Origin: Caenimonas sp. SL110
Lineage (GTDB): Bacteria > Pseudomonadota > Gammaproteobacteria > Burkholderiales > Burkholderiaceae_C
DNA length: 64,000 nt
Direction: 5' to 3'
Assembly: GCF_001044395.1 (NCBI RefSeq)
Contig: NZ_JANU01000039.1
Location: 1-64,000 of the forward strand
This document shows, piece after piece, positions 1-64,000 of this stretch. The position numbers were made by a program, and so were the translations under genes. The notes below the pieces were generated by a model. It was not told the origin of the DNA. It saw nothing but the letters and a program-made list of their open reading frames with translations, and ran no database searches. Positions within the stretch are counted from its first letter, which is position 1; every line of letters starts with the position of its first letter.

Positions 1-1362
1 TCCGGTGGCGGGTCGGGCGGCGGCGGCTCCAGCGCAGGCGGCGGCGGGTCGGGCAGCGGCGGCGGCGCTGGCAGTGCCGGCGTCGGTGCAAGCGGTAGCG
101 GACCCAGTGCCGGTGGCGGCGGTTCCGGCGGCGTTGGAGTGGGTTCCAGTGGCAGCGTGGGAGTCGGTGGAGTCGGCGTCGGCACCAGCACCGGCACCAG
201 CGCGACCGGAGGCGGATCTGCCAACGGCGGAAGCTCCGGTGGCGCTCCGTCTGGCAATGCAGGCGGCAACGGCGGTGCGAACGCGGGGACCGGTAACAGC
301 GGCGCCGGCGTTGGCAACACCGGCCCGGGCAACCAGGGCAACGGCCCGAATGGTGATACCGCTGGCAATGCCGGCGGTACCGCGTCGGGTGGAGTCGGCG
401 TGGGCGGCGGTTCTGGCTCCGGTGGAGGCTCCGGCGGCGGGTCCGGCTCCGGCGGTGGCTCGGGCGGCGTGGGTGTCGGCGGCTCTGGCGGCGGCTCCGC
501 CAACGGGGGCGGCGCAGGTGGCGCGCCCTCAGGGAATGCAGGCGGAAATGGCGGCGCGAACGCCGGCACCGGCAACAGTGGCAATGGCGTAGGCAACAGT
601 GGGCCAGGCAACCAGGGCAATGGCCCCAATGGAGACACTGCAGGTAACGCAGGTGGTGGCTCTACCGGCGGCGGCACGGGCGCCGGTGGCGGCACGGGCG
701 CCGGTGGTGGCACGGGCGTCAGTGGTGGCACAGGCGTCGGTGGTGGCACAGGCGTCGGTGGTGGCACGGGCGCCGGTGGTGGCACGGGCGTCAGTGGTGG
801 CACGGGCGTCGGCGTCGGCACAGGCGGAAGCGCTGGGACCGGGGGCACGGCTGGCGTCGGCACGGGTGTAGGGACGGGCGGCACCGCTGGCGCCGGCACC
901 GGTGTAGGCACCGGAGCCACTGCTGGCGTCGGCACCGGGGGGACCGGTACAGGTTCTGGTGCGGGTGCAGGAACCTCAGCAGGTGTTGGCACCGGGGCCG
1001 GCACAGGAGACACGGCCGGCGCGGGTGCTGGCGTTGGCAGCGGTCCCGGCTCGACGGCATCCGGTACGTCCAGTGGAACAAGCACTGCCGTGATCAACGT
1101 ACCTCGCTCCGACGTCGCTGCGGGCAGCACCCCTTCCTCGACCGGTGTCGCCGGCATGAGTGGCGGGCCTGTCAGCGCCGGCGTCAACACCAGCAGCCAG
1201 AGCATGGGCGCACCGGCCTCGATGGGCGTCGCGCAAGGTCCGTCGGCCAGTCCTTCGACCAACAGCACGGCCATGGGTGCCCCGGCAGCGAGCACATCGT
1301 CGACCTCAATGGGTGCTGCACCGACCCGTCCGGCCCGCGCTGCCAAGGCCGACCGCAACTAA
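1..1362 (+). CDS. Glycine-rich repetitive protein, 3' part (5' end outside window)
   Basis: Frame 1 is open from the first base to a TAA at 1360-1362, so the gene begins upstream. The GTG at 139 is only an internal codon. At least 453 residues are visible, mostly Gly with Ser, Thr, Ala, Val and Asn. Two 53-residue repeats (220-378 and 499-657) contain the shared string GNAGGNGGANAGTGNSG. They are followed by eight GTG[AV][GS]G-type hexapeptides (673-816). The last ~110 residues are less repetitive, rich in Ser/Thr/Ala/Met, and end in a basic tail (RPARAAKADRN). The two long repeats differ mainly at third codon positions of this frame, which supports it over the Ala-rich frame 2. No recognisable catalytic domain is present. 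A surface or secreted structural role is possible but unproven. Confidence 0.7.
   Translation, partial: SGGGSGGGGSSAGGGGSGSGGGAGSAGVGASGSGPSAGGGGSGGVGVGSSGSVGVGGVGVGTSTGTSATGGGSANGGSSGGAPSGNAGGNGGANAGTGNSGAGVGNTGPGNQGNGPNGDTAGNAGGTASGGVGVGGGSGSGGGSGGGSGSGGGSGGVGVGGSGGGSANGGGAGGAPSGNAGGNGGANAGTGNSGNGVGNSGPGNQGNGPNGDTAGNAGGGSTGGGTGAGGGTGAGGGTGVSGGTGVGGGTGVGGGTGAGGGTGVSGGTGVGVGTGGSAGTGGTAGVGTGVGTGGTAGAGTGVGTGATAGVGTGGTGTGSGAGAGTSAGVGTGAGTGDTAGAGAGVGSGPGSTASGTSSGTSTAVINVPRSDVAAGSTPSSTGVAGMSGGPVSAGVNTSSQSMGAPASMGVAQGPSASPSTNSTAMGAPAASTSSTSMGAAPTRPARAAKADRN
220..657 (+). repeat. Two 53-codon direct repeats in the glycine-rich gene
   Basis: Copies at 220-378 and 499-657 encode nearly identical Asn/Gly-rich segments ending in GPNGDTAGNAGG. 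The nucleotide differences fall mostly at third codon positions, so the protein sequence appears to have been kept while the DNA diverged. Confidence 0.8.
673..816 (+). repeat. Eight tandem 18-bp units (hexapeptide repeat)
   Basis: Eight in-frame 18-base units of the form GGC-ACG-GGC-G(C/T)C-(G/A)GT-GGC encode GTGAGG, GTGVSG or GTGVGG variants. Unit number could vary by slippage. Confidence 0.8.
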
Positions 1363-1380
1363 GCGATCAAGCCCCCAATG

Positions 1381-1406
1381 AAAAGCGGCCGCAGGCCGCT
1401 TTTTTT
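1381..1406. terminator. Bidirectional intrinsic terminator
   Basis: AGCGGCC-GCA-GGCCGCT forms a perfect 7-bp stem with a 3-base loop, preceded by A's and followed by T's. It can therefore terminate both the rightward glycine-rich gene (stop at 1362) and the leftward acnB (stop at 1426). Confidence 0.85.
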
Positions 1407-1425
1407 ATCCACTCACCAGGCAGGA

Positions 1426-4011
1426 TCAGGCGGCGACGCTGTCAGCCAGCTTCTTGTAATCCTCGAGCTTGTCGAAATTCAGGTACTGGTACACCGTGCT
1501 GCTGGCAGCCGTGAGTACGCCCATGTCGGCCATGTACTCTTCCTTGGTTGGGATGCGCCCGAGCTTGGAGCAGATGGCCGCGAGTTCGGCAGAGCCCAGG
1601 TACACGTTGCTGTTCTTGCCCAAACGGTTCGGGAAGTTGCGCGTGCTGGTGGAGAACACCGTCGCGCCTTCCTTCACCTGCGCCTGGTTGCCCATGCACA
1701 GCGAGCAACCCGGCATCTCCATGCGCGCACCGGCACTGCCCAGCACGCCGTAGTGACCTTCTTCGGACAACTGCGTGGCGTCCATCTTGGTCGGCGGCGC
1801 TACCCACAGCTTCACCGGAATGTCGCGCTTGCCTTCGAGCAGCTTGGAGGCCGCACGGAAGTGACCGATGTTGGTCATGCACGAGCCGATGAACACTTCA
1901 TCGATCGTGGCACCGGCCACATCGGCGAGCGTCTTCACGTCGTCCGGATCGTTCGGGCACGCGACGATAGGCTCGTGGATATCGGCCAGGTCGATCTCGA
2001 TCACGGCTGCGTAGTCGGCATCGTCGTCGCCCTTGAGCAACTTCGGATCCTTCAGCCAGGCTTCCTGGGCGGCGATGCGGCGAGCCAGCGTGCGCGCATC
2101 CGCGTAGCCGTTGGCAATCATCGAACGCATCAGCGTGATGTTGCTGTTGATGTATTCGATGATCGGCTCTTTGTTCAGGTGCACCGTGCAGCCCGCAGCA
2201 GAACGCTCGGCCGATGCGTCTGACAACTCGAACGCCTGCTCGACTTTCAGGTCTGGCAGTCCTTCGATCTCCAGGATGCGGCCCGAGAAGATGTTCTTCT
2301 TGCCCTTCTTCTCGACCGTCAGCAGGCCTGCCTTGATCGCGTACAGCGGGATCGCATTGACCAGGTCACGCAGCGTGACGCCGGGCTGCATGCTGCCCTT
2401 GAAGCGAACCAGCACCGACTCCGGCATGTCCAGCGGCATCACGCCGGTGGCGGCTGCGAATGCAACCAGTCCCGAGCCTGCCGGAAAGCTGATGCCGATC
2501 GGGAAACGCGTGTGCGAATCGCCGCCGGTGCCCACGGTGTCGGGCAGCAGCAGGCGGTTGAGCCAGCTGTGGATCACGCCATCGCCCGGACGCAACGAGA
2601 TGCCGCCGCGCGTCGAGATGAACTCGGGCAGCTCGTGGTGCATCTTCACATCGACCGGCTTGGGATAAGCGGCGGTATGGCAAAACGACTGCATGACGAG
2701 GTCGGCCGAGAAGCCTAGGCAAGCCAGGTCTTTCAGCTCATCGCGCGTCATCGGTCCGGTGGTGTCCTGCGAGCCGACCGAGGTCATGCGCGGTTCGCAA
2801 TAGGTGCCGGGACGAACGCCCTGGCCTTCTGGCAGACCACATGCGCGGCCCACCATCTTTTGCGCGAGCGTGAAGCCCTTCTTGGTGTCGACGGGCGCTT
2901 GCGGCAGGCGGAACAAGGTCGAAGGTCCCATGCCCAGCGCTTCACGCGCCTTGGCGGTGAGACCGCGGCCCACGATCAACGGAATGCGGCCGCCGGCGCG
3001 CACTTCGTCAAACAGCACATCGCTCTTGACGCGGAACTCGGAGACGACTTCGCCGCCCTTGAGCGCCTTGCCTTCGTAGGGACGCAGTTCGACCACATCG
3101 CCCATCTCCAGCTTGCTCACATCCAGCTCGATCGGAAGCGCTCCCGCATCTTCCATCGTGTTGTAGAAGATCGGCGCGATCTTGCCGCCCAGGCACACGC
3201 CGCCAAAGCGCTTGTTGGGCACGAACGGAATGTCCTGCCCCGTCCACCACAGCACGCTGTTGGTCGCCGACTTGCGCGAGGAGCCTGTGCCGACCACATC
3301 GCCCACATAAGCGATCAGATTGCCCTTGGCCTTGAGTTCCTGGATGAACTTGACCGGGCCGCGCTTGCCCTCTTCTTCGGGCGTGATACCGGGACGCGGA
3401 TTCTTGTGCATCGCCAGGGCGTGCAGCGGAATGTCGGGACGGCTCCAGGCGTCGGGTGCGGGCGACAGGTCATCGGTGTTGATTTCGCCGGAGACCTTGA
3501 AGATCGTCACGGTGATGCTTTGCGGCACTTCGGGGCGGCTGGTGAACCACTCGCCGTCGGCCCAGCTTTGCAGCACGGCCTTGGCGTTCTCGTTGCCCTT
3601 GTCGGCCTTTTCCTTGACGTCATGGAACTGGTCGAACATCAGCAGCGTCTTCTTCAGCGCGTCGGCTGCCACGGTGCCGACTTCGGCATCGTCCAGCAGG
3701 TCCACCAGCGGGCTGATGTTGTAGCCGCCCAGCATGGTGCCCAGCAGTTCAGTCGCACGCGCGCGGCTGATGATCAGGCAGGTTTCCGTGCCGTGGGCGA
3801 CTGCCGCCAGGTACGAGGCCTTGACCTTGGCCGCATCGTCCACGCCTGCAGGCACGCGGTTGGTGATCAGGTCGAGCAGGAAGCTGGCTTCTGCGGTCGA
3901 TGGATTCTTCAGCAGCTCGATCAGGTCGGACGTCTGTTTGGCCGTCAGCGGCAGGGGTGGGATGCCGAGCGCCGCGCGTTCGGCGACGTGGGCTACGTAG
4001 GCTTGCAACAT
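1426..4011 (-). CDS. acnB: Aconitate hydratase B
   Basis: Encodes an 861-residue protein, the usual AcnB length. It catalyses citrate/isocitrate isomerisation (and in many bacteria 2-methylisocitrate formation) in the cytoplasm. The N-terminal alpha-helical AcnB domain (about 1-160) precedes the swivel domain, the arrangement that separates AcnB from AcnA. Cysteines of the [4Fe-4S] cluster are visible in the C-terminal third, in [10 protein letters not shown] and in [10 protein letters not shown]. The start ATG at 4011 has GGAGA about six bases upstream. It shares a leftward direction with the CitE-like gene and mdh but is separated from the next gene by 54 bases. Identity is secure. Confidence 0.97.
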
Positions 4012-4065
4012 CGTGATTCTCCGTTTCTTGACTTCAGGTATCGGGGTGCGGCTATCAGGCCGCGG

Positions 4066-4770
4066 CTATCGGGAGGCCGGTACTGCCGGCAGCGCTGCAG
4101 CAGCGGGAACGGCTGCCTCTGGTGGCGCCACAGGCGGCTGGGTTACAACAGGTGCAGCGACTGGCAAAGGGTCTAGCAAGCTTGGTGCCGCCGGTGCTCT
4201 TTTCATGGCCTCGGCAACGACTGCCTGCGGTGGCGCCATGCATTCGTCTGCGAGACGGCGTCCGAGCTTCTGGCTCATGAGCATCGACTTGTTGGCCAGC
4301 TGGAGCCACATGGCACCGCCCACCGGGTCTTCGAGCCGAATCGCGCCGGTCTTGCTTTCGACCGGGTGCATGCGAAAGCGCTGCAGTCCGGCGCGCACGA
4401 TGAAAAATCCCTCGCGCTTGTGCTGCGTGACATGCACCGTGGCACCGAGTTCGCAAGGGATATCGCCGATATGAATCTTCTTGGCGACCTCCAGGTCGGC
4501 TGGCGTGAGCTTGACGGACGGATCGTCATCGACGTTGATGCTTTCTTCCAGCGTCTTGGGCACGACCGCGCCACCGCGCTTGGTGACGGTGGGCCGGGTG
4601 CCGTCAGCCGCGGCGGGTGCCAGCGGAACAGGCTTGACCGCCGGCGCTCTGGCAGCCGCCTTGGGAGCCGCTTTGGGAGCGGTCTTCGGTGCGGGCTTGG
4701 TGGTCGTGGCCTGCGCGAGCGCCAGGGCAGGTGTGATTGCCATCAGCAACGTTGCCAAAACAAATTTCAT
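4066..4770 (-). CDS. Conserved secreted hypothetical protein
   Basis: Predicts 234 residues. An N-terminal signal peptide (about 1-20, hydrophobic, ending ALALA-QA) is followed by a Lys/Ala/Pro-rich linker, with KAAPKAA-type repeats to about residue 55. A compact central domain follows (about 75-175, including KIHIGDIPCELGATVHV), then an Ala/Pro-rich tail. The central domain has two cysteines. GGAG precedes the ATG. I do not recognise a functional family. The composition suggests an exported, periplasmic or cell-wall-associated protein. It lies between acnB and the CitE-like gene on the same strand. Confidence 0.75.
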   Translation of the reverse strand: MKFVLATLLMAITPALALAQATTTKPAPKTAPKAAPKAAARAPAVKPVPLAPAAADGTRPTVTKRGGAVVPKTLEESINVDDDPSVKLTPADLEVAKKIHIGDIPCELGATVHVTQHKREGFFIVRAGLQRFRMHPVESKTGAIRLEDPVGGAMWLQLANKSMLMSQKLGRRLADECMAPPQAVVAEAMKRAPAAPSLLDPLPVAAPVVTQPPVAPPEAAVPAAAALPAVPASR

Positions 4771-4796
4771 GCTGCGTGTCTCCGTCGGGTCATTGG

Positions 4797-5807
4797 TTAT
4801 GGTTTGGTGGCGGCCGCCGGTGTGTCCAGCCAGCCCCGTACTTCTTCGGGCAGCGTCCTGCCGGTGCGGTGCGCCCGCTCGAGCACTTGCCAGTGATACC
4901 GGTAGCTCGCCCGGTCCTCCAGCTTGTTGTCATGGCTGATGGGCGCCCAGTCGGCTTTGGCTGCAGCCACGATCACGCTGGCCGCGCGCCCGATTTCATC
5001 GGCTCCAGGCGCAAAGGCCTCGAGGATCGGCCGGATCTGGTCGGGGTGGATGCTCCACATGCGGGTGTAGCCGAGTTCGGTGGCAGCGCGGCGGGCCGCT
5101 GCGGCAAACGCATTCGTGTCCTTGAACTCGGTCACGACACCATGCGACGGCACCTTGCCGTGTGCGTGGCAGGCCGATGCGATTTCGAGCTTGGCGCGCA
5201 CAACCAGCGGATGCGTGAATTGCCCATGAATGCCCATGCCGTCCGACGGAATTGCACCGCCATGCGCGGAGACAAAATCCATCAGGCCGAAGCTGAGCGA
5301 CTGCACGCTCGAATGCGCGGCAATGTCGAACACGCGGTGCACGGCAGCCGGGGACTCGATGAGGGCGTGCAGCGGCAACTTGCCGGCGCCGACCGCAGAA
5401 AGCGCCTGCACGGCTGCATCGACATCGTTGGACGATTCGACCTTGGGCAGCATGATGTGGCAGAGCCTGCGGCCAGCCTGGCCGGCAATGATGGCGATGT
5501 CTTGCTGAAAGGCCGGATGGTCCACAGGGTGGACGCGAACCGCCACGCGCGCCTGCGGGTCGGCTTCGAGTGCGAGGCCCACCACAAGCTGCGCGTGGTC
5601 GCGCTCACCACCCACCGGCGCGCCGTCTTCGCAGTCGAGTGTGACGTCAAAGACGCATTCACCAAACTCGCGTGTCATCTCGGCCTGCAAGGCCAGGGAG
5701 CGCCGCATCCGGGCCTCGACGCCGCTGTAGTGGTCGCAGACCGGCAGGAAGCCGGTCTGCGCCTGCGCGCCCAGGAGGACTTGTCGAGGGTGGGTCATAC
5801 GTGGCAT
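4797..5807 (-). CDS. HpcH/HpaI aldolase / citrate lyase beta-like (CoA ester lyase)
   Basis: A 336-residue TIM-barrel lyase of the CitE / malyl-CoA lyase superfamily. Family members cleave or form 3-hydroxyacyl-CoA esters such as malyl-, citramalyl- or citryl-CoA. Supporting segments are VFDVTLDCEDGAP (metal-binding acidic residues near residue 55), a conserved VRVHPVDHP and ICHIMLPKVES-like barrel strand, and LIESPAAVH. No citrate lyase alpha or gamma subunit is nearby, so it is unlikely to be part of a citrate lyase complex. An ATG at 5798 (MTHPRQ) is an alternative start, and neither start has a clear ribosome binding site. A palindromic repeat lies directly upstream. The mdh neighbourhood suggests malate/malyl-CoA metabolism, which is inference. 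Confidence 0.85.
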   Translation of the reverse strand: MPRMTHPRQVLLGAQAQTGFLPVCDHYSGVEARMRRSLALQAEMTREFGECVFDVTLDCEDGAPVGGERDHAQLVVGLALEADPQARVAVRVHPVDHPAFQQDIAIIAGQAGRRLCHIMLPKVESSNDVDAAVQALSAVGAGKLPLHALIESPAAVHRVFDIAAHSSVQSLSFGLMDFVSAHGGAIPSDGMGIHGQFTHPLVVRAKLEIASACHAHGKVPSHGVVTEFKDTNAFAAAARRAATELGYTRMWSIHPDQIRPILEAFAPGADEIGRAASVIVAAAKADWAPISHDNKLEDRASYRYHWQVLERAHRTGRTLPEEVRGWLDTPAAATKP

Positions 5808-5850
5808 GTCATTGCGGGCTCGACCCGCAATCCACCGCGAAGCGGCGACC
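5808..5850 (+). repeat. REP-like palindromic element, copy 1
   Basis: ATTGCGGG-ctcga-CCCGCAAT (5811-5831) forms an 8-bp stem, preceded by TGTC and followed by the tail CCACCGCGAAGCGGCGAC. Related copies are at 14762, 14845, 37709, 37749 and 50884. It lies between the CitE-like gene and mdh. Confidence 0.85.
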
Positions 5851-5900
5851 GCGCCCGATCCGGGCCATCGTCTTGCGAATCACCGATGACAGTCATTGGC

Positions 5901-6887
5901 TCAGAGCAGGTGCGAAACCCCAGCCTGCTCGTCCTGCAGTTCCTTGAGCGTCTTGTCGATGCGCTCCTGGCTGAATGCATCGATGTCCAGGCCCTTGACG
6001 ATTTCGTACTTGCCGTCTTTCGTCGTGACCGGAAATCCGAACATCACATCCTTGGGGATGCCGTAGTCGCCATTGGACGGGATGCCCATCGTGACCCACT
6101 TGCCGTTGGAGCCCAGCGCCCAGTCGCGCATGTGGTCGATGGCTGCGTTGGCGGCCGATGCAGCAGACGACAGGCCGCGCGCTTCGATGATCGCGGCGCC
6201 GCGCTTGCCCACCGTCGGCAGGAAGGTATCAGCGTTCCAGACCTGGTCATTGATCATGTCCTTGATGCTCTTGCCGCCGGCGGTGGCAAAGCGGTAGTCG
6301 GCGTACATCGTGGGCGAGTGATTGCCCCACACGGTGAGCTTTTCGATATCGGCAACGGCCACACCGGTCTTGGCGGCAACCTGCGACAGCGCGCGGTTGT
6401 GGTCCAGGCGCAGCATGGCGGTGAAGTTCTCGCGCGGCAGGCTGGGCGCGCTCTTCATCGCGATGTAGGCGTTGGTGTTGGCAGGGTTGCCGACCACCAG
6501 AACCTTGACGTTGCGGCTGGCGACGGCGTCGAGCGCCTTGCCCTGGCCGATGAAGATCTGGCCGTTGATCGAGAGCAGCTCGGCGCGCTCCATGCCGGCC
6601 TTGCGGGGCATCGAACCCACGAGCAGCGCGTAGTCGGTGTCCTTGAAAGCGGTCATCGGATCGCTGTGGGCTTCCATGCCGGCCAGCAGCGGGAAAGCGC
6701 AGTCTTCGAGTTCCATCATCACGCCCTTGAGCGCCTTTTGCGGACCTTCGACAGGCACTTCGAGCAGTTGCAGGATGACGGGCTGGTCCTTGCCCAGCAT
6801 TTCGCCGGAGGCGATGCGAAACAACAGGGCGTAACCGATTTGACCTGCGGCGCCGGTGACGGCAACGCGGACGGGCTTCTTGCTCAT
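5901..6887 (-). CDS. mdh: Malate dehydrogenase
   Basis: NAD-dependent malate to oxaloacetate interconversion in the TCA cycle. The 328-residue protein starting [20 protein letters not shown] is the usual betaproteobacterial length. The Rossmann motif GAAGQIG is at the N-terminus, substrate-binding arginines are in [10 protein letters not shown], and the catalytic His region is [15 protein letters not shown] prefer the ATG at 6887 over a longer frame reaching 7010 because GGAG lies eight bases before it and the family starts here. The promoter at 6981-7010 fits this start. Confidence 0.97.
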
Positions 6888-6980
6888 GAGGGAATCTCCG
6901 AAGGTGATGAAAGACGGCGCCGGCAGGGTCTGGAAACAGGGCGCGAAACGCGCTGGAAATCGCCGGCCGGACAGCCCGCG

Positions 6981-7010
6981 AGTGTACTCGCGCAAACCCT
7001 GACTCGTCAA
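6981..7010 (-). promoter_or_regulatory. Predicted sigma-70 promoter of mdh
   Basis: On the minus strand TTGACG (7005-7010) and TACACT (6981-6986) are separated by 18 bases. This gives a leader of about 85-90 bases before the mdh ATG. The TCTTATATAAGA palindrome lies 12 bases upstream of the -35. Confidence 0.5.
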
Positions 7011-7011
7011 T

Positions 7012-7039
7012 TTGTCTTATGTCTTATATAAGATATGAT
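7012..7039 (+). promoter_or_regulatory. Predicted promoter of the GntR gene with palindromic operator in the spacer
   Basis: TTGTCT (7012-7017) and TATGAT (7034-7039) are 16 bases apart. The spacer contains the perfect 12-bp palindrome TCTTATATAAGA (7022-7033), and a further GTCTTAT half-like copy lies directly before it. A repressor bound there would block this promoter and sit just upstream of the mdh promoter. Binding by the adjacent GntR protein is inference. Confidence 0.55.
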
Positions 7040-7088
7040 TCGCCGACCCTCCCGAAGACTTCCCGGACATCTCGCTTCGCTCACGATC

Positions 7089-7880
7089 ATGGCCGCAACA
7101 CCCGCATCCAACGCCGAAAACGGCCCGGCCGACGTCACTGCCGTGTCGTCGGCGACGCCGGCTTTCAGCCCGCTCTACCAGCAGATCAAAAGCCTGATCC
7201 TGCAAAGCCTGCAGGCTGGCGAGTGGAAGCCCGGCGAGGCCATCCCCAGCGAAATGGACCTGGCCGCGCGCTTTCGCGTGAGCCAGGGCACGGTGCGAAA
7301 AGCCATCGATGAACTGGCCGGCGAAAACCTCGTCGTGCGTCGGCAGGGCAAGGGAACTTTCGTCGCCACGCATTCCGAGCAGCAGGTCCAGTACCGCTTC
7401 CTGAAACTCATGCCCGACAGCGGCGACCGCGATGACGAAGGTCCCGCGCAGCGCACCGTGGTCGAATGCAAGCGCGTGCGAGCCACCGCCGATGTGGCGC
7501 GCCTGCTCGCGCTGCGGTCGGGCGACGCAGTTGTGCAGGTGCGCCGCGTGCTCGCCTTTGGCGGCGTGCCCACCATCGTCGAGGATCTCTGGCTGCCCGG
7601 CAACGCCTTCAAGGGAATTTCCGCAGAGCAGGTCGCGGGCTATCACGGCCCGACGTATGCCATGTTCGAGGAAGAGTTCGGTGTTCGCATGGTCCGCGCA
7701 GAAGAAAGAATCCGCGCCGTCGCCGCCGACCCGCAGCAGGCCGAGCTCCTGAAAGTGGAGCAAGGCACACCGCTGCTGAGCGTGGAGCGCGTCGCGTTCA
7801 CCTACAACGATGCGCCGATGGAGTTGCGCCGCGGCTTCTACCGCACGGACACGCACCACTACCGCAACGAGTTGAATTGA
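7089..7880 (+). CDS. GntR-family (HutC subfamily) transcriptional regulator
   Basis: A 263-residue DNA-binding protein. The winged helix of the GntR type starts near FSPLYQQIKSLIL (about residue 20) and includes IPSEMDLAARFRVSQGTVRKA. It is followed by a C-terminal UTRA ligand-binding domain (about 105-260). It lies divergent from mdh and just upstream of sdhCDAB-gltA, so it is probably a TCA-cycle regulator responding to an organic acid. This is inferred from context. The frame is open to an ATG at 7035, but that codon overlaps the best -10 box, so I chose the ATG at 7089. Neither has a good ribosome binding site, and a GTG at 7143 is also possible. Confidence 0.88.
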   Translation: MAATPASNAENGPADVTAVSSATPAFSPLYQQIKSLILQSLQAGEWKPGEAIPSEMDLAARFRVSQGTVRKAIDELAGENLVVRRQGKGTFVATHSEQQVQYRFLKLMPDSGDRDDEGPAQRTVVECKRVRATADVARLLALRSGDAVVQVRRVLAFGGVPTIVEDLWLPGNAFKGISAEQVAGYHGPTYAMFEEEFGVRMVRAEERIRAVAADPQQAELLKVEQGTPLLSVERVAFTYNDAPMELRRGFYRTDTHHYRNELN

Positions 7881-7987
7881 TGCGTGAACAAAAGTGCGGG
7901 TAAGTCGGGATTGCTGAAGGCTTCGAGTCAGTTTGATGCGTTGCAATAGAATTTTGGGTTGTTTGCTCATAAACCGAAAGCCATGAC

Positions 7988-8422
7988 ATGACAGAGTTAG
8001 CCAGAAAACGTCCGGAATTCCGGAACATCAACGCCATCTCTGACCTTCCGACTTACCGCCTGCCCGCTGCGGGTTGGGTTTCGATCCTGCATCGTGTGAG
8101 CGGCGTGCTCATGTTCCTTTTGCTGCCGTTCATCATCTGGATGTTCGACACCTCGGTCTCTTCCGAATATTCGTTTGCGAAATTCCGAAGTGCCTTCAAC
8201 AACGGCATCTGGTTTTTTCCAGGCTTCTTCCTCAAGCTCGTGGCCCTGGCCCTGATCTGGGCTTACCTGCATCACTTCATCGCCGGCGTTCGCCACCTCT
8301 GGATGGACGTGAGCCACAAGGCCGTGAGCAAGCAGTTCGGCACGACCTCCGCAATAGTCACACTGGTCCTGAGCGTCCTGCTCACCGTGGTGCTGGGCGC
8401 CAAGCTCTTTGGCCTCTACTGA
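7988..8422 (+). CDS. sdhC: Succinate dehydrogenase cytochrome b556 subunit
   Basis: A 144-residue membrane anchor of complex II with three hydrophobic segments. Motifs are SILHRVSGV near residue 35 (quinone-site Ser/Arg region) and HHFIAGVRHLWMD near residue 90, which carries the expected heme-ligand His. It is the first gene of sdhCDAB-sdhE-gltA. The 107 bases upstream contain TAGAAT (7947-7952) as a possible -10, without a convincing -35. Confidence 0.95.
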   Translation: MTELARKRPEFRNINAISDLPTYRLPAAGWVSILHRVSGVLMFLLLPFIIWMFDTSVSSEYSFAKFRSAFNNGIWFFPGFFLKLVALALIWAYLHHFIAGVRHLWMDVSHKAVSKQFGTTSAIVTLVLSVLLTVVLGAKLFGLY

Positions 8423-8455
8423 AATCTCCACAGAACAACAACAAGGCTGCAATCA

Positions 8456-8821
8456 ATGACTGTCAACTACGGCTCCAGGCGCACCGTCGTCGGGGCACAT
8501 TACGGACTCAGGGACTGGCTCAGCCAGCGCGTCACCGCCACGCTCATGGCGCTCTTCACGCTGGTCGTCCTGGGTCAGGTGATCTTCAGCCGGGGCCCGA
8601 TCGGCTACGACAAATGGGCAGGAATTTTCTCCGCGCAGTGGATGAAGGTGCTGACGTTCACCGTCATCGTTTCGCTGCTGTGGCACGTGTGGGTCGGGAT
8701 GCGCGATGTCTTCATGGACTACGTCAAGCCCGTCGGTCTGCGCCTGGCGCTGCAGGTCTTCACCATCGCATGGCTGACCGGCTGCGCCGGCTGGGCAGTG
8801 CAAGTGCTGTGGAGACTCTGA
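8456..8821 (+). CDS. sdhD: Succinate dehydrogenase hydrophobic membrane anchor subunit
   Basis: A 121-residue protein with three membrane segments. The second ends in LLWHVWVGMRDVFMDY, whose His and Asp-Tyr are the usual heme/quinone-site residues of SdhD. The stop codon lies one base before the sdhA ATG, so the two are probably translated together. It pairs with SdhC to anchor SdhAB in the inner membrane. Confidence 0.95.
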   Translation: MTVNYGSRRTVVGAHYGLRDWLSQRVTATLMALFTLVVLGQVIFSRGPIGYDKWAGIFSAQWMKVLTFTVIVSLLWHVWVGMRDVFMDYVKPVGLRLALQVFTIAWLTGCAGWAVQVLWRL

Positions 8822-8822
8822 G

Positions 8823-10631
8823 ATGACCTATACCAAAAAGAACATCACCCGCCGCAAGTTCGACGTTGTTATCGTCGGCGCGGGCGGCTCCGGCATGCGT
8901 GCCTCGTTGCAACTGGCACGCGCAGGCCTGAACGTCGCCGTGCTCTCCAAAGTGTTCCCGACGCGCTCGCACACGGTCGCCGCCCAGGGCGGCATCGGCG
9001 CATCGCTGGGCAACATGTCCGAGGACAACTGGCACTATCACTTCTACGACACGGTCAAGGGCTCCGACTGGCTCGGCGACCAGGACGCCATCGAATACAT
9101 GTGCCGCGAAGCTCCGCGCGTCGTCTATGAACTTGAGCACATGGGCATGCCGTTCGACCGCAACGCAGACGGCACGATCTACCAGCGGCCCTTCGGCGGA
9201 CACACCGCCAACTACGGCGAAAAGCCAGTGCAGCGTGCCTGCGCCGCGGCTGACCGCACCGGCCACGCCATGCTCCACACGCTGTACCAGCAGAACGTGA
9301 GCGCCAAGACCAGTTTCTTCGTCGAGTGGATGGCGCTTGACCTCATCCGCGACGCCGAAGGCGACGTCGTCGGTGTCACCGCGCTGGAAATGGAAACCGG
9401 CGACCTGCACATCCTCGAAGCCAAGACCACGCTGCTGGCCACGGGCGGCGCGGGACGCATCTTTGCGGCATCGACCAACGCCTTCATCAACACCGGTGAC
9501 GGCCTGGGCATGGCAGCGCGTTCAGGCATTCCGCTGGAAGACATGGAGTTCTGGCAGTTCCACCCCACCGGCGTGGCCGGCGCGGGCGTGCTGCTGACCG
9601 AAGGCTGTCGCGGTGAAGGCGCCATCCTGCTCAACAGCAATGGCGAGCGTTTCATGGAGCGCTATGCGCCCACCCTGAAAGACCTGGCGCCGCGCGACTT
9701 TGTTTCGCGCTCGATGGACCAGGAAATCAAGGAAGGCCGTGGCTGCGGTCCCAACAAGGACTACGTGCTGCTCAAGCTCGACCATCTGGGCGCCGAGACC
9801 ATCCACAAGCGGCTGCCGTCGGTGTACGAGATCGGCGTGAATTTCGCCAACGTGGACATCACGCGCGAACCGATCCCGGTCGTGCCCACCATCCACTACC
9901 AGATGGGCGGCATCCCCACCAACATCCACGGCCAGGTTGTCATCCAGAAGGGTGACGTTCACAACGCCATCGTCAATGGACTGTATGCAGTGGGCGAATG
10001 CTCATGCGTCAGCGTGCATGGCGCCAACCGCCTGGGCACCAACTCGCTGCTCGACCTGCTGGTCTTTGGCAAGGCGGCGGGCAACCACATCGTCGAGTTC
10101 AACAACAAGAACAAGACGCACAAGCCCATCCCGGCTGACGCTGCTGACCGCACGCTCGAACGACTCAATCGCCTCGAAGAGACCAACTCGGGCGAGTACG
10201 CACAAGACGTGGCCAACGACCTGCGCGCTTCGATGCAGCTGCACGCAGGCGTGTTCCGCACGCAGGCGATGATGGACAAGGGCGTCACGCAGATCGCGGC
10301 CATCCGCGAGCGCGTCAATTCACTGGCGCTCAAGGACAAGTCGAAGATCTTCAACACCGCGCGCATCGAAGCGCTGGAAGTCGAGAACCTGATCGAATGC
10401 GCGCAGGCCACCATCGTGTCGGCCGCCGCACGCAAGGAATGCCGTGGCGCGCATACCGTCAACGACTACGAGCGCCCGGTCGATGACCCGGTCGCACCGA
10501 TGGGCCGCGACGACGCCAACTGGATGAAGCACTCCCTGTGGTACAGCGAAGGCAGCCGTCTTTCGTACAAGCCGGTCCAGCTCAAGCCGCTCACGGCTGA
10601 GTCAGTACCGCCAAAGGTTCGTACGTTCTAG
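8823..10631 (+). CDS. sdhA: Succinate dehydrogenase flavoprotein subunit
   Basis: A 602-residue catalytic subunit oxidising succinate to fumarate. The N-terminal FAD dinucleotide motif is VIVGAGGSGMRASLQLA. The covalent-flavin His is in TRSHTVAAQGGIGA. Active-site segments GGHTANYG, HPTG and HGANRLGTNSLLDL are present. The C-terminal helical domain ends in LTAESVPPKVRTF. Length and order are normal for betaproteobacteria. Confidence 0.98.
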   Translation: MTYTKKNITRRKFDVVIVGAGGSGMRASLQLARAGLNVAVLSKVFPTRSHTVAAQGGIGASLGNMSEDNWHYHFYDTVKGSDWLGDQDAIEYMCREAPRVVYELEHMGMPFDRNADGTIYQRPFGGHTANYGEKPVQRACAAADRTGHAMLHTLYQQNVSAKTSFFVEWMALDLIRDAEGDVVGVTALEMETGDLHILEAKTTLLATGGAGRIFAASTNAFINTGDGLGMAARSGIPLEDMEFWQFHPTGVAGAGVLLTEGCRGEGAILLNSNGERFMERYAPTLKDLAPRDFVSRSMDQEIKEGRGCGPNKDYVLLKLDHLGAETIHKRLPSVYEIGVNFANVDITREPIPVVPTIHYQMGGIPTNIHGQVVIQKGDVHNAIVNGLYAVGECSCVSVHGANRLGTNSLLDLLVFGKAAGNHIVEFNNKNKTHKPIPADAADRTLERLNRLEETNSGEYAQDVANDLRASMQLHAGVFRTQAMMDKGVTQIAAIRERVNSLALKDKSKIFNTARIEALEVENLIECAQATIVSAAARKECRGAHTVNDYERPVDDPVAPMGRDDANWMKHSLWYSEGSRLSYKPVQLKPLTAESVPPKVRTF

Positions 10632-10682
10632 TACGTACTTTCATTGCCCGATCAAACCGCCTAGATTCAAAGACCGCACGAC

Positions 10683-11387
10683 ATGCAAAAACGCACCTTC
10701 CAGATCTATCGGTACGACCCTGACAAGGACGCCAAGCCGTACATGCAGACCATCGAGATCGAACTCGCTGGTGATGAACGCATGCTGCTTGACGCGCTGA
10801 TGAAGCTCAAGGCACAAGACCCGACACTGTCGTTCCGGCGCTCGTGCCGCGAAGGCGTGTGCGGCTCCGACGCCATGAACATCAATGGCAAGAACGGCCT
10901 GGCGTGCCTGACCAACATGCTCACGCTCAAGGGCACCATCGTGCTCAAGCCGCTGCCAGGCCTGCCTGTGATCCGCGACCTGATCGTGGACATGACGGAC
11001 TTCTTCAAGCAGTACCACTCGATCAAGCCGTACCTCATCAATGAGGGCATCCCGCCAGAGACAGAACGGCTGCAGTCACCGGTCGAGCGCGAAGAGCTCA
11101 ACGGCCTGTACGAGTGCATCCTGTGCGCGAGCTGCTCGACCAGCTGCCCGAGCTTCTGGTGGAACCCCGACAAGTTCGTCGGCCCCGCCGGCCTGCTGCA
11201 GGCGTACCGCTTCATCGCTGACAGCCGCGACGAAGCCACCGCCGAGCGCCTGGACAACCTCGAAGATCCGTACCGCCTCTTCCGTTGCCACACCATCATG
11301 AATTGCGTTGACGTTTGCCCCAAGGGCCTCAACCCAACCATGGCGATCGGAAAAATCAAAGAGCTGATGGTGCGACGGGCCGTGTGA
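10683..11387 (+). CDS. sdhB: Succinate dehydrogenase iron-sulfur subunit
   Basis: A 234-residue electron-transfer subunit. Cysteines for the [2Fe-2S] cluster are in SCREGVCGSDAMNINGKNG. Those for [4Fe-4S] are in CILCASCSTSCPSFWW, and those for [3Fe-4S] are in CHTIMNCVDVCPKGLNP. The stop TGA shares its last A with the ATG of sdhE. Confidence 0.98.
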   Translation: MQKRTFQIYRYDPDKDAKPYMQTIEIELAGDERMLLDALMKLKAQDPTLSFRRSCREGVCGSDAMNINGKNGLACLTNMLTLKGTIVLKPLPGLPVIRDLIVDMTDFFKQYHSIKPYLINEGIPPETERLQSPVEREELNGLYECILCASCSTSCPSFWWNPDKFVGPAGLLQAYRFIADSRDEATAERLDNLEDPYRLFRCHTIMNCVDVCPKGLNPTMAIGKIKELMVRRAV

Positions 11388-11656
11388 TGGAAATTGAAGA
11401 AGCGCTCATCGACGAAAGGTCGCTCAGCAAGCTGAAGTGGCGTTGCCGCCGTGGCCTGCTGGAAAACGATCTCTTCATCGAGCGCTTCTTCACGCGGCAT
11501 GAGTCCAGCCTGACAGTGAATCAGGCCGCAGGGCTCACCGCGTTGATGGATTTGGCAGACAACGACCTGCTGGACCTGCTGCTTAGGCGCCGGGAACCCG
11601 AGGGCGAGATCAATACAAGCGACGTCAGACAAGTGTTGGGAATGCTGCGGACCTGA
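11387..11656 (+). CDS. sdhE: FAD assembly factor SdhE
   Basis: An 89-residue protein of the SdhE/YgfY (DUF339) family that promotes covalent flavinylation of SdhA. The signature RGLLEND (RGxxE) is at about residue 19-25, followed by an acidic helical region. Translation starts at the ATG overlapping the sdhB stop by one base (TGATG), showing coupling. A longer in-frame extension upstream lies inside sdhB and is not needed. Confidence 0.93.
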
Positions 11657-11706
11657 AACGGCCGCGCTCCATGACAAACGGGTATAGAAACAAGCAGGAA
11701 ACCGAT

Positions 11707-13017
11707 ATGAAACTCGCCGACAACAAAGCCACCCTCTCGTTCAGCAACGGCAGCCCCAGCGTTGACCTGCCGGTCTATCACGGCACGGTGGGCCCGGATG
11801 TCGTGGACATCCGCAAGCTCTACGCACAGACGGGCATGTTCACCTATGACCCGGGCTTCCTGTCCACCGCCGCCTGCCAGTCGGCCATCACCTACATCGA
11901 CGGCGACAAGGGCGAGTTGCTCTATCGCGGCTACCCTATCGAGCAACTGGCCACGCAGTGCGACTTCATGGAAACCTGCCACCTGCTGCTGTACGGCGAG
12001 CTGCCCGATGCGAAGGGCAAGAAGGACTTCACCAACCGCGTGACCATGCACACCATGGTCAACGAGCAGATGCAGTTCTTCCTGCGCGGCTTCCGGCGCG
12101 ACGCACACCCGATGGCCATCATGACCGGCCTGGTCGGCGCGCTGTCGGCCTTCTATCACGACAGCACCGACATCAACAATCCCGAGCACCGCGACATCTC
12201 GGCCATCCGCCTGATCGCCAAGATGCCCACGCTGGTTGCGATGGCCTACAAGTACAGCGCCGGCCAGCCGTACATGTACCCGAAGAACGACCTGTCCTAC
12301 TCGGGCAACTTCCTGCGCATGATGTTCGCGACGCCTTGCGAGGAATACGTGGTCAATCCGGTGCTCGAGCGTGCGCTGGACCGCATCTTCATCCTGCACG
12401 CCGACCACGAACAGAATGCATCCACCTCCACCGTGCGCCTGTGCGGCTCGTCGGGCACCAACCCGTTCGCGGCCATTGCCGCTGGCGTGGCCTGCCTCTG
12501 GGGCCCCGCACACGGCGGCGCGAACGAAGCTGCGCTCAACATGCTGGAAGACATCCAGCGCAATGGCGGCGTGGACAAGATCGGCGACTTCATCAAGCAG
12601 GTGAAGGACAAGAACTCCGGCATCAAGCTGATGGGCTTCGGGCACCGCGTCTACAAGAACTACGATCCTCGTGCCAAGCTCATGCAGGAAACCTGCAAGG
12701 AAGTGCTGGGCGAACTGGGCCTGCAAAACGACCCGCTGTTCAAGCTGGCAATGGCGCTTGAGAAGATCGCGCTCGAAGACGAGTACTTCGTCTCGCGCAA
12801 GCTCTACCCGAACGTCGATTTCTATTCGGGCATCGTGCAGCGCGCCATCGGCATTCCGGTGTCGCTGTTCACCGCGATCTTCGCGGCAGCACGTACCGTC
12901 GGCTGGATCGCCCAGCTCAACGAAATGATCGGCGACCCCGAGTACAAGATCGGCCGTCCGCGCCAGCTGTTCACCGGCTCGACCCGCCGCGACGTCAAGG
13001 CACTGGACCAGCGCTAA
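11707..13017 (+). CDS. gltA: Citrate synthase (type II)
   Basis: A 436-residue enzyme condensing oxaloacetate and acetyl-CoA. Active-site regions are [36 protein letters not shown] and, at the C-terminus, GRPRQLFTG. The start ATG at 11707 is preceded by AGGAAA. An upstream in-frame ATG at 11671 would add 12 unlikely residues. The 3' end overlaps the convergent LysR gene by four bases. Confidence 0.98.
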
Positions 13018-13946
13018 ACCTGCAGGGATCCGGCCTTTGGCCGGGAGGCTGCAAGCTCGCGCAAGACCGAGCGAACGACCTCCACGAAGGCTGAAGCAGC
13101 CGGCGAGAACGAACGGTCCCGCCGGCTGTAAACCCCAATGGTTCGCGAAAGCGGTGGGTTGACCAGCGGCCTGGAGGTCAAGGTCGGGTGACCCGCCACC
13201 GGCAGTGCGATCACCGGCAATACCGAGACGCCAAAGCCCGCTTCCAGCATGCCGTGCACCGTGGACAGGTGCGAGACCGGCGTGCTGCTGCCCAGCACCA
13301 CGCCCTGCCTCACCATCTCGCCCCGAATCATCTGGTGGGTGCCGCTGGTGGTTGAAAGCGCGATGAAACGAATGCCGTTCAGGTCGCGCCATGCCACACG
13401 CTTCTTGCGGGCCAAGGCATGCTCACGCGGAAAGACCACATGGAAGCGGTCCTGCTGCAGCGGCTCGAACGCCATGCCTTCGCCCAGTTCGGCCGGCTCT
13501 ATCGTCAGGCCGAAATCCGCTTCGCGTGAGCGCACCGTGTTGAGCACACCCATCGCCACGTCGTCGTGCACCGTCACATCGACTTGCGGATAACGCTCGG
13601 CGCAGCGTTCCAGCGCCAGCGGCATGACGCGGCCCGCGATGGACGACACGCACGACACCACGACACGCCCCCGACGCGACTGGGCCACTTCGCCCACCTC
13701 CTGCACCAGCCGGTCGAAGTCCGCCAGGACGCCACGCGCGCCCTGGACAAACGATTCGCCCAGTTCGGTGATCGCGACCGAGCGTGACGTCCGGTCGAAC
13801 AGGCGCACGCCCAGCTCGCCTTCCAGCTCGGAGATGGCCAGCGAGAGCGCAGGTTGCGACAGATGCACGGTCTCGGCCGCGCGGCGAAAGCTGCCGGTTG
13901 TGGCAACGGCCACGGCAGCGCGCAGGTGACGCAAGGTCACATTCAT
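13014..13946 (-). CDS. LysR-family transcriptional regulator
   Basis: A 310-residue protein. The N-terminal winged helix-turn-helix starts [20 protein letters not shown] and continues through [14 protein letters not shown]. It is followed by a two-lobed effector-binding domain (about 90-300). The frame extends upstream, but the domain begins right at the ATG at 13946. The gene is divergent from a YrdC-like gene and an 18-bp imperfect palindrome lies in between, so it probably regulates that gene and itself. Its ligand is unknown. Confidence 0.92.
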
Positions 13947-13959
13947 ATATTCATACGAT

Positions 13960-13977
13960 TTACGGATCAATCCATAA
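13960..13977. promoter_or_regulatory. Candidate LysR operator, imperfect palindrome
   Basis: TTACGGATCAATCCATAA is an 18-bp palindrome with one mismatched pair in the arms (TTAYGGAT / ATCCRTAA). It lies 13 bases before the LysR ATG and about 65 bases before the YrdC-like ATG, where autoregulatory LysR sites usually sit. Confidence 0.45.
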
Positions 13978-14041
13978 GAACAATAAACTTGTCTGAATGA
14001 TAGGGGTGGCCTACGCTCGTGTCCATTCGAACGGAGCACCC

Positions 14042-14824
14042 ATGACAGTTCTCGATATTGCCGGCGACGCCCGGCGAGCTTTTGACACGCTCAAATCCGG
14101 CGGCATCGCCATCTTTCCGGTGGACGTCGGTTACACCATCGCAGGCGGCTCGCAGCATTCGCTGCAGCGCATCTTCAAGGCCAAGGGGCGCGCCCCGACC
14201 AAGCTCAACGCGATGGTGGGCGACATGGCGATCCACCGCAGCCTGCACCGGCTGCCGGCGCGTGAAAGCGCGATGGTTGCGGCCATCGCCGAGGAATACA
14301 ACCTGCCCCTGGGTGTGATTGCGCCCTACGACACGTCGCACCCACTGATCCGCAAACTCGACCCTGCGGCGCTTGCAGGCAGTTCGCTGGACGGAACGAT
14401 TGCCATGCTGGTCAACGCCGGTCCGCTCCATGCAGAGCTTTGCCGGTTGAGCCGCGAAGAGGTGTTCCCGATCTTCGGCTCGTCGGCCAACCTGACGAAC
14501 ACCGGCACGAAGTTCCGGGTGCAGGACATTCCACAGGAACTCACCTCGATTGCCGACACGGTGATTGATCACGGGCTTCGCAAATATCACCTGTACCAGC
14601 GCTCGGCCACGCTCATCAACTTTGCCACGATGGAAGTCGTGCGGCAGGGGTCCTGCTATGAGTTGATCGCCGATGTGCTCGCACGGCACTTCGATGTGCA
14701 GCTTCCTGCGGATCGCGCTGCGAGTGCGCTGCAGACACGCCCAACGGCCAACGCCGCATGGATTGCGGGTCAAGCCCGCAATGACAGCCCCCATCCCGTC
14801 ATGCAGGCCCCAGTCCCTCAATGA
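14042..14824 (+). CDS. Sua5/YciO/YrdC-like protein (paralogue A)
   Basis: A 260-residue YrdC-fold protein. Canonical YrdC/TsaC enzymes make threonylcarbamoyl-AMP for tRNA t6A. Family elements visible here are a divergent first motif (FPVDVGYTIAG instead of PTxTVYGL), the K-x-R-like KAKGR segment, the nucleotide-binding GSSANLTNTG, and RSATLINF in the place of pSTVVd. Both threonines of the first motif are replaced. Together with a location beside a Bug receptor, this argues against the housekeeping tRNA role. The last ~25 residues (from TANAAWIAGQARN) are encoded by a REP-like repeat and are probably an acquired tail. The start ATG at 14042 is chosen over an upstream in-frame ATG at 13997. 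Confidence 0.8.
   Translation: MTVLDIAGDARRAFDTLKSGGIAIFPVDVGYTIAGGSQHSLQRIFKAKGRAPTKLNAMVGDMAIHRSLHRLPARESAMVAAIAEEYNLPLGVIAPYDTSHPLIRKLDPAALAGSSLDGTIAMLVNAGPLHAELCRLSREEVFPIFGSSANLTNTGTKFRVQDIPQELTSIADTVIDHGLRKYHLYQRSATLINFATMEVVRQGSCYELIADVLARHFDVQLPADRAASALQTRPTANAAWIAGQARNDSPHPVMQAPVPQ
14758..14786 (-). repeat. REP-like palindromic element, copy 2 (inside the 3' end of the YrdC-like gene)
   Basis: ATTGCGGG-tcaag-CCCGCAAT (14762-14782) is followed by GACA, so it is inverted relative to copies 1, 3, 5 and 6. It forms a head-to-head pair with the copy at 14841. Confidence 0.8.
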
Positions 14825-14840
14825 CAGAGTGAGTTTTTGC

Positions 14841-14883
14841 TGTCATGCCGGACTCGATCCGGCATTCACCGCAAAGCGGCGAC
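14841..14883 (+). repeat. REP-like palindromic element, copy 3
   Basis: TGTC-ATGCCGG-actcgat-CCGGCAT (stem 14845-14865) is followed by CACCGCAAAGCGGCGAC, the same tail as copy 1. It is located between the YrdC-like gene and the Bug receptor gene. Confidence 0.85.
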
Positions 14884-14922
14884 AGCGCATAGTCCTTCAC
14901 AGAATTCCACGGAGACAAACAC

Positions 14923-15900
14923 ATGACCAACCCATCCCTCAACCGCCGCCTGCTGTGCACCCTGGCCGCAGCCGCAACCCTCGCCTGCACCCCCGCCCTC
15001 GCGCAAAAATTCCCCGACAAGCCGATCAAGCTCGTCGTGCCATTTGCCGTCGGCGGCGGCACCGACATCCTGGCGCGCGAAATCGCGCCCAAGCTGGGCG
15101 AGATGCTGGGCCAGGCCGTCATCGTCGAAAACCGCGGTGGTGCCGGCGGCAACGTCGGCTCCGACGCTGTCGCCAAGTCGGCGCCAGACGGCTACACCGT
15201 CCTGTTCGGATCCAACACACTCTCGATCAATGCCGGCCTCTACAAAAACCTGCCGTTCGACCCGGTCAAGTCGTTCGCGCCGGTCGGCGTGGTCGCCACG
15301 GCGCCGCTGGTACTCGTCGCCAATCCGTCATTGCCGATCAACAGCGTGGCCGACCTGGTCGCGCAGGCCAAGGGCAAACCCGGCGCGTTGAACTGGAGCG
15401 CGCCCGGCAACGGCACACCCCACCACCTCGCCTCGGAGCTGTTCAACAAGATGACCGGCACCAACATCGTTCATGTCCAGTACAAGGGCGGCGGCCCCGC
15501 CATCAACGACCTGCTCGGCGGTCACACACAGGTGAGCATCCTGACGCTCGCATCCGTCAAGGCATTCATCGATGCCGGCAAGATGCGCGCGCTCGGCGTG
15601 GCCACCGCCAGGCGCTCGTCGCTGCTGCCGGGCGTGCCTGCCATCGCAGAGTCGGTGCCCGGCTATGAAGTCGAACTCTGGTACGGCCTCTTCGCGCCCG
15701 CCGGCACGCCCGACGCCGTCGTTCAAACGCTCAACACGGCGCTCAACAAGGTGTTCGCCGACAAGGCGCTGCAGACCAAGTTCGCAAGCCAGGGCTACGA
15801 GGTGCGCGCTGGTTCACCAGCCGACCTGCGCACGCTGCTGGCCAGCGACCTGGCGCGCAGCGTGAAGCTCATCAACGACGCGAACATCAAGGCGGAGTAA
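14923..15900 (+). CDS. Bug-family tripartite tricarboxylate transporter substrate-binding protein (A)
   Basis: A 325-residue periplasmic receptor. The signal peptide covers about 1-27 (ending ALAQ-KFPDKPI). The first lobe has the Bug motif PFAVGGGTDILAREI and the anion-binding SAPDGYTVLFGSN. The second lobe includes NWSAPGNGTPHHLA and VQYKGGGPAINDLLGGH. Family members bind small organic acids, and this ligand is unknown. No TctA/TctB membrane genes are in the window, so it is an orphan receptor. It follows the YrdC-like gene A, but about 98 bases with a REP-like element separate them. A hairpin follows the stop. Confidence 0.93.
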   Translation: MTNPSLNRRLLCTLAAAATLACTPALAQKFPDKPIKLVVPFAVGGGTDILAREIAPKLGEMLGQAVIVENRGGAGGNVGSDAVAKSAPDGYTVLFGSNTLSINAGLYKNLPFDPVKSFAPVGVVATAPLVLVANPSLPINSVADLVAQAKGKPGALNWSAPGNGTPHHLASELFNKMTGTNIVHVQYKGGGPAINDLLGGHTQVSILTLASVKAFIDAGKMRALGVATARRSSLLPGVPAIAESVPGYEVELWYGLFAPAGTPDAVVQTLNTALNKVFADKALQTKFASQGYEVRAGSPADLRTLLASDLARSVKLINDANIKAE

Positions 15901-15907
15901 CCCCGCA

Positions 15908-15939
15908 GGCCCTGGCACGCAATGTGTCAGGGCCGGTTT
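15908..15939 (+). terminator. Terminator-like hairpin after Bug gene A
   Basis: GGCCCTGGCAC-gcaat-GTGTCAGGGCC forms an 11-bp stem with one G-U pair and a five-base loop. Only three T's follow, so termination may be partial. Confidence 0.55.
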
Positions 15940-15965
15940 CAATGAAACACGTGCAACGCGTGTTT
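15936..15965. promoter_or_regulatory. Two overlapping inverted repeats, candidate activator-binding region
   Basis: GTTTCA-A-TGAAAC (15936-15948) is a perfect palindrome. AAACACG-N7-CGTGTTT (15945-15965) is a second perfect inverted repeat sharing four bases with it. They are centred about 90-105 bases upstream of the start predicted from the -24/-12 element at 16022, the normal place for a sigma-54 activator site. The core TTCAATGAA recurs at 19872-19880. Confidence 0.5.
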
Positions 15966-16021
15966 GCAGGCCTTTAACTCCCCTGTCCAGCAAAATCAAC
16001 GACTTACGTCATTCAGTGCGT

Positions 16022-16037
16022 CGGCACGCTTTCTGCT
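16022..16037 (+). promoter_or_regulatory. Predicted sigma-54 (-24/-12) promoter of the YrdC-like B / Bug B pair
   Basis: CGGCACG-CTTT-CTGCT compares with the consensus TGGCACG-N4-TTGC(A/T). GG (16023-16024) and GC (16035-16036) are twelve bases apart as required. The predicted start is near 16047, about 44 bases before the ATG at 16091. Confidence 0.55.
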
Positions 16038-16090
16038 GACTGCTTCATGTGGGCCTGCCCGCGACATCCAACCACCATCAGGAACCAGAC

Positions 16091-16822
16091 ATGAAACACA
16101 TCGGAAACGGACACGTGCCACAAGGCGACGCACTGCGGCAGGAAGCCCGCGAAATCTTCGGGATCATGGGCGCGGGCGGCGTGGCGATCGTGCCGTTCGA
16201 CGTGTCCTACGCGATCTTTGCGCACACCGCGCGCGCCGTGGAACGCATTTACGAAATCAAGAACCGCAGCTCGGCCAAGCCCAACGGCGTGCTCGGAACC
16301 TGGGACACGTTCTCCGAGGTTCTGGAGACCACCCAGGCCGACAAGGACCTGGTCAGCTGCATCATCCGCGACAACAACCTGCCGCTGTCGGTCGTCGGCA
16401 CGTATCGTCCCGATCACGACTTCCTGCGCACCACGCAATTCGGCGCGCTGCGACGCTCGACCAAGGGCCCGACGATGGACCTGCTGCTCAACGCAGGCGC
16501 GATCCACGGCGAGCTGGCCCGCATGTCGTTCGAAGCGGCCATCCCGCTCATGGGCTCATCGGCCAATCGCTCACTCACCGGCAACAAGTTCAAGCTGCAG
16601 GACATCGAGCCTGAAGTGCTCGCGCAAGTGGACATCAACGTGGACCACGGCGAATGCAAGTACGCCAACCAGTGGCTGGTGGGCAGCACCATCATCGAGA
16701 TGGGCACCTGGCGCGTGCTGCGCTTTGGCACCTGCTACGAGCAGACGCAGGCCATCATCAAGCGCGAATTCAAGTTCGACATGCCCAATCGCCCGACCTC
16801 CGGCAGCATGAGCCTGGTCTGA
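16091..16822 (+). CDS. Sua5/YciO/YrdC-like protein (paralogue B)
   Basis: A 243-residue second YrdC-like protein. The first motif is again divergent (VPFDVSYAIFA). EIKNRSS carries K-x-R, GSSANRSLTG matches the SAN motif, and GSTIIEM matches the pSTVvd motif. The protein is clearly related to paralogue A in order of elements but different in sequence, and it lacks the C-terminal tail. AGGAACC precedes the ATG at 16091. It is followed after 38 bases by a Bug receptor gene, so the pair is probably one transcript from the sigma-54 promoter at 16022. The function is likely an acyl- or carbamoyl-adenylate type reaction on a small substrate, which is inference. Confidence 0.8.
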   Translation: MKHIGNGHVPQGDALRQEAREIFGIMGAGGVAIVPFDVSYAIFAHTARAVERIYEIKNRSSAKPNGVLGTWDTFSEVLETTQADKDLVSCIIRDNNLPLSVVGTYRPDHDFLRTTQFGALRRSTKGPTMDLLLNAGAIHGELARMSFEAAIPLMGSSANRSLTGNKFKLQDIEPEVLAQVDINVDHGECKYANQWLVGSTIIEMGTWRVLRFGTCYEQTQAIIKREFKFDMPNRPTSGSMSLV

Positions 16823-16860
16823 CCCCGCGCACCCAGCAACACCCATCACGAGACAAGCAC

Positions 16861-17844
16861 ATGCAAAAAATCCGAATGAACCGTCGCTCTGTTCTGGCCG
16901 TCCTGTCGCTGGCCTTCGCAGCGGCCGCGCCGGCCGTGGCGCAGGGCCAGTACCCCGACAAGCCGATCCGCGTGATCGTTCCGTATGCAGCCGGTGGCGG
17001 CACCGACCTGTTCGCGCGGGTCGTGAGCGCCGAGATGGGCCGCATCCTGGGCCAATCCGTGGTGATCGAGAACAAGACCGGCGCTGCCGGCATGATCGCC
17101 GGCACGGCGGTAGCGCAGGCCGCGCCCGATGGCTACACGCTGCTGGTGGACCAATCGTCGATTGCGACCAACCCCGCGCTCTACGCCAAGGTGCCGTTCG
17201 ACGTGACCAAGGACCTCGCCCCTATCGGTGTAGGCGTCACCCTGGAAAACGTGTTGCTCGCAAGCCCCAAGCTGCCGGCCACCACCGTCAGGGAAGCGAT
17301 CGCGCTGGCCAAGGCCAAGCCCAACGGCCTGAACTACGCATCGACCGGCATCGGCTCGCCGCAGCATCTGTCGATGGAAATCCTGAAGGACCAGGCCGGC
17401 GTGCAGATCGTTCACGTGCCCTACAAGGGCGGCAATCCGGGCATCCTCGCCACGAGCATGGATGAAGTGCAGCTGTTTTTCATCAGCGTCTCCACCGCCT
17501 TGCCGTTCATCAAGGGCGGCAAGGTGAAGGCGCTCGGAAGCGGCGGCCTCAAGCGCTCGTCGCAATTGCCTGATGTGCCCACGCTCAATGAATCGGGCCT
17601 GCCCGGTTTTCAGGCGGTCGGCTGGCTGGCGTACTTCGCACCCGCAGGCACGCCGCCTGCCATCGTGAAGACGCTCAACGACGCGCTCAACAAGGCCCTG
17701 AAGAATCCGAAGATCGCCGAGCAGTTGAAAGGCCAGGGGTTCGAGCCTGCCGGTGGACCTCCAGAAGATCTCGGTTCACTCGTGCGCCGCGATCTGGATT
17801 TCTACGGCCGCATCATCAGGAAGGTCGGCATCAGGGCTGAATAA
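16861..17844 (+). CDS. Bug-family tripartite tricarboxylate transporter substrate-binding protein (B)
   Basis: A 327-residue periplasmic receptor. The signal peptide (about 1-30) ends AVAQG-QYPDKPI. Motifs are PYAAGGGTDLFARVV, AAPDGYTLLVDQS and VPYKGGNPGIL. The start at 16861 fits the signal peptide, while longer readings run into the YrdC-like gene. The 3' end overlaps the convergent sigma-54 activator gene by 14 bases. The substrate is unknown, presumably an organic anion metabolised with the help of the linked YrdC-like protein. Confidence 0.93.
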   Translation: MQKIRMNRRSVLAVLSLAFAAAAPAVAQGQYPDKPIRVIVPYAAGGGTDLFARVVSAEMGRILGQSVVIENKTGAAGMIAGTAVAQAAPDGYTLLVDQSSIATNPALYAKVPFDVTKDLAPIGVGVTLENVLLASPKLPATTVREAIALAKAKPNGLNYASTGIGSPQHLSMEILKDQAGVQIVHVPYKGGNPGILATSMDEVQLFFISVSTALPFIKGGKVKALGSGGLKRSSQLPDVPTLNESGLPGFQAVGWLAYFAPAGTPPAIVKTLNDALNKALKNPKIAEQLKGQGFEPAGGPPEDLGSLVRRDLDFYGRIIRKVGIRAE

Positions 17845-19807
17845 CCTCGCCGGGGTCACCGTCCTGCGCCACCTCGCCCTCTGCGCGCAACCAGCGCCAG
17901 AGTGTCGAGCGGCTGATGCCCAGACGCCGCGCCGCCTCCTGGCGGTTGCCGCCTGAAAGCCGCATCGCCTGCGCCACGCGTTGCGCCATCGGCAACTCCT
18001 GTCCCAGCACTCGCACCTGAGCCTGCTCAAAAAGCTCCGGGCAGTCTTCAGGCAGCAGCGCAAGATCAATGGCCGATTCGCTGTCGAACTGGATCACGAA
18101 CACCGCCAGGCGCTCGCAGATGTTCTCCAGTTCGCGCACATTGCCGGGCCACGCATAGGCTTGCAGCAGCGGCAGCAATGGCTCGATCACGACTTCGGCG
18201 CGATGGCGCGATCCCTGCTGCTCCAGCGACCTGCGCAGCAGCATCGTCGCCAATACTGCGACATCGCCGGGCCGCTCCCGCAGCGGCGGCAATGCAATGC
18301 GCAGCGTGTTGATGCGGTAGTACAAGTCCTGCCGGAATCGCCGCTCGCTCACCATCTCCTGCAGCGGTTGATGCGTGGCCGCAATGATCCGCACATCGAC
18401 CGGAATCGCGGCGGTCGCGCCCAGGCGCGTGATCTCGCGCTCTTGCAGCACGCGCAAAAGCCGCGTCTGCAGCGACTGCGGCATGTCGCCAATTTCGTCC
18501 AGGAACAGCGTGCCGGTATGCGCGGTTTCGATCAGGCCCCGTTTGCCGCCGCGACGCGAACCCGTGAACGCGCCATCTTCGTAGCCGAAGAGCTCGCTTT
18601 CCAGCAGGGTCTCGGGGAACGCAGCGCAGTTCACAGCCACGAATGGCTTTCCCTGGCGACGGCTTTCGTTGTGGATGGCCTGCGCGAACAGCTCCTTGCC
18701 CGAGCCGCTCTCGCCCACGATGAGCACCGTGAGGTCCGTGGCTGCGTACCTGCGCGCCGTGTTGACCGCGCGAAGGAACGGCTCACTGCTGCCAATCAGG
18801 CCCGAGAAGCGATGCCGCGCCGCGTGCTGCCGGCGGCGCTGCTGGATGCGCACGCTGGTGTCCGCATCCTGGATCGACTTCACGTCGTAGAGCGTGAGCG
18901 CCGCACCCGTGATGCTGCTGCCCTCGCGAATCGGCGTGCGATTGGCTACCCAGTCGCGATCACGAAAGCGCATCACGACGCCGCGATCCTCGTTGCCTCG
19001 CTCCAGTGCCGATGTGAGCGCGAGTTCGGGCGCGATCTCATCGAGTCGCTCACCACTCAACTCGGCGCGAGGGCGGCCCAGCAGCAGTTGCATCGCACCG
19101 TTGACGGCGATGATGCGGTGCGCCCGGTCGACCGCAACCACTGCCTCCTGGATGTTGCTGAGCACGCTCTCCAGTTGTGCGTAGCGGGCGGCCTCTATCC
19201 TTGCCACGCGAGCCAGCTCAAGCGCCTCCTCGAAGCCTTTGCGCACCGATCGCTGCGAGTACGCCAGCAGCGCCGGCAAGCCGACTGCCTGCGCCAGATC
19301 CACCACCAGGCTGGAACCGACCACTGCGCCGTAACCATCGCGGCGCAGCTGCTCGAACTTGTCCTTCGCGTCTTCGGGCGTGAGGTAGGCGTACTGCGCA
19401 ACATCGAGGTCCAGCAGCGGCTTGACCTCTTCAAGCTCTGTGATGGTCGCGCCGTAGGTCACCACGCCAACCTTGCGCGAAATCTGCCGGGCGCGGATCA
19501 GCGCCTGGAGGATGTCGAAGCCCGTGGCTTCGATGGTCGCGACGGGCGCGCTGAGGTTCGCGCGCAGGATCGCCGCGTTCGATCCGGCGCTCACGAATGC
19601 GTCGACAGCGCCACGCCGCAGGCGCTCCCTGGCATTGGCCAGCGCGTCTTCGAACACGCCGTCGACCACGTCGATCACCGCGCGGTCGGTAAATTCTTCC
19701 AGCACCGGCGCCGCGAACGCACGAATGCGCGGGTAACTGATGAAGCACAGGCGGGGCAGGTCCGTTTTTTTTGCGGATGGGGTGGCGGATGGGGCGGCGT
19801 TGGACAT
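17831..19807 (-). CDS. PrpR-like sigma-54-dependent transcriptional activator
   Basis: A 658-residue enhancer-binding protein. The N-terminal PrpR_N sensor domain (about 20-200, PRLCFISYPRIRAF onward) binds small-molecule or CoA-ester-related signals in PrpR proteins. A PAS-like domain (about 205-320) comes next. The AAA+ domain follows, with Walker A GESGSGKE, the sigma-54 contact loop GAFTGS (Ala replaced by Ser, as in PrpR proteins), Walker B TLFLDEIGDM and LYYRIN. A Fis-type HTH is at the C-terminus (NRQEAARRLGISRSTLWRWL). It is divergent from the CoA-transferase operon and convergent with Bug B, and sigma-54 promoters are found in front of both operons. ATG 19807 is used; a GTG at 19816 is possible. 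Confidence 0.93.
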   Translation of the reverse strand: MSNAAPSATPSAKKTDLPRLCFISYPRIRAFAAPVLEEFTDRAVIDVVDGVFEDALANARERLRRGAVDAFVSAGSNAAILRANLSAPVATIEATGFDILQALIRARQISRKVGVVTYGATITELEEVKPLLDLDVAQYAYLTPEDAKDKFEQLRRDGYGAVVGSSLVVDLAQAVGLPALLAYSQRSVRKGFEEALELARVARIEAARYAQLESVLSNIQEAVVAVDRAHRIIAVNGAMQLLLGRPRAELSGERLDEIAPELALTSALERGNEDRGVVMRFRDRDWVANRTPIREGSSITGAALTLYDVKSIQDADTSVRIQQRRRQHAARHRFSGLIGSSEPFLRAVNTARRYAATDLTVLIVGESGSGKELFAQAIHNESRRQGKPFVAVNCAAFPETLLESELFGYEDGAFTGSRRGGKRGLIETAHTGTLFLDEIGDMPQSLQTRLLRVLQEREITRLGATAAIPVDVRIIAATHQPLQEMVSERRFRQDLYYRINTLRIALPPLRERPGDVAVLATMLLRRSLEQQGSRHRAEVVIEPLLPLLQAYAWPGNVRELENICERLAVFVIQFDSESAIDLALLPEDCPELFEQAQVRVLGQELPMAQRVAQAMRLSGGNRQEAARRLGISRSTLWRWLRAEGEVAQDGDPGEVIQP

Positions 19808-19818
19808 GGAACCCACAG

Positions 19819-19844
19819 TGTCGCACGGCGTGTTTCATGCGACA
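19819..19844. promoter_or_regulatory. Inverted repeat upstream of the CoA-transferase promoter
   Basis: TGTCGCA-N12-TGCGACA has perfect 7-bp arms and is centred about 103 bases before the predicted start of the sigma-54 promoter at 19908. The spacer contains CGTGTTTCA, shared in part with the repeats at 15936-15965. It is a candidate activator site. Confidence 0.45.
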
Positions 19845-19907
19845 TGCACCCTGACCCCGTCTGCAGCGGCCTTCAATGAAATCAACGACTTGCAAGCGCT
19901 GCGGTCT

Positions 19908-19923
19908 TGGCACGGACGCTGCA
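19908..19923 (+). promoter_or_regulatory. Predicted sigma-54 (-24/-12) promoter of the CoA-transferase operon
   Basis: TGGCACG-GACG-CTGCA matches the consensus TGGCACG-N4-TTGCA except for one base. GG (19909-19910) and GC (19921-19922) have the required spacing. The predicted start near 19934 leaves a short leader carrying the ribosome binding site GGAGA before the ATG at 19958. A sigma-54 activator gene is directly divergent. Confidence 0.75.
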
Positions 19924-19957
19924 ATGGTTCACCTCACCCGAACCGGAGAACTTGCGC

Positions 19958-21154
19958 ATGGCCCTCGAACACATCACCGTCCTTGACCTCACCCATATGC
20001 TTTCCGGGCCTTACGGGACGATGCTGCTGGCCGACCTGGGCGCCCGAACGATCAAGGTCGAGCCGCCCGGCAGCGGCGAAGGCACGCGTCGCCTGCTCGA
20101 AAACGACCCCGCGTATTCACGCGACGGCATGGGCGCGTACTTCCTCACGCTCAACCGCAACAAGCAAAGCGTCTGCATCGACCTGAAGAGCGAAGCGGGC
20201 CGCGCTGTCTTCATGGACCTGGTGCGGCACGCCGATGTGGTGTTCGACAACTTCGGCGCGGGCGTGACGCAGCGCCTGGGCATCGACTACGAGACGCTGT
20301 CGCAGGTCAATCCGCGCATCGTCACCTGCTCGGTCACCGGCTTCGGCCAGACCGGCCCCGACACACAGCGCCCGGCCTTCGATCAGGTCGTGCAGGCGAT
20401 GGGCGGCGGCATGTCGATCACCGGATCGCCCGAGACCGGCCCGATGCGAAGCGGCATTCCGATGGGCGATCTGGGCGGCGGCATCTTCGGTGCGATGGGC
20501 GTGCTGGCCGCCATTGCGGAACGTGAGCGCACCGGTCGCGGCCAGCATGTGGACGTGTCGATGCTCGACGTGCAGATCTCGCTCTTGAACTACATGGCCA
20601 CCATGTACCTCATGTCCGGCAACATCCCCGGCGGCATCGGCAACGGCCACTTCGTGCATGTGCCCTACAACTGCTACCCGACGCATGACGGCCACATCAT
20701 CATTGCGTGCATCGGCGATCCGTTCTTCGAGCGATTCGCCGAGTTCATCGACATCGACGCATTGCGCGATCCCGAATTGCGCAAGCAGCCCGTGCGCTAC
20801 GCCGCGAAGGACCGCATCGACGCCATCGTCGGCGAGAAGCTGCGCACGATGCCCTCGGCGCACTGGCTCGCGAAGCTGCGCGAAGCCCGCATTCCGTGCG
20901 GGCCGGTCAACAACTTCGAGCAGGCGATGAACGATCCCCAAGTGCAGGCACGAGACATGGTGACGAGCGTCACGCTGGCAACCGGCGAGACGATTCGCAT
21001 GCCCGGCAACCCGATCAAGCTTTCGGGCGCGAAGAAGATGGAGCACACCGCACCGCCTGCGCTCGGCTCGCAGACCGACGAGATCCTGGGCGGGATGCTG
21101 GGCTACTCGCAAGCACAACTCGATGAACTGCGCACCGCAGGCGCAGTGGGTTGA
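19958..21154 (+). CDS. CaiB/BaiF (family III) CoA-transferase
   Basis: A 398-residue enzyme that would move CoA from a donor such as succinyl-CoA to an organic acid. Family features are LDLTHMLSGPYGTMLLADLGA at the N-terminus (about residues 8-28) and KVEPPGSGEGTRR. Others are LNRNKQSVCIDLK followed by the nucleophile region, and SVTGFGQTGPD. The start at 19958 follows GGAGA by nine bases and matches the predicted sigma-54 leader. It is the first gene of an operon with an HMG-CoA-lyase-like gene (6 bases downstream) and a Bug receptor. A role in activating the imported acid is inferred. Confidence 0.93.
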   Translation: MALEHITVLDLTHMLSGPYGTMLLADLGARTIKVEPPGSGEGTRRLLENDPAYSRDGMGAYFLTLNRNKQSVCIDLKSEAGRAVFMDLVRHADVVFDNFGAGVTQRLGIDYETLSQVNPRIVTCSVTGFGQTGPDTQRPAFDQVVQAMGGGMSITGSPETGPMRSGIPMGDLGGGIFGAMGVLAAIAERERTGRGQHVDVSMLDVQISLLNYMATMYLMSGNIPGGIGNGHFVHVPYNCYPTHDGHIIIACIGDPFFERFAEFIDIDALRDPELRKQPVRYAAKDRIDAIVGEKLRTMPSAHWLAKLREARIPCGPVNNFEQAMNDPQVQARDMVTSVTLATGETIRMPGNPIKLSGAKKMEHTAPPALGSQTDEILGGMLGYSQAQLDELRTAGAVG

Positions 21155-21159
21155 GCGCG

Positions 21160-22071
21160 ATGGAATCCATCGTCATCACCGATGTCTCGCCGCGCGACGG
21201 CCTGCAGAACCAGGCGATTCATCTGTCGACTGCGGACAAGCTCGAATTTGTCAGGCTGCTCGCTCGAGCCGGGGTCACGAGCGTCGAAGCCACAAGCTTC
21301 GTGTCGCCGAAGGCCGTGCCGCAAATGGCCGATGCAGCTGATTTGCTGCCGCTGATTTCGCAGGCCTTGCCGCAACTGCGTGTCTCGGTCCTGGTACCCA
21401 ACCTCAAGGGCCTGGAACGCGCACGCGCTGCGGGCGCCAAAGAGATTGCGGTAGTGCTCTCAGCCACCGAGACGATGAACCAGAAGAACATCAACATGAC
21501 TCTGGCGCAGGCCACGGCGGTGAGTGTCGAGACGCTGCAAGCCGCTCGCGCAGCAGGTTTGCGAACACGCGCCTATCTGGCCGTTGCGTTCGAGTGCCCC
21601 TTCGAGGGAAAGACACCGGTGGAGGCCGTGCTTCGCCTGGCGGCTGTGCTGCATGAAGCGAGGGCTGACGAACTGGTGATCGCCGACACGATCGGTGCGG
21701 CCGGGCCTGCGCAAGTGCGCGACCTGCTGCGCGAACTCGTGGGCGTGTTGCCTGTCGATGAGGTCGGCGCGCACTTCCACGACACACGCGGCATGGGCGT
21801 GGCCAACGCATGGGCTGCGCTGGAAGCCGGCGTGCGCCGATTCGACGCGAGCGCGGGCGGGATCGGTGGATGTCCTTTCGCGCCCGGTGCGGCGGGCAAC
21901 CTCGCAACGGAAGACCTCGCATTGATGGCGCATCAAGCCGGATTCGCCACCGGCGTCGAGCTCACAGCGTTGCTCGAGGCCGTGCAGTTCGCCCAGGACC
22001 GCTTGCAGCGTCCGCTGGGCGGGCGTTCGAGCACGTGGCTGCGCAAGCAGGCGCTGCGCGCCGCCAGCTGA
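21160..22071 (+). CDS. Hydroxymethylglutaryl-CoA lyase-like enzyme
   Basis: A 303-residue TIM-barrel lyase of the DRE-TIM HMGL-like group. SPRDGLQNQ near residue 12 carries the catalytic Arg-Asp and metal-binding site. VEATSFVSPKAVPQ matches the HMG-CoA lyase signature region. The metal histidines are in GAHFHDTRGMG, and GGIGGCPFAPGAAGN carries the catalytic Cys loop. HMG-CoA lyase would yield acetyl-CoA and acetoacetate. ATG 21160 is used; a TTG at 21151 overlapping the previous stop is possible. Coupling with a CoA-transferase and a receptor suggests catabolism of 3-hydroxy-3-methylglutarate or a similar tertiary hydroxy acid, which is inference. Confidence 0.9.
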   Translation: MESIVITDVSPRDGLQNQAIHLSTADKLEFVRLLARAGVTSVEATSFVSPKAVPQMADAADLLPLISQALPQLRVSVLVPNLKGLERARAAGAKEIAVVLSATETMNQKNINMTLAQATAVSVETLQAARAAGLRTRAYLAVAFECPFEGKTPVEAVLRLAAVLHEARADELVIADTIGAAGPAQVRDLLRELVGVLPVDEVGAHFHDTRGMGVANAWAALEAGVRRFDASAGGIGGCPFAPGAAGNLATEDLALMAHQAGFATGVELTALLEAVQFAQDRLQRPLGGRSSTWLRKQALRAAS

Positions 22072-22093
22072 TTTCATGAAGCAAGGAGACAAA

Positions 22094-23083
22094 GTGATCG
22101 CCATCCAAAAATCATTCACGCGCCTGGTCCAGGTCGTTGTTGCAACCGGGGCGCTTTGCGGCCTGGCCGCACCGGCCTTCAGCCAGCCCTACCCTTCGAA
22201 GCCGATCAAGCTGATCGTTCCGTTTCCGCCCGGCGGCGGCGCAGACGGCCTCGCCAGGCCGCTGTCCGAGCGGCTTCGCGCCAAGCTCGGCCAGAGCGTC
22301 GTGATCGAGAACAAGACCGGCGCCGGAAGCAACATCGGCACCGCCGAAGTAGCGCAGGCCAAGGCTGACGGCTACACGCTGCTGATCAACACCGACGCCG
22401 TCGCGATCTACCAGCACCTGTACAACAACCTGCGCTACGACGTCTTCAAGGACCTCGCGCCGGTTGGCTATCTCGCCAGTTCGCCGCTGGTGCTGGCGGT
22501 GAACAACAACGTGCCTGCGAACAACGTGAAGGAACTGATCGAACTCGCCAGGAAGTCACCCGGCACGCTCAACTTTGCCAATCCCGGCCAGGGCTCGCCG
22601 CATCACCTCGCGTGGGAACTGCTGGCTCGCACGGCGTCCATCAACGTCGGGCAGGCCACCTATCGCGGCGGCGGTCCCGCGCTGAACGACGTGCTCGCAG
22701 GGCATGCGCAGATCGGCATGTTCACCTACGGCGCAGTGCGCCAGTTCATCGAGTCCGGCAAGATCAAGCCACTGGCCCTGATGACCGAAACCCGCAGCGA
22801 CCTTGCGCCCAATCTGCCCACGGTGGTGGAGTCGGGCCTGAAGAACGTGCACGTCGCGCTTCGATTCGTCGTGATGGCGCCGGCCGGCACGCCCAGAGAA
22901 GTCGTCGCGCAGCTGCAAACGGCGATGGCTGAGATCGCTGCCGAGCCGGAGTTTCGCCAGGTGCTGCGCCAGCAGGGCTACGAGCCCTTCGTCACCACGC
23001 CCGCCCAGACGGCGACCCTGCTGCGCACCGAATACGAGCGCTGGGGGCCGATCCTCAAGGCCGCCAACATCAAACTCGAATAG
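22094..23083 (+). CDS. Bug-family tripartite tricarboxylate transporter substrate-binding protein (C)
   Basis: A 329-residue periplasmic receptor with signal peptide about 1-31 ending APAFSQ-PYPSKPI. Motifs are PFPPGGGADGLARPL, KADGYTLLINTDA and YRGGGPALNDVLAGH. An ATG at 22076 is in frame, but AAGGAGA lies inside that extension, six bases before a GTG at 22094. The GTG is therefore the likely start and gives a better signal peptide. It is the last gene of the sigma-54-linked operon. The ligand is probably the acid handled by the CoA-transferase and lyase. Confidence 0.92.
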   Translation: MIAIQKSFTRLVQVVVATGALCGLAAPAFSQPYPSKPIKLIVPFPPGGGADGLARPLSERLRAKLGQSVVIENKTGAGSNIGTAEVAQAKADGYTLLINTDAVAIYQHLYNNLRYDVFKDLAPVGYLASSPLVLAVNNNVPANNVKELIELARKSPGTLNFANPGQGSPHHLAWELLARTASINVGQATYRGGGPALNDVLAGHAQIGMFTYGAVRQFIESGKIKPLALMTETRSDLAPNLPTVVESGLKNVHVALRFVVMAPAGTPREVVAQLQTAMAEIAAEPEFRQVLRQQGYEPFVTTPAQTATLLRTEYERWGPILKAANIKLE

Positions 23084-23190
23084 CGACAGCCATCCTGGGG
23101 GAAAGAGGGTCATCTCCAAACGCGATGGCTTTTTTACCTCTATTCAGGGAAAATGCCATAAGTCATCGCAATCCGCGACTGCTCCCACCC

Positions 23191-24135
23191 ATGCGCCCCT
23201 CCGAACGTTCCTTCGCCCGACGGATAGACCTCACCTCGCTGCAGCTGTTTGTAGCGGCGGTCGAGCTCGGCTCCATCGGCCGCGCGGCGGAGCGGGAGTC
23301 GATTGCGGCATCGGCAGTGAGCAAGCGACTGTCCGATCTGGAAGCCACCGTCGAGACGACGCTGCTGTATCGCCACGCGCGCGGCGTCGATCTGACACCC
23401 GCCGGCGAAAGCCTGCTGCACCATGCACGCTCGATGTTGTTCAGCCTGGAGAAGATGCAGGGCGAGTTGTCCGAATACGCCGATGGCGTGCGCGGTCATG
23501 TACGGGTTCACGCCAGCATCTCGGCCATCGTGCAGTACCTGCCCGAAGACCTGGGCGCGTTCATCGGCCAGCACGCGCAGGTCAAGATCGACCTTGAAGA
23601 GCACCTGTCCACCGAGATCCTGCGTGCCGTCCAGGAAGGCACTGCCGATCTGGGCATCTGCAACGCGAGCGTGCGCAGCGACCACGGCTTGCAATCGCGT
23701 CACTATCGCCAGGACGAACTCGCGCTCATCGTGCCGCGCCGACATCCGCTGTCTCGTCGCAAGTCCATCGCGTTTGCCGACACGCTCGACTTCGACCACG
23801 TCGGGCTGCACGCCAACAGCTCGATCTCCATGGCGATGCATGATGCGGCGGCCGCTGTCGGCCGCTCGATCAAGCTGCGCATCCACGTCACCGGGCTCGA
23901 TGCAATGTGCCGCATGATCCACAACGGGCTGGGCGTGGGCGTGATGCCGCGTCGTGCTTTCGAGTTGATGCACGGCGTCGGCGAACTCGAGTGCGTGAAG
24001 CTCACCGATGCGTGGGCGCGACGCAGCCTGGACCTGGTGGCGCGCGACTTTGACACCCTGCCGGTGACCGCGCGCTTGCTCGTAGACCATCTGTCCTCGC
24101 AGACGCAGAACGCGGACATGCGCCTCGCAGCATAA
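23191..24135 (+). CDS. LysR-family transcriptional regulator
   Basis: A 314-residue protein. The N-terminal HTH is in [20 protein letters not shown] and [15 protein letters not shown], and the effector domain covers about 95-300. The start at 23191 (MRPSERSF) is preferred to one at 23125, which has no better signal. It is on the same strand as leuC, 41 bases upstream, and its TAA stop overlaps a possible -10 box (TAAAAT, 24133-24138) for leuC. A LysR gene before leuC is common in Burkholderiales, but whether it controls leucine genes is not shown. Confidence 0.9.
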
Positions 24136-24176
24136 AATTTTCCGAAAAGCTGAAGCTGAAAGACTGGACAAGCCCC

Positions 24177-25601
24177 ATGGCAAGAACCCTCTACGACAAG
24201 ATCTGGGACGAACACGTCGTCCACACCGAAGAAGATGGCACGTCCATCCTCTATATCGACCGCCATCTGGTGCACGAAGTCACCAGTCCGCAGGCCTTCG
24301 AAGGCCTGCGTGAAGCGGGCCGCAAGGTCTGGCGCGTGAGTTCCATCGTCGCGACGGCCGACCACAACACGCCCACCACCGGCTGGGAGCGCGGCTACGA
24401 CGGCATCGACGATCCGATCAGCAAGGAGCAGATCACCACGCTCGACAAGAACATGGCGCAGTTCGGCTCGGCCGCGTACTTTCCGTACCTCTCGAAGCGT
24501 CAGGGCATCGTGCATGTCATGGGGCCTGAGCAAGGCGCGACATTGCCCGGCATGACGGTTGTCTGCGGCGATTCGCACACGTCCACGCACGGCGCATTCG
24601 GTGCGCTCGCCCACGGCATCGGCACCAGCGAAGTCGAACACGTCATGGCCACGCAAACCCTGTTGGCCAAGAAGGCGAAGAACCTGCTGGTCAGGGTCGA
24701 GGGCAAGCTCGCCCCCGGCGTCACCGCCAAGGACATCGTGCTGGCCATCATCGGCCGCATCGGCACGGCCGGCGGCACGGGCTACACGATTGAATTCGCC
24801 GGTTCGGCCATCCGCTCGCTCACCATGGAAGGTCGCATGACGGTGTGCAACATGGCAATCGAAGCCGGTGCGCGTGCGGGCCTGGTGGCCGTGGACGAAA
24901 AGACACTGGACTACGTCAAGGGTCGCCCTCTTGCCCCGACGGGCGTCGAGTGGGATCACGCGGTCGCCTACTGGAAGACCCTGAAGTCCGACCCCGATGC
25001 GAAGTTCGACACGGTGGTCGAGCTCAACGCCTCTGACATCATCCCGCAGGTGACATGGGGAACATCGCCCGAGATGGTCGTCGGCATCGATGGCCGCGTG
25101 CCCGATCCGGACAAGGAGAAAGACCCGAGCAAACGCGACGCCATCGAACGCGCACTTGCCTACATGGACCTCGCACCCGGCAAGCCGATGAACGATATCT
25201 TCATCGACAAGGTGTTCATCGGTTCCTGCACCAACAGCCGCATCGAAGACATGCGTGACGCGGCAGCGGTGGTCAAGAAGCTCGGCCAGAAGATTGCGAA
25301 GAACGTGAAGGTCGCGATGGTTGTTCCCGGCTCCGGCCTCGTCAAGGAACAGGCCGAGCGCGAAGGCCTGCATGAGATTTTCAAGGCCGCCGGTTTTGAG
25401 TGGCGAGAACCCGGCTGCTCCATGTGCCTGGCGATGAATGCCGACCGGCTCGAGCCGGGTGAGCGCTGCGCATCGACCAGCAACCGAAACTTCGAAGGAC
25501 GGCAAGGCGCGGGGGGACGCACGCACCTGGTCAGCCCCGCAATGGCTGCTGCTGCTGCGGTTCACGGCCACTTTGTAGATGTTCGACAATTCGCTTCCTG
25601 A
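24177..25601 (+). CDS. leuC: 3-isopropylmalate dehydratase large subunit
   Basis: A 474-residue aconitase-family subunit of leucine biosynthesis (2- to 3-isopropylmalate). Fe-S cluster cysteines are visible in [16 protein letters not shown] and [13 protein letters not shown]. Other conserved parts are [21 protein letters not shown] and [12 protein letters not shown]. It is the first of leuC-leuD-leuB and partners with LeuD. Confidence 0.98.
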
Positions 25602-25623
25602 CTCAACCATGCCTGGAGCCACC

Positions 25624-25755
25624 ATGAAGACCATCACCACCCTGATCGCCCTCTCATTTGCCTGCCTGCTCGCCGGTTGCAACACCGTCAAGGGTGTGGG
25701 CCAGGACGTGCAGAAAGCCGGCGAGAAGATCGAAGACGCTGCCAGGAAGAAATAA
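25624..25755 (+). CDS. Entericidin-type small lipoprotein
   Basis: A 43-residue protein between leuC and leuD. An N-terminal signal (about 1-18) ends in the lipobox LLAGC. The tail is short and charged ([18 protein letters not shown]), typical of the entericidin EcnA/EcnB family of small membrane lipoproteins. The stop is two bases before the leuD ATG, so it is co-transcribed with the leucine genes. The reason for this placement is unknown. Confidence 0.88.
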
Positions 25756-25757
25756 CG

Positions 25758-26408
25758 ATGCAAAAATTCAATGTGCACAAGGGCCTCGTTGCCCCGATGG
25801 ATCGCGAGAACGTCGACACCGACGCGATCATTCCCAAGCAGTTCCTCAAGTCCATTCGCAAGACGGGCTTCGGGCAGAACCTGTTTGACGGCTGGCGGTA
25901 CCTCGATCAGGGCGAGCCTGGGCAAGACCCGGCTTCACGCAGGCCCAACCCCGATTTCGTCCTGAACCAGCCCCGATATGCAGGCGCATCGATCCTGCTC
26001 GCCCGCAAGAACTTCGGCTGCGGGTCGTCGCGCGAACATGCGCCCTGGGCACTGGACCAGTACGGTTTCCGCGCCATCATCGCGCCGAGCTATGCCGACA
26101 TCTTTTTCAACAACTGCTTCAAGAACGGCCTGCTGCCTATCGTGCTCAGCGAGGCACGCGTCAGCGAGCTGTTCGACGCGACGCTCGCATTCCCCGGCTA
26201 CGAAATCACGGTCGACCTCGACCGGCAACTGGTGCTCAAGCCCGACGGCGGTGCATTCGAATTCGACGTGCAACCGTTTCGCAAGTACTGCCTGATGAAC
26301 GGGTTCGACGACATCGGCCTGACCTTGCGCCAGTCGGACAAGATCAAGGCGTTCGAGGCAGAGCGCCTTGCGACGAAACCCTGGCTCGCGCATACGCTCG
26401 CCAGCTAA
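25758..26408 (+). CDS. leuD: 3-isopropylmalate dehydratase small subunit
   Basis: A 216-residue swivel-domain partner of LeuC. It begins [20 protein letters not shown] and contains [12 protein letters not shown] and the conserved [20 protein letters not shown]. The start ATG at 25758 is two bases after the entericidin stop. Upstream in-frame sequence belongs to other genes. Confidence 0.98.
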
Positions 26409-26435
26409 TCACTTTCCCGTTCCAGGATTCCTCCC

Positions 26436-27533
<1,098 letters not shown>

Positions 27534-27557
27534 ATAAGCTCCGGTTCGTCGCGCCCA

Positions 27558-27579
27558 CCCCGGCCCGAGCGAGCCGGGG
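27558..27579 (+). terminator. GC-rich hairpin between leuB and asd
   Basis: CCCCGGC-ccgagcga-GCCGGGG forms a perfect 7-bp stem. There is no T run, so it is either a weak or Rho-assisted terminator, or an RNA-stabilising structure. Confidence 0.4.
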
Positions 27580-27618
27580 GAACAAAGGTTTGAAATCACA
27601 ACTTTGAAAGGCGCAGAA

Positions 27619-28767
27619 ATGAAATTTGACAACGGACAACAACCCCTGGTCGGCCTTGTCGGCTGGCGCGGCATGGTCGGCTCGGTCCTGATGGACCGCA
27701 TGCAGGTTGAAGGCGACTTCGGCCTCATCGAGCCCGTCTTCTTCTCGACTTCCAATGCAGGCGGCAAAGCGCCCGCCCAGGCAAAGAACGAAGCGACGCT
27801 CAAGGATGCGATGGACATCGAGGCACTGAAGAAGTGCGACATCGTCATCACCTGCCAGGGCGGCGACTACACCTCCGAGGTATTCCCCAAGCTGAGGGCC
27901 GCCGGCTGGAACGGCCACTGGATCGATGCGGCCTCCACGCTGCGGATGCAGGACGATGCGGTCATCATTCTTGACCCGGTGAACATGCCGGTCATCAAGA
28001 ATGCGCTTGCAAAGGGTTGGCGCAACTGGATCGGCGGCAACTGCACCGTGAGTTGCATGCTCATGGGTGTCGGCGCACTCTACAAGGCGGGTCTGGTCGA
28101 GTGGATGTCGAGCATGACCTACCAGGCAGCATCGGGCGGTGGCGCCCAGCACATGCGCGAGTTGCTCACCCAGTTCGGCACGCTCAATTCAGAGGTACGC
28201 CCCCTGCTCGACGACCCGAAGTCCGCCATCCTCGAAATCGACCGCAAGGTGCTGGCCCGCCAGCGCGCCATGTCGTCGGCCGAGACAGAGAACTTCGGTG
28301 TGCCGCTCGGTGGCTCGCTGATTCCCTGGATCGACAAGGATCTGGGCGATGGCATGTCGAAAGAAGAATGGAAGGCCGGTGCCGAAACCAACAAGATCCT
28401 GGGCCAGGGTCAGGGCTTCGCAACACCGGCGGTGCCTGTCGACGGATTCTGCGTGCGCGTGGGCTCGATGCGATGCCACAGCCAGGCGCTAACCTTCAAG
28501 CTCAGGAAGGACGTTCCGGTCGCCGACATCGAGCAGATGATCGCGGCCGACAACGACTGGGTCAAAGTGGTCCCGAACAACAAGGAAGCCACGTTGCGCC
28601 ACCTGACGCCGGTCGCAGTGACCGGGACGATGGACATTCCGGTGGGACGTATCCGCAAGCTGGCGATGGGGCCAGAGTACGTGGGCGCCTATACGATTGG
28701 CGACCAACTCTTGTGGGGTGCTGCAGAGCCGCTGCGTCGAATGCTGCGGATTTTGCTGGATACTTGA
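27619..28767 (+). CDS. asd: Aspartate-semialdehyde dehydrogenase
   Basis: A 382-residue NADPH-dependent enzyme converting aspartyl phosphate to the semialdehyde for lysine, threonine and methionine synthesis. It has the N-terminal [17 protein letters not shown], the catalytic Cys in [12 protein letters not shown], and the active-site His in [15 protein letters not shown] 27619 is used; a TTG at 27604 would add five residues. It is located between leuB and fimV, the usual betaproteobacterial order. Confidence 0.96.
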
Positions 28768-28850
28768 GCGTTCGCACTTTGCGCGCGTCCGGTTGAGCGT
28801 TCGCGCGATGCACGCGTCCGGTTGAGCGCTCGCGCAAAGTGCGCGTACTG
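28764..28850. repeat. Three tandem 29-bp repeats containing a long inverted repeat
   Basis: The units at 28764-28792, 28793-28821 and 28822-28850 all begin TTGAGCG(T/C)TCGC. The first two end CGCGTCCGG and the third has diverged. CGCACTTTGCGCG (28773-28785) and CGCGCAAAGTGCG (28831-28843) are exact reverse complements, so the array can fold as one large stem. The first unit overlaps the asd stop codon. Confidence 0.8.
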
Positions 28851-28854
28851 CGCG

Positions 28855-28883
28855 ACGGCCTGTAATGTGTAGTTACAGGCCGT
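28855..28883. terminator. Strong 11-bp hairpin downstream of asd
   Basis: ACGGCCTGTAA-tgtgtag-TTACAGGCCGT forms a perfect 11-bp stem with a 7-base loop. The following TGTCACA has no T run. It is a likely transcript boundary between asd and fimV, or a stabilising 3' structure. Confidence 0.55.
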
Positions 28884-28958
28884 TGTCACATCACAACATC
28901 GAATTTGACTCCCGGCAAGCTCAGGCGGATGCTGCGGGAAGTTAAGAGATGTCTCAGC

Positions 28959-28987
28959 TTGTCAGTCTAAGACATTGATGTTATGGT
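28959..28987 (+). promoter_or_regulatory. Predicted promoter of fimV
   Basis: TTGTCA (28959-28964) and TATGGT (28982-28987) are separated by 17 bases. The start would be near 28994, about 30 bases before the fimV ATG. An inverted repeat ATGTCT / AGACAT (28949-28954 and 28970-28975) overlaps the -35. Confidence 0.45.
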
Positions 28988-29023
28988 CCTTTTAGCAAAT
29001 TCAGTGTCGAGGCGTATGTCCGC

Positions 29024-31963
29024 ATGATGAGAAAAATATTGCCTGCAGACCGAGCAGTGGGGGCGCACAAAACGACCGAAAAGCCGAAATGGCGCGCCAC
29101 CGCTCTGGCAATTGCAGCGGCTGCGCTCCTGGGGTTTTCGGCATCGGATGCATCCGCACTGGGCTTGGGTCGCATCACGGTTCAGTCCGCATTGGGGGAG
29201 CCCCTGCGCGCCGAGATCGATATTCCTGAGATCAATGCGGAAGAGCTTGCGTCGCTGCGCACGTCGGTTGCGTCCCCCGAGGCGTTTCGCGCCGCCGGCC
29301 TCGAGTACAACCCCACCGTTTCCAACCTCAAGATCACGCTGGAGCGTCGCGCCGATGGGCGCCACTTCCTGCGTCTGGTCAGCGCGCGTCCCGTCAACGA
29401 GCCCTTTGTCGACCTGATCCTTGAAACCCAATGGGCCGCTGGCCGTATCGTGCGCGACTACACGATGCTGTTCGATCCGCCGAGCATGCGTGCACCCGCT
29501 GCACCGCTGGCTGCGCAGATCACTCCCGCACCTTCTTCCCCGTCGGCGGCCGCACCGCGTGCCGCCGCGTCTCCCGCACCATCGCAGCCAGCCCGGGCGG
29601 CAGTTGCCCGGGCACCGAGCGAGCCACGCGCCGCTACTGCACGTCCACCTCGCGCGGCTGGCGTGGGCGGCAGCGAAAAGCAGGTCACCGTTCAAAGCGG
29701 CGATACCGCAGGCAAGATCGCAGCCCAGTTCAAGCCGGCCAATGTGTCGCTGGACCAGATGCTGGTCGCCCTGCTGCGCGCCAACCCTGACGCCTTCATC
29801 AATGGCAACATCAACCGGCTGCGCGCTGGCGCCGTGATGGATGTGCCGGGCAGCGATGAGGCCAACCTGGTGCCTGCCGGTGAAGCGCGCCAGACACTGG
29901 TCGCGCAAAGCCGTGACTTCAACGAATTCCGCCGCAAGCTGGCAGAAGGTGCCCCGACCACTCGCGCCGCCACCTCCGACCGCCAGGCCACCGGTCGCGT
30001 GCAGGCGCAGGTCGAAGAAAAGCGTCCCGGTGCCACTGCGCCCGACAAGTTGCAGCTTTCCAAGGGCTCGGTGCAAGCCAGGGCTGCCGAAGACAAGATC
30101 GCACGCGATCGCGCCGCCCAGGATTCCGCCTCGCGTGTTGCAGAGCTGAACAAGAACATTGCCGACCTGAACCGGGTGGGCACGGCCAGCGCCCCTGCGG
30201 GCTCCGGTGCAAGTGCCGCCCGTCCGGGCGTTGCGCTTCCGCTGGGAACACCCGTCGGCACAGCCAGTGCCGCGCGTCCGGCTTCCGCGACCGCACCCGC
30301 TGCGGTCGCCAGTGCCGCTCGCCCGGTGGCAGCGCCGCCTTCGATTGCTCCAACGCCGGCGCCAGTGCCGGTCCCTGCTGCGGCCACGATCGCCGCATCG
30401 GCGGCCGCTGCCGCAAGACCCGCGTCTGCAGCAGTTGCCACCCCGGTCATCGCTTCCGCATCGGCGGCCAGGCCCGCATCGGGACCTGCCACGACAGCGG
30501 TAACGCCAGTCCCGGCTGCTGCCGCATCCTCGGCTGCAGCGCCGGCGACACCTTCGGCGACCACCGCAGCGGCCCTCGCGCCTGGAGCCAGCGCGCCTGC
30601 AAGTTCTGCGGCCGCAGCAGCATCCCCTGCTTCCGCGACCAACGCGTCCGCTTCTGCTGCAAAGCCCGTTGTACCGACCAAGCCACCGGCTCCCGCTCCC
30701 GTCGAGACCAGCCTCATCGACGACATGCTCGAGAACCCGATCGTGCCAGCGACGCTGGGCGGCATCCTGGCACTCTTGCTGGGCTTCGGAATCTATCGCG
30801 CACAACAGCGCAAGAAGTCCACACAAGTCGACAGCTCGTTCCTGGAAAGCCGCCTGCAGCCCGATTCATTCTTCGGCGCCAGTGGCGGTCAGCGCATCGA
30901 CACGAATGAAGGCGGAGCCACCGGTTCTTCGATGGTTTATTCGCCCAGCCAGCTTGATGCGGCCGGCGATGTCGATCCCGTTGCCGAAGCCGATGTGTAC
31001 CTGGCTTATGGCCGCGACCTTCAGGCCGAGGAAATACTCAAGGAGGCAATGCGCACGCAGCCCCAGCGCGTCGCCATCCATAGCAAGCTGCTCGAGATCT
31101 ACTCCAAGCGCCGCGACGGCAAGGCGTTCGAACAGGTGGCGACTGAGGCCCATGGCCTGACGCACGGTGAAGGTCCCGAGTGGGAACACATCTGTGAACT
31201 CGGCAAGGAACTCGATCCCTCAAACGCGCTTTATCGCCCAGGTGGAAGCCCTTCAGCAGTGGGTATCCCGAGTTCCTCGATGGCGACGCAGGCGTTCAGC
31301 GCCTCCACCCAACCGATGGCTTCGGCGCATCTGCCGGCGGCGCAACCGCAGCCAGCACCCGACTTTGATCTCGACCTCGATTTCTCGCTTGACGATCCTG
31401 TGCAGGGCAGTACGGCGGCACCGCTGACTGCCTCGAGTGACGAGCGCACCCAGGCGATACCGGCGGTAGCGCAGCAGGCACCTGCCCTGGACATGGACTT
31501 TGGAGACGAGCCCGTGTCGCTCAACGCTCCTCCCGTGAACACGCCTGCCCCAGTCTCACAGACAGAAACCGTTCGGCTCGATGCCCCTGACCTCATGCTG
31601 GACCCGAACAGCCTGAGCTTCACGACTGAACCCCCCAAGCCGGCACCTGCACCGGTTGCAGTGGCAAAGCCGCCTGCAACTGACACCGGCATGATCGAGT
31701 TCGACCTGGGCGCGCTTTCCCTTGACCTGGGTCCTGACACGCAGGGCGCGGAAAATGACGATGCCCCGGTCAGCACCGCAGGCTCACCACTGGGTGCCGA
31801 CAACAGCGCCAACGATCCGCTGGCAACCAAGCTGGCGCTTGCTGAAGAGTTCAATGCCATCGGCGACCCCGAAGGCGCTCGCAGCCTCGCTGAAGAAGTT
31901 GTCGCCGAGGCCACCGGCGACCTGAAGAATCGCGCCCAGCGATTCCTGGCGGAAATCAGCTGA
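29024..31963 (+). CDS. fimV: FimV/TspA-like pole and motility protein
   Basis: A 979-residue inner-membrane protein. The signal-like segment is at about 25-45, and the FimV N-terminal domain starts LGLGRITVQSALGEPLRAEI. A LysM-like peptidoglycan-binding domain lies near residues 222-285 (QVTVQSGDTAGKIAAQF). A long Ala/Pro/Ser-rich linker (about 370-560) comes next, then one transmembrane helix (about 572-590, TLGGILALLLGFGIYRA). The cytoplasmic part has TPR-like sequence near 650-720 and the conserved FimV C-terminal domain (about 930-979, LATKLALAEEFNAIGD). Relatives act in type IV pilus/twitching and polar organisation. The position between asd and truA is conserved. GAGG precedes the tandem ATG-ATG. 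Confidence 0.93.
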   Translation: MMRKILPADRAVGAHKTTEKPKWRATALAIAAAALLGFSASDASALGLGRITVQSALGEPLRAEIDIPEINAEELASLRTSVASPEAFRAAGLEYNPTVSNLKITLERRADGRHFLRLVSARPVNEPFVDLILETQWAAGRIVRDYTMLFDPPSMRAPAAPLAAQITPAPSSPSAAAPRAAASPAPSQPARAAVARAPSEPRAATARPPRAAGVGGSEKQVTVQSGDTAGKIAAQFKPANVSLDQMLVALLRANPDAFINGNINRLRAGAVMDVPGSDEANLVPAGEARQTLVAQSRDFNEFRRKLAEGAPTTRAATSDRQATGRVQAQVEEKRPGATAPDKLQLSKGSVQARAAEDKIARDRAAQDSASRVAELNKNIADLNRVGTASAPAGSGASAARPGVALPLGTPVGTASAARPASATAPAAVASAARPVAAPPSIAPTPAPVPVPAAATIAASAAAAARPASAAVATPVIASASAARPASGPATTAVTPVPAAAASSAAAPATPSATTAAALAPGASAPASSAAAAASPASATNASASAAKPVVPTKPPAPAPVETSLIDDMLENPIVPATLGGILALLLGFGIYRAQQRKKSTQVDSSFLESRLQPDSFFGASGGQRIDTNEGGATGSSMVYSPSQLDAAGDVDPVAEADVYLAYGRDLQAEEILKEAMRTQPQRVAIHSKLLEIYSKRRDGKAFEQVATEAHGLTHGEGPEWEHICELGKELDPSNALYRPGGSPSAVGIPSSSMATQAFSASTQPMASAHLPAAQPQPAPDFDLDLDFSLDDPVQGSTAAPLTASSDERTQAIPAVAQQAPALDMDFGDEPVSLNAPPVNTPAPVSQTETVRLDAPDLMLDPNSLSFTTEPPKPAPAPVAVAKPPATDTGMIEFDLGALSLDLGPDTQGAENDDAPVSTAGSPLGADNSANDPLATKLALAEEFNAIGDPEGARSLAEEVVAEATGDLKNRAQRFLAEIS

Positions 31964-32003
31964 AGGGGCGCTCGCGCCTCATCCGCTGCTTGACGGGCCT
32001 GCC

Positions 32004-32786
32004 ATGAGGCTGGCACTGGGTATCAGCTACAACGGCCAGGCCTATCAGGGCTGGCAGAGCCAGTTGTCGGGTTTGACCGTTCAGGACAAGCTCGAAAAGG
32101 CGCTTGGCCAATTCGCCGTGCAACGCATTTCCACCGTATGCGCCGGACGCACCGATGCCGGCGTGCACGGCCTGATGCAGGTCGTCCATTTCGACACGGA
32201 AATCGAGCGAGACGAGTTCTCGTGGATTCGCGGAACCAATCGCTTCCTGCCGCACGACATCGCCGTGCAATGGGCGCGCCCGGTCCCCGACGCTTTTCAT
32301 TGCCGCGCAAGCGCTCTGTCGCGGCGCTACGCCTATGTCGTGCTCGAATCCCCGGTGCGGCCCAGCATTGATTCAGGTCGGACCGGCTGGGTTTATCGGC
32401 CGCTCGATGAGGCCGCCATGCGCGAGGCAGCAGCAATCCTGATGGGCGAGCACGATTTCACTTCTTTCAGGGCATCGGCCTGCCAGGCGCTCTCGCCGGT
32501 CAAGACCATGAAGCGGATCGACATCTCGCGTCGTGGCGCTTACTGGCGTTTCGACTTCGAGGCCAATGCGTTCCTGCATCACATGATCCGCAACATCATG
32601 GGATGCCTGTTGCAGATCGGCCAGGGGATGCAGCCACCCGGGTGGATGGCGCAGGTGCTGGCAGCGCGCGACCGCGACGCCGCCGCGCCGACGTTCTCGC
32701 CGGACGGACTGTATTTTCTGGGGCCGGTGTACGCACCGGAGTGGGGGCTTCCCGATCGCACTGCTGCGTATGATGGACTGCCATGA
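32004..32786 (+). CDS. truA: tRNA pseudouridine(38-40) synthase
   Basis: A 260-residue enzyme modifying uridines 38-40 of the tRNA anticodon arm. The catalytic Asp is in CAGRTDAGVHGLMQVVHF. Other family segments are RSRRYAYVV-like (LSRRYAYVVLE) and FLHHMIRNIMG. Its stop overlaps the trpF ATG (ATGA), so the two are coupled. Confidence 0.97.
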   Translation: MRLALGISYNGQAYQGWQSQLSGLTVQDKLEKALGQFAVQRISTVCAGRTDAGVHGLMQVVHFDTEIERDEFSWIRGTNRFLPHDIAVQWARPVPDAFHCRASALSRRYAYVVLESPVRPSIDSGRTGWVYRPLDEAAMREAAAILMGEHDFTSFRASACQALSPVKTMKRIDISRRGAYWRFDFEANAFLHHMIRNIMGCLLQIGQGMQPPGWMAQVLAARDRDAAAPTFSPDGLYFLGPVYAPEWGLPDRTAAYDGLP

Positions 32787-33505
32787 GCACTGCACCATTG
32801 CCCCGCACCCGTATCAAGATCTGCGGCCTGACACGCGAACAGGACATCGACGCCGCGGTTGAAGCCGGCGCCGATGCGGTCGGCTTCGTGATGTATCCGA
32901 AGAGCCCGCGATTCATCTCGCCGGGTCGCGCCGCAGAACTCGCGCGCCGGCTGCCACCCTTCATCACGCCGGTGCTTCTCTTCGTCAACGAAACACCGAA
33001 AACCGTTCTGGAAGCATGCGCACGGGTGCCCGGATGCCTGGCCCAGTTCCACGGCGACGAGACCCCCGAACTGTGCGAGGAGTCCATCGGCCATGGCAGG
33101 CTCGCCTATATTCGGGCCGCAAGAATCCCTCTGGATGACACGCCTTTCGACTTGCTAAAATTCGCATCGGATTACCGCCGCGCAAGAGCGATCCTTCTCG
33201 ACGCCCATGTCGAGGGATACGGCGGTGCCGGGAAAACATTCAATTGGTCACAGCTGCCCGCAAACGTCAACGTTCACCTCGTCTTGTCTGGTGGGTTGAC
33301 GCCTGCAAACGCGGGCGATGGCATCTTGCAGGTCCGGCCGCGCTGTAAATCGCTGGCCGTCGATGTGAGCTCCGGTGTCGAACTGGACGGCCCTGGCAAC
33401 AAAGGCCTGAAAGACCCGGAAAAGATCAATCGGTTCGTCGCGGCCGTGCGTGCCGCCGACGTTCTCCTTGCAAAGAGCACCCATGGCCTCCTATCAACAA
33501 CCTGA
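32783..33505 (+). CDS. trpF: Phosphoribosylanthranilate isomerase
   Basis: A 240-residue TIM barrel of tryptophan synthesis. The catalytic Cys is in [10 protein letters not shown], the acid/base Asp in [16 protein letters not shown], and the phosphate-binding end is [14 protein letters not shown]. It starts within the truA stop and its last 23 bases overlap trpB. A TGCTAAAAT sequence at 33153-33161 inside the gene could be an extended -10 for trpBA. Confidence 0.96.
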
Positions 33506-34730
33506 CATCACCGGGCACTTCGGCCCCTACGGCGGCAGCTTCGTCAGCGAGACGCTGACTCACGCGATCAACGAGCTGCGCGCGGCCTATGCCAGGTACC
33601 AGAACGACCCTGAGTTCCTGGAAGAGTTTCGCTACGAGCTCAAGCACTTTGTCGGTCGCCCCTCGCCGGTCTATCACGCAGCCCGAATGAGCCGTGAGCA
33701 GGGCGGCGCACAGATCTACCTCAAGCGCGAAGACTTGAATCACACCGGCGCCCACAAGATCAACAACGTGATCGGCCAGGCGCTGCTGGCACGCCGCATG
33801 GGCAAGCCCCGTGTGATTGCCGAAACGGGCGCAGGCCAGCACGGCGTGGCCACGGCCACGATCTGCGCACGCTACGGCCTCGAGTGCATCGTTTACATGG
33901 GCATCGAGGATGTGCGGCGGCAAAGCCCCAACGTCTATCGCATGAACCTGCTCGGCGCGACGGTGGTTCCGGTCACCTCCGGCAGCCGCACCTTGAAGGA
34001 CGCGCTCAACGAAGCCATGCGCGACTGGGTGACCAACGTCGAAAACACTTTCTACATCATCGGCACCGTGGCGGGTCCGCACCCCTATCCGATGATGGTG
34101 CGCGACTTCCAGAGCGTGATCGGCAACGAGTGCCTCACGCAGATGCCCGAACTCGCCGGCAGCCAACCCGATGCCGTCGTTGCCTGCGTGGGCGGCGGCA
34201 GCAATGCGATGGGCATCTTCCATCCGTACATCCCGCACGAGAACACGCGCCTCATCGGCGTTGAAGCTGCAGGCGAGGGTCTGGACAGCGGCAAGCATTC
34301 GGCGTCACTGCAACGTGGCAGCCCTGGCGTGCTGCACGGCAACCGAACCTACATCCTTCAGGACGACAACGGCCAGATCACCGAAACGCACAGCGTGAGC
34401 GCGGGCCTCGACTACCCGGGCGTCGGTCCCGAGCACGCCTGGCTCAAGGACATCGGACGCGCGGAGTACGTCGGCATCACCGACAAGGAAGCGCTCGAAG
34501 CGTTCCACTACCTGTGCCGCACCGAAGGCATCATCCCCGCGCTCGAATCCAGCCATGCGATCGCGTATGCGATGAAGCTCGCCAAAACCATGAAGCCCGA
34601 CCAGAAGATCCTGGTCAACCTCTCGGGCCGTGGCGACAAGGACATCGGCACGGTGGCCGACCTCGCAGGTGTCGAGTTCTACGACCGGCCTTCCATGCGC
34701 GGCATGAAGGTCAAGGGAGCGCAGCCATGA
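33483..34730 (+). CDS. trpB: Tryptophan synthase beta subunit
   Basis: A 415-residue PLP enzyme condensing indole and serine. The PLP lysine is in [18 protein letters not shown]. The phosphate-binding loop is [23 protein letters not shown] and [13 protein letters not shown] are also typical. ATG 33483 (MASYQQP) is chosen. The stop overlaps trpA by ATGA, consistent with balanced production of the alpha-beta complex. Confidence 0.98.
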
Positions 34731-35536
34731 GCCGCATCGCACCGAAAATGCAGGCGCTCAAGGCCGCGGGCCGCAAGGCGCTCATTCCATACGTCACGGC
34801 CGGATTCCCCTACGCCGACATCACGCCCGAGCTGATGCACGCGATGGTCTCGGCAGGCGCCGACATCATCGAACTCGGCGTGCCGTTTTCCGACCCGATG
34901 GCAGACGGCCCCGTCATCCAGAAGGCCGGCGAAAAGGCGCTGACCTTCGGCATCGGCACGGCGCAGGTGCTCGCGATGGTCAAGGACTTTCGCGCGCAGG
35001 ACAACGTCACGCCCGTCGTGCTGATGGGCTATGCCAATCCGCTGGAACGCTACGACCTGATGCGCGGCAAGGACGCATTCATCCGCGATGCGTCGCAAGC
35101 CGGCGTGGATGGCATCCTGGTCGTCGACTACCCGCCGGAAGAATGCGAGGAGTTCGCCGCGAAACTGCGCAGCAACGGCATGGACCTCATCTTCCTGCTG
35201 GCACCCACCAGCACCGATGAGCGCATCGCGCTGGTCGCCAAAGTGGCCAGTGGCTATGTCTATTACGTGTCGCTCAAGGGCGTGACGGGTGCGGCGAGCG
35301 CCGATGCAGGTGCTGTCGAGCTGATGCTGCCGCGCATTCGCGAACACGTCAAAATCCCGGTGGGCGTTGGTTTTGGCATTCGCGACGCCGCGACCGCGCA
35401 GGCCATCGGCAAGGTGGCCGATGCAGTAGTCATCGGCACCAAGATCATCCAGCTGATCGAGAACGAACCGCGCGAGAACGTGGCGCCTGTCGTCTCCAGC
35501 TTCCTGCAACAGATCCGGCTCGCGCTGGACGTATGA
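34727..35536 (+). CDS. trpA: Tryptophan synthase alpha subunit
   Basis: A 269-residue TIM barrel cleaving indole-3-glycerol phosphate. The catalytic Glu is in [19 protein letters not shown], and the Asp is in this same segment. The phosphate site is [12 protein letters not shown]. It is translationally coupled to trpB. Confidence 0.98.
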
Positions 35537-35564
35537 TGAACGATTCACGAGGAGTCTCCCACCC

Positions 35565-36437
35565 ATGAGCTGGCTCGAAAAACTGCTTCCGCCCAAGATC
35601 CAGCAGACGGATCCCGCTGACCGCCGCCAGGTGCCCGAGGGCGTCTGGGTCAAGTGCCCGAGCTGCGAAACCGTGCTGTACAAGACCGACCTGGAACAAA
35701 ACCAGAACGTCTGCCCCACCTGCAGCCACCACCACCGCATCGGCGCGCGTGGTCGGCTCAATGGCTTCCTCGATGCCGAGGGCCGCTACGAAATCGGGCA
35801 GGAAGTGCTGCCGGTCGATGCGCTCAAGTTCAAGGACAGCCGCAAGTACCCCGAGCGCCTGAAAGAAGCCCTGGAAAACACCGGCGAGACCGATGCCCTG
35901 GTCGTCATGGGCGGGGCGGTGCACAGCATCAGCCTGGTGGCAGCCGCGTTTGAATTCGACTTCATGGGCGGCAGCATGGGCAGCGTCGTCGGCGAGCGTT
36001 TTGTGCGCGGCGTCGAAGCGGCGATCGAACAGAAAGTGCCCTTCCTGTGCTTCACCGCAACCGGTGGGGCGCGGATGCAGGAAGGCCTGTTGTCCCTGAT
36101 GCAGATGGCCAAGACCAATGCGGCCCTGACCCGGCTGGCCAAGAAGGGCCTGCCCTACATCAGCGTGCTCACCGACCCGACGATGGGCGGTGTGAGTGCA
36201 GGCTTTGCGTTTGTTGGCGATGTCGTGATCGCGGAGCCCAAGGCGCTCATCGGCTTTGCGGGTCCGCGCGTGATCGAGTCCACGGTGCGGGTCACCCTGC
36301 CCGAAGGCTTCCAGCGCGCCGAGTTCCTGCAGACCAAGGGCGCCGTCGACTTCATCTGCGATCGGCGCGAACTGCGCAAGACCGTGGCGAGCACACTCGC
36401 CATGCTGCAGCGCCAGCCCGCCGACGCGGTGGACTGA
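35565..36437 (+). CDS. accD: Acetyl-CoA carboxylase carboxyltransferase beta subunit
   Basis: A 290-residue subunit of the fatty-acid-synthesis carboxyltransferase. The N-terminal four-Cys zinc ribbon is CPSC...CPTC (about residues 30-52). The carboxyltransferase core includes [20 protein letters not shown] and [19 protein letters not shown] lies ten bases before the ATG. The order trpA-accD is widespread in betaproteobacteria. Confidence 0.97.
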
Positions 36438-36443
36438 TTCGCC

Positions 36444-36989
36444 TCAGCGCAGGACGGCGGCCTGCAGGTACGCCAACGCAATTGCGGCGACCTGCAACAG
36501 CACCAGAAGCGCCAGCGGCGACAGGTCAATCCCGCCCACCAGCGGGATCAATTTCCTGAACGGGCGAAGCAGGGGCGCGCAAAGCCGGTCGATGATGTCC
36601 ACGATCGGCGAATCGGCGCGAACCCATGACAGGATGGCGTGGACGATGACCAGGCCCGTGAGGAGCGAAATGATCAGCCGCACCACGCCAAACAGGGCGA
36701 GCACAGGCAGCATCTCGAGCCCGCCCAGCCGCGTGAGCAGCCAGAGGATCGAGAACTGCGCGAGCTCCACCAGGAACACGCCGACCACACTGGCCGTATC
36801 CACCTTGCCGATGGCGGGAAGCACCCGCCGCAACGGCAGGACCAGCCAGTCAGTGAGCGCAAACACAAACTGGCCGACCGGATTCTTGAACGGGACTTTC
36901 TGGTACTGCATATAGGCGCGCAGCAGAAAAGCACCGCCCAGCAGACCGGCCGCAACGTCCAGCACAAACGAAATGATTTGGTAAAACAT
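36444..36989 (-). CDS. YggT-family membrane protein
   Basis: A 181-residue integral inner-membrane protein made of two YGGT repeats, each a hydrophobic pair with a conserved basic segment (LVLPLRRVLPAIGKVD near 50 and LCAPLLRPFRKLIPLVGGID near 140). The family's function is poorly defined; it has been linked to osmotic or cell-envelope homeostasis. It is convergent with accD (6 bases apart) and divergent from the LON-domain gene. Confidence 0.93.
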   Translation of the reverse strand: MFYQIISFVLDVAAGLLGGAFLLRAYMQYQKVPFKNPVGQFVFALTDWLVLPLRRVLPAIGKVDTASVVGVFLVELAQFSILWLLTRLGGLEMLPVLALFGVVRLIISLLTGLVIVHAILSWVRADSPIVDIIDRLCAPLLRPFRKLIPLVGGIDLSPLALLVLLQVAAIALAYLQAAVLR

Positions 36990-37034
36990 GGATGGGTTCT
37001 CTCGTGGGATGATAGCGGGCAGAACGGGAAATCG

Positions 37035-37667
37035 ATGTCGTCAGCCCTCACCCTGCAATCCCTGCCGTTGTTCCCACTGGGCACGGTCCTTTTTCCTGAC
37101 GGCGTCCTGCCGCTTCGCATTTTCGAGGTCCGCTACCTCGACATGATCGGCCGCTGCCACAAGGCGGGCGCGCCCTTCGGGATCGTCTCACTCACCCAGG
37201 GTAACGAAGTCCGTCAACCAGGCGCCACGGAATCATTTGCCAATGTCGGCACGTTGGCCACCATCAGCCACTTCGAAACCCCTCGCCCGGGCCTCATGAT
37301 GATCCGCGCGCATGGGGCGCAACGCTTTCGGATCACCTCGCGCGACCAGCTCAAGCACGGCTTGTGGATTGCCGATGTGCAGGGGCTCGCCGTCGATATG
37401 GCAGTGCCGATTCCGGACGACCTGAAGATCACGGCCACTGCGCTTTCAAGGCTGATCGATTCGCTGCAGCAAAAGGCCGATGCGCCGGGGCAACTTCCGA
37501 TCGAGGGACCCTACCGGCTCGACGACTGCGGATGGGTCGCCAATCGCTGGTGCGAATTGCTGCCGCTGGGCGTGCAACTCAAGCAGCGGCTGATGGAACT
37601 CGACAACCCGCTCGTGCGGCTGGAACTCGTGAGCGATGTGTTGGCGCGTACGGGGATTGCGCAGTAG
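37035..37667 (+). CDS. Stand-alone LON substrate-binding domain protein
   Basis: 210 residues matching only the N-terminal substrate-recognition domain of Lon protease (LPLFPLGTVLFPDGVLPLRI, FEVRYLDMIGRC, GAQRFRIT). No ATPase or protease domain follows. Such proteins are widespread, but their role is not well established. ATG 37035 begins the domain directly. Downstream are two REP-like elements. Confidence 0.9.
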   Translation: MSSALTLQSLPLFPLGTVLFPDGVLPLRIFEVRYLDMIGRCHKAGAPFGIVSLTQGNEVRQPGATESFANVGTLATISHFETPRPGLMMIRAHGAQRFRITSRDQLKHGLWIADVQGLAVDMAVPIPDDLKITATALSRLIDSLQQKADAPGQLPIEGPYRLDDCGWVANRWCELLPLGVQLKQRLMELDNPLVRLELVSDVLARTGIAQ

Positions 37668-37700
37668 CGTCTGGTGGCTGCGCAACGATCGCTGCCGATT

Positions 37701-37735
37701 CGCGGTGGATGCCGGATCAAGTCCGGCATGACAGC
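37701..37735 (-). repeat. REP-like palindromic element, copy 4
   Basis: ATGCCGG-atcaagt-CCGGCAT (37709-37729) is followed by GACA, so it is inverted. It forms a head-to-head pair with copy 5, the same arrangement as copies 2 and 3. Confidence 0.85.
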
Positions 37736-37744
37736 CCTGGTACT

Positions 37745-37775
37745 TGTCATTGCGGACTCGATCCGCAATCCATGA
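37745..37775 (+). repeat. REP-like palindromic element, copy 5
   Basis: TGTC-ATTGCGG-actcgat-CCGCAAT (stem 37749-37769) is located between the LON-domain gene and the convergent dehydratase gene. It could end both transcripts. Confidence 0.85.
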
Positions 37776-37800
37776 CTTCACTGCGACAGCACCGCAGCGC

Positions 37801-39630
37801 TTACCGCGGCGTGTACTCCGGCACCTGGCTGCGCAGCCAGTCGCGCACAGCCCCGCCCGCCGGAAACGGCCCCGCTTCATTGATCCATTGCGTGACGCCA
37901 GCCACATCGGGCAGCGAGGTTGAATTCTTCGCGACGCGCAGTTTGGGATGCGGCGTCGGCTCGGTGGTCTCGTCGTCGGCAAGCAGTTCCTCATAGAGCT
38001 TCTCGCCCGGCCGCAGGCCCGTATAGGCAATCGGCACTTCCTGCTCGGTGCGCCCCGACAGGCGGATCAGCATGCGAGCCAACTCGACGATCTTCACCGG
38101 CTCGCCCATGTCCAGCACGAAGATCTGGCCCGAACTGCCCATAAGGCCTGCCTGCAGCACCAGCTGCGCCGCTTCAGGAATGGTCATGAAGTAACGCACG
38201 ATGTCCGGATGCGTCACCGTGACAGGACCGCCGCGTGCGATCTGCGAGGTGAACAACGGCACCACGGAACCGCTGGAACCCAGCACATTGCCAAAGCGCA
38301 CCGACACGTATTGCGTGCGATCGAATTGCGCTGCCACGGCCTGCACCATCAGCTCGGCCAGGCGCTTGCTCGCGCCCATCACATTGGTCGGGTTCACCGC
38401 CTTGTCGGTCGAGATCATCACGAATCGACGCGCGCCACACTCACCCGCGACACGCGCCGCATTCAGGGTGCCGATCACATTGGTACGCAGCGCCTCGATC
38501 TCGTTGAGCTCTTCCATCAGCGGCACGTGCTTGTAGGCTGCCGCATGAAGGATCACCGTGGGCTTGTGCTTGTCCGCGATGGCGCGCAGCCGGTCCAGCT
38601 CGCGCACATTGGCGGTGTAGTAGAGCCCGTGCATCTGCGGATGCGAATCGCGCATTTCCTGCTCAAGCCGGTATACCGCGTACTCCGAAACATCGACGCA
38701 CACCAGCCGCCCCACGCCGAAGCGGGCGACCTGCCTGCACAGCTCCGAGCCGATGGAGCCGCCGGCGCCGGTCACCATCACCGTCTGGCCGGAGAACAGG
38801 TCGGCCAGCTGCGCCGTGTCCAGCTGCACCGGTGAGCGTCCCAGCAAATCCTCGAGCTCGATCTTGCGCGGACCGGGGCTGTCGGTCTTGAGCCACTCAT
38901 TGGGCCTGGGCATGGTGAGCAGGGTCAGGCGCGCACCAGCCGCATTCATCAACGCCTCATGCCGCTCGGGCGAACCGGGAGGACTTGCGACCAGCGCCGC
39001 ATCGGCCTGCGCCATCTCGCACACGTCGATCAACGATTCAGACTGGCCCAGCACGCGCACGTTCTGGATGGACCGGCCAACTTCACTGGCGACCGGAGAC
39101 GCAATGGCAACCGGCTCCCATTGGTGCGAACCCTTGAGCGCACGCAGCGCATCGGCGGCATCCTGCAGCGAACCCACGATGACCAGCCTGCGGCCGATGC
39201 CTCGCCCCAGCGTGCGACGCTCGATGAAGGTGCGCCAGCCCGCGCGCGCAGCGCCCAGCAGCACCAGGGCGATCAGCGGCTGCAGCAGCAGCACCGAACG
39301 CGGAAAGTTTTGCATGCGCAGCATCAGGATCGCCGCAGCGGACAGCAGCCCGCCCAGCAGGATACCGACCGCGAGTTGCCGAAGTTCAGGCAGGCCGATG
39401 TAGCTCCAGACCTGCCGATACACGCGAGCCAGCGACAGGCCTGTGGCGTATCCCGCGAGCGTCCATGGAATGCTGTGCCTGGCAAGGCGATCAAACTCAC
39501 CGGGGATGTCGAAGTTGAACCGCAGCCAGAACGCGACCCAGCCGGCGACCAGCACCAGCGCCAGATCCACCGCCACCAGCACCAGCGTGTTCCTAGACAG
39601 TCGCACGCGCACCCGCCTGTTGCAGCGCAC
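37801..39630 (-). CDS. Membrane-bound UDP-N-acetylhexosamine 4,6-dehydratase (FlaA1/CapD/PglF type)
   Basis: A 609-residue protein of the long, membrane-anchored dehydratase class. Four hydrophobic segments lie within about 1-135. A Rossmann-like middle domain (about 145-270) follows. The catalytic SDR domain starts MVTGAGGSIGSELC (about residue 285), with active-site STDKAVNPTNVMGASKR, in which Met replaces the usual Tyr of the YxxxK motif as in PglF-like enzymes. It makes UDP-4-keto-6-deoxy-GlcNAc, the first step to bacillosamine or legionaminic acid. Its N-terminus overlaps the aminotransferase gene by 38 bases; a GTG at 39612 is an alternative start. It is the last gene of the leftward operon. 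Confidence 0.92.
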   Translation of the reverse strand: MRCNRRVRVRLSRNTLVLVAVDLALVLVAGWVAFWLRFNFDIPGEFDRLARHSIPWTLAGYATGLSLARVYRQVWSYIGLPELRQLAVGILLGGLLSAAAILMLRMQNFPRSVLLLQPLIALVLLGAARAGWRTFIERRTLGRGIGRRLVIVGSLQDAADALRALKGSHQWEPVAIASPVASEVGRSIQNVRVLGQSESLIDVCEMAQADAALVASPPGSPERHEALMNAAGARLTLLTMPRPNEWLKTDSPGPRKIELEDLLGRSPVQLDTAQLADLFSGQTVMVTGAGGSIGSELCRQVARFGVGRLVCVDVSEYAVYRLEQEMRDSHPQMHGLYYTANVRELDRLRAIADKHKPTVILHAAAYKHVPLMEELNEIEALRTNVIGTLNAARVAGECGARRFVMISTDKAVNPTNVMGASKRLAELMVQAVAAQFDRTQYVSVRFGNVLGSSGSVVPLFTSQIARGGPVTVTHPDIVRYFMTIPEAAQLVLQAGLMGSSGQIFVLDMGEPVKIVELARMLIRLSGRTEQEVPIAYTGLRPGEKLYEELLADDETTEPTPHPKLRVAKNSTSLPDVAGVTQWINEAGPFPAGGAVRDWLRSQVPEYTPR

Positions 39631-41089
39631 GGCGCAGCTGGTCGATCACACGACCCTGCTGCTCCTGCGTGAGGTTCGAGCCCGAGGGCAAGCACACACC
39701 CGACTCGAAACACGCTTTCGAAAAATCGCCGCCCTCATGCGCGAAGTACGGCGCATCCTTGAAAAGCGGTTGCATGTGCATCGGCTTCCAGACCGGACGC
39801 GCTTCGATGGAATGCCGCTCCAGCGCCCGCAGCAGGCGATCGCGCCTCGACTGTCCATCGGTACCCGGCAATGTGAAGCAACTCAACCACCGCGTGGACC
39901 GGTAGCCCTCGGGTTCCGGCATCCACTCGATCGCCGCATCGGCAAGCTCGGCGCGATAGATGTCGAAGACCTGGCGTCGTTGCTCCACGCGTTGGTCCAG
40001 CACCCGCAGCTGGCCGCGGCCGATGCCCGCCAGCACATTGCTCATGCGGTAGTTGAAGCCGACCTCGATGTGTTCGTAGTGCGCCGCCGGCTCGCGCGCC
40101 TGCGTTGCGAGCTTTCGTGCCCGTTCGGCCATCTGCGCATCGTTGGTCACCAGCATTCCACCGCCGGACGTGGTGATGATCTTGTTGCCGTTGAATGAAA
40201 AGATGCCAATGGCGCCGAAGCTGCCACTGGCGCGCCCCTTGTACTTTGCGCCCAGGGACTCGGCCGCGTCTTCCAGCAGCGGGACGCCATAGCGTTCGCA
40301 CACCGCAAGCAAAGCGTCCATGTCTGCGCTCTGCCCGTACAGGTTCACCACGATCACGCAACGCGGCATGCGGCCTTCGCGCTGCGCCCACTCGAACGCG
40401 CGCTCCAGCGCCTGCGGACACATGTTCCAGGTCTGAGGCTGCGAGTCGATGAAAACGGGCCTCGCATTGCAGTAGAGGATCGGATTGCAGCTGCCCACAA
40501 ACGTCAGCGAGGAACAAAAAACCGTATCACCAGGCTTTACGCCCAGCAGCAGCAATGCCAGATGAATCGCAGCCGTGCCCGAGCTCACCGCTGCGCCGTG
40601 GCCCACGCCCGCGTAACTCGCGAGCTCACGCTCGAAGCCATCGACATGCGGGCCAAGCGGCGCGATCCAGTTCGTCTTGAACGCATCTTCGACAAACGCT
40701 GTTTCTTCTTCGCCCAGGTGCGGCGACGAAAGCCAGATGCGCTGCGACAACTCGCGCCTGAACATGATGTCGACGGCGCGGCCGGCTTCATCGACGACCG
40801 GCAAATGATCGATCTGGTGCTTGTCGAGCACGGCCATCGCAGTGGGCAGGCCTGCATCGAGACCAACGGTGACAGGCGCCTGCTCGGGCAGGGCCGACAC
40901 CGCGGAATCCTCGGGCACGTGACTCAGCGCAGCGCGCCGCAGGTCCCCGTCGGTGAGCGTTCGCTGCAGCGAGCCGTCCGCACGGGTGACGAGCAGGATG
41001 CCGCGACCGGTTGCATTGAGGGCTTCAAGGGCCTGGTGCAGCGTCGCCGTCGCAGGCAGGCAAAGGGCGTTGAACTGGTCGGCGTTCAC
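39593..41089 (-). CDS. CBS-domain / DegT-family sugar aminotransferase fusion
   Basis: 498 residues. A pair of CBS domains (about 1-115; LPATATLHQALEALNATGRG and DKHQIDHLPVVDEAGR) precedes a PLP-dependent DegT/DnrJ/EryC1 aminotransferase (about 120-498). The aminotransferase part, beginning LSSPHLGEEETAFVEDAF and NWIAPLGP, is of the EpsN/PglE kind that aminates C4 of UDP-4-keto-6-deoxy-GlcNAc. The PLP Lys is in SFNGNKIITTSGGGM. It starts at GTG 41089 with AGGAG six bases before it, overlapping the upstream stop (GTGA). CBS domains are usually on the nucleotidyltransferase PtmE in related pathways, so the fusion is unusual. It may sense nucleotides. Confidence 0.88.
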   Translation of the reverse strand: MNADQFNALCLPATATLHQALEALNATGRGILLVTRADGSLQRTLTDGDLRRAALSHVPEDSAVSALPEQAPVTVGLDAGLPTAMAVLDKHQIDHLPVVDEAGRAVDIMFRRELSQRIWLSSPHLGEEETAFVEDAFKTNWIAPLGPHVDGFERELASYAGVGHGAAVSSGTAAIHLALLLLGVKPGDTVFCSSLTFVGSCNPILYCNARPVFIDSQPQTWNMCPQALERAFEWAQREGRMPRCVIVVNLYGQSADMDALLAVCERYGVPLLEDAAESLGAKYKGRASGSFGAIGIFSFNGNKIITTSGGGMLVTNDAQMAERARKLATQAREPAAHYEHIEVGFNYRMSNVLAGIGRGQLRVLDQRVEQRRQVFDIYRAELADAAIEWMPEPEGYRSTRWLSCFTLPGTDGQSRRDRLLRALERHSIEARPVWKPMHMQPLFKDAPYFAHEGGDFSKACFESGVCLPSGSNLTQEQQGRVIDQLRRALQQAGARATV

Positions 41090-41697
41090 TTCAATCTCCT
41101 GGCGGGAACGCCGGCATAAACGCCCGCTTCGGCGATGGGCTGCGTGACGACAGCGCCTGCCCCGATGGTCACGTCGTCGGCAATGCCAATTCCCGGCAAT
41201 ACCGTCGAGCCCGCGCCCACCAGCACACGGCGTCCCACACGCACACCGCCGCCGAGCACGGCGCCCGGCGCGACATGCGAAAACTCGCCGACCACCACAT
41301 CGTGATCGACAACCGCGCCGTGATTGACGATGACCGCGCGGCCTAGCACTGCACCCGGGGCCACCACCGCCTGCGCAGCAATGAAACACCCGGCAGCGAC
41401 GCTGGCATGGACGGAAACCGATGCATGGGGATGAATGACGGTGACGTGCTGTCTGCCGGTGGCGGCAGCCGTTTCTGTCTCACGATTCGCGGCGCGACCG
41501 ATGGCCACATGCAGCGTGCACGACTGCGTGAGCGTCGAATCAATCGCGAGCAGCGCAACACCGGGCAACAACTCACCGCTTGCACGCGCCGGGTTGCGGT
41601 CGCACGCAAACACACGCGACCATGCGCCGCTCGCCAATGCCGCGTCCGCCACCACGCGGCCATGGCCGCCCGCACCCAATATCAGCAATTCCGCCAA
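41086..41697 (-). CDS. NeuD/PglD-type sugar O/N-acyltransferase
   Basis: 203 residues. The N-terminal PglD-like domain (LLILGAGGHGRVVADAAL) is followed by a left-handed beta-helix of hexapeptide repeats (IHPHASVSVHASVAAG ... AVVNHGAVVDHDVVVGEF) and a C-terminal GVPARRLK. It probably acetylates the 4-amino sugar made by the adjacent aminotransferase. The start is TTG 41697, preceded by AGAAGG at suitable spacing; no ATG fits. It overlaps the next gene by four bases. Confidence 0.85.
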   Translation of the reverse strand: MAELLILGAGGHGRVVADAALASGAWSRVFACDRNPARASGELLPGVALLAIDSTLTQSCTLHVAIGRAANRETETAAATGRQHVTVIHPHASVSVHASVAAGCFIAAQAVVAPGAVLGRAVIVNHGAVVDHDVVVGEFSHVAPGAVLGGGVRVGRRVLVGAGSTVLPGIGIADDVTIGAGAVVTQPIAEAGVYAGVPARRLK

Positions 41698-41730
41698 GCG
41701 ATTCGCGCCTTCTTCAGTACGTCAGAAACG

Positions 41731-42873
41731 TCAAAAACTGTTGGTTTTGTCCAGGAGATGAGGGCCTGCCGGCAAGCTTGCCAGCAGTGCGGCGATGCGC
41801 TCGCCCGCCTTCCCGTCACCCCAGAGATTGTCCCACGGCCAACGACCGTGTTCGATGGCAGAACGCAGCGCTGATTCGATGGCATCGCGCTCGGGCGGCA
41901 CATCCGTGACGTTTGGATTGCGCTCGCGCAAACGCTGCCTGTCACCGATGTTGACCACCGGCGTGCCGAATGTGGCCGCTTCAATGATGCCCGCCGAGGA
42001 GTTGCCTGCGAGCACCGCGCAATGCGCAAGCGCCGCGGCAAACTGCGCCCGTGGCAGATGGCGGATTCGAACTGAACCGTGCGCAAGCGCCGCCCTGTCG
42101 AGCGCCTCCAGGATCTCGCGCGAGCCGGCATCGGCATTGGGGTCCAGCCACACCACCGGTAACCCGATGCTTGCCAACGCGGCCAGTAATGCGTCGGCTT
42201 GCGCCCGTGCCTGCCCTGCCTGCTGCACCACTGGGTGGAACATGGCGAGGACGAACGGTGAGTTGCTGCTCAAGCCGAGCACTCGAATCGCTTCGGCTCG
42301 CGGCACGGCGCCAAGCTCAGCAAGCCCATCGAGCCCCGGCGCACCGGTTACGAAGATTCGTGCCTCATCCTCGCCCAATCCGATCAGGCGCTCGCGCGAG
42401 CCCTGCGTCGCGACGAAGTGGTAACTTGCCAGTTTGGAGATCGCGTGACGGATCGGCTCGTCGACCGTGCCCGACCGCTCGCCGCCGTGGATGTGAACGC
42501 AAGCAACACCCGTGTGCAGCGCGGCCAGTGCGCCCGCCAGCATCTCACCGCGATCACCGAGCACCACCAGGAAATCAGGCTTCTCGCGATCGAGCAGTTG
42601 CGTCATCGCGCGCAGACAGTCAGCCAGCGCAAAGGCCATCCCGGCACCTGTGCGGTTGTCCATGTCGAGCGCGAGTTCCGCGCAAATTCGCAGGCCGCTC
42701 GCGCGAACCTCATTGACCGTTTCGCCGTGCGCGCGGCTCAGGTGCATGCCGGTCACCGCAATGCTCAAGTCGATGCCCGGCGTCGATGCGACGCGCTGCA
42801 ACGTCGACTGAAGCAGGCCAAAATCCGCACGCGTGCCAGTGAGGTAAACGATGCGGCGCGGCGCTTGAGTCAT
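41731..42873 (-). CDS. neuC: Hydrolysing UDP-N-acetylhexosamine 2-epimerase (NeuC/LegG type)
   Basis: A 380-residue GT-B-fold epimerase. The N-terminus is IVYLTGTRADFGLLQSTL. The conserved HIHGGERSGTVDEPIRHAIS is the hydrolysing NeuC/LegG signature, and AGNSSAGIIEAATFGTPVVNIG contributes the UDP site. It would release 2-epimerised free sugar, here probably 2,4-diacetamido-2,4,6-trideoxymannose. The start overlaps the stop of the synthase gene by four bases. Confidence 0.92.
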   Translation of the reverse strand: MTQAPRRIVYLTGTRADFGLLQSTLQRVASTPGIDLSIAVTGMHLSRAHGETVNEVRASGLRICAELALDMDNRTGAGMAFALADCLRAMTQLLDREKPDFLVVLGDRGEMLAGALAALHTGVACVHIHGGERSGTVDEPIRHAISKLASYHFVATQGSRERLIGLGEDEARIFVTGAPGLDGLAELGAVPRAEAIRVLGLSSNSPFVLAMFHPVVQQAGQARAQADALLAALASIGLPVVWLDPNADAGSREILEALDRAALAHGSVRIRHLPRAQFAAALAHCAVLAGNSSAGIIEAATFGTPVVNIGDRQRLRERNPNVTDVPPERDAIESALRSAIEHGRWPWDNLWGDGKAGERIAALLASLPAGPHLLDKTNSF

Positions 42874-43913
42874 GCGCCGCTCCGGCCTTCAACATCAAGA
42901 TCGCTCCACTGCAGCACGGTGCCCGCAGGCATGTTCGTCCTGGCCTTAGCACCCACCACCTGCGGCAGCTCGCGAGGCGCCATGCCTGTCGCGGGACGAC
43001 GGCAAGCCAGCATCGCCTCCGTCATTCGCGTTCCTGCCTTGATGTCGACTGCAGCGACAACGCTGCGACGCGCCACGCGGGCCGTGTTCCGTTCTTCAGC
43101 GGTAGGCGCCTTCACACCGTCACCCAGCATCGCCGACACGCGCCGGATGCCGGCCACCATGCGCGCGAACTCAGCGGGCTCCAGCGAGGCACTGTGATCG
43201 GGACCGGGCAGTTCGTTGTCGAGTGTGAGGTGCTTCTCGATCACGGTCGCGCCAAGGGCCACCGCCGCCAGATCGGCCTCTATCCCCAGGCTGTGGTCGG
43301 AGTAGCCGATCGCCACGCCCAGGTCGCGCGCCATCGAGACGATGGCCGTGAGATTGAGCGCGCTGTCAGGCGCAGGATAAGCAGAGGTGCAATGAAACAC
43401 GGTGACATCGACCAGACTGCCGCGCGCCTGGCCGATCCAGTCGAGCGCCTCGCGGATTTCTTCCATCGTTGCCATGCCAGTGGAAACCAGCAGCGGAAGT
43501 TTCTGCGAAGCCGCATGTGCCACCAGCGCGCGATGCGTCAGCTCGCCCGACGAGAGCTTGATGCGCCTGACGCCAAGCTGCACCAGCATGTCCACTGCAT
43601 TCACTGAAAACGGCGTCGAGAAAAACTCGATCCCGATCGCATCGCAATGCGCCTTGAGGGCCTCGTGCTGCTCGCGTGACAACTCCAGCGCGCGCAGCAT
43701 GGCGAACTGGTCCTGCGCGCCGGTCGCCTTGGCCTGGTAGTCGGCCGTGGGTGCGCCCGGCACGACCAGGTCTTCGGCGCGAAAGGTCTGGAACTTCACC
43801 GCGTCTGCGCCAGCCGCATGGGCCGCATCGCACAAGCGCAGCGCCATCTGCAGATCGCCGTTGTGGTTGACGCCTGCCTCCGCTATGACGAACACGTGAT
43901 GGGGCGGCAACAT
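42870..43913 (-). CDS. neuB: Nonulosonic acid synthase (NeuB/LegI type)
   Basis: A 347-residue PEP-dependent synthase. The TIM barrel starts VFVIAEAGVNHNGDLQMA, with IEFFSTPFSVNAVDML, KLSSGELTH and IGYSDHSLGIEADLAAVALG. A C-terminal antifreeze-like SAF domain (about 280-345) completes the usual NeuB design. It condenses PEP with a mannosamine-type sugar to a nine-carbon acid. With the dehydratase and aminotransferase, the product is probably legionaminic-type. ATG 43913 is chosen because the ATG at 43931 overlaps the previous gene and adds six residues. Confidence 0.93.
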   Translation of the reverse strand: MLPPHHVFVIAEAGVNHNGDLQMALRLCDAAHAAGADAVKFQTFRAEDLVVPGAPTADYQAKATGAQDQFAMLRALELSREQHEALKAHCDAIGIEFFSTPFSVNAVDMLVQLGVRRIKLSSGELTHRALVAHAASQKLPLLVSTGMATMEEIREALDWIGQARGSLVDVTVFHCTSAYPAPDSALNLTAIVSMARDLGVAIGYSDHSLGIEADLAAVALGATVIEKHLTLDNELPGPDHSASLEPAEFARMVAGIRRVSAMLGDGVKAPTAEERNTARVARRSVVAAVDIKAGTRMTEAMLACRRPATGMAPRELPQVVGAKARTNMPAGTVLQWSDLDVEGRSGA

Positions 43914-43915
43914 CG

Positions 43916-44704
43916 CTACCACACCGTCCATCCACCATCGACGACCAGGTTGTGGCCGGTCACGTACTTCGACGCATCGCTTGCGAGGTAGCGCATGGCA
44001 TTGGCCATGTCATCGGCCTGGGCCATGCGGCCCAGTGGCGCGCGGCTGGCGTAGTTCGCGACGAAGGTTTCGTTCTGCCCGCTGAAGACGCCGCCCGGCG
44101 TGATCGCGTTCACGCGGACGCCCTTGCTGCCCCAGTAGCTGGCGAGGTACTGGGTCAGGCCCCACAGTCCGGCCTTGCTGGCCGCGTAGATGGCGGGCGT
44201 GTTGATCGCGCGGCCCAGGTACAGCGAGCCTTCGTAGATGCGCTGATCCGGTGCGACCACGCCATAGATCGAAATCGTGTTGATGATGCTGCCCTTGCCG
44301 CGCGCGGCCATCGGCGCGCCGAACGCCTGCGCGCAGAGCATGGCGCCGGTCAGGTTCACGCCCATGACCTCGTTCCAGTCGGCGAGTGGAAAAGTCTCGA
44401 AGGGTTCGAAGAAGTTTTCGGATTTGGTGGCGGCGTTGTTCAGCAGCGCGTCGGCCACACCCCACTTCTCCTGCAACGACACGCGCGCCCGCATCACTTC
44501 GTCCGGCCTGGAGATATCGGCGACGCAATGCACCAGCTCGCCCGTTGCCGGCCCCAGGTTCTGCTCCAGCAGCGCAGCATCGCGATCGATCGCGAAGACG
44601 CGCGCGCCCGCCGCCAGAAAGTTGCGGGTGACTTCGCTTCCGATGATGCCCGCCGCTCCGGTCAGCACGACCACCTTGCCATCAAGCCCGAAGGCATCAC
44701 TCAT
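43916..44704 (-). CDS. SDR-family oxidoreductase (PtmA-like)
   Basis: A 262-residue NAD(P)-dependent short-chain dehydrogenase. The cofactor motif is LTGAAGIIGSEVT, and NNAA is at about residue 90. The catalytic Ser is in NTISIYG and the Tyr-Lys pair in PAIYAASKAG. The C-terminus is VTGHNLVVDGGWT. PtmA of flagellin-glycan loci belongs to the same group and shares this neighbourhood. The exact substrate is unknown. It is coupled to the synthetase gene by ATGA overlap. Confidence 0.88.
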   Translation of the reverse strand: MSDAFGLDGKVVVLTGAAGIIGSEVTRNFLAAGARVFAIDRDAALLEQNLGPATGELVHCVADISRPDEVMRARVSLQEKWGVADALLNNAATKSENFFEPFETFPLADWNEVMGVNLTGAMLCAQAFGAPMAARGKGSIINTISIYGVVAPDQRIYEGSLYLGRAINTPAIYAASKAGLWGLTQYLASYWGSKGVRVNAITPGGVFSGQNETFVANYASRAPLGRMAQADDMANAMRYLASDASKYVTGHNLVVDGGWTVW

Positions 44705-45396
44705 GTTGTTCCCTTTTGTCTTTTCATCAGCAATTCGACAAATTCAAAATCCAGCGGATGGTCGATGTCGATCGAACGCTCACGCGGCATCACATGCAGG
44801 CGAATGCGCGGATGCGCCCAGAGCGACGAGGCCAGTGTGCGCCGGTGCCACACATAGATCGACGCATTCATCGCATACACCCTGGGTGCGAGCTGACGGC
44901 CTGCCACTTCGCTCGCCGGCGGACACACGCGCTCATAAAAGCCGCCCGGCTTTTGCTCGACCATGTTGAAGTACGGATTCTTGTCCGATTCGTAACCCGT
45001 GATCACTGCATCGGTGTCTTCGTCCAGCAGCGCGTTGCAGGCGACGATATCGCTCACTTCCCGCAAAGGCGAAGTCGGATCGAGGTCGATGATGCGATCG
45101 ACCGGCATGTCGTTGGCTTCCACCCACTCCACCAGATGCTGGATCACCGGCAACTTCGCGGCAGTCGATGTCGCAAGTTCGGCAGGACGCACGAAGGGCA
45201 CAGTCGCACCATGGGCGCGCGCCACTTCTGCAATCTGCTCATCGTCGGTCGAGACGTAGATTCCACGCGCCAGGCCGCTGCGCTGCGCCTGTTCTATCGT
45301 CCATGCGATCAGCGGCTTGCCCAGCAAGGGACGGATATTTTTGCCGGGCAGGCCCTGCGAGCCGCCGCGTGCGCAGATGGTGATGATGGTGTTCAT
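44701..45396 (-). CDS. neuA: CMP-nonulosonic acid synthetase (NeuA/LegF type)
   Basis: A 231-residue cytidylyltransferase. The CTP-binding start is ICARGGSQGLPGKNIRPL, followed by LIAWTIEQAQRSG and STDDEQIAEVA. The LDPTSPLREVSDI segment is typical of CMP-sialate and CMP-legionaminate synthetases. The C-terminal part ends in DIDHPLDFEFVELLM, a metal-binding region. The start at 45396 follows the family start; the frame continues upstream into the oxidoreductase gene. It provides the activated sugar for a glycosyltransferase. Confidence 0.92.
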   Translation of the reverse strand: MNTIITICARGGSQGLPGKNIRPLLGKPLIAWTIEQAQRSGLARGIYVSTDDEQIAEVARAHGATVPFVRPAELATSTAAKLPVIQHLVEWVEANDMPVDRIIDLDPTSPLREVSDIVACNALLDEDTDAVITGYESDKNPYFNMVEQKPGGFYERVCPPASEVAGRQLAPRVYAMNASIYVWHRRTLASSLWAHPRIRLHVMPRERSIDIDHPLDFEFVELLMKRQKGTT

Positions 45397-46424
45397 TGCG
45401 CGGCCCCACCAGCAGTACGCCAGGCAGTTGCTTCGAGGGCGATCATCCAGCGAGTGACATGCATGGCGCGCTGCAGGTCGTAGCGCGTCTTCGATCCCGT
45501 GCGCCATGCATGGAGCAGGTCCTGCATCGCCAATGGGTAGGTGCCGGCCATGTCCCAATCCGATGCTTGCGTTTCAATGACGTGGCTCCCGTTTGCATCC
45601 TGCAGCGTGAGCTGCCGTCCCACGATATCCAGGCGCAAGGTTCCCCGGTCGCCCACCACCAGGTACTCGCGCACCGGCTTTCGGCTCACATAATCGAGGC
45701 CGACCTGCACCGGCAGTCCGCTCTTCATCGACAGCGTGATCGCCGCCGCATCGTCACTGTCAATCTGCAGGCTGCCACTGTTCGAGGCCGCAGCCTGTCC
45801 CATGCCGATTTCGCCAAAGAGGTATGCCGCGCTGTCGATCTCATGCACCAGGTCGAAGATCACGCCGCCGCCATCATCACGGTGCGCGCTGTAGCTCTGG
45901 CGGTAATCGCGACCGGCGCGCCAGTCGGGCAACCACTGGCCGACCTGCAGGGTGGCGCGAGCGATGCGCCCTGCTGCTTCGCTTTCGCATGCGGCCTTGA
46001 GCTTGTTCACCGCCCCCAGGTAGCGCAGGTTGCAACCGACCACACTGGGGCGATCCCACCCCGCCTCGATCCGGCGTTGGATCGCGCGGAGCGAAACCGC
46101 ATCAATGACCACGGGCTTCTCGATGTAGAGCGCATCCACGCAATCCATCAGCGCATCCAGATCAGCCGCATGCTGGGCCGACACGCTGCAAACCACTGCG
46201 ATCTGCGGCCTTGCCGCAAGCCCCGCCGCGACGCAGGCGACCGGCGTCGCAGCAAACTGGCGCGCCCACCCCACGGACTCCTCGCGCGTGGCGACCATGA
46301 AAAGCTCGGCTCCTGGCACCAGCGCGCGAATGTTTTGCGCATGCCGCCGCCCTATCGACCCGGCTCCTGTCAACAGCACCCGTGGACGGTCGCTCGCGGC
46401 TCGGTTTTGCATAATGGCGGTCAT
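45393..46424 (-). CDS. Gfo/Idh/MocA-family oxidoreductase
   Basis: 343 residues. The N-terminal Rossmann domain is VLLTGAGSIGRRHAQNIRAL, with EKPVV near residue 110 carrying the usual catalytic Lys. The C-terminal substrate domain includes DGGGVIFDLVHEID. Such enzymes oxidise or reduce sugars or sugar nucleotides. It is the first gene of the leftward operon and probably tailors the nonulosonic acid or a partner sugar. GGGGA before ATG 46424 supports this start. Only 32 bases separate it from the divergent gene. Confidence 0.88.
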   Translation of the reverse strand: MTAIMQNRAASDRPRVLLTGAGSIGRRHAQNIRALVPGAELFMVATREESVGWARQFAATPVACVAAGLAARPQIAVVCSVSAQHAADLDALMDCVDALYIEKPVVIDAVSLRAIQRRIEAGWDRPSVVGCNLRYLGAVNKLKAACESEAAGRIARATLQVGQWLPDWRAGRDYRQSYSAHRDDGGGVIFDLVHEIDSAAYLFGEIGMGQAAASNSGSLQIDSDDAAAITLSMKSGLPVQVGLDYVSRKPVREYLVVGDRGTLRLDIVGRQLTLQDANGSHVIETQASDWDMAGTYPLAMQDLLHAWRTGSKTRYDLQRAMHVTRWMIALEATAWRTAGGAAQ

Positions 46425-46456
46425 TATTTCATTCCCCGGAACACCCCGGACAAACG

Positions 46457-47776
46457 ATGCCTGATCCTGTCTTGCATATCGTCCATTGCATTGACACGGA
46501 AGGTCCACTGCAAGAGCCGCTAGCCGCCACTTTCGATCGCCTGAAAGGCATTTTCGGGCTCACCATCGAGCCGACCGCCGACAACCTCAAGCGCCTGCAG
46601 CAGCGCCAGATCGACCTGGGCGGACTCGAAGCCGAGGTGGCGCAGGTCATCAAGCCTGAACTGCTGGCCTACAACGGCGACTGGGATGCCGTGGGCGCGA
46701 TGCTTGAAGACGCGATGGGCGAGCCCTTTCGCACCGAAACCATCGACGACTTCGGCGGCGGCTGGATCTACAGCTGGCACGTGATGGACCACGTCGGTTA
46801 CGCCAGCAATCCACGCAACAAGGCCCTGGGCTATGGCGCGGTGTTGCGCTTCTACCGCGAGGCGGTGAAGCAGTCAGGGCCAGCGGACGAGATCAACTGG
46901 CACTTCCACCCGCTGTTTCCCGACGGCGATCCGCTCAAGGCCGCGACGTCGTACACCAACAGTTACGCGCAGCTCAACCAGATCCTGGCCCGCAGGCTGA
47001 TCGACCACGGCTGGTTTCCGGTTGCGAATCGCCCGGGTTTTCACAGCGAGCGGCCCGACAGCCACGCTTTCCTGGAGCAATGGATTCCGTTCGACTATGC
47101 CAACCAGTCCTACGAAGAAGAGTCGGGCCAGAAGGATCTGCGCGGCGGCCGCTTTGGCGACTGGCGGCGCGCGCCATCATCTTGGGTCGGCTATCGGCCT
47201 TCGCACCGCGACTACCAGCAGCCGGGCGACATGAACCGCCACATCTTCCGCTGCCTGAATGTGGGCACGCGGTTTCGCGAGCTGGGCGAGCAACATGTGG
47301 ATCAGGCGTTTGAGGATGCCCGGCGCACTGGCAGCGCGATTCTTGCGTTTGCGGATCACGACTACCGCGACATCCGACCCGATGTGCGACGCGTGCGTGA
47401 GATGGTGCAGGCGGCCCGATCGCGGTTTCCCGATGTGAAGATCAGGTTCAGCGGTGCGGTCGATGCAGCGCGCGCACATCTGGCTTCACGCGGCGAATTG
47501 GCCCGTCACGCGCCGCTCGCGCTGGCGCTGTCCATCGAAGACGCCGTGCTCAGCGTGCGTTGCACTGCCGGCGAGTGTTTCGGCCCGCAGCCCTTTCTTG
47601 CCTACAAGACAAAGAGCGGCCTGTACATCCACGACAACTTCGATCTGCAGGAGCCCGAGCGGCACTGGACCTACATCTTCGACTCGCAGACCGTTCCCCT
47701 GGACGAGATCGAGTCCATTGCGGTTGCAAGCGCCGGCGCCGACGGCAGCGTTGCGGTGACAGGGCGCGTGTTGTGA
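46457..47776 (+). CDS. Unknown protein, possibly polysaccharide-deacetylase-like
   Basis: 439 residues with no signal peptide or membrane segment. LHIVHCIDTEGP at residue 6, INWHFHPLFPDGD near 150, FHSERPDSHAFLEQ near 195 and ILAFADHDYRDIRPD near 295 place Asp and His residues as in NodB-like metal-dependent deacetylase barrels. The overall match is weak. The C-terminal ~100 residues look like a separate beta-rich domain. It is the first gene of a coupled four-gene operon divergent from the nonulosonate genes. A glycan-modifying role is inferred from context only. Confidence 0.7.
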   Translation: MPDPVLHIVHCIDTEGPLQEPLAATFDRLKGIFGLTIEPTADNLKRLQQRQIDLGGLEAEVAQVIKPELLAYNGDWDAVGAMLEDAMGEPFRTETIDDFGGGWIYSWHVMDHVGYASNPRNKALGYGAVLRFYREAVKQSGPADEINWHFHPLFPDGDPLKAATSYTNSYAQLNQILARRLIDHGWFPVANRPGFHSERPDSHAFLEQWIPFDYANQSYEEESGQKDLRGGRFGDWRRAPSSWVGYRPSHRDYQQPGDMNRHIFRCLNVGTRFRELGEQHVDQAFEDARRTGSAILAFADHDYRDIRPDVRRVREMVQAARSRFPDVKIRFSGAVDAARAHLASRGELARHAPLALALSIEDAVLSVRCTAGECFGPQPFLAYKTKSGLYIHDNFDLQEPERHWTYIFDSQTVPLDEIESIAVASAGADGSVAVTGRVL

Positions 47777-49008
47777 AGCGAGTCCTCGTCGCCGCATATG
47801 GCGGCGCGCATGTGGCTGCGGCCATGCCGCTGTACCGCGAACTGCTGGCTGCGGGGCTGCAACCGGTGATGCTGGGCCTCACAACAGCGGCAGACACGCT
47901 GCGCCGCCACGGCATCCCCTTCGTGCACTTTCTGGACCACGTCGATATCGGCGATCCGGCCGTGGAACGATGGGGCAATTTCCTGTGCGAGTTTCATCAT
48001 CGTGACGGCATCGGCATCACGCGAGATGAATCGATGGCCTACCTGGGCGCGAGCATGGCCGAGCGGGTCGCGGATGTCGGCGAAGAAGCGGCTCTTGCCA
48101 GTTACAGGGCAAGGGGACTGAACGCGCTGCTTCCGGTTCGCACGTTGAAGCGAATCATCGAAGCGCAGCAGATCGACGCCGTCATCGCCACCGACTCGCC
48201 TCGCGCGGAACGGGCAGCACTCAACGCAGCCGTCCAGATGGGGCTGCCTTCGGTTTGCCTGCTCACGAGTTTTCCCCACATCGGCCTGGATTACCTCCAG
48301 CGCAGTGACAACGGCGCTGTCATTTGCGTGCTCAATGAGCGGATTCGCCAGCAACTCATTGACGCTGGACGCCAGCCTGCAAGTGTGATCGTCACAGGCA
48401 ACCCCGCCTTTGACGCACTGATCGCACCGGATGCGCAAGCGCGCCGTTCAGAGCTTCGCAAGCAGGCAGGAATTCCTCCCGAGCAACGCGCCGTCCTCTG
48501 GGCCGAACAACCCGAGCCGGGTAATCCTGACCTTCCCATTGCCATGCGGGAAGGCCTCGCGGCAACCTGCGCAAGCCACGGATGGAAGTTCATCGCGCGC
48601 CTGCATCCCTCCAGCCAGGCCGGCGCGAGCATCACCTTGCCCGAGGGTGCGCTGCTGAGCCCTCGCACGCAAGGCGTGCGCGACGCCCTGCTCATGTGCG
48701 ATGCGGTCGTGACTTTCACATCCACCATCGGATTCGAGGCGCTGGTTCTCGACAAGCCGGTTGTCGTCGCCGCCGTTTCGCAGTACAGCCATTTCGTGGA
48801 TTACCGCGAAGACGATGGTGTCTTCGTCGTTCCATCGATGTCTGCGGTGGAACCGGCGCTCGCCAGTTTTTTCGCCGATGACGAACACGCCCAGCGCCTC
48901 GCACGCTTTCGCCGTACGCTCCCACAGAACGGGCAAGCTGCCCGCGCCATCGTCCAGTGCCTGTTGGCGCAGGACACGACGCCTTCCTTCACGACTGCAA
49001 CGCCATGA
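47773..49008 (+). CDS. GT-B-like glycosyl/glycerophosphotransferase superfamily protein
   Basis: 411 residues with two Rossmann-like halves. The N-terminus is RVLVAAYGGAHVAAAMPLYREL, and VIVTGNPAFDALI lies between the halves. The C-terminal half has RLHPSSQAGASI, DAVVTFTSTIGFEALVLDKPVV and PVVVAAVSQYSHF, resembling the acceptor and nucleotide sites of UDP-sugar epimerases, sialyltransferase-like and TagB/CDP-glycerol transferase folds. It starts at GTG 47773, overlapping the previous stop (GTGA). It is the only obvious glycosyltransferase-like gene in the locus and so a candidate to transfer the CMP-nonulosonate, which is inference. Confidence 0.75.
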   Translation: MKRVLVAAYGGAHVAAAMPLYRELLAAGLQPVMLGLTTAADTLRRHGIPFVHFLDHVDIGDPAVERWGNFLCEFHHRDGIGITRDESMAYLGASMAERVADVGEEAALASYRARGLNALLPVRTLKRIIEAQQIDAVIATDSPRAERAALNAAVQMGLPSVCLLTSFPHIGLDYLQRSDNGAVICVLNERIRQQLIDAGRQPASVIVTGNPAFDALIAPDAQARRSELRKQAGIPPEQRAVLWAEQPEPGNPDLPIAMREGLAATCASHGWKFIARLHPSSQAGASITLPEGALLSPRTQGVRDALLMCDAVVTFTSTIGFEALVLDKPVVVAAVSQYSHFVDYREDDGVFVVPSMSAVEPALASFFADDEHAQRLARFRRTLPQNGQAARAIVQCLLAQDTTPSFTTATP

Positions 49009-49760
49009 ATTCCCCCGCAACACCGCCGCCCCAGGTTGACCTCCACGCCAAGGGTGACGCGTATCTCGCCACCTCGTACAGCCAGGAGAACCGGCCGCTC
49101 AGTCCGTATGTGAAGGTCATGTCCAGGCACCTGCACGACACCGTGTTCGGCGGGCGCAGCGGAAGATTGCTCGACATCGGTTGCGGTCGAGGCGACCAGA
49201 TGCGCGCCTTCGCAGAACTGGGCCTTGAATGCAGCGGCACCGATATCGCCAACAGTGCCTCGCAACTGGCGAGCGGCTTCGATGTTCGCGTGGCCAACCT
49301 TGAAGTCGATCCGCCGCCGTTTGGCGACAGCCAGTTCGACTTTGTGTACAGCAAGTCGGTCATCGAACACATGCGCCAGCCCGACCGATTCCTGGACACC
49401 GCGCTCACCTCGCTCAAGCCCGGAGGCACAGCCTGCATCCTCACGCCGAGCTGGTTTCACACGTACCGTATCTTCTACATGGAGTACACGCACGTCACGC
49501 CCTTCACCATCGAGTCGCTCAAGACAGCGATGACCATGGCCGGCTTTGTTGACGTGGAAGTGCACTATTTCTACCAGCTGCCTTTTCTGTGGAAGAACCG
49601 CGCGTGGATGCCGCTCATCAAGGCGCTGGGTGCACTGACCGGCATGCTGGGTCTGCCCTACCGGCCTATCCGCAACATGCCGTGGCCCACCCAGATGAAC
49701 AACGTCATCCGCTTCTCGCACGACGTGATGCTGATGGGCGTGGGACGACGCGCACCATGA
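49005..49760 (+). CDS. Class I SAM-dependent methyltransferase
   Basis: 251 residues. SAM-binding motif I is LLDIGCGRGDQMRAFAELG near residue 50, the motif II region is DFVYSKSVIEHM, and motif III is ALTSLKPGGTACIL. A C-terminal extension with hydrophobic and aromatic residues follows (about 170-235). It probably methylates a sugar of the locus glycan. It is coupled to the upstream gene by ATGA overlap and to the next gene the same way. Confidence 0.88.
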   Translation: MNSPATPPPQVDLHAKGDAYLATSYSQENRPLSPYVKVMSRHLHDTVFGGRSGRLLDIGCGRGDQMRAFAELGLECSGTDIANSASQLASGFDVRVANLEVDPPPFGDSQFDFVYSKSVIEHMRQPDRFLDTALTSLKPGGTACILTPSWFHTYRIFYMEYTHVTPFTIESLKTAMTMAGFVDVEVHYFYQLPFLWKNRAWMPLIKALGALTGMLGLPYRPIRNMPWPTQMNNVIRFSHDVMLMGVGRRAP

Positions 49761-50872
49761 CCACCATCGGGCTCGCGGACCTCGATCCGACGGGTCACAC
49801 CTCGTTTTCTTTCTACGACCTCCTGCCGGGCAACCAGGTGACGGTGGAGGGCGCGCCGGATGCGGCGGACGCGCTCGCACTCGCTACCCGGTTGCTGCGC
49901 ACCGATCTGCTGGAAGCAGGCGATCAAGAGATCGACAGCTTCGCGGCCCTCCTGGTCACGCACGGCCATCTCTTGCCGCCCTCGGGAGAATTCAAGCAAC
50001 TCGCCGACGCTACAGCGCGCGGCTTTGCAGCCTTGATCGGCAATGAGGCCCGGCGACCGCGACGCATGCGCCTGACCCGGCTCTCACTGATGCTGCGCGT
50101 CGTGCTGGATCGCACCGAGTCCACCGCTGGCGTGCTGTCCGACACGACGCTGCCCTGCAAGAGCCCGTGGGATTTCATCGCGATGGATGGGTCATCACAG
50201 GACGGATGGGTGGCAAGCTGCGACGAGAACAACTTCCGTCGCCTGGAGGCAGGTGCCTGCGTGTGGAGTCGCCGGCTCGGCCTGCCAACGCAGCTCGACA
50301 GACTGGGTGACGGCCTGTGGGTCGGGTCGCACTACAGCGACGGCGGGTTCATCGTGACGCAGGCGGAATCCGCAGATCCGCAAGTGCTGGAAATCGCGCA
50401 CAGCTGCCCCCTGGTGCTGGCTTTCGAATTTGGCGGTACGCGGTATGCGCTGGACTCACGTGGCGCATTGGGCAAACTCGCTGGCGATCAAGTGGGGCCT
50501 GCGCTGCTGCGACTGCCGGGCACGATTCATCGGGCGCGGATCATCGGCGACAGCCTGTACGCCTTCGATTGGGGACAGGCCGGCGTCGGGTTCCGCATCG
50601 ACCTGCGAACCCTGCAGGCCGTCACGATTCGCACGGGCGACATCATCGTGTGCAACGACATCTGCGCGCAGGGTGACTGGCTTTACGGCATCTGCAAACT
50701 GCAAGGCCGAGTCTTCAAGATGACACGCGACTGGACACCAGTTTCGACACGCCTGGGTGCGGGCACCGGACCGGGTCAGCTGCTGGACCCGATCATGATT
50801 CGTTGTGAGGCGGACGTGCTGGGCGTGGTGAACTGGTTTTCGTCGCGGATCGTGCGGCTGCCCGCGTTCTAG
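49757..50872 (+). CDS. Unknown protein of the glycan locus
   Basis: 371 residues with no signal peptide or transmembrane segment. The N-terminal ~110 residues look helical. After that, short beta-like segments repeat with Gly-Trp/Tyr turns (DGWVASCDENNF, DGLWVGSHYSDGGF, GDSLYAFDWGQAG, GDWLYGICKLQGRVF), suggesting a beta-propeller-like or related repeated beta fold. I do not recognise a family. It is the last gene of the coupled rightward operon and is followed by a REP-like element. Confidence 0.7.
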   Translation: MTTIGLADLDPTGHTSFSFYDLLPGNQVTVEGAPDAADALALATRLLRTDLLEAGDQEIDSFAALLVTHGHLLPPSGEFKQLADATARGFAALIGNEARRPRRMRLTRLSLMLRVVLDRTESTAGVLSDTTLPCKSPWDFIAMDGSSQDGWVASCDENNFRRLEAGACVWSRRLGLPTQLDRLGDGLWVGSHYSDGGFIVTQAESADPQVLEIAHSCPLVLAFEFGGTRYALDSRGALGKLAGDQVGPALLRLPGTIHRARIIGDSLYAFDWGQAGVGFRIDLRTLQAVTIRTGDIIVCNDICAQGDWLYGICKLQGRVFKMTRDWTPVSTRLGAGTGPGQLLDPIMIRCEADVLGVVNWFSSRIVRLPAF

Positions 50873-50876
50873 ATTC

Positions 50877-50910
50877 AGCTGTCATTGCGGGCTTGACCCG
50901 CAATCCATGT
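50877..50910 (+). repeat. REP-like palindromic element, copy 6
   Basis: TGTC-ATTGCGGG-cttga-CCCGCAAT-CC (stem 50884-50904) lies between the convergent unknown gene and asnB, where it may serve as a transcript boundary. Confidence 0.85.
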
Positions 50911-50938
50911 CTTCAGCGACCGCTGCCATGTTGCATCG

Positions 50939-52726
50939 TCACAAAAACTCCGCCGCCCAGATCGCCACCGCAGCCAACGCCCTCAACTCGCGCGTGTAGT
51001 TCGCCGCGCCATCGCGATGTGCATCCAGCATCCGGTCGATCGCCTCTGGCCTGAACAGCGACTGCAGCAAGGGACTGTCACGGAGCGTCTGGCGCAACCA
51101 TCCGTGGCTTTCGAACCGGAACCAGTCGCCCACCGGCACGGTGAACATCTGCTTCTTTCGATAGGCCAGATCCTGCCCGATCAGCGGCGTCACGGCCCGC
51201 TTGAACCAATGCTTCTTGTCGCCCAGGTGCAACTTGGTCTGGGCGCGCGAGCGAAACGCGAACTCCATCATTCGCCAGTCGAGAAACGGTGTCCGTGCTT
51301 CTATCGACACCGCCATGCCCATGCGATCGGGCTTGACCAGGTTGTTGCCCGAGAGCAGCAATTGCATGTCCAGATAGAGCGCCTGGTTCAATCGACTGAA
51401 GTGCGCCGACTCCTCAAACCACGGTTTGGCCGCCTGCGCAAAACTGTCAATGCCCGCCAGCTGGCTCGCGATTCCGGGTCGATACAACGCCATCTTGTCT
51501 TCGGGTGAAAACAGCGAGATCGAATCGAAATAACTGCGCTGGAAAACGTCATCATCCAGGGTGTCGACATCGGGCCTGCCGAAGTAGTCGGCATACTTTT
51601 CGTAGCCCGCAAAAAGTTCATCGCCGCCATCACCCGTCAGCACGACCTTGACATGGCGCGCCGTAAGCTCGCTCACGCGCAAGGTCGGCATGAACGACGC
51701 ATCGCCGTGCGGCTGGTCCAGGTGATGCAGCACCTGCGGCCAGCGGTCGAGCATGTTCAGCTCGGCGGTCTCGCTCGTGTGGTCGCAGCCGAAACGCCGC
51801 GCAGCTTCGGCTGCAAAAGCCGACTCGTCATAGCGCTGATCGGCAAAGCCGATGCAGAAGGTCTTGACCGGCCTGTCCACATGACGCGCCATCAGGCCCA
51901 CGATGGTGCTCGAATCAACCCCGCCCGACAGGAAGGCACCCCAGGGCACATCGGCGCGAAGCCGAATGCGCGTCGCATCATCCAGCGTCGCCAAGAACTC
52001 TTCGCTCCACGCGCCGAAGTCATGATCGCGCTCTTGCTGGTCGGCCAGATTCCACCAGCGATGGGTTTGCACTCCGCTGCGCGTGAACTTCATCCAGGTG
52101 CCCGGCATCACATGGCGGATGCCCTGCCACACCGTCCACGGCGCGGGGATGTAGTTGAAGGTGAGGTAGTGGTGGATCGCTTCGAGGTCGATGGCGGACA
52201 GACCCTCACGCGCGCGGGTGAACGGCAGCATCGCCTTCATTTCAGAGGCAAACACCACGCGAGCGCCATCGTCGGCGACGTACAGGGGCTTCACGCCAAT
52301 GCGATCGCGCATCAGGTACATCGCGTCCTCGCGTGCGTCGTCGACAGCAATCGCGAACATCCCGTTCAGGCGCTCCAGCCCCTTGATGCCCTGCTGCTCG
52401 TACAGGCGCAGGATCACCTCGGTGTCCGAATGCGACCTGAGTTGCACACCCTGCGCGCGCAGTTCGTCGGCAAGCTCGATGTGATTGAAGATCTCGCCGT
52501 TCTGCACAACCGCGATCTGGCCGTCGTCGGAGACAAACGGCTGATGCCCGCCGCTAATGTCAATGATCGACAGGCGGCGGTTTCCGATCGCCACGCCGCG
52601 CTGCGGCTGGCTCCAGATGCCCTCGTCGTCCGGTCCGCGGTGCACGAGCTTGCTCGCCATCACAGCCAGTGCCTCATCGGGCATGGCGCGCCCTGCACGG
52701 TCCCAGTAGCCGAAGATGCCGCACAT
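50939..52726 (-). CDS. asnB: Asparagine synthetase B-type glutamine amidotransferase
   Basis: 595 residues. The N-terminal glutaminase nucleophile Cys is in MCGIFGYWDRAG, with RRLSIIDISGGHQP and QNGEIFN. The synthetase half has the PP-motif FLSGGVDSSTIVGLMARH and GDGGDELFAGYEKYADYF. In surface-polysaccharide loci such proteins often amidate sugar acids rather than make free asparagine. Which applies here is not shown. It is leftward, with the sugar transferase gene starting three bases upstream. Confidence 0.92.
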   Translation of the reverse strand: MCGIFGYWDRAGRAMPDEALAVMASKLVHRGPDDEGIWSQPQRGVAIGNRRLSIIDISGGHQPFVSDDGQIAVVQNGEIFNHIELADELRAQGVQLRSHSDTEVILRLYEQQGIKGLERLNGMFAIAVDDAREDAMYLMRDRIGVKPLYVADDGARVVFASEMKAMLPFTRAREGLSAIDLEAIHHYLTFNYIPAPWTVWQGIRHVMPGTWMKFTRSGVQTHRWWNLADQQERDHDFGAWSEEFLATLDDATRIRLRADVPWGAFLSGGVDSSTIVGLMARHVDRPVKTFCIGFADQRYDESAFAAEAARRFGCDHTSETAELNMLDRWPQVLHHLDQPHGDASFMPTLRVSELTARHVKVVLTGDGGDELFAGYEKYADYFGRPDVDTLDDDVFQRSYFDSISLFSPEDKMALYRPGIASQLAGIDSFAQAAKPWFEESAHFSRLNQALYLDMQLLLSGNNLVKPDRMGMAVSIEARTPFLDWRMMEFAFRSRAQTKLHLGDKKHWFKRAVTPLIGQDLAYRKKQMFTVPVGDWFRFESHGWLRQTLRDSPLLQSLFRPEAIDRMLDAHRDGAANYTRELRALAAVAIWAAEFL

Positions 52727-52729
52727 GGT

Positions 52730-53284
52730 CTAGTTGCTTCCCTTGCCGGTGAGGCGACCCAGCGTCCAGACGGCTATTTGCAGGTCGAGCCGCAGGTTGT
52801 GTTCACGCGCATAGCGCAAGTCCATCGCAAGGCGCTCGGCCTGCGTGCCTTCGGAACGCAGCAGCGCCTGTGCGAGGCCGGTGATGCCCGGGCGAACGCT
52901 GCATCGCTCGGTCCACTCGGCTTCGCCATACAGGGCGCGCTGCGCAGGCACATCAGGGCGCGGGCCGATCAGGCTCATGTCACCCTTGAGCACATTGATC
53001 AATTGCGGCAGCTCATCGATGCTGGTGCGGCGCAGGATGCGGCCCGCCCGTGTGATGCGTGCATCGCCTGCCGAGGTCTGCCACGACCCGATCGCTGCAG
53101 CGTTCTTCACCATGCTGCGGAATTTGTACATGCCGAACTCGCGACCACCCAGGCCGATGCGAACCTGGCGAAAGAACACCGGGGCGCCACTTTCGATCAC
53201 GATGGCAAGCGCCGCCGCAACCAGCAACGGCGAAAGCAAAAGCAGCGCGATCAATGCGACCGCGATATCGATCAACCGCTTCAT
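52730..53284 (-). CDS. PglC-like phosphoglycosyl transferase (undecaprenyl-phosphate sugar transferase)
   Basis: A 184-residue monotopic enzyme. One N-terminal hydrophobic segment (about 5-28) is followed by the soluble core YKFRSMVKNA, TSIDELPQLINVLKGDMSLIG (catalytic Asp-Glu) and GPRPDVPAQ, then PGITGLAQ. Enzymes of this size move a phospho-sugar from UDP to undecaprenyl phosphate. UDP-diacetylbacillosamine made by the neighbouring dehydratase, aminotransferase and acyltransferase is a plausible donor. It overlaps the aldolase gene by four bases. Confidence 0.92.
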   Translation of the reverse strand: MKRLIDIAVALIALLLLSPLLVAAALAIVIESGAPVFFRQVRIGLGGREFGMYKFRSMVKNAAAIGSWQTSAGDARITRAGRILRRTSIDELPQLINVLKGDMSLIGPRPDVPAQRALYGEAEWTERCSVRPGITGLAQALLRSEGTQAERLAMDLRYAREHNLRLDLQIAVWTLGRLTGKGSN

Positions 53285-54087
53285 CGCGCGGATTCCATTG
53301 CAGCGGCGATGCGATGGATGATGGCGTGAATGCGCTTTGCGTCTTCGTCGATTTGCGCGGACGTGCGAAGCGACAGCTGCACCTCGGCGCTGCGCAGTTT
53401 CGCAACTTCGTCCTCGAAACTGTCGCCCTCTCCGGCGCGATGGAAAGTGCGCGACAGGATCACCGCAGATGACCCCAGCCGCAGGTGCTCGGCCAGCACA
53501 TCACGGCCGGGCAGATGCCCCTCGTCCATGCGGGCGATTCCGCCGAACCCAAAGGAAAGCCCCTGCGCATTCGCTGCGGCGGCAACGCGATCGACCATGC
53601 CCAATGCCAGCGGCTGGAACATGAAGCGATGTCCCAGCGAGATGTGCAAGTCGTTCAGGCCGACATACACCTGCCCCAGGCCGGGTGTCGCAATCCATTC
53701 GTCAACGCAAGCAAGCGCCTGCGCGGTTTCCAACAGCGGGATGACCGGCACACGGCCATGAACGATGTCCACGAACTCGCGCAGCTCAGAGGGCGTGTGA
53801 AACATCGGAAGCATCAGCAGATCAGCGCCTGCGCCAATCACGGCATCGACTTCCGCTCGCGTGCCTTCATGCAATGGATTGACGCGCACCATCAACTGCG
53901 AGTGCCGCAGCGCGGACTTGACGCGGCCAACATCCTCTAGCGAATGCACGCTGATGAACGTATTGCGGCCGGCCTGGCGCTCGGCCTTGCCCATGCGTTC
54001 CAGGTCGACCCACAGACGGAATCCGCCCATGTCGTCGCATCGACGCGCAAACTCAACGTCGTTGGTGATCTGTATCAGTTCAAGCAT
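53281..54087 (-). CDS. HpcH/HpaI-type aldolase/lyase in the glycan locus
   Basis: A 268-residue TIM barrel related to class II 2-keto-3-deoxy-sugar-acid aldolases and CitE. Visible elements are FRLWVDLERMGK (about residues 23-34), VRVNPLHEGTRAEVD, LLMLPMFHTPSELREF, VIPLLETAQAL and GLNDLHISLGHR. GFGGIARMDEGHLPG completes the barrel. Family members join or cleave pyruvate- or acetyl-CoA-derived units. In this context it could provide an unusual acidic sugar or modifying group; this is inference. It is coupled to the sugar transferase gene. Confidence 0.82.
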   Translation of the reverse strand: MLELIQITNDVEFARRCDDMGGFRLWVDLERMGKAERQAGRNTFISVHSLEDVGRVKSALRHSQLMVRVNPLHEGTRAEVDAVIGAGADLLMLPMFHTPSELREFVDIVHGRVPVIPLLETAQALACVDEWIATPGLGQVYVGLNDLHISLGHRFMFQPLALGMVDRVAAAANAQGLSFGFGGIARMDEGHLPGRDVLAEHLRLGSSAVILSRTFHRAGEGDSFEDEVAKLRSAEVQLSLRTSAQIDEDAKRIHAIIHRIAAAMESAR

Positions 54088-54099
54088 GGCAGGCGCTGA

Positions 54100-55554
54100 T
54101 TATCGGGCCAGCGCCGCGCGCAAATCGGTACTGGACAGCCATGTCACGACGGCCACGAGCCCCGCAGCGATTAATGCAGACGCGAGTCCCGCAACCAGCG
54201 ATGGCGTCAGGGAGAGCAGTCGTGACACAGCGGCCACACCGAGCAGGCATGCCAGCGAGACCGCCATGGCTTTCCACGGCATCCAGCGCGCCACGTTGTG
54301 TCCCAAGGCGCCAATGCAAACGATCGCTACGCCAGAAAGCAGCAGATTGATCACGACCATCAGCTGCGCGCCGCCTACCCATCCGAACGCCGGCGCCAGC
54401 AACAACATCGCCACCGCACTCGCATAGGCGGCGACGGCGGCAGACATCGAAGCACGCGCCGCCAGCACCGTGAGCGCGACGGCAATGAGCGCTTGCGGCA
54501 GCAATCCCCATGCGCCCAGCGATCCCCATTGCGCAATGCGCTCCAGCGCCTGCGCATCCATGCGGCCCCAGCCGAACAGCAGGGAAGCGATGGCCGGCGC
54601 ACCGACGATCAGTCCTGCGGCGGCTGCGCACGCCAAGGTCCAGGCGAGCGCGAATGCGGTTCGCACTGCAGTCGTCGTCAACGCTTCATCACGCTGTGCA
54701 ACCGCACGCGCAATCGCGGGGAACGCCAGCGTCGCCACCAGTTGAATCGCAAGAATCAGCGGCAACTCGACGAGTTTCCACGCGTAGTTGAAAGTCGCGA
54801 GAGCACCCTCGCCTTCGCGCGATGCGATTGACCTCGCAACGAAGGGCAATGCCAGCGGAAGACCCGCTGACAGTGCTGCCCATAGCCACACGGGCGGCGT
54901 CGGCAGTGCAGGGGCAACTGCTGTCACGGCAGTGAGGTCGACGGCTGGCGCCCTCCAGTGCAGCCATGCGAGCCGCAGCAGCATCGCCGCGACCAGACCG
55001 ATCCCCAGGAACTGCACCGCGTTGCCGACAGCAGAGTTGGCCGTCCACACGATGGCCGCGATCAATGCCACATTGACGACCAGGTTCGCGCCATACATCC
55101 CGGTGAAGTCGCGTTCATGTTGAAGGCGGGTCACCCAGAGCGCGGCCAGCAACGCAGCAGGGAGCGCGACCGCACTCCAGATCAATGCGGTGGACGCCGC
55201 CGGCGCCTGTGCCGTTGAGAGCCCGCCGGCGAGCCAGCCCGCAGCGGACTGCCGCAAGACAAGCAGCCCCAGCGCCAGCAGCACGCCCCCCACAATCACC
55301 CAGATCGCCACCCGTCGCTGCGTGGCCGCAACGCTCGCCCTGTCTTGCCCGGCCCAGGCCGGCACCAGCACATACGCGAGCGCCCCGCTCGCCAGAAAGC
55401 CTGCCAGCCAGTCGGGCAAGGTCAGCATCAGCACGACCACATCCGCCAGCCCCGACGCGCCAAATGCCGCCGCCTGCGCCGATTCGCGCAAAAGGCCCAG
55501 CAACCGGCTGGCCAGCAGCAGGGCCAGGGACAGGGCGCCGGCTTTCAAAAACAT
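54100..55554 (-). CDS. MurJ/MVF-like polyprenyl-linked oligosaccharide flippase
   Basis: A 484-residue integral membrane protein with about 13-14 hydrophobic segments. The N-terminus LASRLLGLLRESAQAAAFG matches the MurJ/MviN (MVF) family's conserved first helix. Another family-like segment is FNYAWKLVELPLILAIQ near residue 265. Its place next to a phosphoglycosyl transferase suggests it moves the lipid-linked glycan across the inner membrane. A housekeeping MurJ function cannot be excluded but seems less likely here. It is the first gene of the leftward asnB block. Confidence 0.85.
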   Translation of the reverse strand: MFLKAGALSLALLLASRLLGLLRESAQAAAFGASGLADVVVLMLTLPDWLAGFLASGALAYVLVPAWAGQDRASVAATQRRVAIWVIVGGVLLALGLLVLRQSAAGWLAGGLSTAQAPAASTALIWSAVALPAALLAALWVTRLQHERDFTGMYGANLVVNVALIAAIVWTANSAVGNAVQFLGIGLVAAMLLRLAWLHWRAPAVDLTAVTAVAPALPTPPVWLWAALSAGLPLALPFVARSIASREGEGALATFNYAWKLVELPLILAIQLVATLAFPAIARAVAQRDEALTTTAVRTAFALAWTLACAAAAGLIVGAPAIASLLFGWGRMDAQALERIAQWGSLGAWGLLPQALIAVALTVLAARASMSAAVAAYASAVAMLLLAPAFGWVGGAQLMVVINLLLSGVAIVCIGALGHNVARWMPWKAMAVSLACLLGVAAVSRLLSLTPSLVAGLASALIAAGLVAVVTWLSSTDLRAALAR

Positions 55555-55598
55555 GGGGCCTGATTATCGAGTCCGGGTGGGCTTGGGCCGCAAAAACT

Positions 55599-55633
55599 TA
55601 GAATCGACGGTTTGGCCGACCATCGGCCTTTTT
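55599..55633 (+). promoter_or_regulatory. lysS leader: -10-like box and hairpin with T run
   Basis: TAGAAT (55599-55604) is a likely -10 without a clear -35. It is followed by GGCCGA-cca-TCGGCC-TTTTT (55614-55633), a perfect 6-bp terminator-like hairpin, before the lysS ATG at 55656. It could be an attenuator or a barrier for transcription from further upstream. Confidence 0.4.
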
Positions 55634-55655
55634 GTCTTTTGCACTGGCGCCTCCC

Positions 55656-57203
55656 ATGTCCGACACCAAGAACCCTGCCCTTCCCGTGCCTCCCGCCGCA
55701 CCGGTCGATGAAAACCAGCTGATCTCCGAGCGCCGCGAGAAACTCAAGGCGCTGCGCGAAGCCCAGCGAGATGGCAAGGGCGTCGCTTTCCCCAACGATT
55801 TCAAGCCCGGACACCGCGCGGCCCATTTGGTCGAGCACCACGACGGCAAGACGCCGGAAAAGCTCGCCGAAGAAGGCATCTTTGCCAGCGTCGCGGGCCG
55901 CATGATGCTCAAGCGCGTGATGGGCAAGGCAAGCTTTGCGACCATCCAGGACGCGACCGGCAAGTTCCAGCTCTACGTGACGCGCGATGAGATCGGCGAA
56001 GAACTCTACGCAGCGTTCAAGCACTGGGACCTGGGCGACATCATTGGCGCCGAAGGCAAGCTGTTCAAGACCCGCACCGGCGAGCTGTCGCTGCACGTGA
56101 CGAAGCTGCGCCTTTTGACCAAAAGCCTGCGACCCATGCCGGACAAGTTCCACGGCGTGGCCGACCAGGAAGTGAAGTATCGCCAGCGCTATGTGGACCT
56201 GATGATGGACCCGGTGGCGCGCGACCGCTTCACCGCGCGCAGCAAGGCTGTGAGTGGCATTCGCGACTTCATGGTGAACGCGGGCTTTCTCGAAGTCGAG
56301 ACCCCCATGCTGCATCCGATTCCCGGTGGCGCCAATGCCAAGCCGTTCGTCACGCACCACAACGCGCTCGACCAGGAGATGTTCCTGCGCATCGCGCCGG
56401 AGCTGTATCTCAAGCGCCTGATCGTCGGCGGTTTCGAGAAGGTCTTCGAGATCAATCGCAGCTACCGCAACGAGGGCATCTCGGTGCGCCACAACCCCGA
56501 GTTCACCATGATGGAGTTCTACGCGGCTTACTGGAACTACCGCGACCTGATGGACTTCACCGAAGCGCTCATTCGCGACGCGGCGCAGCGCGCAACCGGC
56601 ACACTGCAACTGACTTACGCGGGCAAGCCGGTAGACCTGGCCAAGCCGTTCGAACGCCTGACGATTCGCGAAGCGATCATCAAGCACACCGAGGCAGGCG
56701 ACAAGGTCGATGACCGCGAGTTCCTCACCAACGCCCTTCGCAAGCTCGGCATGAATGAAGAAAAGGACAAGCTTTCCGCGCGTTCGCTCGCCAGCCTGCA
56801 GGTGATGTACTTCGAGGAAACCGTGGAAGAAAAGCTCTGGGAGCCGACTTTCATCATGGAACACCCCACCGAGATTTCGCCGCTGGCACGCGCCAACGAC
56901 GACAGGCCCGAAGTGACCGAGCGGTTCGAGCTCTACATCACAGGCCGTGAGTTCGGTAACGGCTTCTCGGAACTGAACGACGCCGAAGACCAGGCCGCGC
57001 GCTTCAACGCGCAGGTCAACGCCAAGGACGCGGGCGACGACGAAGCCATGTTCTACGACCACGACTTCGTGCGCGCCCTCGAATACGGCATGCCGCCCAC
57101 CGGCGGCTGCGGCGTGGGCATCGACCGGCTGATGATGCTGCTGACCGACAGCCCCAGCATCCGCGACGTGATCCTGTTCCCAGCGCTGCGCCGCGAAGCG
57201 TAA
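55656..57203 (+). CDS. lysS: Lysyl-tRNA synthetase (class II)
   Basis: 515 residues. The N-terminal OB-fold anticodon-binding domain (about 65-180) is followed by the class II catalytic core. Motif 2 is in [20 protein letters not shown] and motif 3 in [20 protein letters not shown]-like [10 protein letters not shown] is also typical. ATG 55656 (MSDTKNPAL) is preferred to 55632. Housekeeping gene. Confidence 0.97.
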
Positions 57204-57219
57204 AGGCTGGGGTCCAGCG

Positions 57220-58500
57220 ATGACGGGTGGTAAAGCCGAAGCGCTCGGCATCGACTTCGGCACGTCCAATTCGGCTATCTCCTATGTCGGGCCTCGCGGG
57301 CTCGCGCAGCTGGTGCCGCTGGAAGGCGGCGAAGGAACGATTCCCAGCGCCGTTTTTTTCAACGCAGAAGAGCGCACGATTCACTTCGGACGTGAAGCCA
57401 TTGCCCTGTACCTCTCGGGTGTCGATGGCCGCCTGATGCGCTCGCTCAAAAGCCTGCTGGGCAGCAGCCTGTTGCACGAGCAGACGCGCGTGCCCGAGGG
57501 CATGGTGAATTTCCAGGATGTGATTTCGCGGTTTCTGAAGGAACTGGCGACGCGCGCCAACCGGCACCTGGGCCACGAGGTACGCCGCGTGGTCATCGGG
57601 CGTCCGGTTCACTTCGTCGATGACGCCCCGCAGCGCGACAAGCAGGCGCAGCAGGCGCTGACCAAGGCAGCCACAGCGGCTGGTTTCGATGAAGTGTCGT
57701 TCGAGCTGGAACCCATCGCGGCGGCCTTCGACTACGAGCGCCGCGTCACGCGCGAATCGCTGATCCTGATTGTCGACATCGGCGGCGGCACCTCCGACTT
57801 CACCGTCGTGCGCCTCGGGCCGGGCCGCATCGCCAAAGCAGACCGCAGCGGTGACATCCTGGCGACGAGTGGCGTGCACATCGGCGGCACGGACTACGAC
57901 CGCAAGCTCAGCCTGGAGCGGGTGATGCCGCTGCTCGGATTGCGCCATCGCGGACCCACGGGGCGCGAAGTCCCCAGCTCCGTGTTCTTTGACCTGTCCA
58001 CCTGGCATCTGATCAACTGGCTCTATGCTCCCAAGTCGCTGCGCGACATGCAGGAGCTGCGTACCAGCTACAGCGACACGCGACTGCACGATCGCCTGAT
58101 GACCGTGCTCAATGAGCGCCTGGGGCACCGGATCGCGAGCGAGGTGGAGCTGGCCAAGATCCGCAGCTCGCAGTCGGATGCCGGCACGGCGATCGACCTT
58201 TCGCACATTGAAGCCGGGTTGGGCGCGCAGCTCGACGCGCAAGGCATGGGCGAGGACCTGCGCGGATTGCTCGAACAGGTGGTGGCCTGCGGCCAGGAAT
58301 GCGCCAAAGCAGCGTCGGCAACCGGTGCCATCGACGCGCTCTACCTCACCGGCGGATCGTCGGCACTCAAATCGTTCCAGCAGGCGCTGGCGGTTGGCTT
58401 TCCGGGTGTGCCGATTGTGGAGGGCGACCTGTTTGGCGGTGTCGCATCGGGACTGGCCTACGCGGGACAGCGGCGTCACGGCACCGCGATTCCTCGTTAA
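57220..58500 (+). CDS. Short Hsp70-family chaperone (YegD-like)
   Basis: 426 residues covering the actin-like ATPase domain only. Phosphate 1 motif is GIDFGTSNSAISYV, phosphate 2 motif is VDIGGGTSDFTVVRL, and the adenosine motif is LTGGSSALKSFQ. The C-terminal substrate-binding domain of DnaK (~200 residues) is absent, as in YegD. It lies 16 bases after lysS and overlaps convergent nagZ by four bases. Its client or role is unknown. Confidence 0.92.
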   Translation: MTGGKAEALGIDFGTSNSAISYVGPRGLAQLVPLEGGEGTIPSAVFFNAEERTIHFGREAIALYLSGVDGRLMRSLKSLLGSSLLHEQTRVPEGMVNFQDVISRFLKELATRANRHLGHEVRRVVIGRPVHFVDDAPQRDKQAQQALTKAATAAGFDEVSFELEPIAAAFDYERRVTRESLILIVDIGGGTSDFTVVRLGPGRIAKADRSGDILATSGVHIGGTDYDRKLSLERVMPLLGLRHRGPTGREVPSSVFFDLSTWHLINWLYAPKSLRDMQELRTSYSDTRLHDRLMTVLNERLGHRIASEVELAKIRSSQSDAGTAIDLSHIEAGLGAQLDAQGMGEDLRGLLEQVVACGQECAKAASATGAIDALYLTGGSSALKSFQQALAVGFPGVPIVEGDLFGGVASGLAYAGQRRHGTAIPR

Positions 58501-59579
58501 GGCAGCAGCGACAGCGCGTGTATGTATTCGGGACTGCGCATGAGCGTGTCCCAATCCAGCGCTGGCTTGGACGGCAGCAGCGACAGGCGGCGATGCTCGC
58601 TGGCCGCCCTTCCCCGCCACTGGTCCTTGACCATGGCTTCACCCAGCCCGTCGAGCAACTCATCAACAGCGCTGCCGTCACCTGTTGACTGATTGCACAA
58701 CAGCACGAGATCGCATCCAGCATTGAGCGCGGCAATGCCGGCCTCGGTGTAGCTCACTTCACGGCCGTCGATCACGCGCGCGCCGGCCATCGACAGGTCG
58801 TCGCTGAAGATCGCGCCGCCGAATCCGAGTTGCGCGCGCAGGATGTCGTTGAGCCATTTGCTGGAGAAACCTGCAGGTCTAGAATCGACCTTGGGATACA
58901 CCACGTGGGCCGGCATCACGCTCGACATCACGGTGTTGAGCCACTTGTAGGGCACAGCGTCGTCATTGAGGATGGCGCGCAGGCCACGCTTGTCGACCGG
59001 GATTTCGGTGTGCGAGTCGGCCTTGACGAATCCGTGCCCCGGGAAGTGCTTGCCGCAGTTGGCCATCCCGGCCAGCAGCAGGCCGTGCATCAGGCTGCGT
59101 GCCAGCAAGGCGGTGATTCGCGCGTCGCGGTGGAACGCGCGGTCGCCGATGACGCTGCTGCCGCCGTAGTCCAGGTCGAGCACCGGCGTGAAGCTGAAGT
59201 TCACGCCACAGGCGCGCAACTCCGCGCCCAGCACAAACCCGGCAGCCGATGCCGCATTGGTTGCGGCCATCGCGCCTGCGCCCTCGCCGCCCCGGCCGTC
59301 CTTCATCCACATCTCGCCGAACGCCCGCATGGGCGGCAGGTGCGTGAAGCCATCGGTGCGAAAACGCTGGACCCGCCCGCCTTCATGATCGACGCAGATC
59401 AGCAGGTCTTCGCGAATCGAATGGATCTCGGCGGTGAGTTCGGTGAGCTGCTGGCGGTCTTGCCAGTTGCGCGCAAAAAAGATGAGGCCGCCGGTCAATG
59501 GATGGGCAAGCCGCTCGCGGTCCACCGCGCTGAGCGTGGTGCCGGCGATATCGAGGATGAGGGGTGCGTGTACGGGCAT
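58497..59579 (-). CDS. nagZ: Beta-N-acetylhexosaminidase
   Basis: A 360-residue glycoside hydrolase family 3 enzyme of peptidoglycan recycling, which removes GlcNAc from anhydromuropeptides in the cytoplasm. Motifs are CVDHEGGRVQRF, the flexible catalytic loop KHFPGHGFVKADSHTEIP (Asp-His pair) and the nucleophile Asp in FSDDLSMAGA. The start at MPVHAPLILD (59579) is chosen over 59621, which would overlap acpS. It is the last gene of the leftward lepB-rnc-era-recO-pdxJ-acpS-nagZ row. Confidence 0.95.
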   Translation of the reverse strand: MPVHAPLILDIAGTTLSAVDRERLAHPLTGGLIFFARNWQDRQQLTELTAEIHSIREDLLICVDHEGGRVQRFRTDGFTHLPPMRAFGEMWMKDGRGGEGAGAMAATNAASAAGFVLGAELRACGVNFSFTPVLDLDYGGSSVIGDRAFHRDARITALLARSLMHGLLLAGMANCGKHFPGHGFVKADSHTEIPVDKRGLRAILNDDAVPYKWLNTVMSSVMPAHVVYPKVDSRPAGFSSKWLNDILRAQLGFGGAIFSDDLSMAGARVIDGREVSYTEAGIAALNAGCDLVLLCNQSTGDGSAVDELLDGLGEAMVKDQWRGRAASEHRRLSLLPSKPALDWDTLMRSPEYIHALSLLP

Positions 59580-59601
59580 TTTGTTCACCGGAAAATGGGT
59601 T

Positions 59602-59997
59602 TCACGAATTCTTTTCAACAACGACGAAGCTCGCGGCGTAATCGGTTTCGTCGGTCACGGTCACGTGCGCGGTCAGGCCTTGGCCCTCGAACCATTCCTT
59701 GAGCACGCCGTGCAGCACGACGACCGGTTTGCCGCTGGGCAGGTTCGCGATCTCGCACAGCCGCCAGGTCATCGGCATGCGCAGGCCCATGCCGATGGCC
59801 TTGCTGAACGCTTCTTTCGCCGAAAACCGCGTGGCCAGATAGCGGACGCCGCGCTCGGGCCAGCGGGCCGAGCGCGCTTTCCAGACGCGCATCTCGCCAT
59901 CGCTCAAGACCTTTTGCGCGAAGCGTTCGCCGCGCCGCTCCAGCGATTCGCGGATGCGTCGCACATCGCAGATGTCGGTCCCGATGCCGTAAATCAT
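59602..59997 (-). CDS. acpS: Holo-[acyl-carrier-protein] synthase
   Basis: A 131-residue phosphopantetheinyl transferase. The Mg-binding Asp is in [13 protein letters not shown], and [15 protein letters not shown] contains the second conserved Glu-Lys site. Its ATG overlaps the pdxJ stop, so pdxJ-acpS are coupled, as in many proteobacteria. Confidence 0.96.
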
Positions 59998-60764
59998 GAC
60001 GCGCGCGAAAAGGCCCTGTCGATGCTGGCAAGGTAGGCCTTGATCGCACCTGCGTAGCCCATCTCCAGGGCGTCGGCGATGAGCGCATGGCCGATGGAAA
60101 CTTCTTGCACCTGCGGCGCAGCCTTGAGGAATGCGGTGAGGTTGGCGAGATTCAGGTCGTGGCCCGCATTGACGCCCAGCCCTGCCGCCACTGCCGCTGC
60201 GGCTGTGTCGGCGAAGGATTTGAGAATCGCATCTTGCGTTGGTGTGCCGAAAGCCGAGGCGTAGGTTTCGGTGTAGAGCTCGACGCGATCGGCGCCCACG
60301 GCGTTTGCGGCTGCCATCGCCTGCGGCAATGGGTCCATGAAGAGGCTGACCCGCACGCCCAGGTAGTGCGCTTCGTCGATCAGCGGCCTGAGCCGGTCCG
60401 CATCGGCTTTCAGGTCCCAGCCGTGGTCACTCGTGAACTGGCCTTCGCTGTCGGGCACGAAGGTGCACTGATGCGGGCGCAGGTCGCGCACGAAGTCCAT
60501 CAGGTTGTGGAACGGGTTGCCCTCGATGTTGAACTCGGCCTGCGGCCAGGACGTCTTCAGCATCGAATGGAGTTCGTACACGTCGCCCCGGCGAATGTGA
60601 CGCTCATCGGGCCGCGGGTGGACGGTGATGCCCTGGGCGCCCGCTTCCAGGCACAGGGTTGCCGCGCGCGTGACGCTGGGGATTCCAAGGTGCCGGGTGT
60701 TGCGCACCAGCGCGACCTTGTTCAGGTTCACCGAAAGGGCTGTGCGGGATGGGGAAGATGTCAT
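59994..60764 (-). CDS. pdxJ: Pyridoxine 5'-phosphate synthase
   Basis: 256 residues. It closes the pyridoxine ring from 3-amino-2-oxopropyl phosphate and 1-deoxyxylulose phosphate. Conserved elements are [43 protein letters not shown] and [14 protein letters not shown]. The ATG at 60764 overlaps the recO stop, and further upstream sequence is recO coding. Confidence 0.97.
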
Positions 60765-61513
60765 AGCGCCTGCAGGTCGATCATGAGCTGGCGGGTGCGC
60801 AGCGTGGAGACACCGCAATGGTAGTGCAGCAGCGCGCGCAGTTGGGGCTTGAGCTCAGCCATGACGGGCGCGGCGCGGCGCACGGTTGCATTGAACGGCG
60901 CTTCGTCGTCGAGCGCGAGTTGAAGCGCCTGCCATTGCGCGCCCGACAGGCTGCCACGCGCTTCCTGCTCGCGTGAAGCAACCAGGCCGGCTTCAGGCAC
61001 GAGGCTATAGCGTGCGTCGGCGTCCAGCGGCCCCAGCGTGAGCGTTTGCCGGTCCAGCGCGGGCAACAGCCCAATCTCGCGCAGCAGCATGAGCTCGAAC
61101 GTGCGCAGCACCGGCTCCAGGGCTTCGGCGTGCTCCGACGCAAGCACCGCGACTGCTGCTGCATAGGTATCGAACAGCTTGGGATGCGGATCGTCGCGTG
61201 CGAGCAGGCGGATGAGCAGTTCGTTGAGGTAGTACCCCGACAGCAATGCATCGCCGGTCGGCATCACGTGACCACCGACCCACTCCGCGCCCTTGAGCGT
61301 GCGAATTTCCGCGTCGCCACCGAACGAAACTTTGAGCGGCTGCAACGGCAGCAGCACCGGGCGGAAATTGGAGCTGGGCCGCTTGGCACCCTTGGCGACG
61401 AGCGCAATACGCCCGTACTGGCGGGTGAATACTTCCAGGATCAGGCTCGACTCGCTCCAGTCGTAGCGGTGGACGACGTAAGCGGGCTCATCGCCGATGC
61501 GCTTTGCGGCCAT
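60761..61513 (-). CDS. recO: DNA repair protein RecO
   Basis: A 250-residue recombination mediator. The N-terminal OB-fold includes [20 protein letters not shown] and [14 protein letters not shown] helical C-terminal domain follows. It acts with RecF/RecR in loading RecA. The position between era and pdxJ is typical. Confidence 0.94.
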
Positions 61514-61536
61514 GTCGCTAGGAGCTCAACAGATGA

Positions 61537-62511
61537 TCACTCGTAGCCGAAGCTGCGCACCCGCTGTTCGTCGTCGGCCCAGCCGGATCGCACCTTCACC
61601 CACACTTCCAGGAACACCTTGCAATCCATCAGCTTTTCGAGCTCCTGGCGCGCCTCGGTGCCGATGCGCTTGAGGCGTTCGCCCTTGTCACCGATGACCA
61701 TCGCCTTGTGGCCGTCGCGTTCGACGACGATGGTGGCCGCGATCTTGACGAAGCGCTTGTGCTTGGGGCTTGGCTCTTCCTCGAACTTGTCGATGACGAC
61801 GGTGGACGTGTAGGGCAGCTCATCGCCCGTGAAGCGGAAGAGTTTTTCGCGCACTGTTTCGCCGGCGAGAAACTTCTCGCTGCGGTCGGTGAGCTCATCT
61901 TCTGCGTACATCCACGGTTGCTGTGGCAGGTACTTGTCGAAGATGGCGAACAGCCGCTCCACATCTTTCGCATTCTTGGCCGACATCGGCACGACTTCGG
62001 CGAACTCATGCCGCGTGGCCATTTCCTGGATCCAGGGCGCGACGTCACCACGCCTGTGGATTTCGTCCAGCTTGTTGGCCAGCAGCACCACTGGGATACC
62101 TGGCTTGAACAGCGCAAGCACCTTCGCGTCGGCCGGCGTGAACTTGCCCGCCTCGACCACGAACACGACCAGGTCCACGTCGCCGACAGCGCCCAGAACC
62201 GTCTTGTTGAGCGAGCGATTGAGCGCCGTTGCATGGCGGGTCTGGAACCCCGGCGTGTCGACAAAAACGAACTGCGAATCGGCAACCGTGCGAATGCCGG
62301 TGATGCGGTGGCGCGTGGTCTGCGCCTTGCGCGAGGTGATGCTGATCTTCTGGCCGACGAGCGCGTTGAGCAGTGTCGATTTGCCCACGTTGGGCTTGCC
62401 GATGATGGCGATCAGGCCGCAGCGCTGGGAATCCGTGTTGGGCGTGGCCGGTTCAGCCGAGTCCGTCGGCGGCACGGAATCATCATCAGGAATGGAAGAA
62501 GCTTCGGTCAT
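61537..62511 (-). CDS. era: GTPase Era
   Basis: 324 residues. GTPase motifs are G1 [13 protein letters not shown]3 DTPGFQ and G4 NKLD. The C-terminal KH domain binds 16S rRNA (about 230-324, [14 protein letters not shown]). An acidic, Ser/Pro-rich N-terminal extension (about 1-30) precedes the G domain. ATG 62511 overlaps the rnc stop (ATGA). It is a ribosome small-subunit maturation factor. Confidence 0.96.
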
Positions 62512-63191
62512 TTGCCCTTGGATCTGAGGGAGAGCAGCATGGCGGCCGCGGCCGCCTGCTCTCCGGCCCGGCGCGAAGCGCCAATGCCTCGCTCGACCGT
62601 GTTGAGTTCTGGAATTTCGCATTCCACGTCGAAAGTCTGCTTGTGCGCAGCACCCAGCGTGGCGGCCACGCGATAGACCGGCAGCTTCATCTTGCGACCC
62701 TGGAGCCACTCCTGCAGCTCTGTCTTGGGGTCTTTCGCAGCGGCGGCCATGCCCGGATTCATCTCGACATCCTTGTACAGGCGGTGCACCAGCGCTTCGG
62801 CCGGGCCGTAACCGGCATCGACATACACCGCGCCGATCACCGCCTCCAGTGCATCGGCCAGGATGGACGGGCGCTTGGTGCCGCCCGAGCGCATCTCGCC
62901 TTCACCGAGCTTGAGGATGTCGGGCAGGCCGAGGCCGACGGACAACTGGTGCAGTGTTTCCTGCTTGACCAGGTTGGCACGCACACGAGACAGATCGCCT
63001 TCAGCCAACGTACCCAAACGGGCGTAGAGGAGCGAGGAAACCGCCAGGTTCAGCACCGAGTCGCCGAGAAACTCCAGGCGCTCGTTGTGGTCGGACGAAA
63101 AACTTCTGTGGGTCAGCGCGCGCGAAAGCAGGCCCGCGTTTGCAAACTGGTGCTGCAAGCGGGTTTGTAATGCGGCAAGCTGTCCATCCAC
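62508..63191 (-). CDS. rnc: Ribonuclease III
   Basis: 227 residues. The RNase III signature is [18 protein letters not shown], and the second metal site is [16 protein letters not shown]-terminal double-stranded-RNA-binding domain (about 150-222, [15 protein letters not shown]) completes it. It processes rRNA and structured RNAs. It is coupled to era and starts two bases after the DUF4845 gene. Confidence 0.97.
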
Positions 63192-63193
63192 GG

Positions 63194-63547
63194 TTACTTT
63201 GACTGGCCCTGGTACTTCAGGAGCAGGTGGGCGGGACCGAACATGTGGATCTCGCGGTTGTAGGCGAAAGACACGACCACTTTGTCGTTGACCTTGGAGA
63301 TCACGAGATCCTTGCCGGTGATGGACTTGATGTCGTCGATCTGCGCGGCCTTGTCAAAGATCTGCCTGACCTCAAGGACCGTGTTTCCGGCCGACGCCTT
63401 TTGCGCCGCCTTCAGCGTTGCCTGGTATTCCACGACGGTCGGGAAGGCCTGCGCGCCGAGCACGCCAAGGCAGGCCAGCACGCCGACCACGAAGAGCAGG
63501 CCGATGAAGGAAATGCCCCGCTGCCCAGTTCTGATTCCACGTTTCAT
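63194..63547 (-). CDS. DUF4845-family membrane protein
   Basis: 117 residues. A short basic N-terminus (MKRGIRTGQRG) is followed by one transmembrane helix (about 12-33, ISFIGLLFVVGVLACLGVL) and a small soluble domain. Its N-terminus resembles pilin-like leaders. It is found regularly between lepB and rnc in betaproteobacteria, and its function is undefined. ATG 63547 has GAGG at good spacing; an ATG at 63553 is nearly as likely. Confidence 0.88.
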   Translation of the reverse strand: MKRGIRTGQRGISFIGLLFVVGVLACLGVLGAQAFPTVVEYQATLKAAQKASAGNTVLEVRQIFDKAAQIDDIKSITGKDLVISKVNDKVVVSFAYNREIHMFGPAHLLLKYQGQSK

Positions 63548-63583
63548 GCTCATTACCCTCGATGCCTTCAATATCAACCAGAC

Positions 63584-64000
63584 CTATTCAAACGACCCGA
63601 TGCGCTTGAAGCTGCCGAAATTCATCCAGATGAAAAAGGCCTTCCCCACGATGTTGCGATCGGGAACGAAGCCCCAGTAGCGCGAGTCGAGCGAATTATC
63701 GCGGTTGTCGCCCATCATGAAATAGTGGCCCTCGGGGATCTTGCAGACAACCCCCTCGACACTGTAACGGCAATTCTGTTTACCCGGAAAGTTCTCGGCG
63801 CCGGGAATGAATGCGGGCCGCCGGTCGTCGTTGAGGATGCGGTGCTTGCGCCCGAGCAGGTCTTCTTCGAATTGCTTGAAATACTCCATCGAGTCTTCTT
63901 CGAAGAAATCGGCAACCGCCGTCTTGGTGACCGGCTGGCCGTTGATCGCAAGCTGCTTGTTGAGGTAAGACACTTCATCGCCCGGCACACCGACCACGCG
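63584..64000 (-). CDS. lepB: Signal peptidase I, C-terminal part (5' end outside window)
   Basis: 139 codons, open through the window end. It has RVVGVPGDE at the edge (the segment right after the catalytic Lys, which lies just outside the window). It also has the conserved box E MGDNRDNSLDSRYWGFVPD and the C-terminal VGKAFFIWMNFGSFKRIGSFE region. It cleaves signal peptides on the periplasmic face. The rest of the gene is missing because of the window limit, not truncation. Confidence 0.95.
   Translation of the reverse strand, partial: RVVGVPGDEVSYLNKQLAINGQPVTKTAVADFFEEDSMEYFKQFEEDLLGRKHRILNDDRRPAFIPGAENFPGKQNCRYSVEGVVCKIPEGHYFMMGDNRDNSLDSRYWGFVPDRNIVGKAFFIWMNFGSFKRIGSFE

Follow-up and report, generated by a model that had tools for sequence, protein, structure and literature searches.

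In many bacteria, flagella, capsules and O-antigens carry nonulosonic acids (NulOs). A few exceptions such as PtmG/PtmH aside, the enzymes that install unusual N-substituents on these sugars are, to our knowledge, poorly characterised. In Nod-factor synthesis (i.e. NodB/NodS/NoeE), a NodB-like enzyme has methyltransferase or sulfotransferase partners. According to the available part of one account, PtmG of Campylobacter turns the acetyl group of legionaminic acid into an acetimidoyl group and PtmH N-methylates the product, both at the CMP-sugar stage (PMC3766260). The known N-methylation of legionaminic acid in Legionella, by ORF 8, is also described as occurring on the acetimidoyl group (PMC13306086), and both pairs of legionaminic-cluster genes (PtmG/PtmH and ORF 28/ORF 8) change the 5-N-acetyl group. 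Among NodB-fold proteins, HP0310 of Helicobacter pylori uses Asp12, Asp14, His86, His90 and His247 (PMC3084791), and Agd3, a CE18 enzyme, has D-D, H-x3-H and a late His together with an N-terminal CBM87 domain (PMC7229062).

The locus examined here lies in a window of 64,000 nucleotides from Caenimonas sp. SL110 (contig NZ_JANU01000039.1), which contains a full set of NulO core genes on the minus strand. A membrane CapD/PglF-like 4,6-dehydratase (37801..39630; PF02719) and a stretch with a CBS domain and a LegC-like aminotransferase (39596..41059) are followed, in coordinate order, by a NeuD/PglD-type sugar acetyltransferase (41086..41697; TIGR03570), a NeuC-type epimerase (41731..42873; TIGR03568), a NeuB-type NulO synthase (42870..43931; TIGR03569), an SDR oxidoreductase that we take to be PtmA-like (43916..44704), a NeuA-type cytidylyltransferase (44701..45558; PF02348, with an ORF from TTG and a Pfam match from residue 59) and a Gfo/Idh/MocA oxidoreductase (45393..46508). 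The NeuB, NeuC and NeuD families of a legionaminic-type cluster were all found above cut-off; the LegC model (TIGR04181) scored 371.7 bits, under its cut-off of 420, though it was still the best family, and the best NCBIfam match of the SDR protein (NF006619, 180.4 bits) was under a cut-off of 255. The Gfo/Idh/MocA ORF opens with GTG; judged by eye, an ATG at about 46424 is the more likely start and would leave a spacer of some 32 bp to the next gene.

Four plus-strand genes, termed A to D, stand between this operon, with the Gfo/Idh/MocA gene nearest, and a minus-strand AsnB gene (50939-52726). Gene A (46457..47776) encodes 439 residues, gene B (47773..49008) starts with GTG and encodes 411 residues, gene C (49005..49760) encodes 251 residues and gene D (49757..50872) encodes 371 residues. 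The original prediction had described the four as coupled by ATGA/GTGA overlaps, and its coordinates, lengths and three 4-bp overlaps (GTGA at 47773 for A/B; ATGA at 49005 for B/C and at 49757 for C/D) all proved correct. As the sole plus-strand block between two minus-strand blocks, A-D is likely to form its own transcription unit. No strongly hydrophobic stretch was detected in A, B, C or D.

Homologues of all four genes exist in other genomes, and Caenimonas koreensis (L004) carries A, B, C and D in the same order with identities of 77, 71, 86 and 59%, respectively. Across 42 A loci, the strict A-B-C-D order was observed only in the window and C. koreensis, and joint conservation of the four genes was not supported. 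Two further loci (i.e. L013 and L014) also hold matches to B, C and D, but these are scattered and the C matches have 31-33% identity; strict four-gene conservation was accordingly rejected. B was present at 12 loci, D at 15 and C-like matches at five. A is the widely shared member of the unit, with B and D as frequent partners.

Sequence searches with A identified no Pfam family at an E-value of 1, no NCBIfam match above chance and, in single-sequence and profile searches, no match among PDB sequences; PF01522 was absent from 39/39 members in a Pfam search at E 0.1. A profile comparison (hhalign) of A with 32 CE4 candidates gave a probability of 0.1 and no similarity, a weak negative because the candidates were picked automatically from relatives by ORF position, with the motif-1 pattern in 16/32 rows and possibly wrong frames in some. 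The AlphaFold2 model of A (pLDDT 93.4, pTM 0.92) consists of a NodB-like beta/alpha barrel (residues ~1-348) and a C-terminal beta-sandwich (351-439). The best fold-search matches were 3lm3 (Z 14.6; 243 residues, 3.8 Å) and HP0310 (Z 14.4), with NDST1 (Z 13.3) and Agd3 (Z 13.2) also retrieved; an earlier hunch that A is NodB-like was thus borne out by Z-scores of 13-14.6 to NodB-fold deacetylases, the barrel of the CE4 family. Foldseek ranked HP0310 and 3s6o first with modest TM-scores (0.33-0.34 on the query). By predicted structure, A is a NodB-fold protein outside the Pfam and NCBIfam families, and we give about an even chance to the reading that it is a NulO de-N-acylase whose product amine is then substituted, with B transferring a sugar and D binding or modifying the glycan.

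Conserved residues were examined in an alignment of 39 rows, comprising the window and 38 of 41 usable stretches; both L012 stretches and the L034 stretch were left out as near copies, and the A stretches of L020, L022, L039, L042 and L045 fell below the ORF filter. D13 and E15 were kept in all 37 rows reaching that part, H149 and H301 in 39/39 and H151 in 38/39. In the model, D13/E15, H149/H151 and H301 lie at or just past the C-terminal ends of strands 5-14, 145-150 and 293-301. Together with R192, these residues form the putative active site; in a divergent relative (L041), Arg replaces H151 and His replaces R192. A thus resembles CE4 deacetylases and HP0310 in its beta/alpha barrel, acidic pair ending the first strand, His pair and late His. 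It differs from these deacetylases in having D-T-E-G (D13-T-E15) rather than the canonical DD as motif 1, H-x-H (H149-F-H151) rather than H-x3-H as motif 2, about 134 residues between the two motifs and the additional beta-sandwich. The D-x-acid first motif has a precedent, as HP0310 is described as using Asp12/Asp14. Like A, both Agd3 and NDST1 have NodB-like barrels far from CE4 in sequence and, in Agd3, motifs 1 and 2 are reported to be separated by more than 120 residues (PMC7229062). A does not fall within CE18, having D-T-E and H-x-H and an N-terminal barrel with no Agd3-like CBM87 domain ahead of it.

Fold-search lists leave room for other families, and the barrels related to A include those of PuuE (3cl6, Z 13.1), GH57 (Z 11.0) and GH38 (Z 8.1-9.4). 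These relationships, and the lack of canonical CE4 motifs in A, speak for a hydrolase or lyase that attacks some other linkage, such as that of an amidine, formyl group, lactam or glycoside. They would equally suit a NulO-binding protein that retains a NodB-like barrel and has no catalytic role. We consider this improbable: glycosidase folds scored below deacetylase folds, and acidic and His residues retained in all or nearly all rows are unlike those of a decayed enzyme.

The 42 A relatives are scattered across bacteria and archaea, with members in Comamonadaceae, Helicobacter, Treponema and the Asgard archaea. In a sample of the class, A was detected in 3/369 genomes (one being the window's own), as compared to 148/369 for NeuB, and in all three A-bearing genomes NeuB was on the same contig as A at a distance of 2-15 kb. 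Plasmid records, searched with A, gave no match, and 16 pattern matches in viral contigs yielded one confirmed case. A weak A match in one genome of the order (E 3e-4, 48 residues) was dropped, having no match to the window proteins at 1e-5. NeuA/B/C-type genes were found beside A in 36/42 loci within flanks of up to 9 kb. NeuB itself was present at 29 loci and elsewhere in the genome for 12 of the other 13, so that 41/42 genomes possess NeuB. The six loci with no NeuA/B/C match at 1e-8 within the flank were L005, L007, L017, L021, L040 and L041; the flanks of L005 and L021 are complete, and L021 has a NeuC-like match only at 3e-5. This distribution upholds the part of the original prediction that linked the unit to the NulO glycan. 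Its wording was 'completing or modifying', and modifying is the likelier because the window has a full CMP-NulO gene set without A-D; the idea that A replaces a missing core enzyme was rejected on the same full set.

Adjacency to NulO genes would also arise if the substrate deacetylated by A were not the NulO but a different N-acetylated residue in that glycan (for example GlcNAc or a bacillosamine-type sugar), with the NulO genes adjoining A since they serve the same polymer. HexNAc is the substrate of most known NodB-fold enzymes, which speaks for such a reaction. NDST1 (PMC10864358) and Agd3 (PMC7229062) are documented instances, and a PglC-type priming transferase is close to A in 6/42 loci. 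Against another sugar as substrate, what A loci of bacteria and archaea have in common is the NulO gene set and not one glycan type. A also often lies within the core operon, as in Vibrio intestinalis (L028), where it is located between NeuA and an SDR gene, and in L009 and L036 it shares a 4-bp overlap with NeuA. We regard deacetylation of another sugar as unlikely, on a par with action on a different bond.

The genes next to A were inspected using a simple longest-ORF map, in which some genes are misplaced or missed (e.g. A of L020; B and C of L004), and tree labels were assigned from this map by hand. A methyltransferase (cluster MT10) was encoded within 150 bp of A on the same strand in 10/42 loci, and a sulfotransferase of a single cluster in 8/42, three of them with a 4-bp overlap. 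One member of the sulfotransferase cluster (L040) matched PF13469 with 97 bits; for the L025 sulfotransferase, the sole NCBIfam match was NoeE at 21.6 of 500 bits, far under cut-off. No sulfotransferase is present in the window. Within A's own clade, the 3' neighbour was B, a Wzy_C-like protein or D in 11/18 rows, a pattern that would suit a role of A-D in assembly and export of a NulO polymer (i.e. acceptor building or polymerisation control) with A making no NulO modification. Such a role is, in our judgement, very unlikely. Outside the clade, modifying enzymes (methyltransferase or sulfotransferase) were beside A in 13/21 rows; L006_3992 and L010_3953, with B as 3' neighbour, were grouped with these rows because a sulfotransferase lies just upstream. 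Furthermore, L006, L010 and L027 carry two A genes, one of each kind, in a single cluster, as does L012 by identity.

B matched PF04464 (Glyphos_transf; TagB/TagF type) with 31.3 bits, above the gathering cut-off of 22.1, and its HP and ST motifs (R276, H278, P279, S317 and T318) were present in 17/17 rows; the match to the BFO_1060 glycosyltransferase family (NF046086) was 29.7 bits against a cut-off of 200. From its sequence, B is a candidate NulO or glycan transferase of GT-B type. It resembles SpsB and the Tannerella TagB-domain NulO transferase candidates, described as TagB-type GT-B proteins encoded beside Leg genes and carrying the HP motif; SpsB is reported as not required for Leg transfer in Bacillus subtilis (PMC7439481). 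C is a class I SAM-dependent methyltransferase (PF13489, 71.8 bits; cut-off 27).

D, like A, had been called unassigned and both remain so, with no Pfam or NCBIfam family above chance and no PDB sequence. No Pfam family exceeded its cut-off for D, the best match over 15 members being DUF5128 (a 6-bladed propeller) at E 0.027, and the nearest PDB sequence in single and profile searches was an NHL-repeat chain at E 0.42. The AlphaFold2 model (pLDDT 94.6, pTM 0.92) has a helical N-terminal domain (~1-118) and a six-bladed beta-propeller (~121-371), with Z-scores of 19-22 to NHL and SMP-30-like propellers; the repeated Gly-aromatic beta segments recognised beforehand make up this propeller. D shares the six-bladed fold of these propellers without their family sequence profile, and adds the helical domain and its own conserved residues, i.e. 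D139, Q179, D181, R261, N300, D301, K314 and D344 in 15/15 rows (cut at estimated starts, with the L017 fragment left out). On this model, D probably acts either as a propeller-type enzyme or in binding. D was detected in 1/369 genomes of the class sample, the window's own, and none of three pattern matches in viral contigs was confirmed.

Under the favoured reading, A would be an amidohydrolase with a NodB fold that works in the cytoplasm and probably depends on a metal. It would take an N-acyl group, most likely N-acetyl, off a legionaminic-type nonulosonic acid, present as the CMP-sugar, as the free sugar or in a lipid-linked glycan. A partner enzyme would then substitute the exposed amine or a group next to it; this partner would be methyltransferase C in this organism and, in the other clusters, a sulfotransferase or a different methyltransferase. 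B would extend the growing glycan by a sugar, which may be the NulO, and D, with its conserved polar residues, may bind or modify the same glycan. NodB/NodS/NoeE present the same pattern of partners, with a different sugar and no family shared above cut-off. NDST1 joins a deacetylase and a sulfotransferase, and some A genes adjoin a sulfotransferase gene; A is set apart from Agd3 and NDST1 by its link to NulO genes and its probable cytoplasmic location, and its sulfotransferase is a separate gene that is missing in the window. PtmG and PtmH provide a precedent for altering the N-substituent of a CMP-sugar; their route runs via acetimidoyl, whereas A has a deacetylase-type fold, a distinction drawn from the description of PtmG. 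A methyltransferase neighbour does not in itself require deacetylation, because PtmH-type methylation acts on acetimidoyl, with no free-amine step described in the available text.

No description of the A family was found in the literature on deacetylases or sulfotransferases with legionaminic or nonulosonic acid, and the accessible parts of the same literature contained no description of a de-N-acylation route to N-substituted NulOs or of N-sulfated NulOs. An unnamed deacetylase is mentioned for the pseudaminic islands of Aeromonas (PMC7874193); set beside A, it is known by description only. Sludge polymers are reported to contain NulOs together with sulfated glycoconjugates, not a sulfated NulO (PMC10483923), and sulfated sialic acid has been reported in vertebrates (PMC9304399). 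The leg list of Yersinia ruckeri O1 has the same core genes, with none listed between the cytidylyltransferase and the dehydrogenase in the part available (PMC5552943); A is taken as missing from that cluster, from locus-tag numbering only.

A appears to belong to a widely but sparsely scattered deacetylase-type family with no Pfam or NCBIfam name, which may reveal a new modification of bacterial sialic acids and offers a handle on whether bacteria de-N-acylate sialic-acid-like sugars prior to re-decoration. More speculatively, and with a low probability in our judgement, A could be the founder of a new carbohydrate-amidase family for bacterial and archaeal sialic-acid-like sugars, operating in the manner of NodB-NodS or NDST, in which the N-acetyl group is stripped, a coupled methyltransferase or sulfotransferase substitutes the amine to give N-alkylated or N-sulfated NulOs, and two paralogues per cluster serve different amino positions. 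If true, de-N-acylation would explain the recurring sulfotransferase and methyltransferase genes beside A.

Four plus-strand genes, here termed A to D, were originally predicted to form a coupled glycan operon with two unassigned proteins, A and D. The genes had been placed correctly, with coordinates and 4-bp overlaps being re-found in translations: A lies at 46457-47776 (439 aa), B at 47773-49008 (GTG start, 411 aa), C at 49005-49760 (251 aa) and D at 49757-50872 (371 aa), and every junction is a 4-bp overlap. They form the sole plus-strand block, bordered on either side by minus-strand blocks, i.e. a nonulosonic acid (NulO) operon and, on the D side, AsnB (50939-52726, minus strand). The NulO operon starts with a Gfo/Idh oxidoreductase gene, ~32 bp from A if the ATG at ~46424 is used, and encodes a CapD/PglF-like dehydratase, CBS and LegC-like aminotransferase products, a NeuD-type acetyltransferase, NeuC, NeuB, an SDR and a cytidylyltransferase. 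NeuD, NeuC and NeuB each scored above their own NCBIfam cut-off and the aminotransferase under its cut-off (TIGR04181, 371.7 bits vs 420). This gene set should presumably yield a CMP-legionaminic-type acid without A-D, which are therefore considered accessory. The legionaminic pathway is set out in PMC7439481. Base composition is not unusual in this region (GC of 62.7-65.6% for 36001-54000). A block encoding an AsnB-type amidotransferase, a PglC-type sugar transferase, an HpcH/HpaI aldolase-like protein (without an NCBIfam match at 1e-5) and a MurJ-like protein (50939-55554) recurs with A and B in four loci of other genomes (L004, L005, L007 and L083) and partly in L013.

Protein A had no Pfam or NCBIfam match at an E-value of 1, the best Pfam E-value among 39 members (window included) being 0.012, and searches of PDB sequences gave nothing at an E-value of 1 or, by profile, a best value of 0.71. 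An AlphaFold2 model from the 39-row alignment (pLDDT 93.4, pTM 0.92) was compared with PDB chains. NodB-fold proteins ranked first, bearing out the NodB-like hint of the original prediction: 3lm3 (Z 14.6 over 243 residues, 3.8 A), HP0310 (14.4), 3rxz (13.8), 1z7a, 3s6o and NDST1 (13.3 each), Agd3 (13.2), PuuE (13.1) and an insect chitin deacetylase (12.2). Glycosidase barrels scored lower (GH57, 11.0; GH38, 8.1-9.4). Foldseek returned just two matches at E <=0.001, HP0310 and 3s6o, with TM scores of 0.33-0.34 on the query. Residues 351-439 form a beta-sandwich whose similarity to assorted sandwiches (Z 7.7-8.6) was too low for it to be named.

A putative active site is suggested by residues conserved in A. 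All 37 rows reaching that part of the alignment carry D13 and E15, whilst H149, D213, H301 and D302 occur in 39/39 rows and H151 and R192 in 38/39. In the model, D13/E15, H149/H151, R192 and H301 lie at or just beyond the C-ends of strands 5-14, 145-150, 190-193 and 293-301, and D213 is near the beginning of strand 212-216. The catalytic set of HP0310 comprises Asp12, Asp14, His86, His90 and His247 (PMC3084791), and NDST1 has a base (D319), metal ligands (D320, H389 and H393) and an acid (H529; PMC10864358); in Agd3, the founder of CE18, two motifs are >120 residues apart (PMC7229062). Residues of A may be matched one by one to these three sites. Like those of Agd3, its two motifs are well separated (~134 residues); unlike CE4 enzymes, it carries H-x-H where H-x3-H is expected. 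As its profile also had no similarity to 32 CE4 candidates, A was filed neither as CE4 nor CE18, although its putative activity is held to be like that of these enzymes.

A scan of genome contigs (one genome per species, 84,980 species, many records being MAGs), which reaches only fairly close relatives, detected relatives of A in 42 loci. Hosts include Comamonadaceae, Vibrio, Moritella, Achromobacter, Planctomycetes, Nitrospinota, Bacillota, Treponema, Helicobacter and archaea. A was found in 2/60 genomes of its own genus, 2/399 of the order sample (one match being doubtful) and 3/369 of the class sample, each count including its own genome, which was the only one of the 369 to carry D. This sporadic pattern would fit transfer of gene clusters from one lineage to another. 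On a 115-kb IMG/VR contig, an A relative (38%; L086, 6001-7239) precedes a methyltransferase match. One A gene was reported with an in-frame TGA (G695:C47:30942-32273, in L083) and another is split over two frames (L042:1415-2634, a halobacterial MAG).

The predicted tie to a nonulosonate glycan was upheld. With window proteins as queries (1e-8) against fetched flanks of up to 9 kb each side of A, NeuA, NeuB or NeuC was detected in 36/42 loci (NeuA in 32, NeuB in 29). NeuB is encoded elsewhere in 12 of the 13 genomes without a flanking copy, hence in 41/42 genomes with A; in the exception, the archaeal MAG L042, NeuA and NeuC matches adjoin A. By comparison, NeuB was present in 148/369 genomes of the class sample, a Pfam count that takes in weak and partial matches, and this contrast is indicative as the samples differ in make-up. 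In all three A genomes of that sample (one being its own), A and NeuB share a contig at a distance of 2-15 kb. The window's own 4.72-Mb genome has one NeuB, which a random 20-kb stretch of it would include ~0.4% of the time.

Genes adjoining A (same strand, <=150 bp, ORF map) encoded an MT10-cluster methyltransferase in 10/42 loci, a sulfotransferase in 8/42, an ~870-aa Wzy_C-like protein in 7/42 and, besides the window, B in 8/42, the map having missed B of L004 (Caenimonas koreensis, same ABCD order). One member was scanned per cluster, B excepted: MT10 (PF08241) and the sulfotransferase (PF13469) were above their Pfam cut-offs and the Wzy_C stretch just under its own. The ORF map gave 4-bp overlaps for three A-sulfotransferase pairs. 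The sulfotransferase is downstream of A in L022, L025, L031, L032 and L040, upstream in L006, L010 and L012, and also beside A in L083; this adjacency reaches Asgard archaeal MAGs (L025 and L040). Two genomes beyond the first scan also carry A: in L083 it shares a single stretch with methyltransferase and sulfotransferase genes, a 27% B match, NeuA, NeuB, NeuC and NeuD-, LegC- and PglF-like genes, and in L084 it is accompanied by NeuA, SDR, Gfo and PglF matches. The ~870-aa protein of L010:10254-12854 and nine more loci, clustered with A, combines a weak Wzy_C (O-antigen ligase) stretch with a large familyless part. A 425-aa protein (L016:1094-2368) without a Pfam match at 0.01 belongs to a cluster present in five mapped loci.

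In a tree of A with hand-assigned labels, two long rows and an unsettled bootstrap, the window's A fell within an 18-row set (support 100/100) that takes in all 11 rows labelled by B, Wzy or D; the 13 rows labelled by methyltransferase or sulfotransferase all lie outside it. The latter, two of which have B downstream and a sulfotransferase just upstream, are not a single clade but require 3 changes vs 11.1 in shuffles (0/500 as low). In L006, L010 and L027, the same cluster has two A genes, one within and one beyond the window's clade, as has L012, absent from the tree and judged by identity; this arrangement suggests two positional specificities.

B matched PF04464 above its cut-off (31.3 vs 22.1 bits) and, under cut-off, Epimerase_2 and a BFO_1060 transferase model (29.7 vs 200). 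R276, H278, P279, S317 and T318 are invariant in 17 rows, and HP motifs are among those discussed for sialyltransferases (PMC7439481); a D/E-D/E-G stretch occurs late in B, not in every row. C is a PF13489 methyltransferase (71.8 bits, cut-off 27). D gave only chance matches to Pfam and NCBIfam (best Pfam E-value among 15 members, window included, 0.027) and to PDB sequences (best 0.78; by profile 0.24, with an NHL-repeat chain at 0.42). Its model (pLDDT 94.6) has a six-bladed propeller at 121-371, similar to NHL domains (Z 22) and to SMP-30-like and other lactonases (~19-20), preceded by a helical domain that structure searches barely probed. D139, Q179, D181, R261, N300, D301, K314 and D344, spread along the propeller, are conserved in 15/15 rows, suggesting a ligand or catalytic centre. 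D occurs in 15/42 A loci, 13 of which have NeuA/B/C nearby and 11 B.

A-D lack any strongly hydrophobic stretch of 19 residues (maxima of 1.15-1.53 vs 2.6-2.9 in nearby membrane proteins) and, judged from sequence, probably act in the cytoplasm, where substrates would be nucleotide-linked, free or lipid-linked sugars. NodB, NodS and NoeE provide a parallel for a NodB-like enzyme with methyltransferase and sulfotransferase partners, and the position of A beside such genes resembles this system and NDST1, not the acetimidoyl route of PtmG and PtmH. In that route the N-substituent is changed at the CMP-sugar stage, PtmG converting CMP-Leg5Ac7Ac to the acetimidoyl form that PtmH then N-methylates (PMC3766260); Legionella ORF 8 likewise N-methylates legionaminic acid on the acetimidoyl group (PMC13306086). 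A would instead remove the N-acetyl group first, with the amine decorated afterwards. NulO is the most constant candidate substrate across A loci, and we consider the case for A stripping N-acetyl from NulO, ahead of decoration of the amine, to be evenly balanced; that A deacetylates an acceptor sugar of the same glycan instead appears unlikely. In the open-access text of literature on deacetylases or sulfotransferases with legionaminic or nonulosonic acid, no description of A's family was found. A represents a new sequence family; its fold is known, and its reaction, on what would be an unusual substrate, is probably of a known type.
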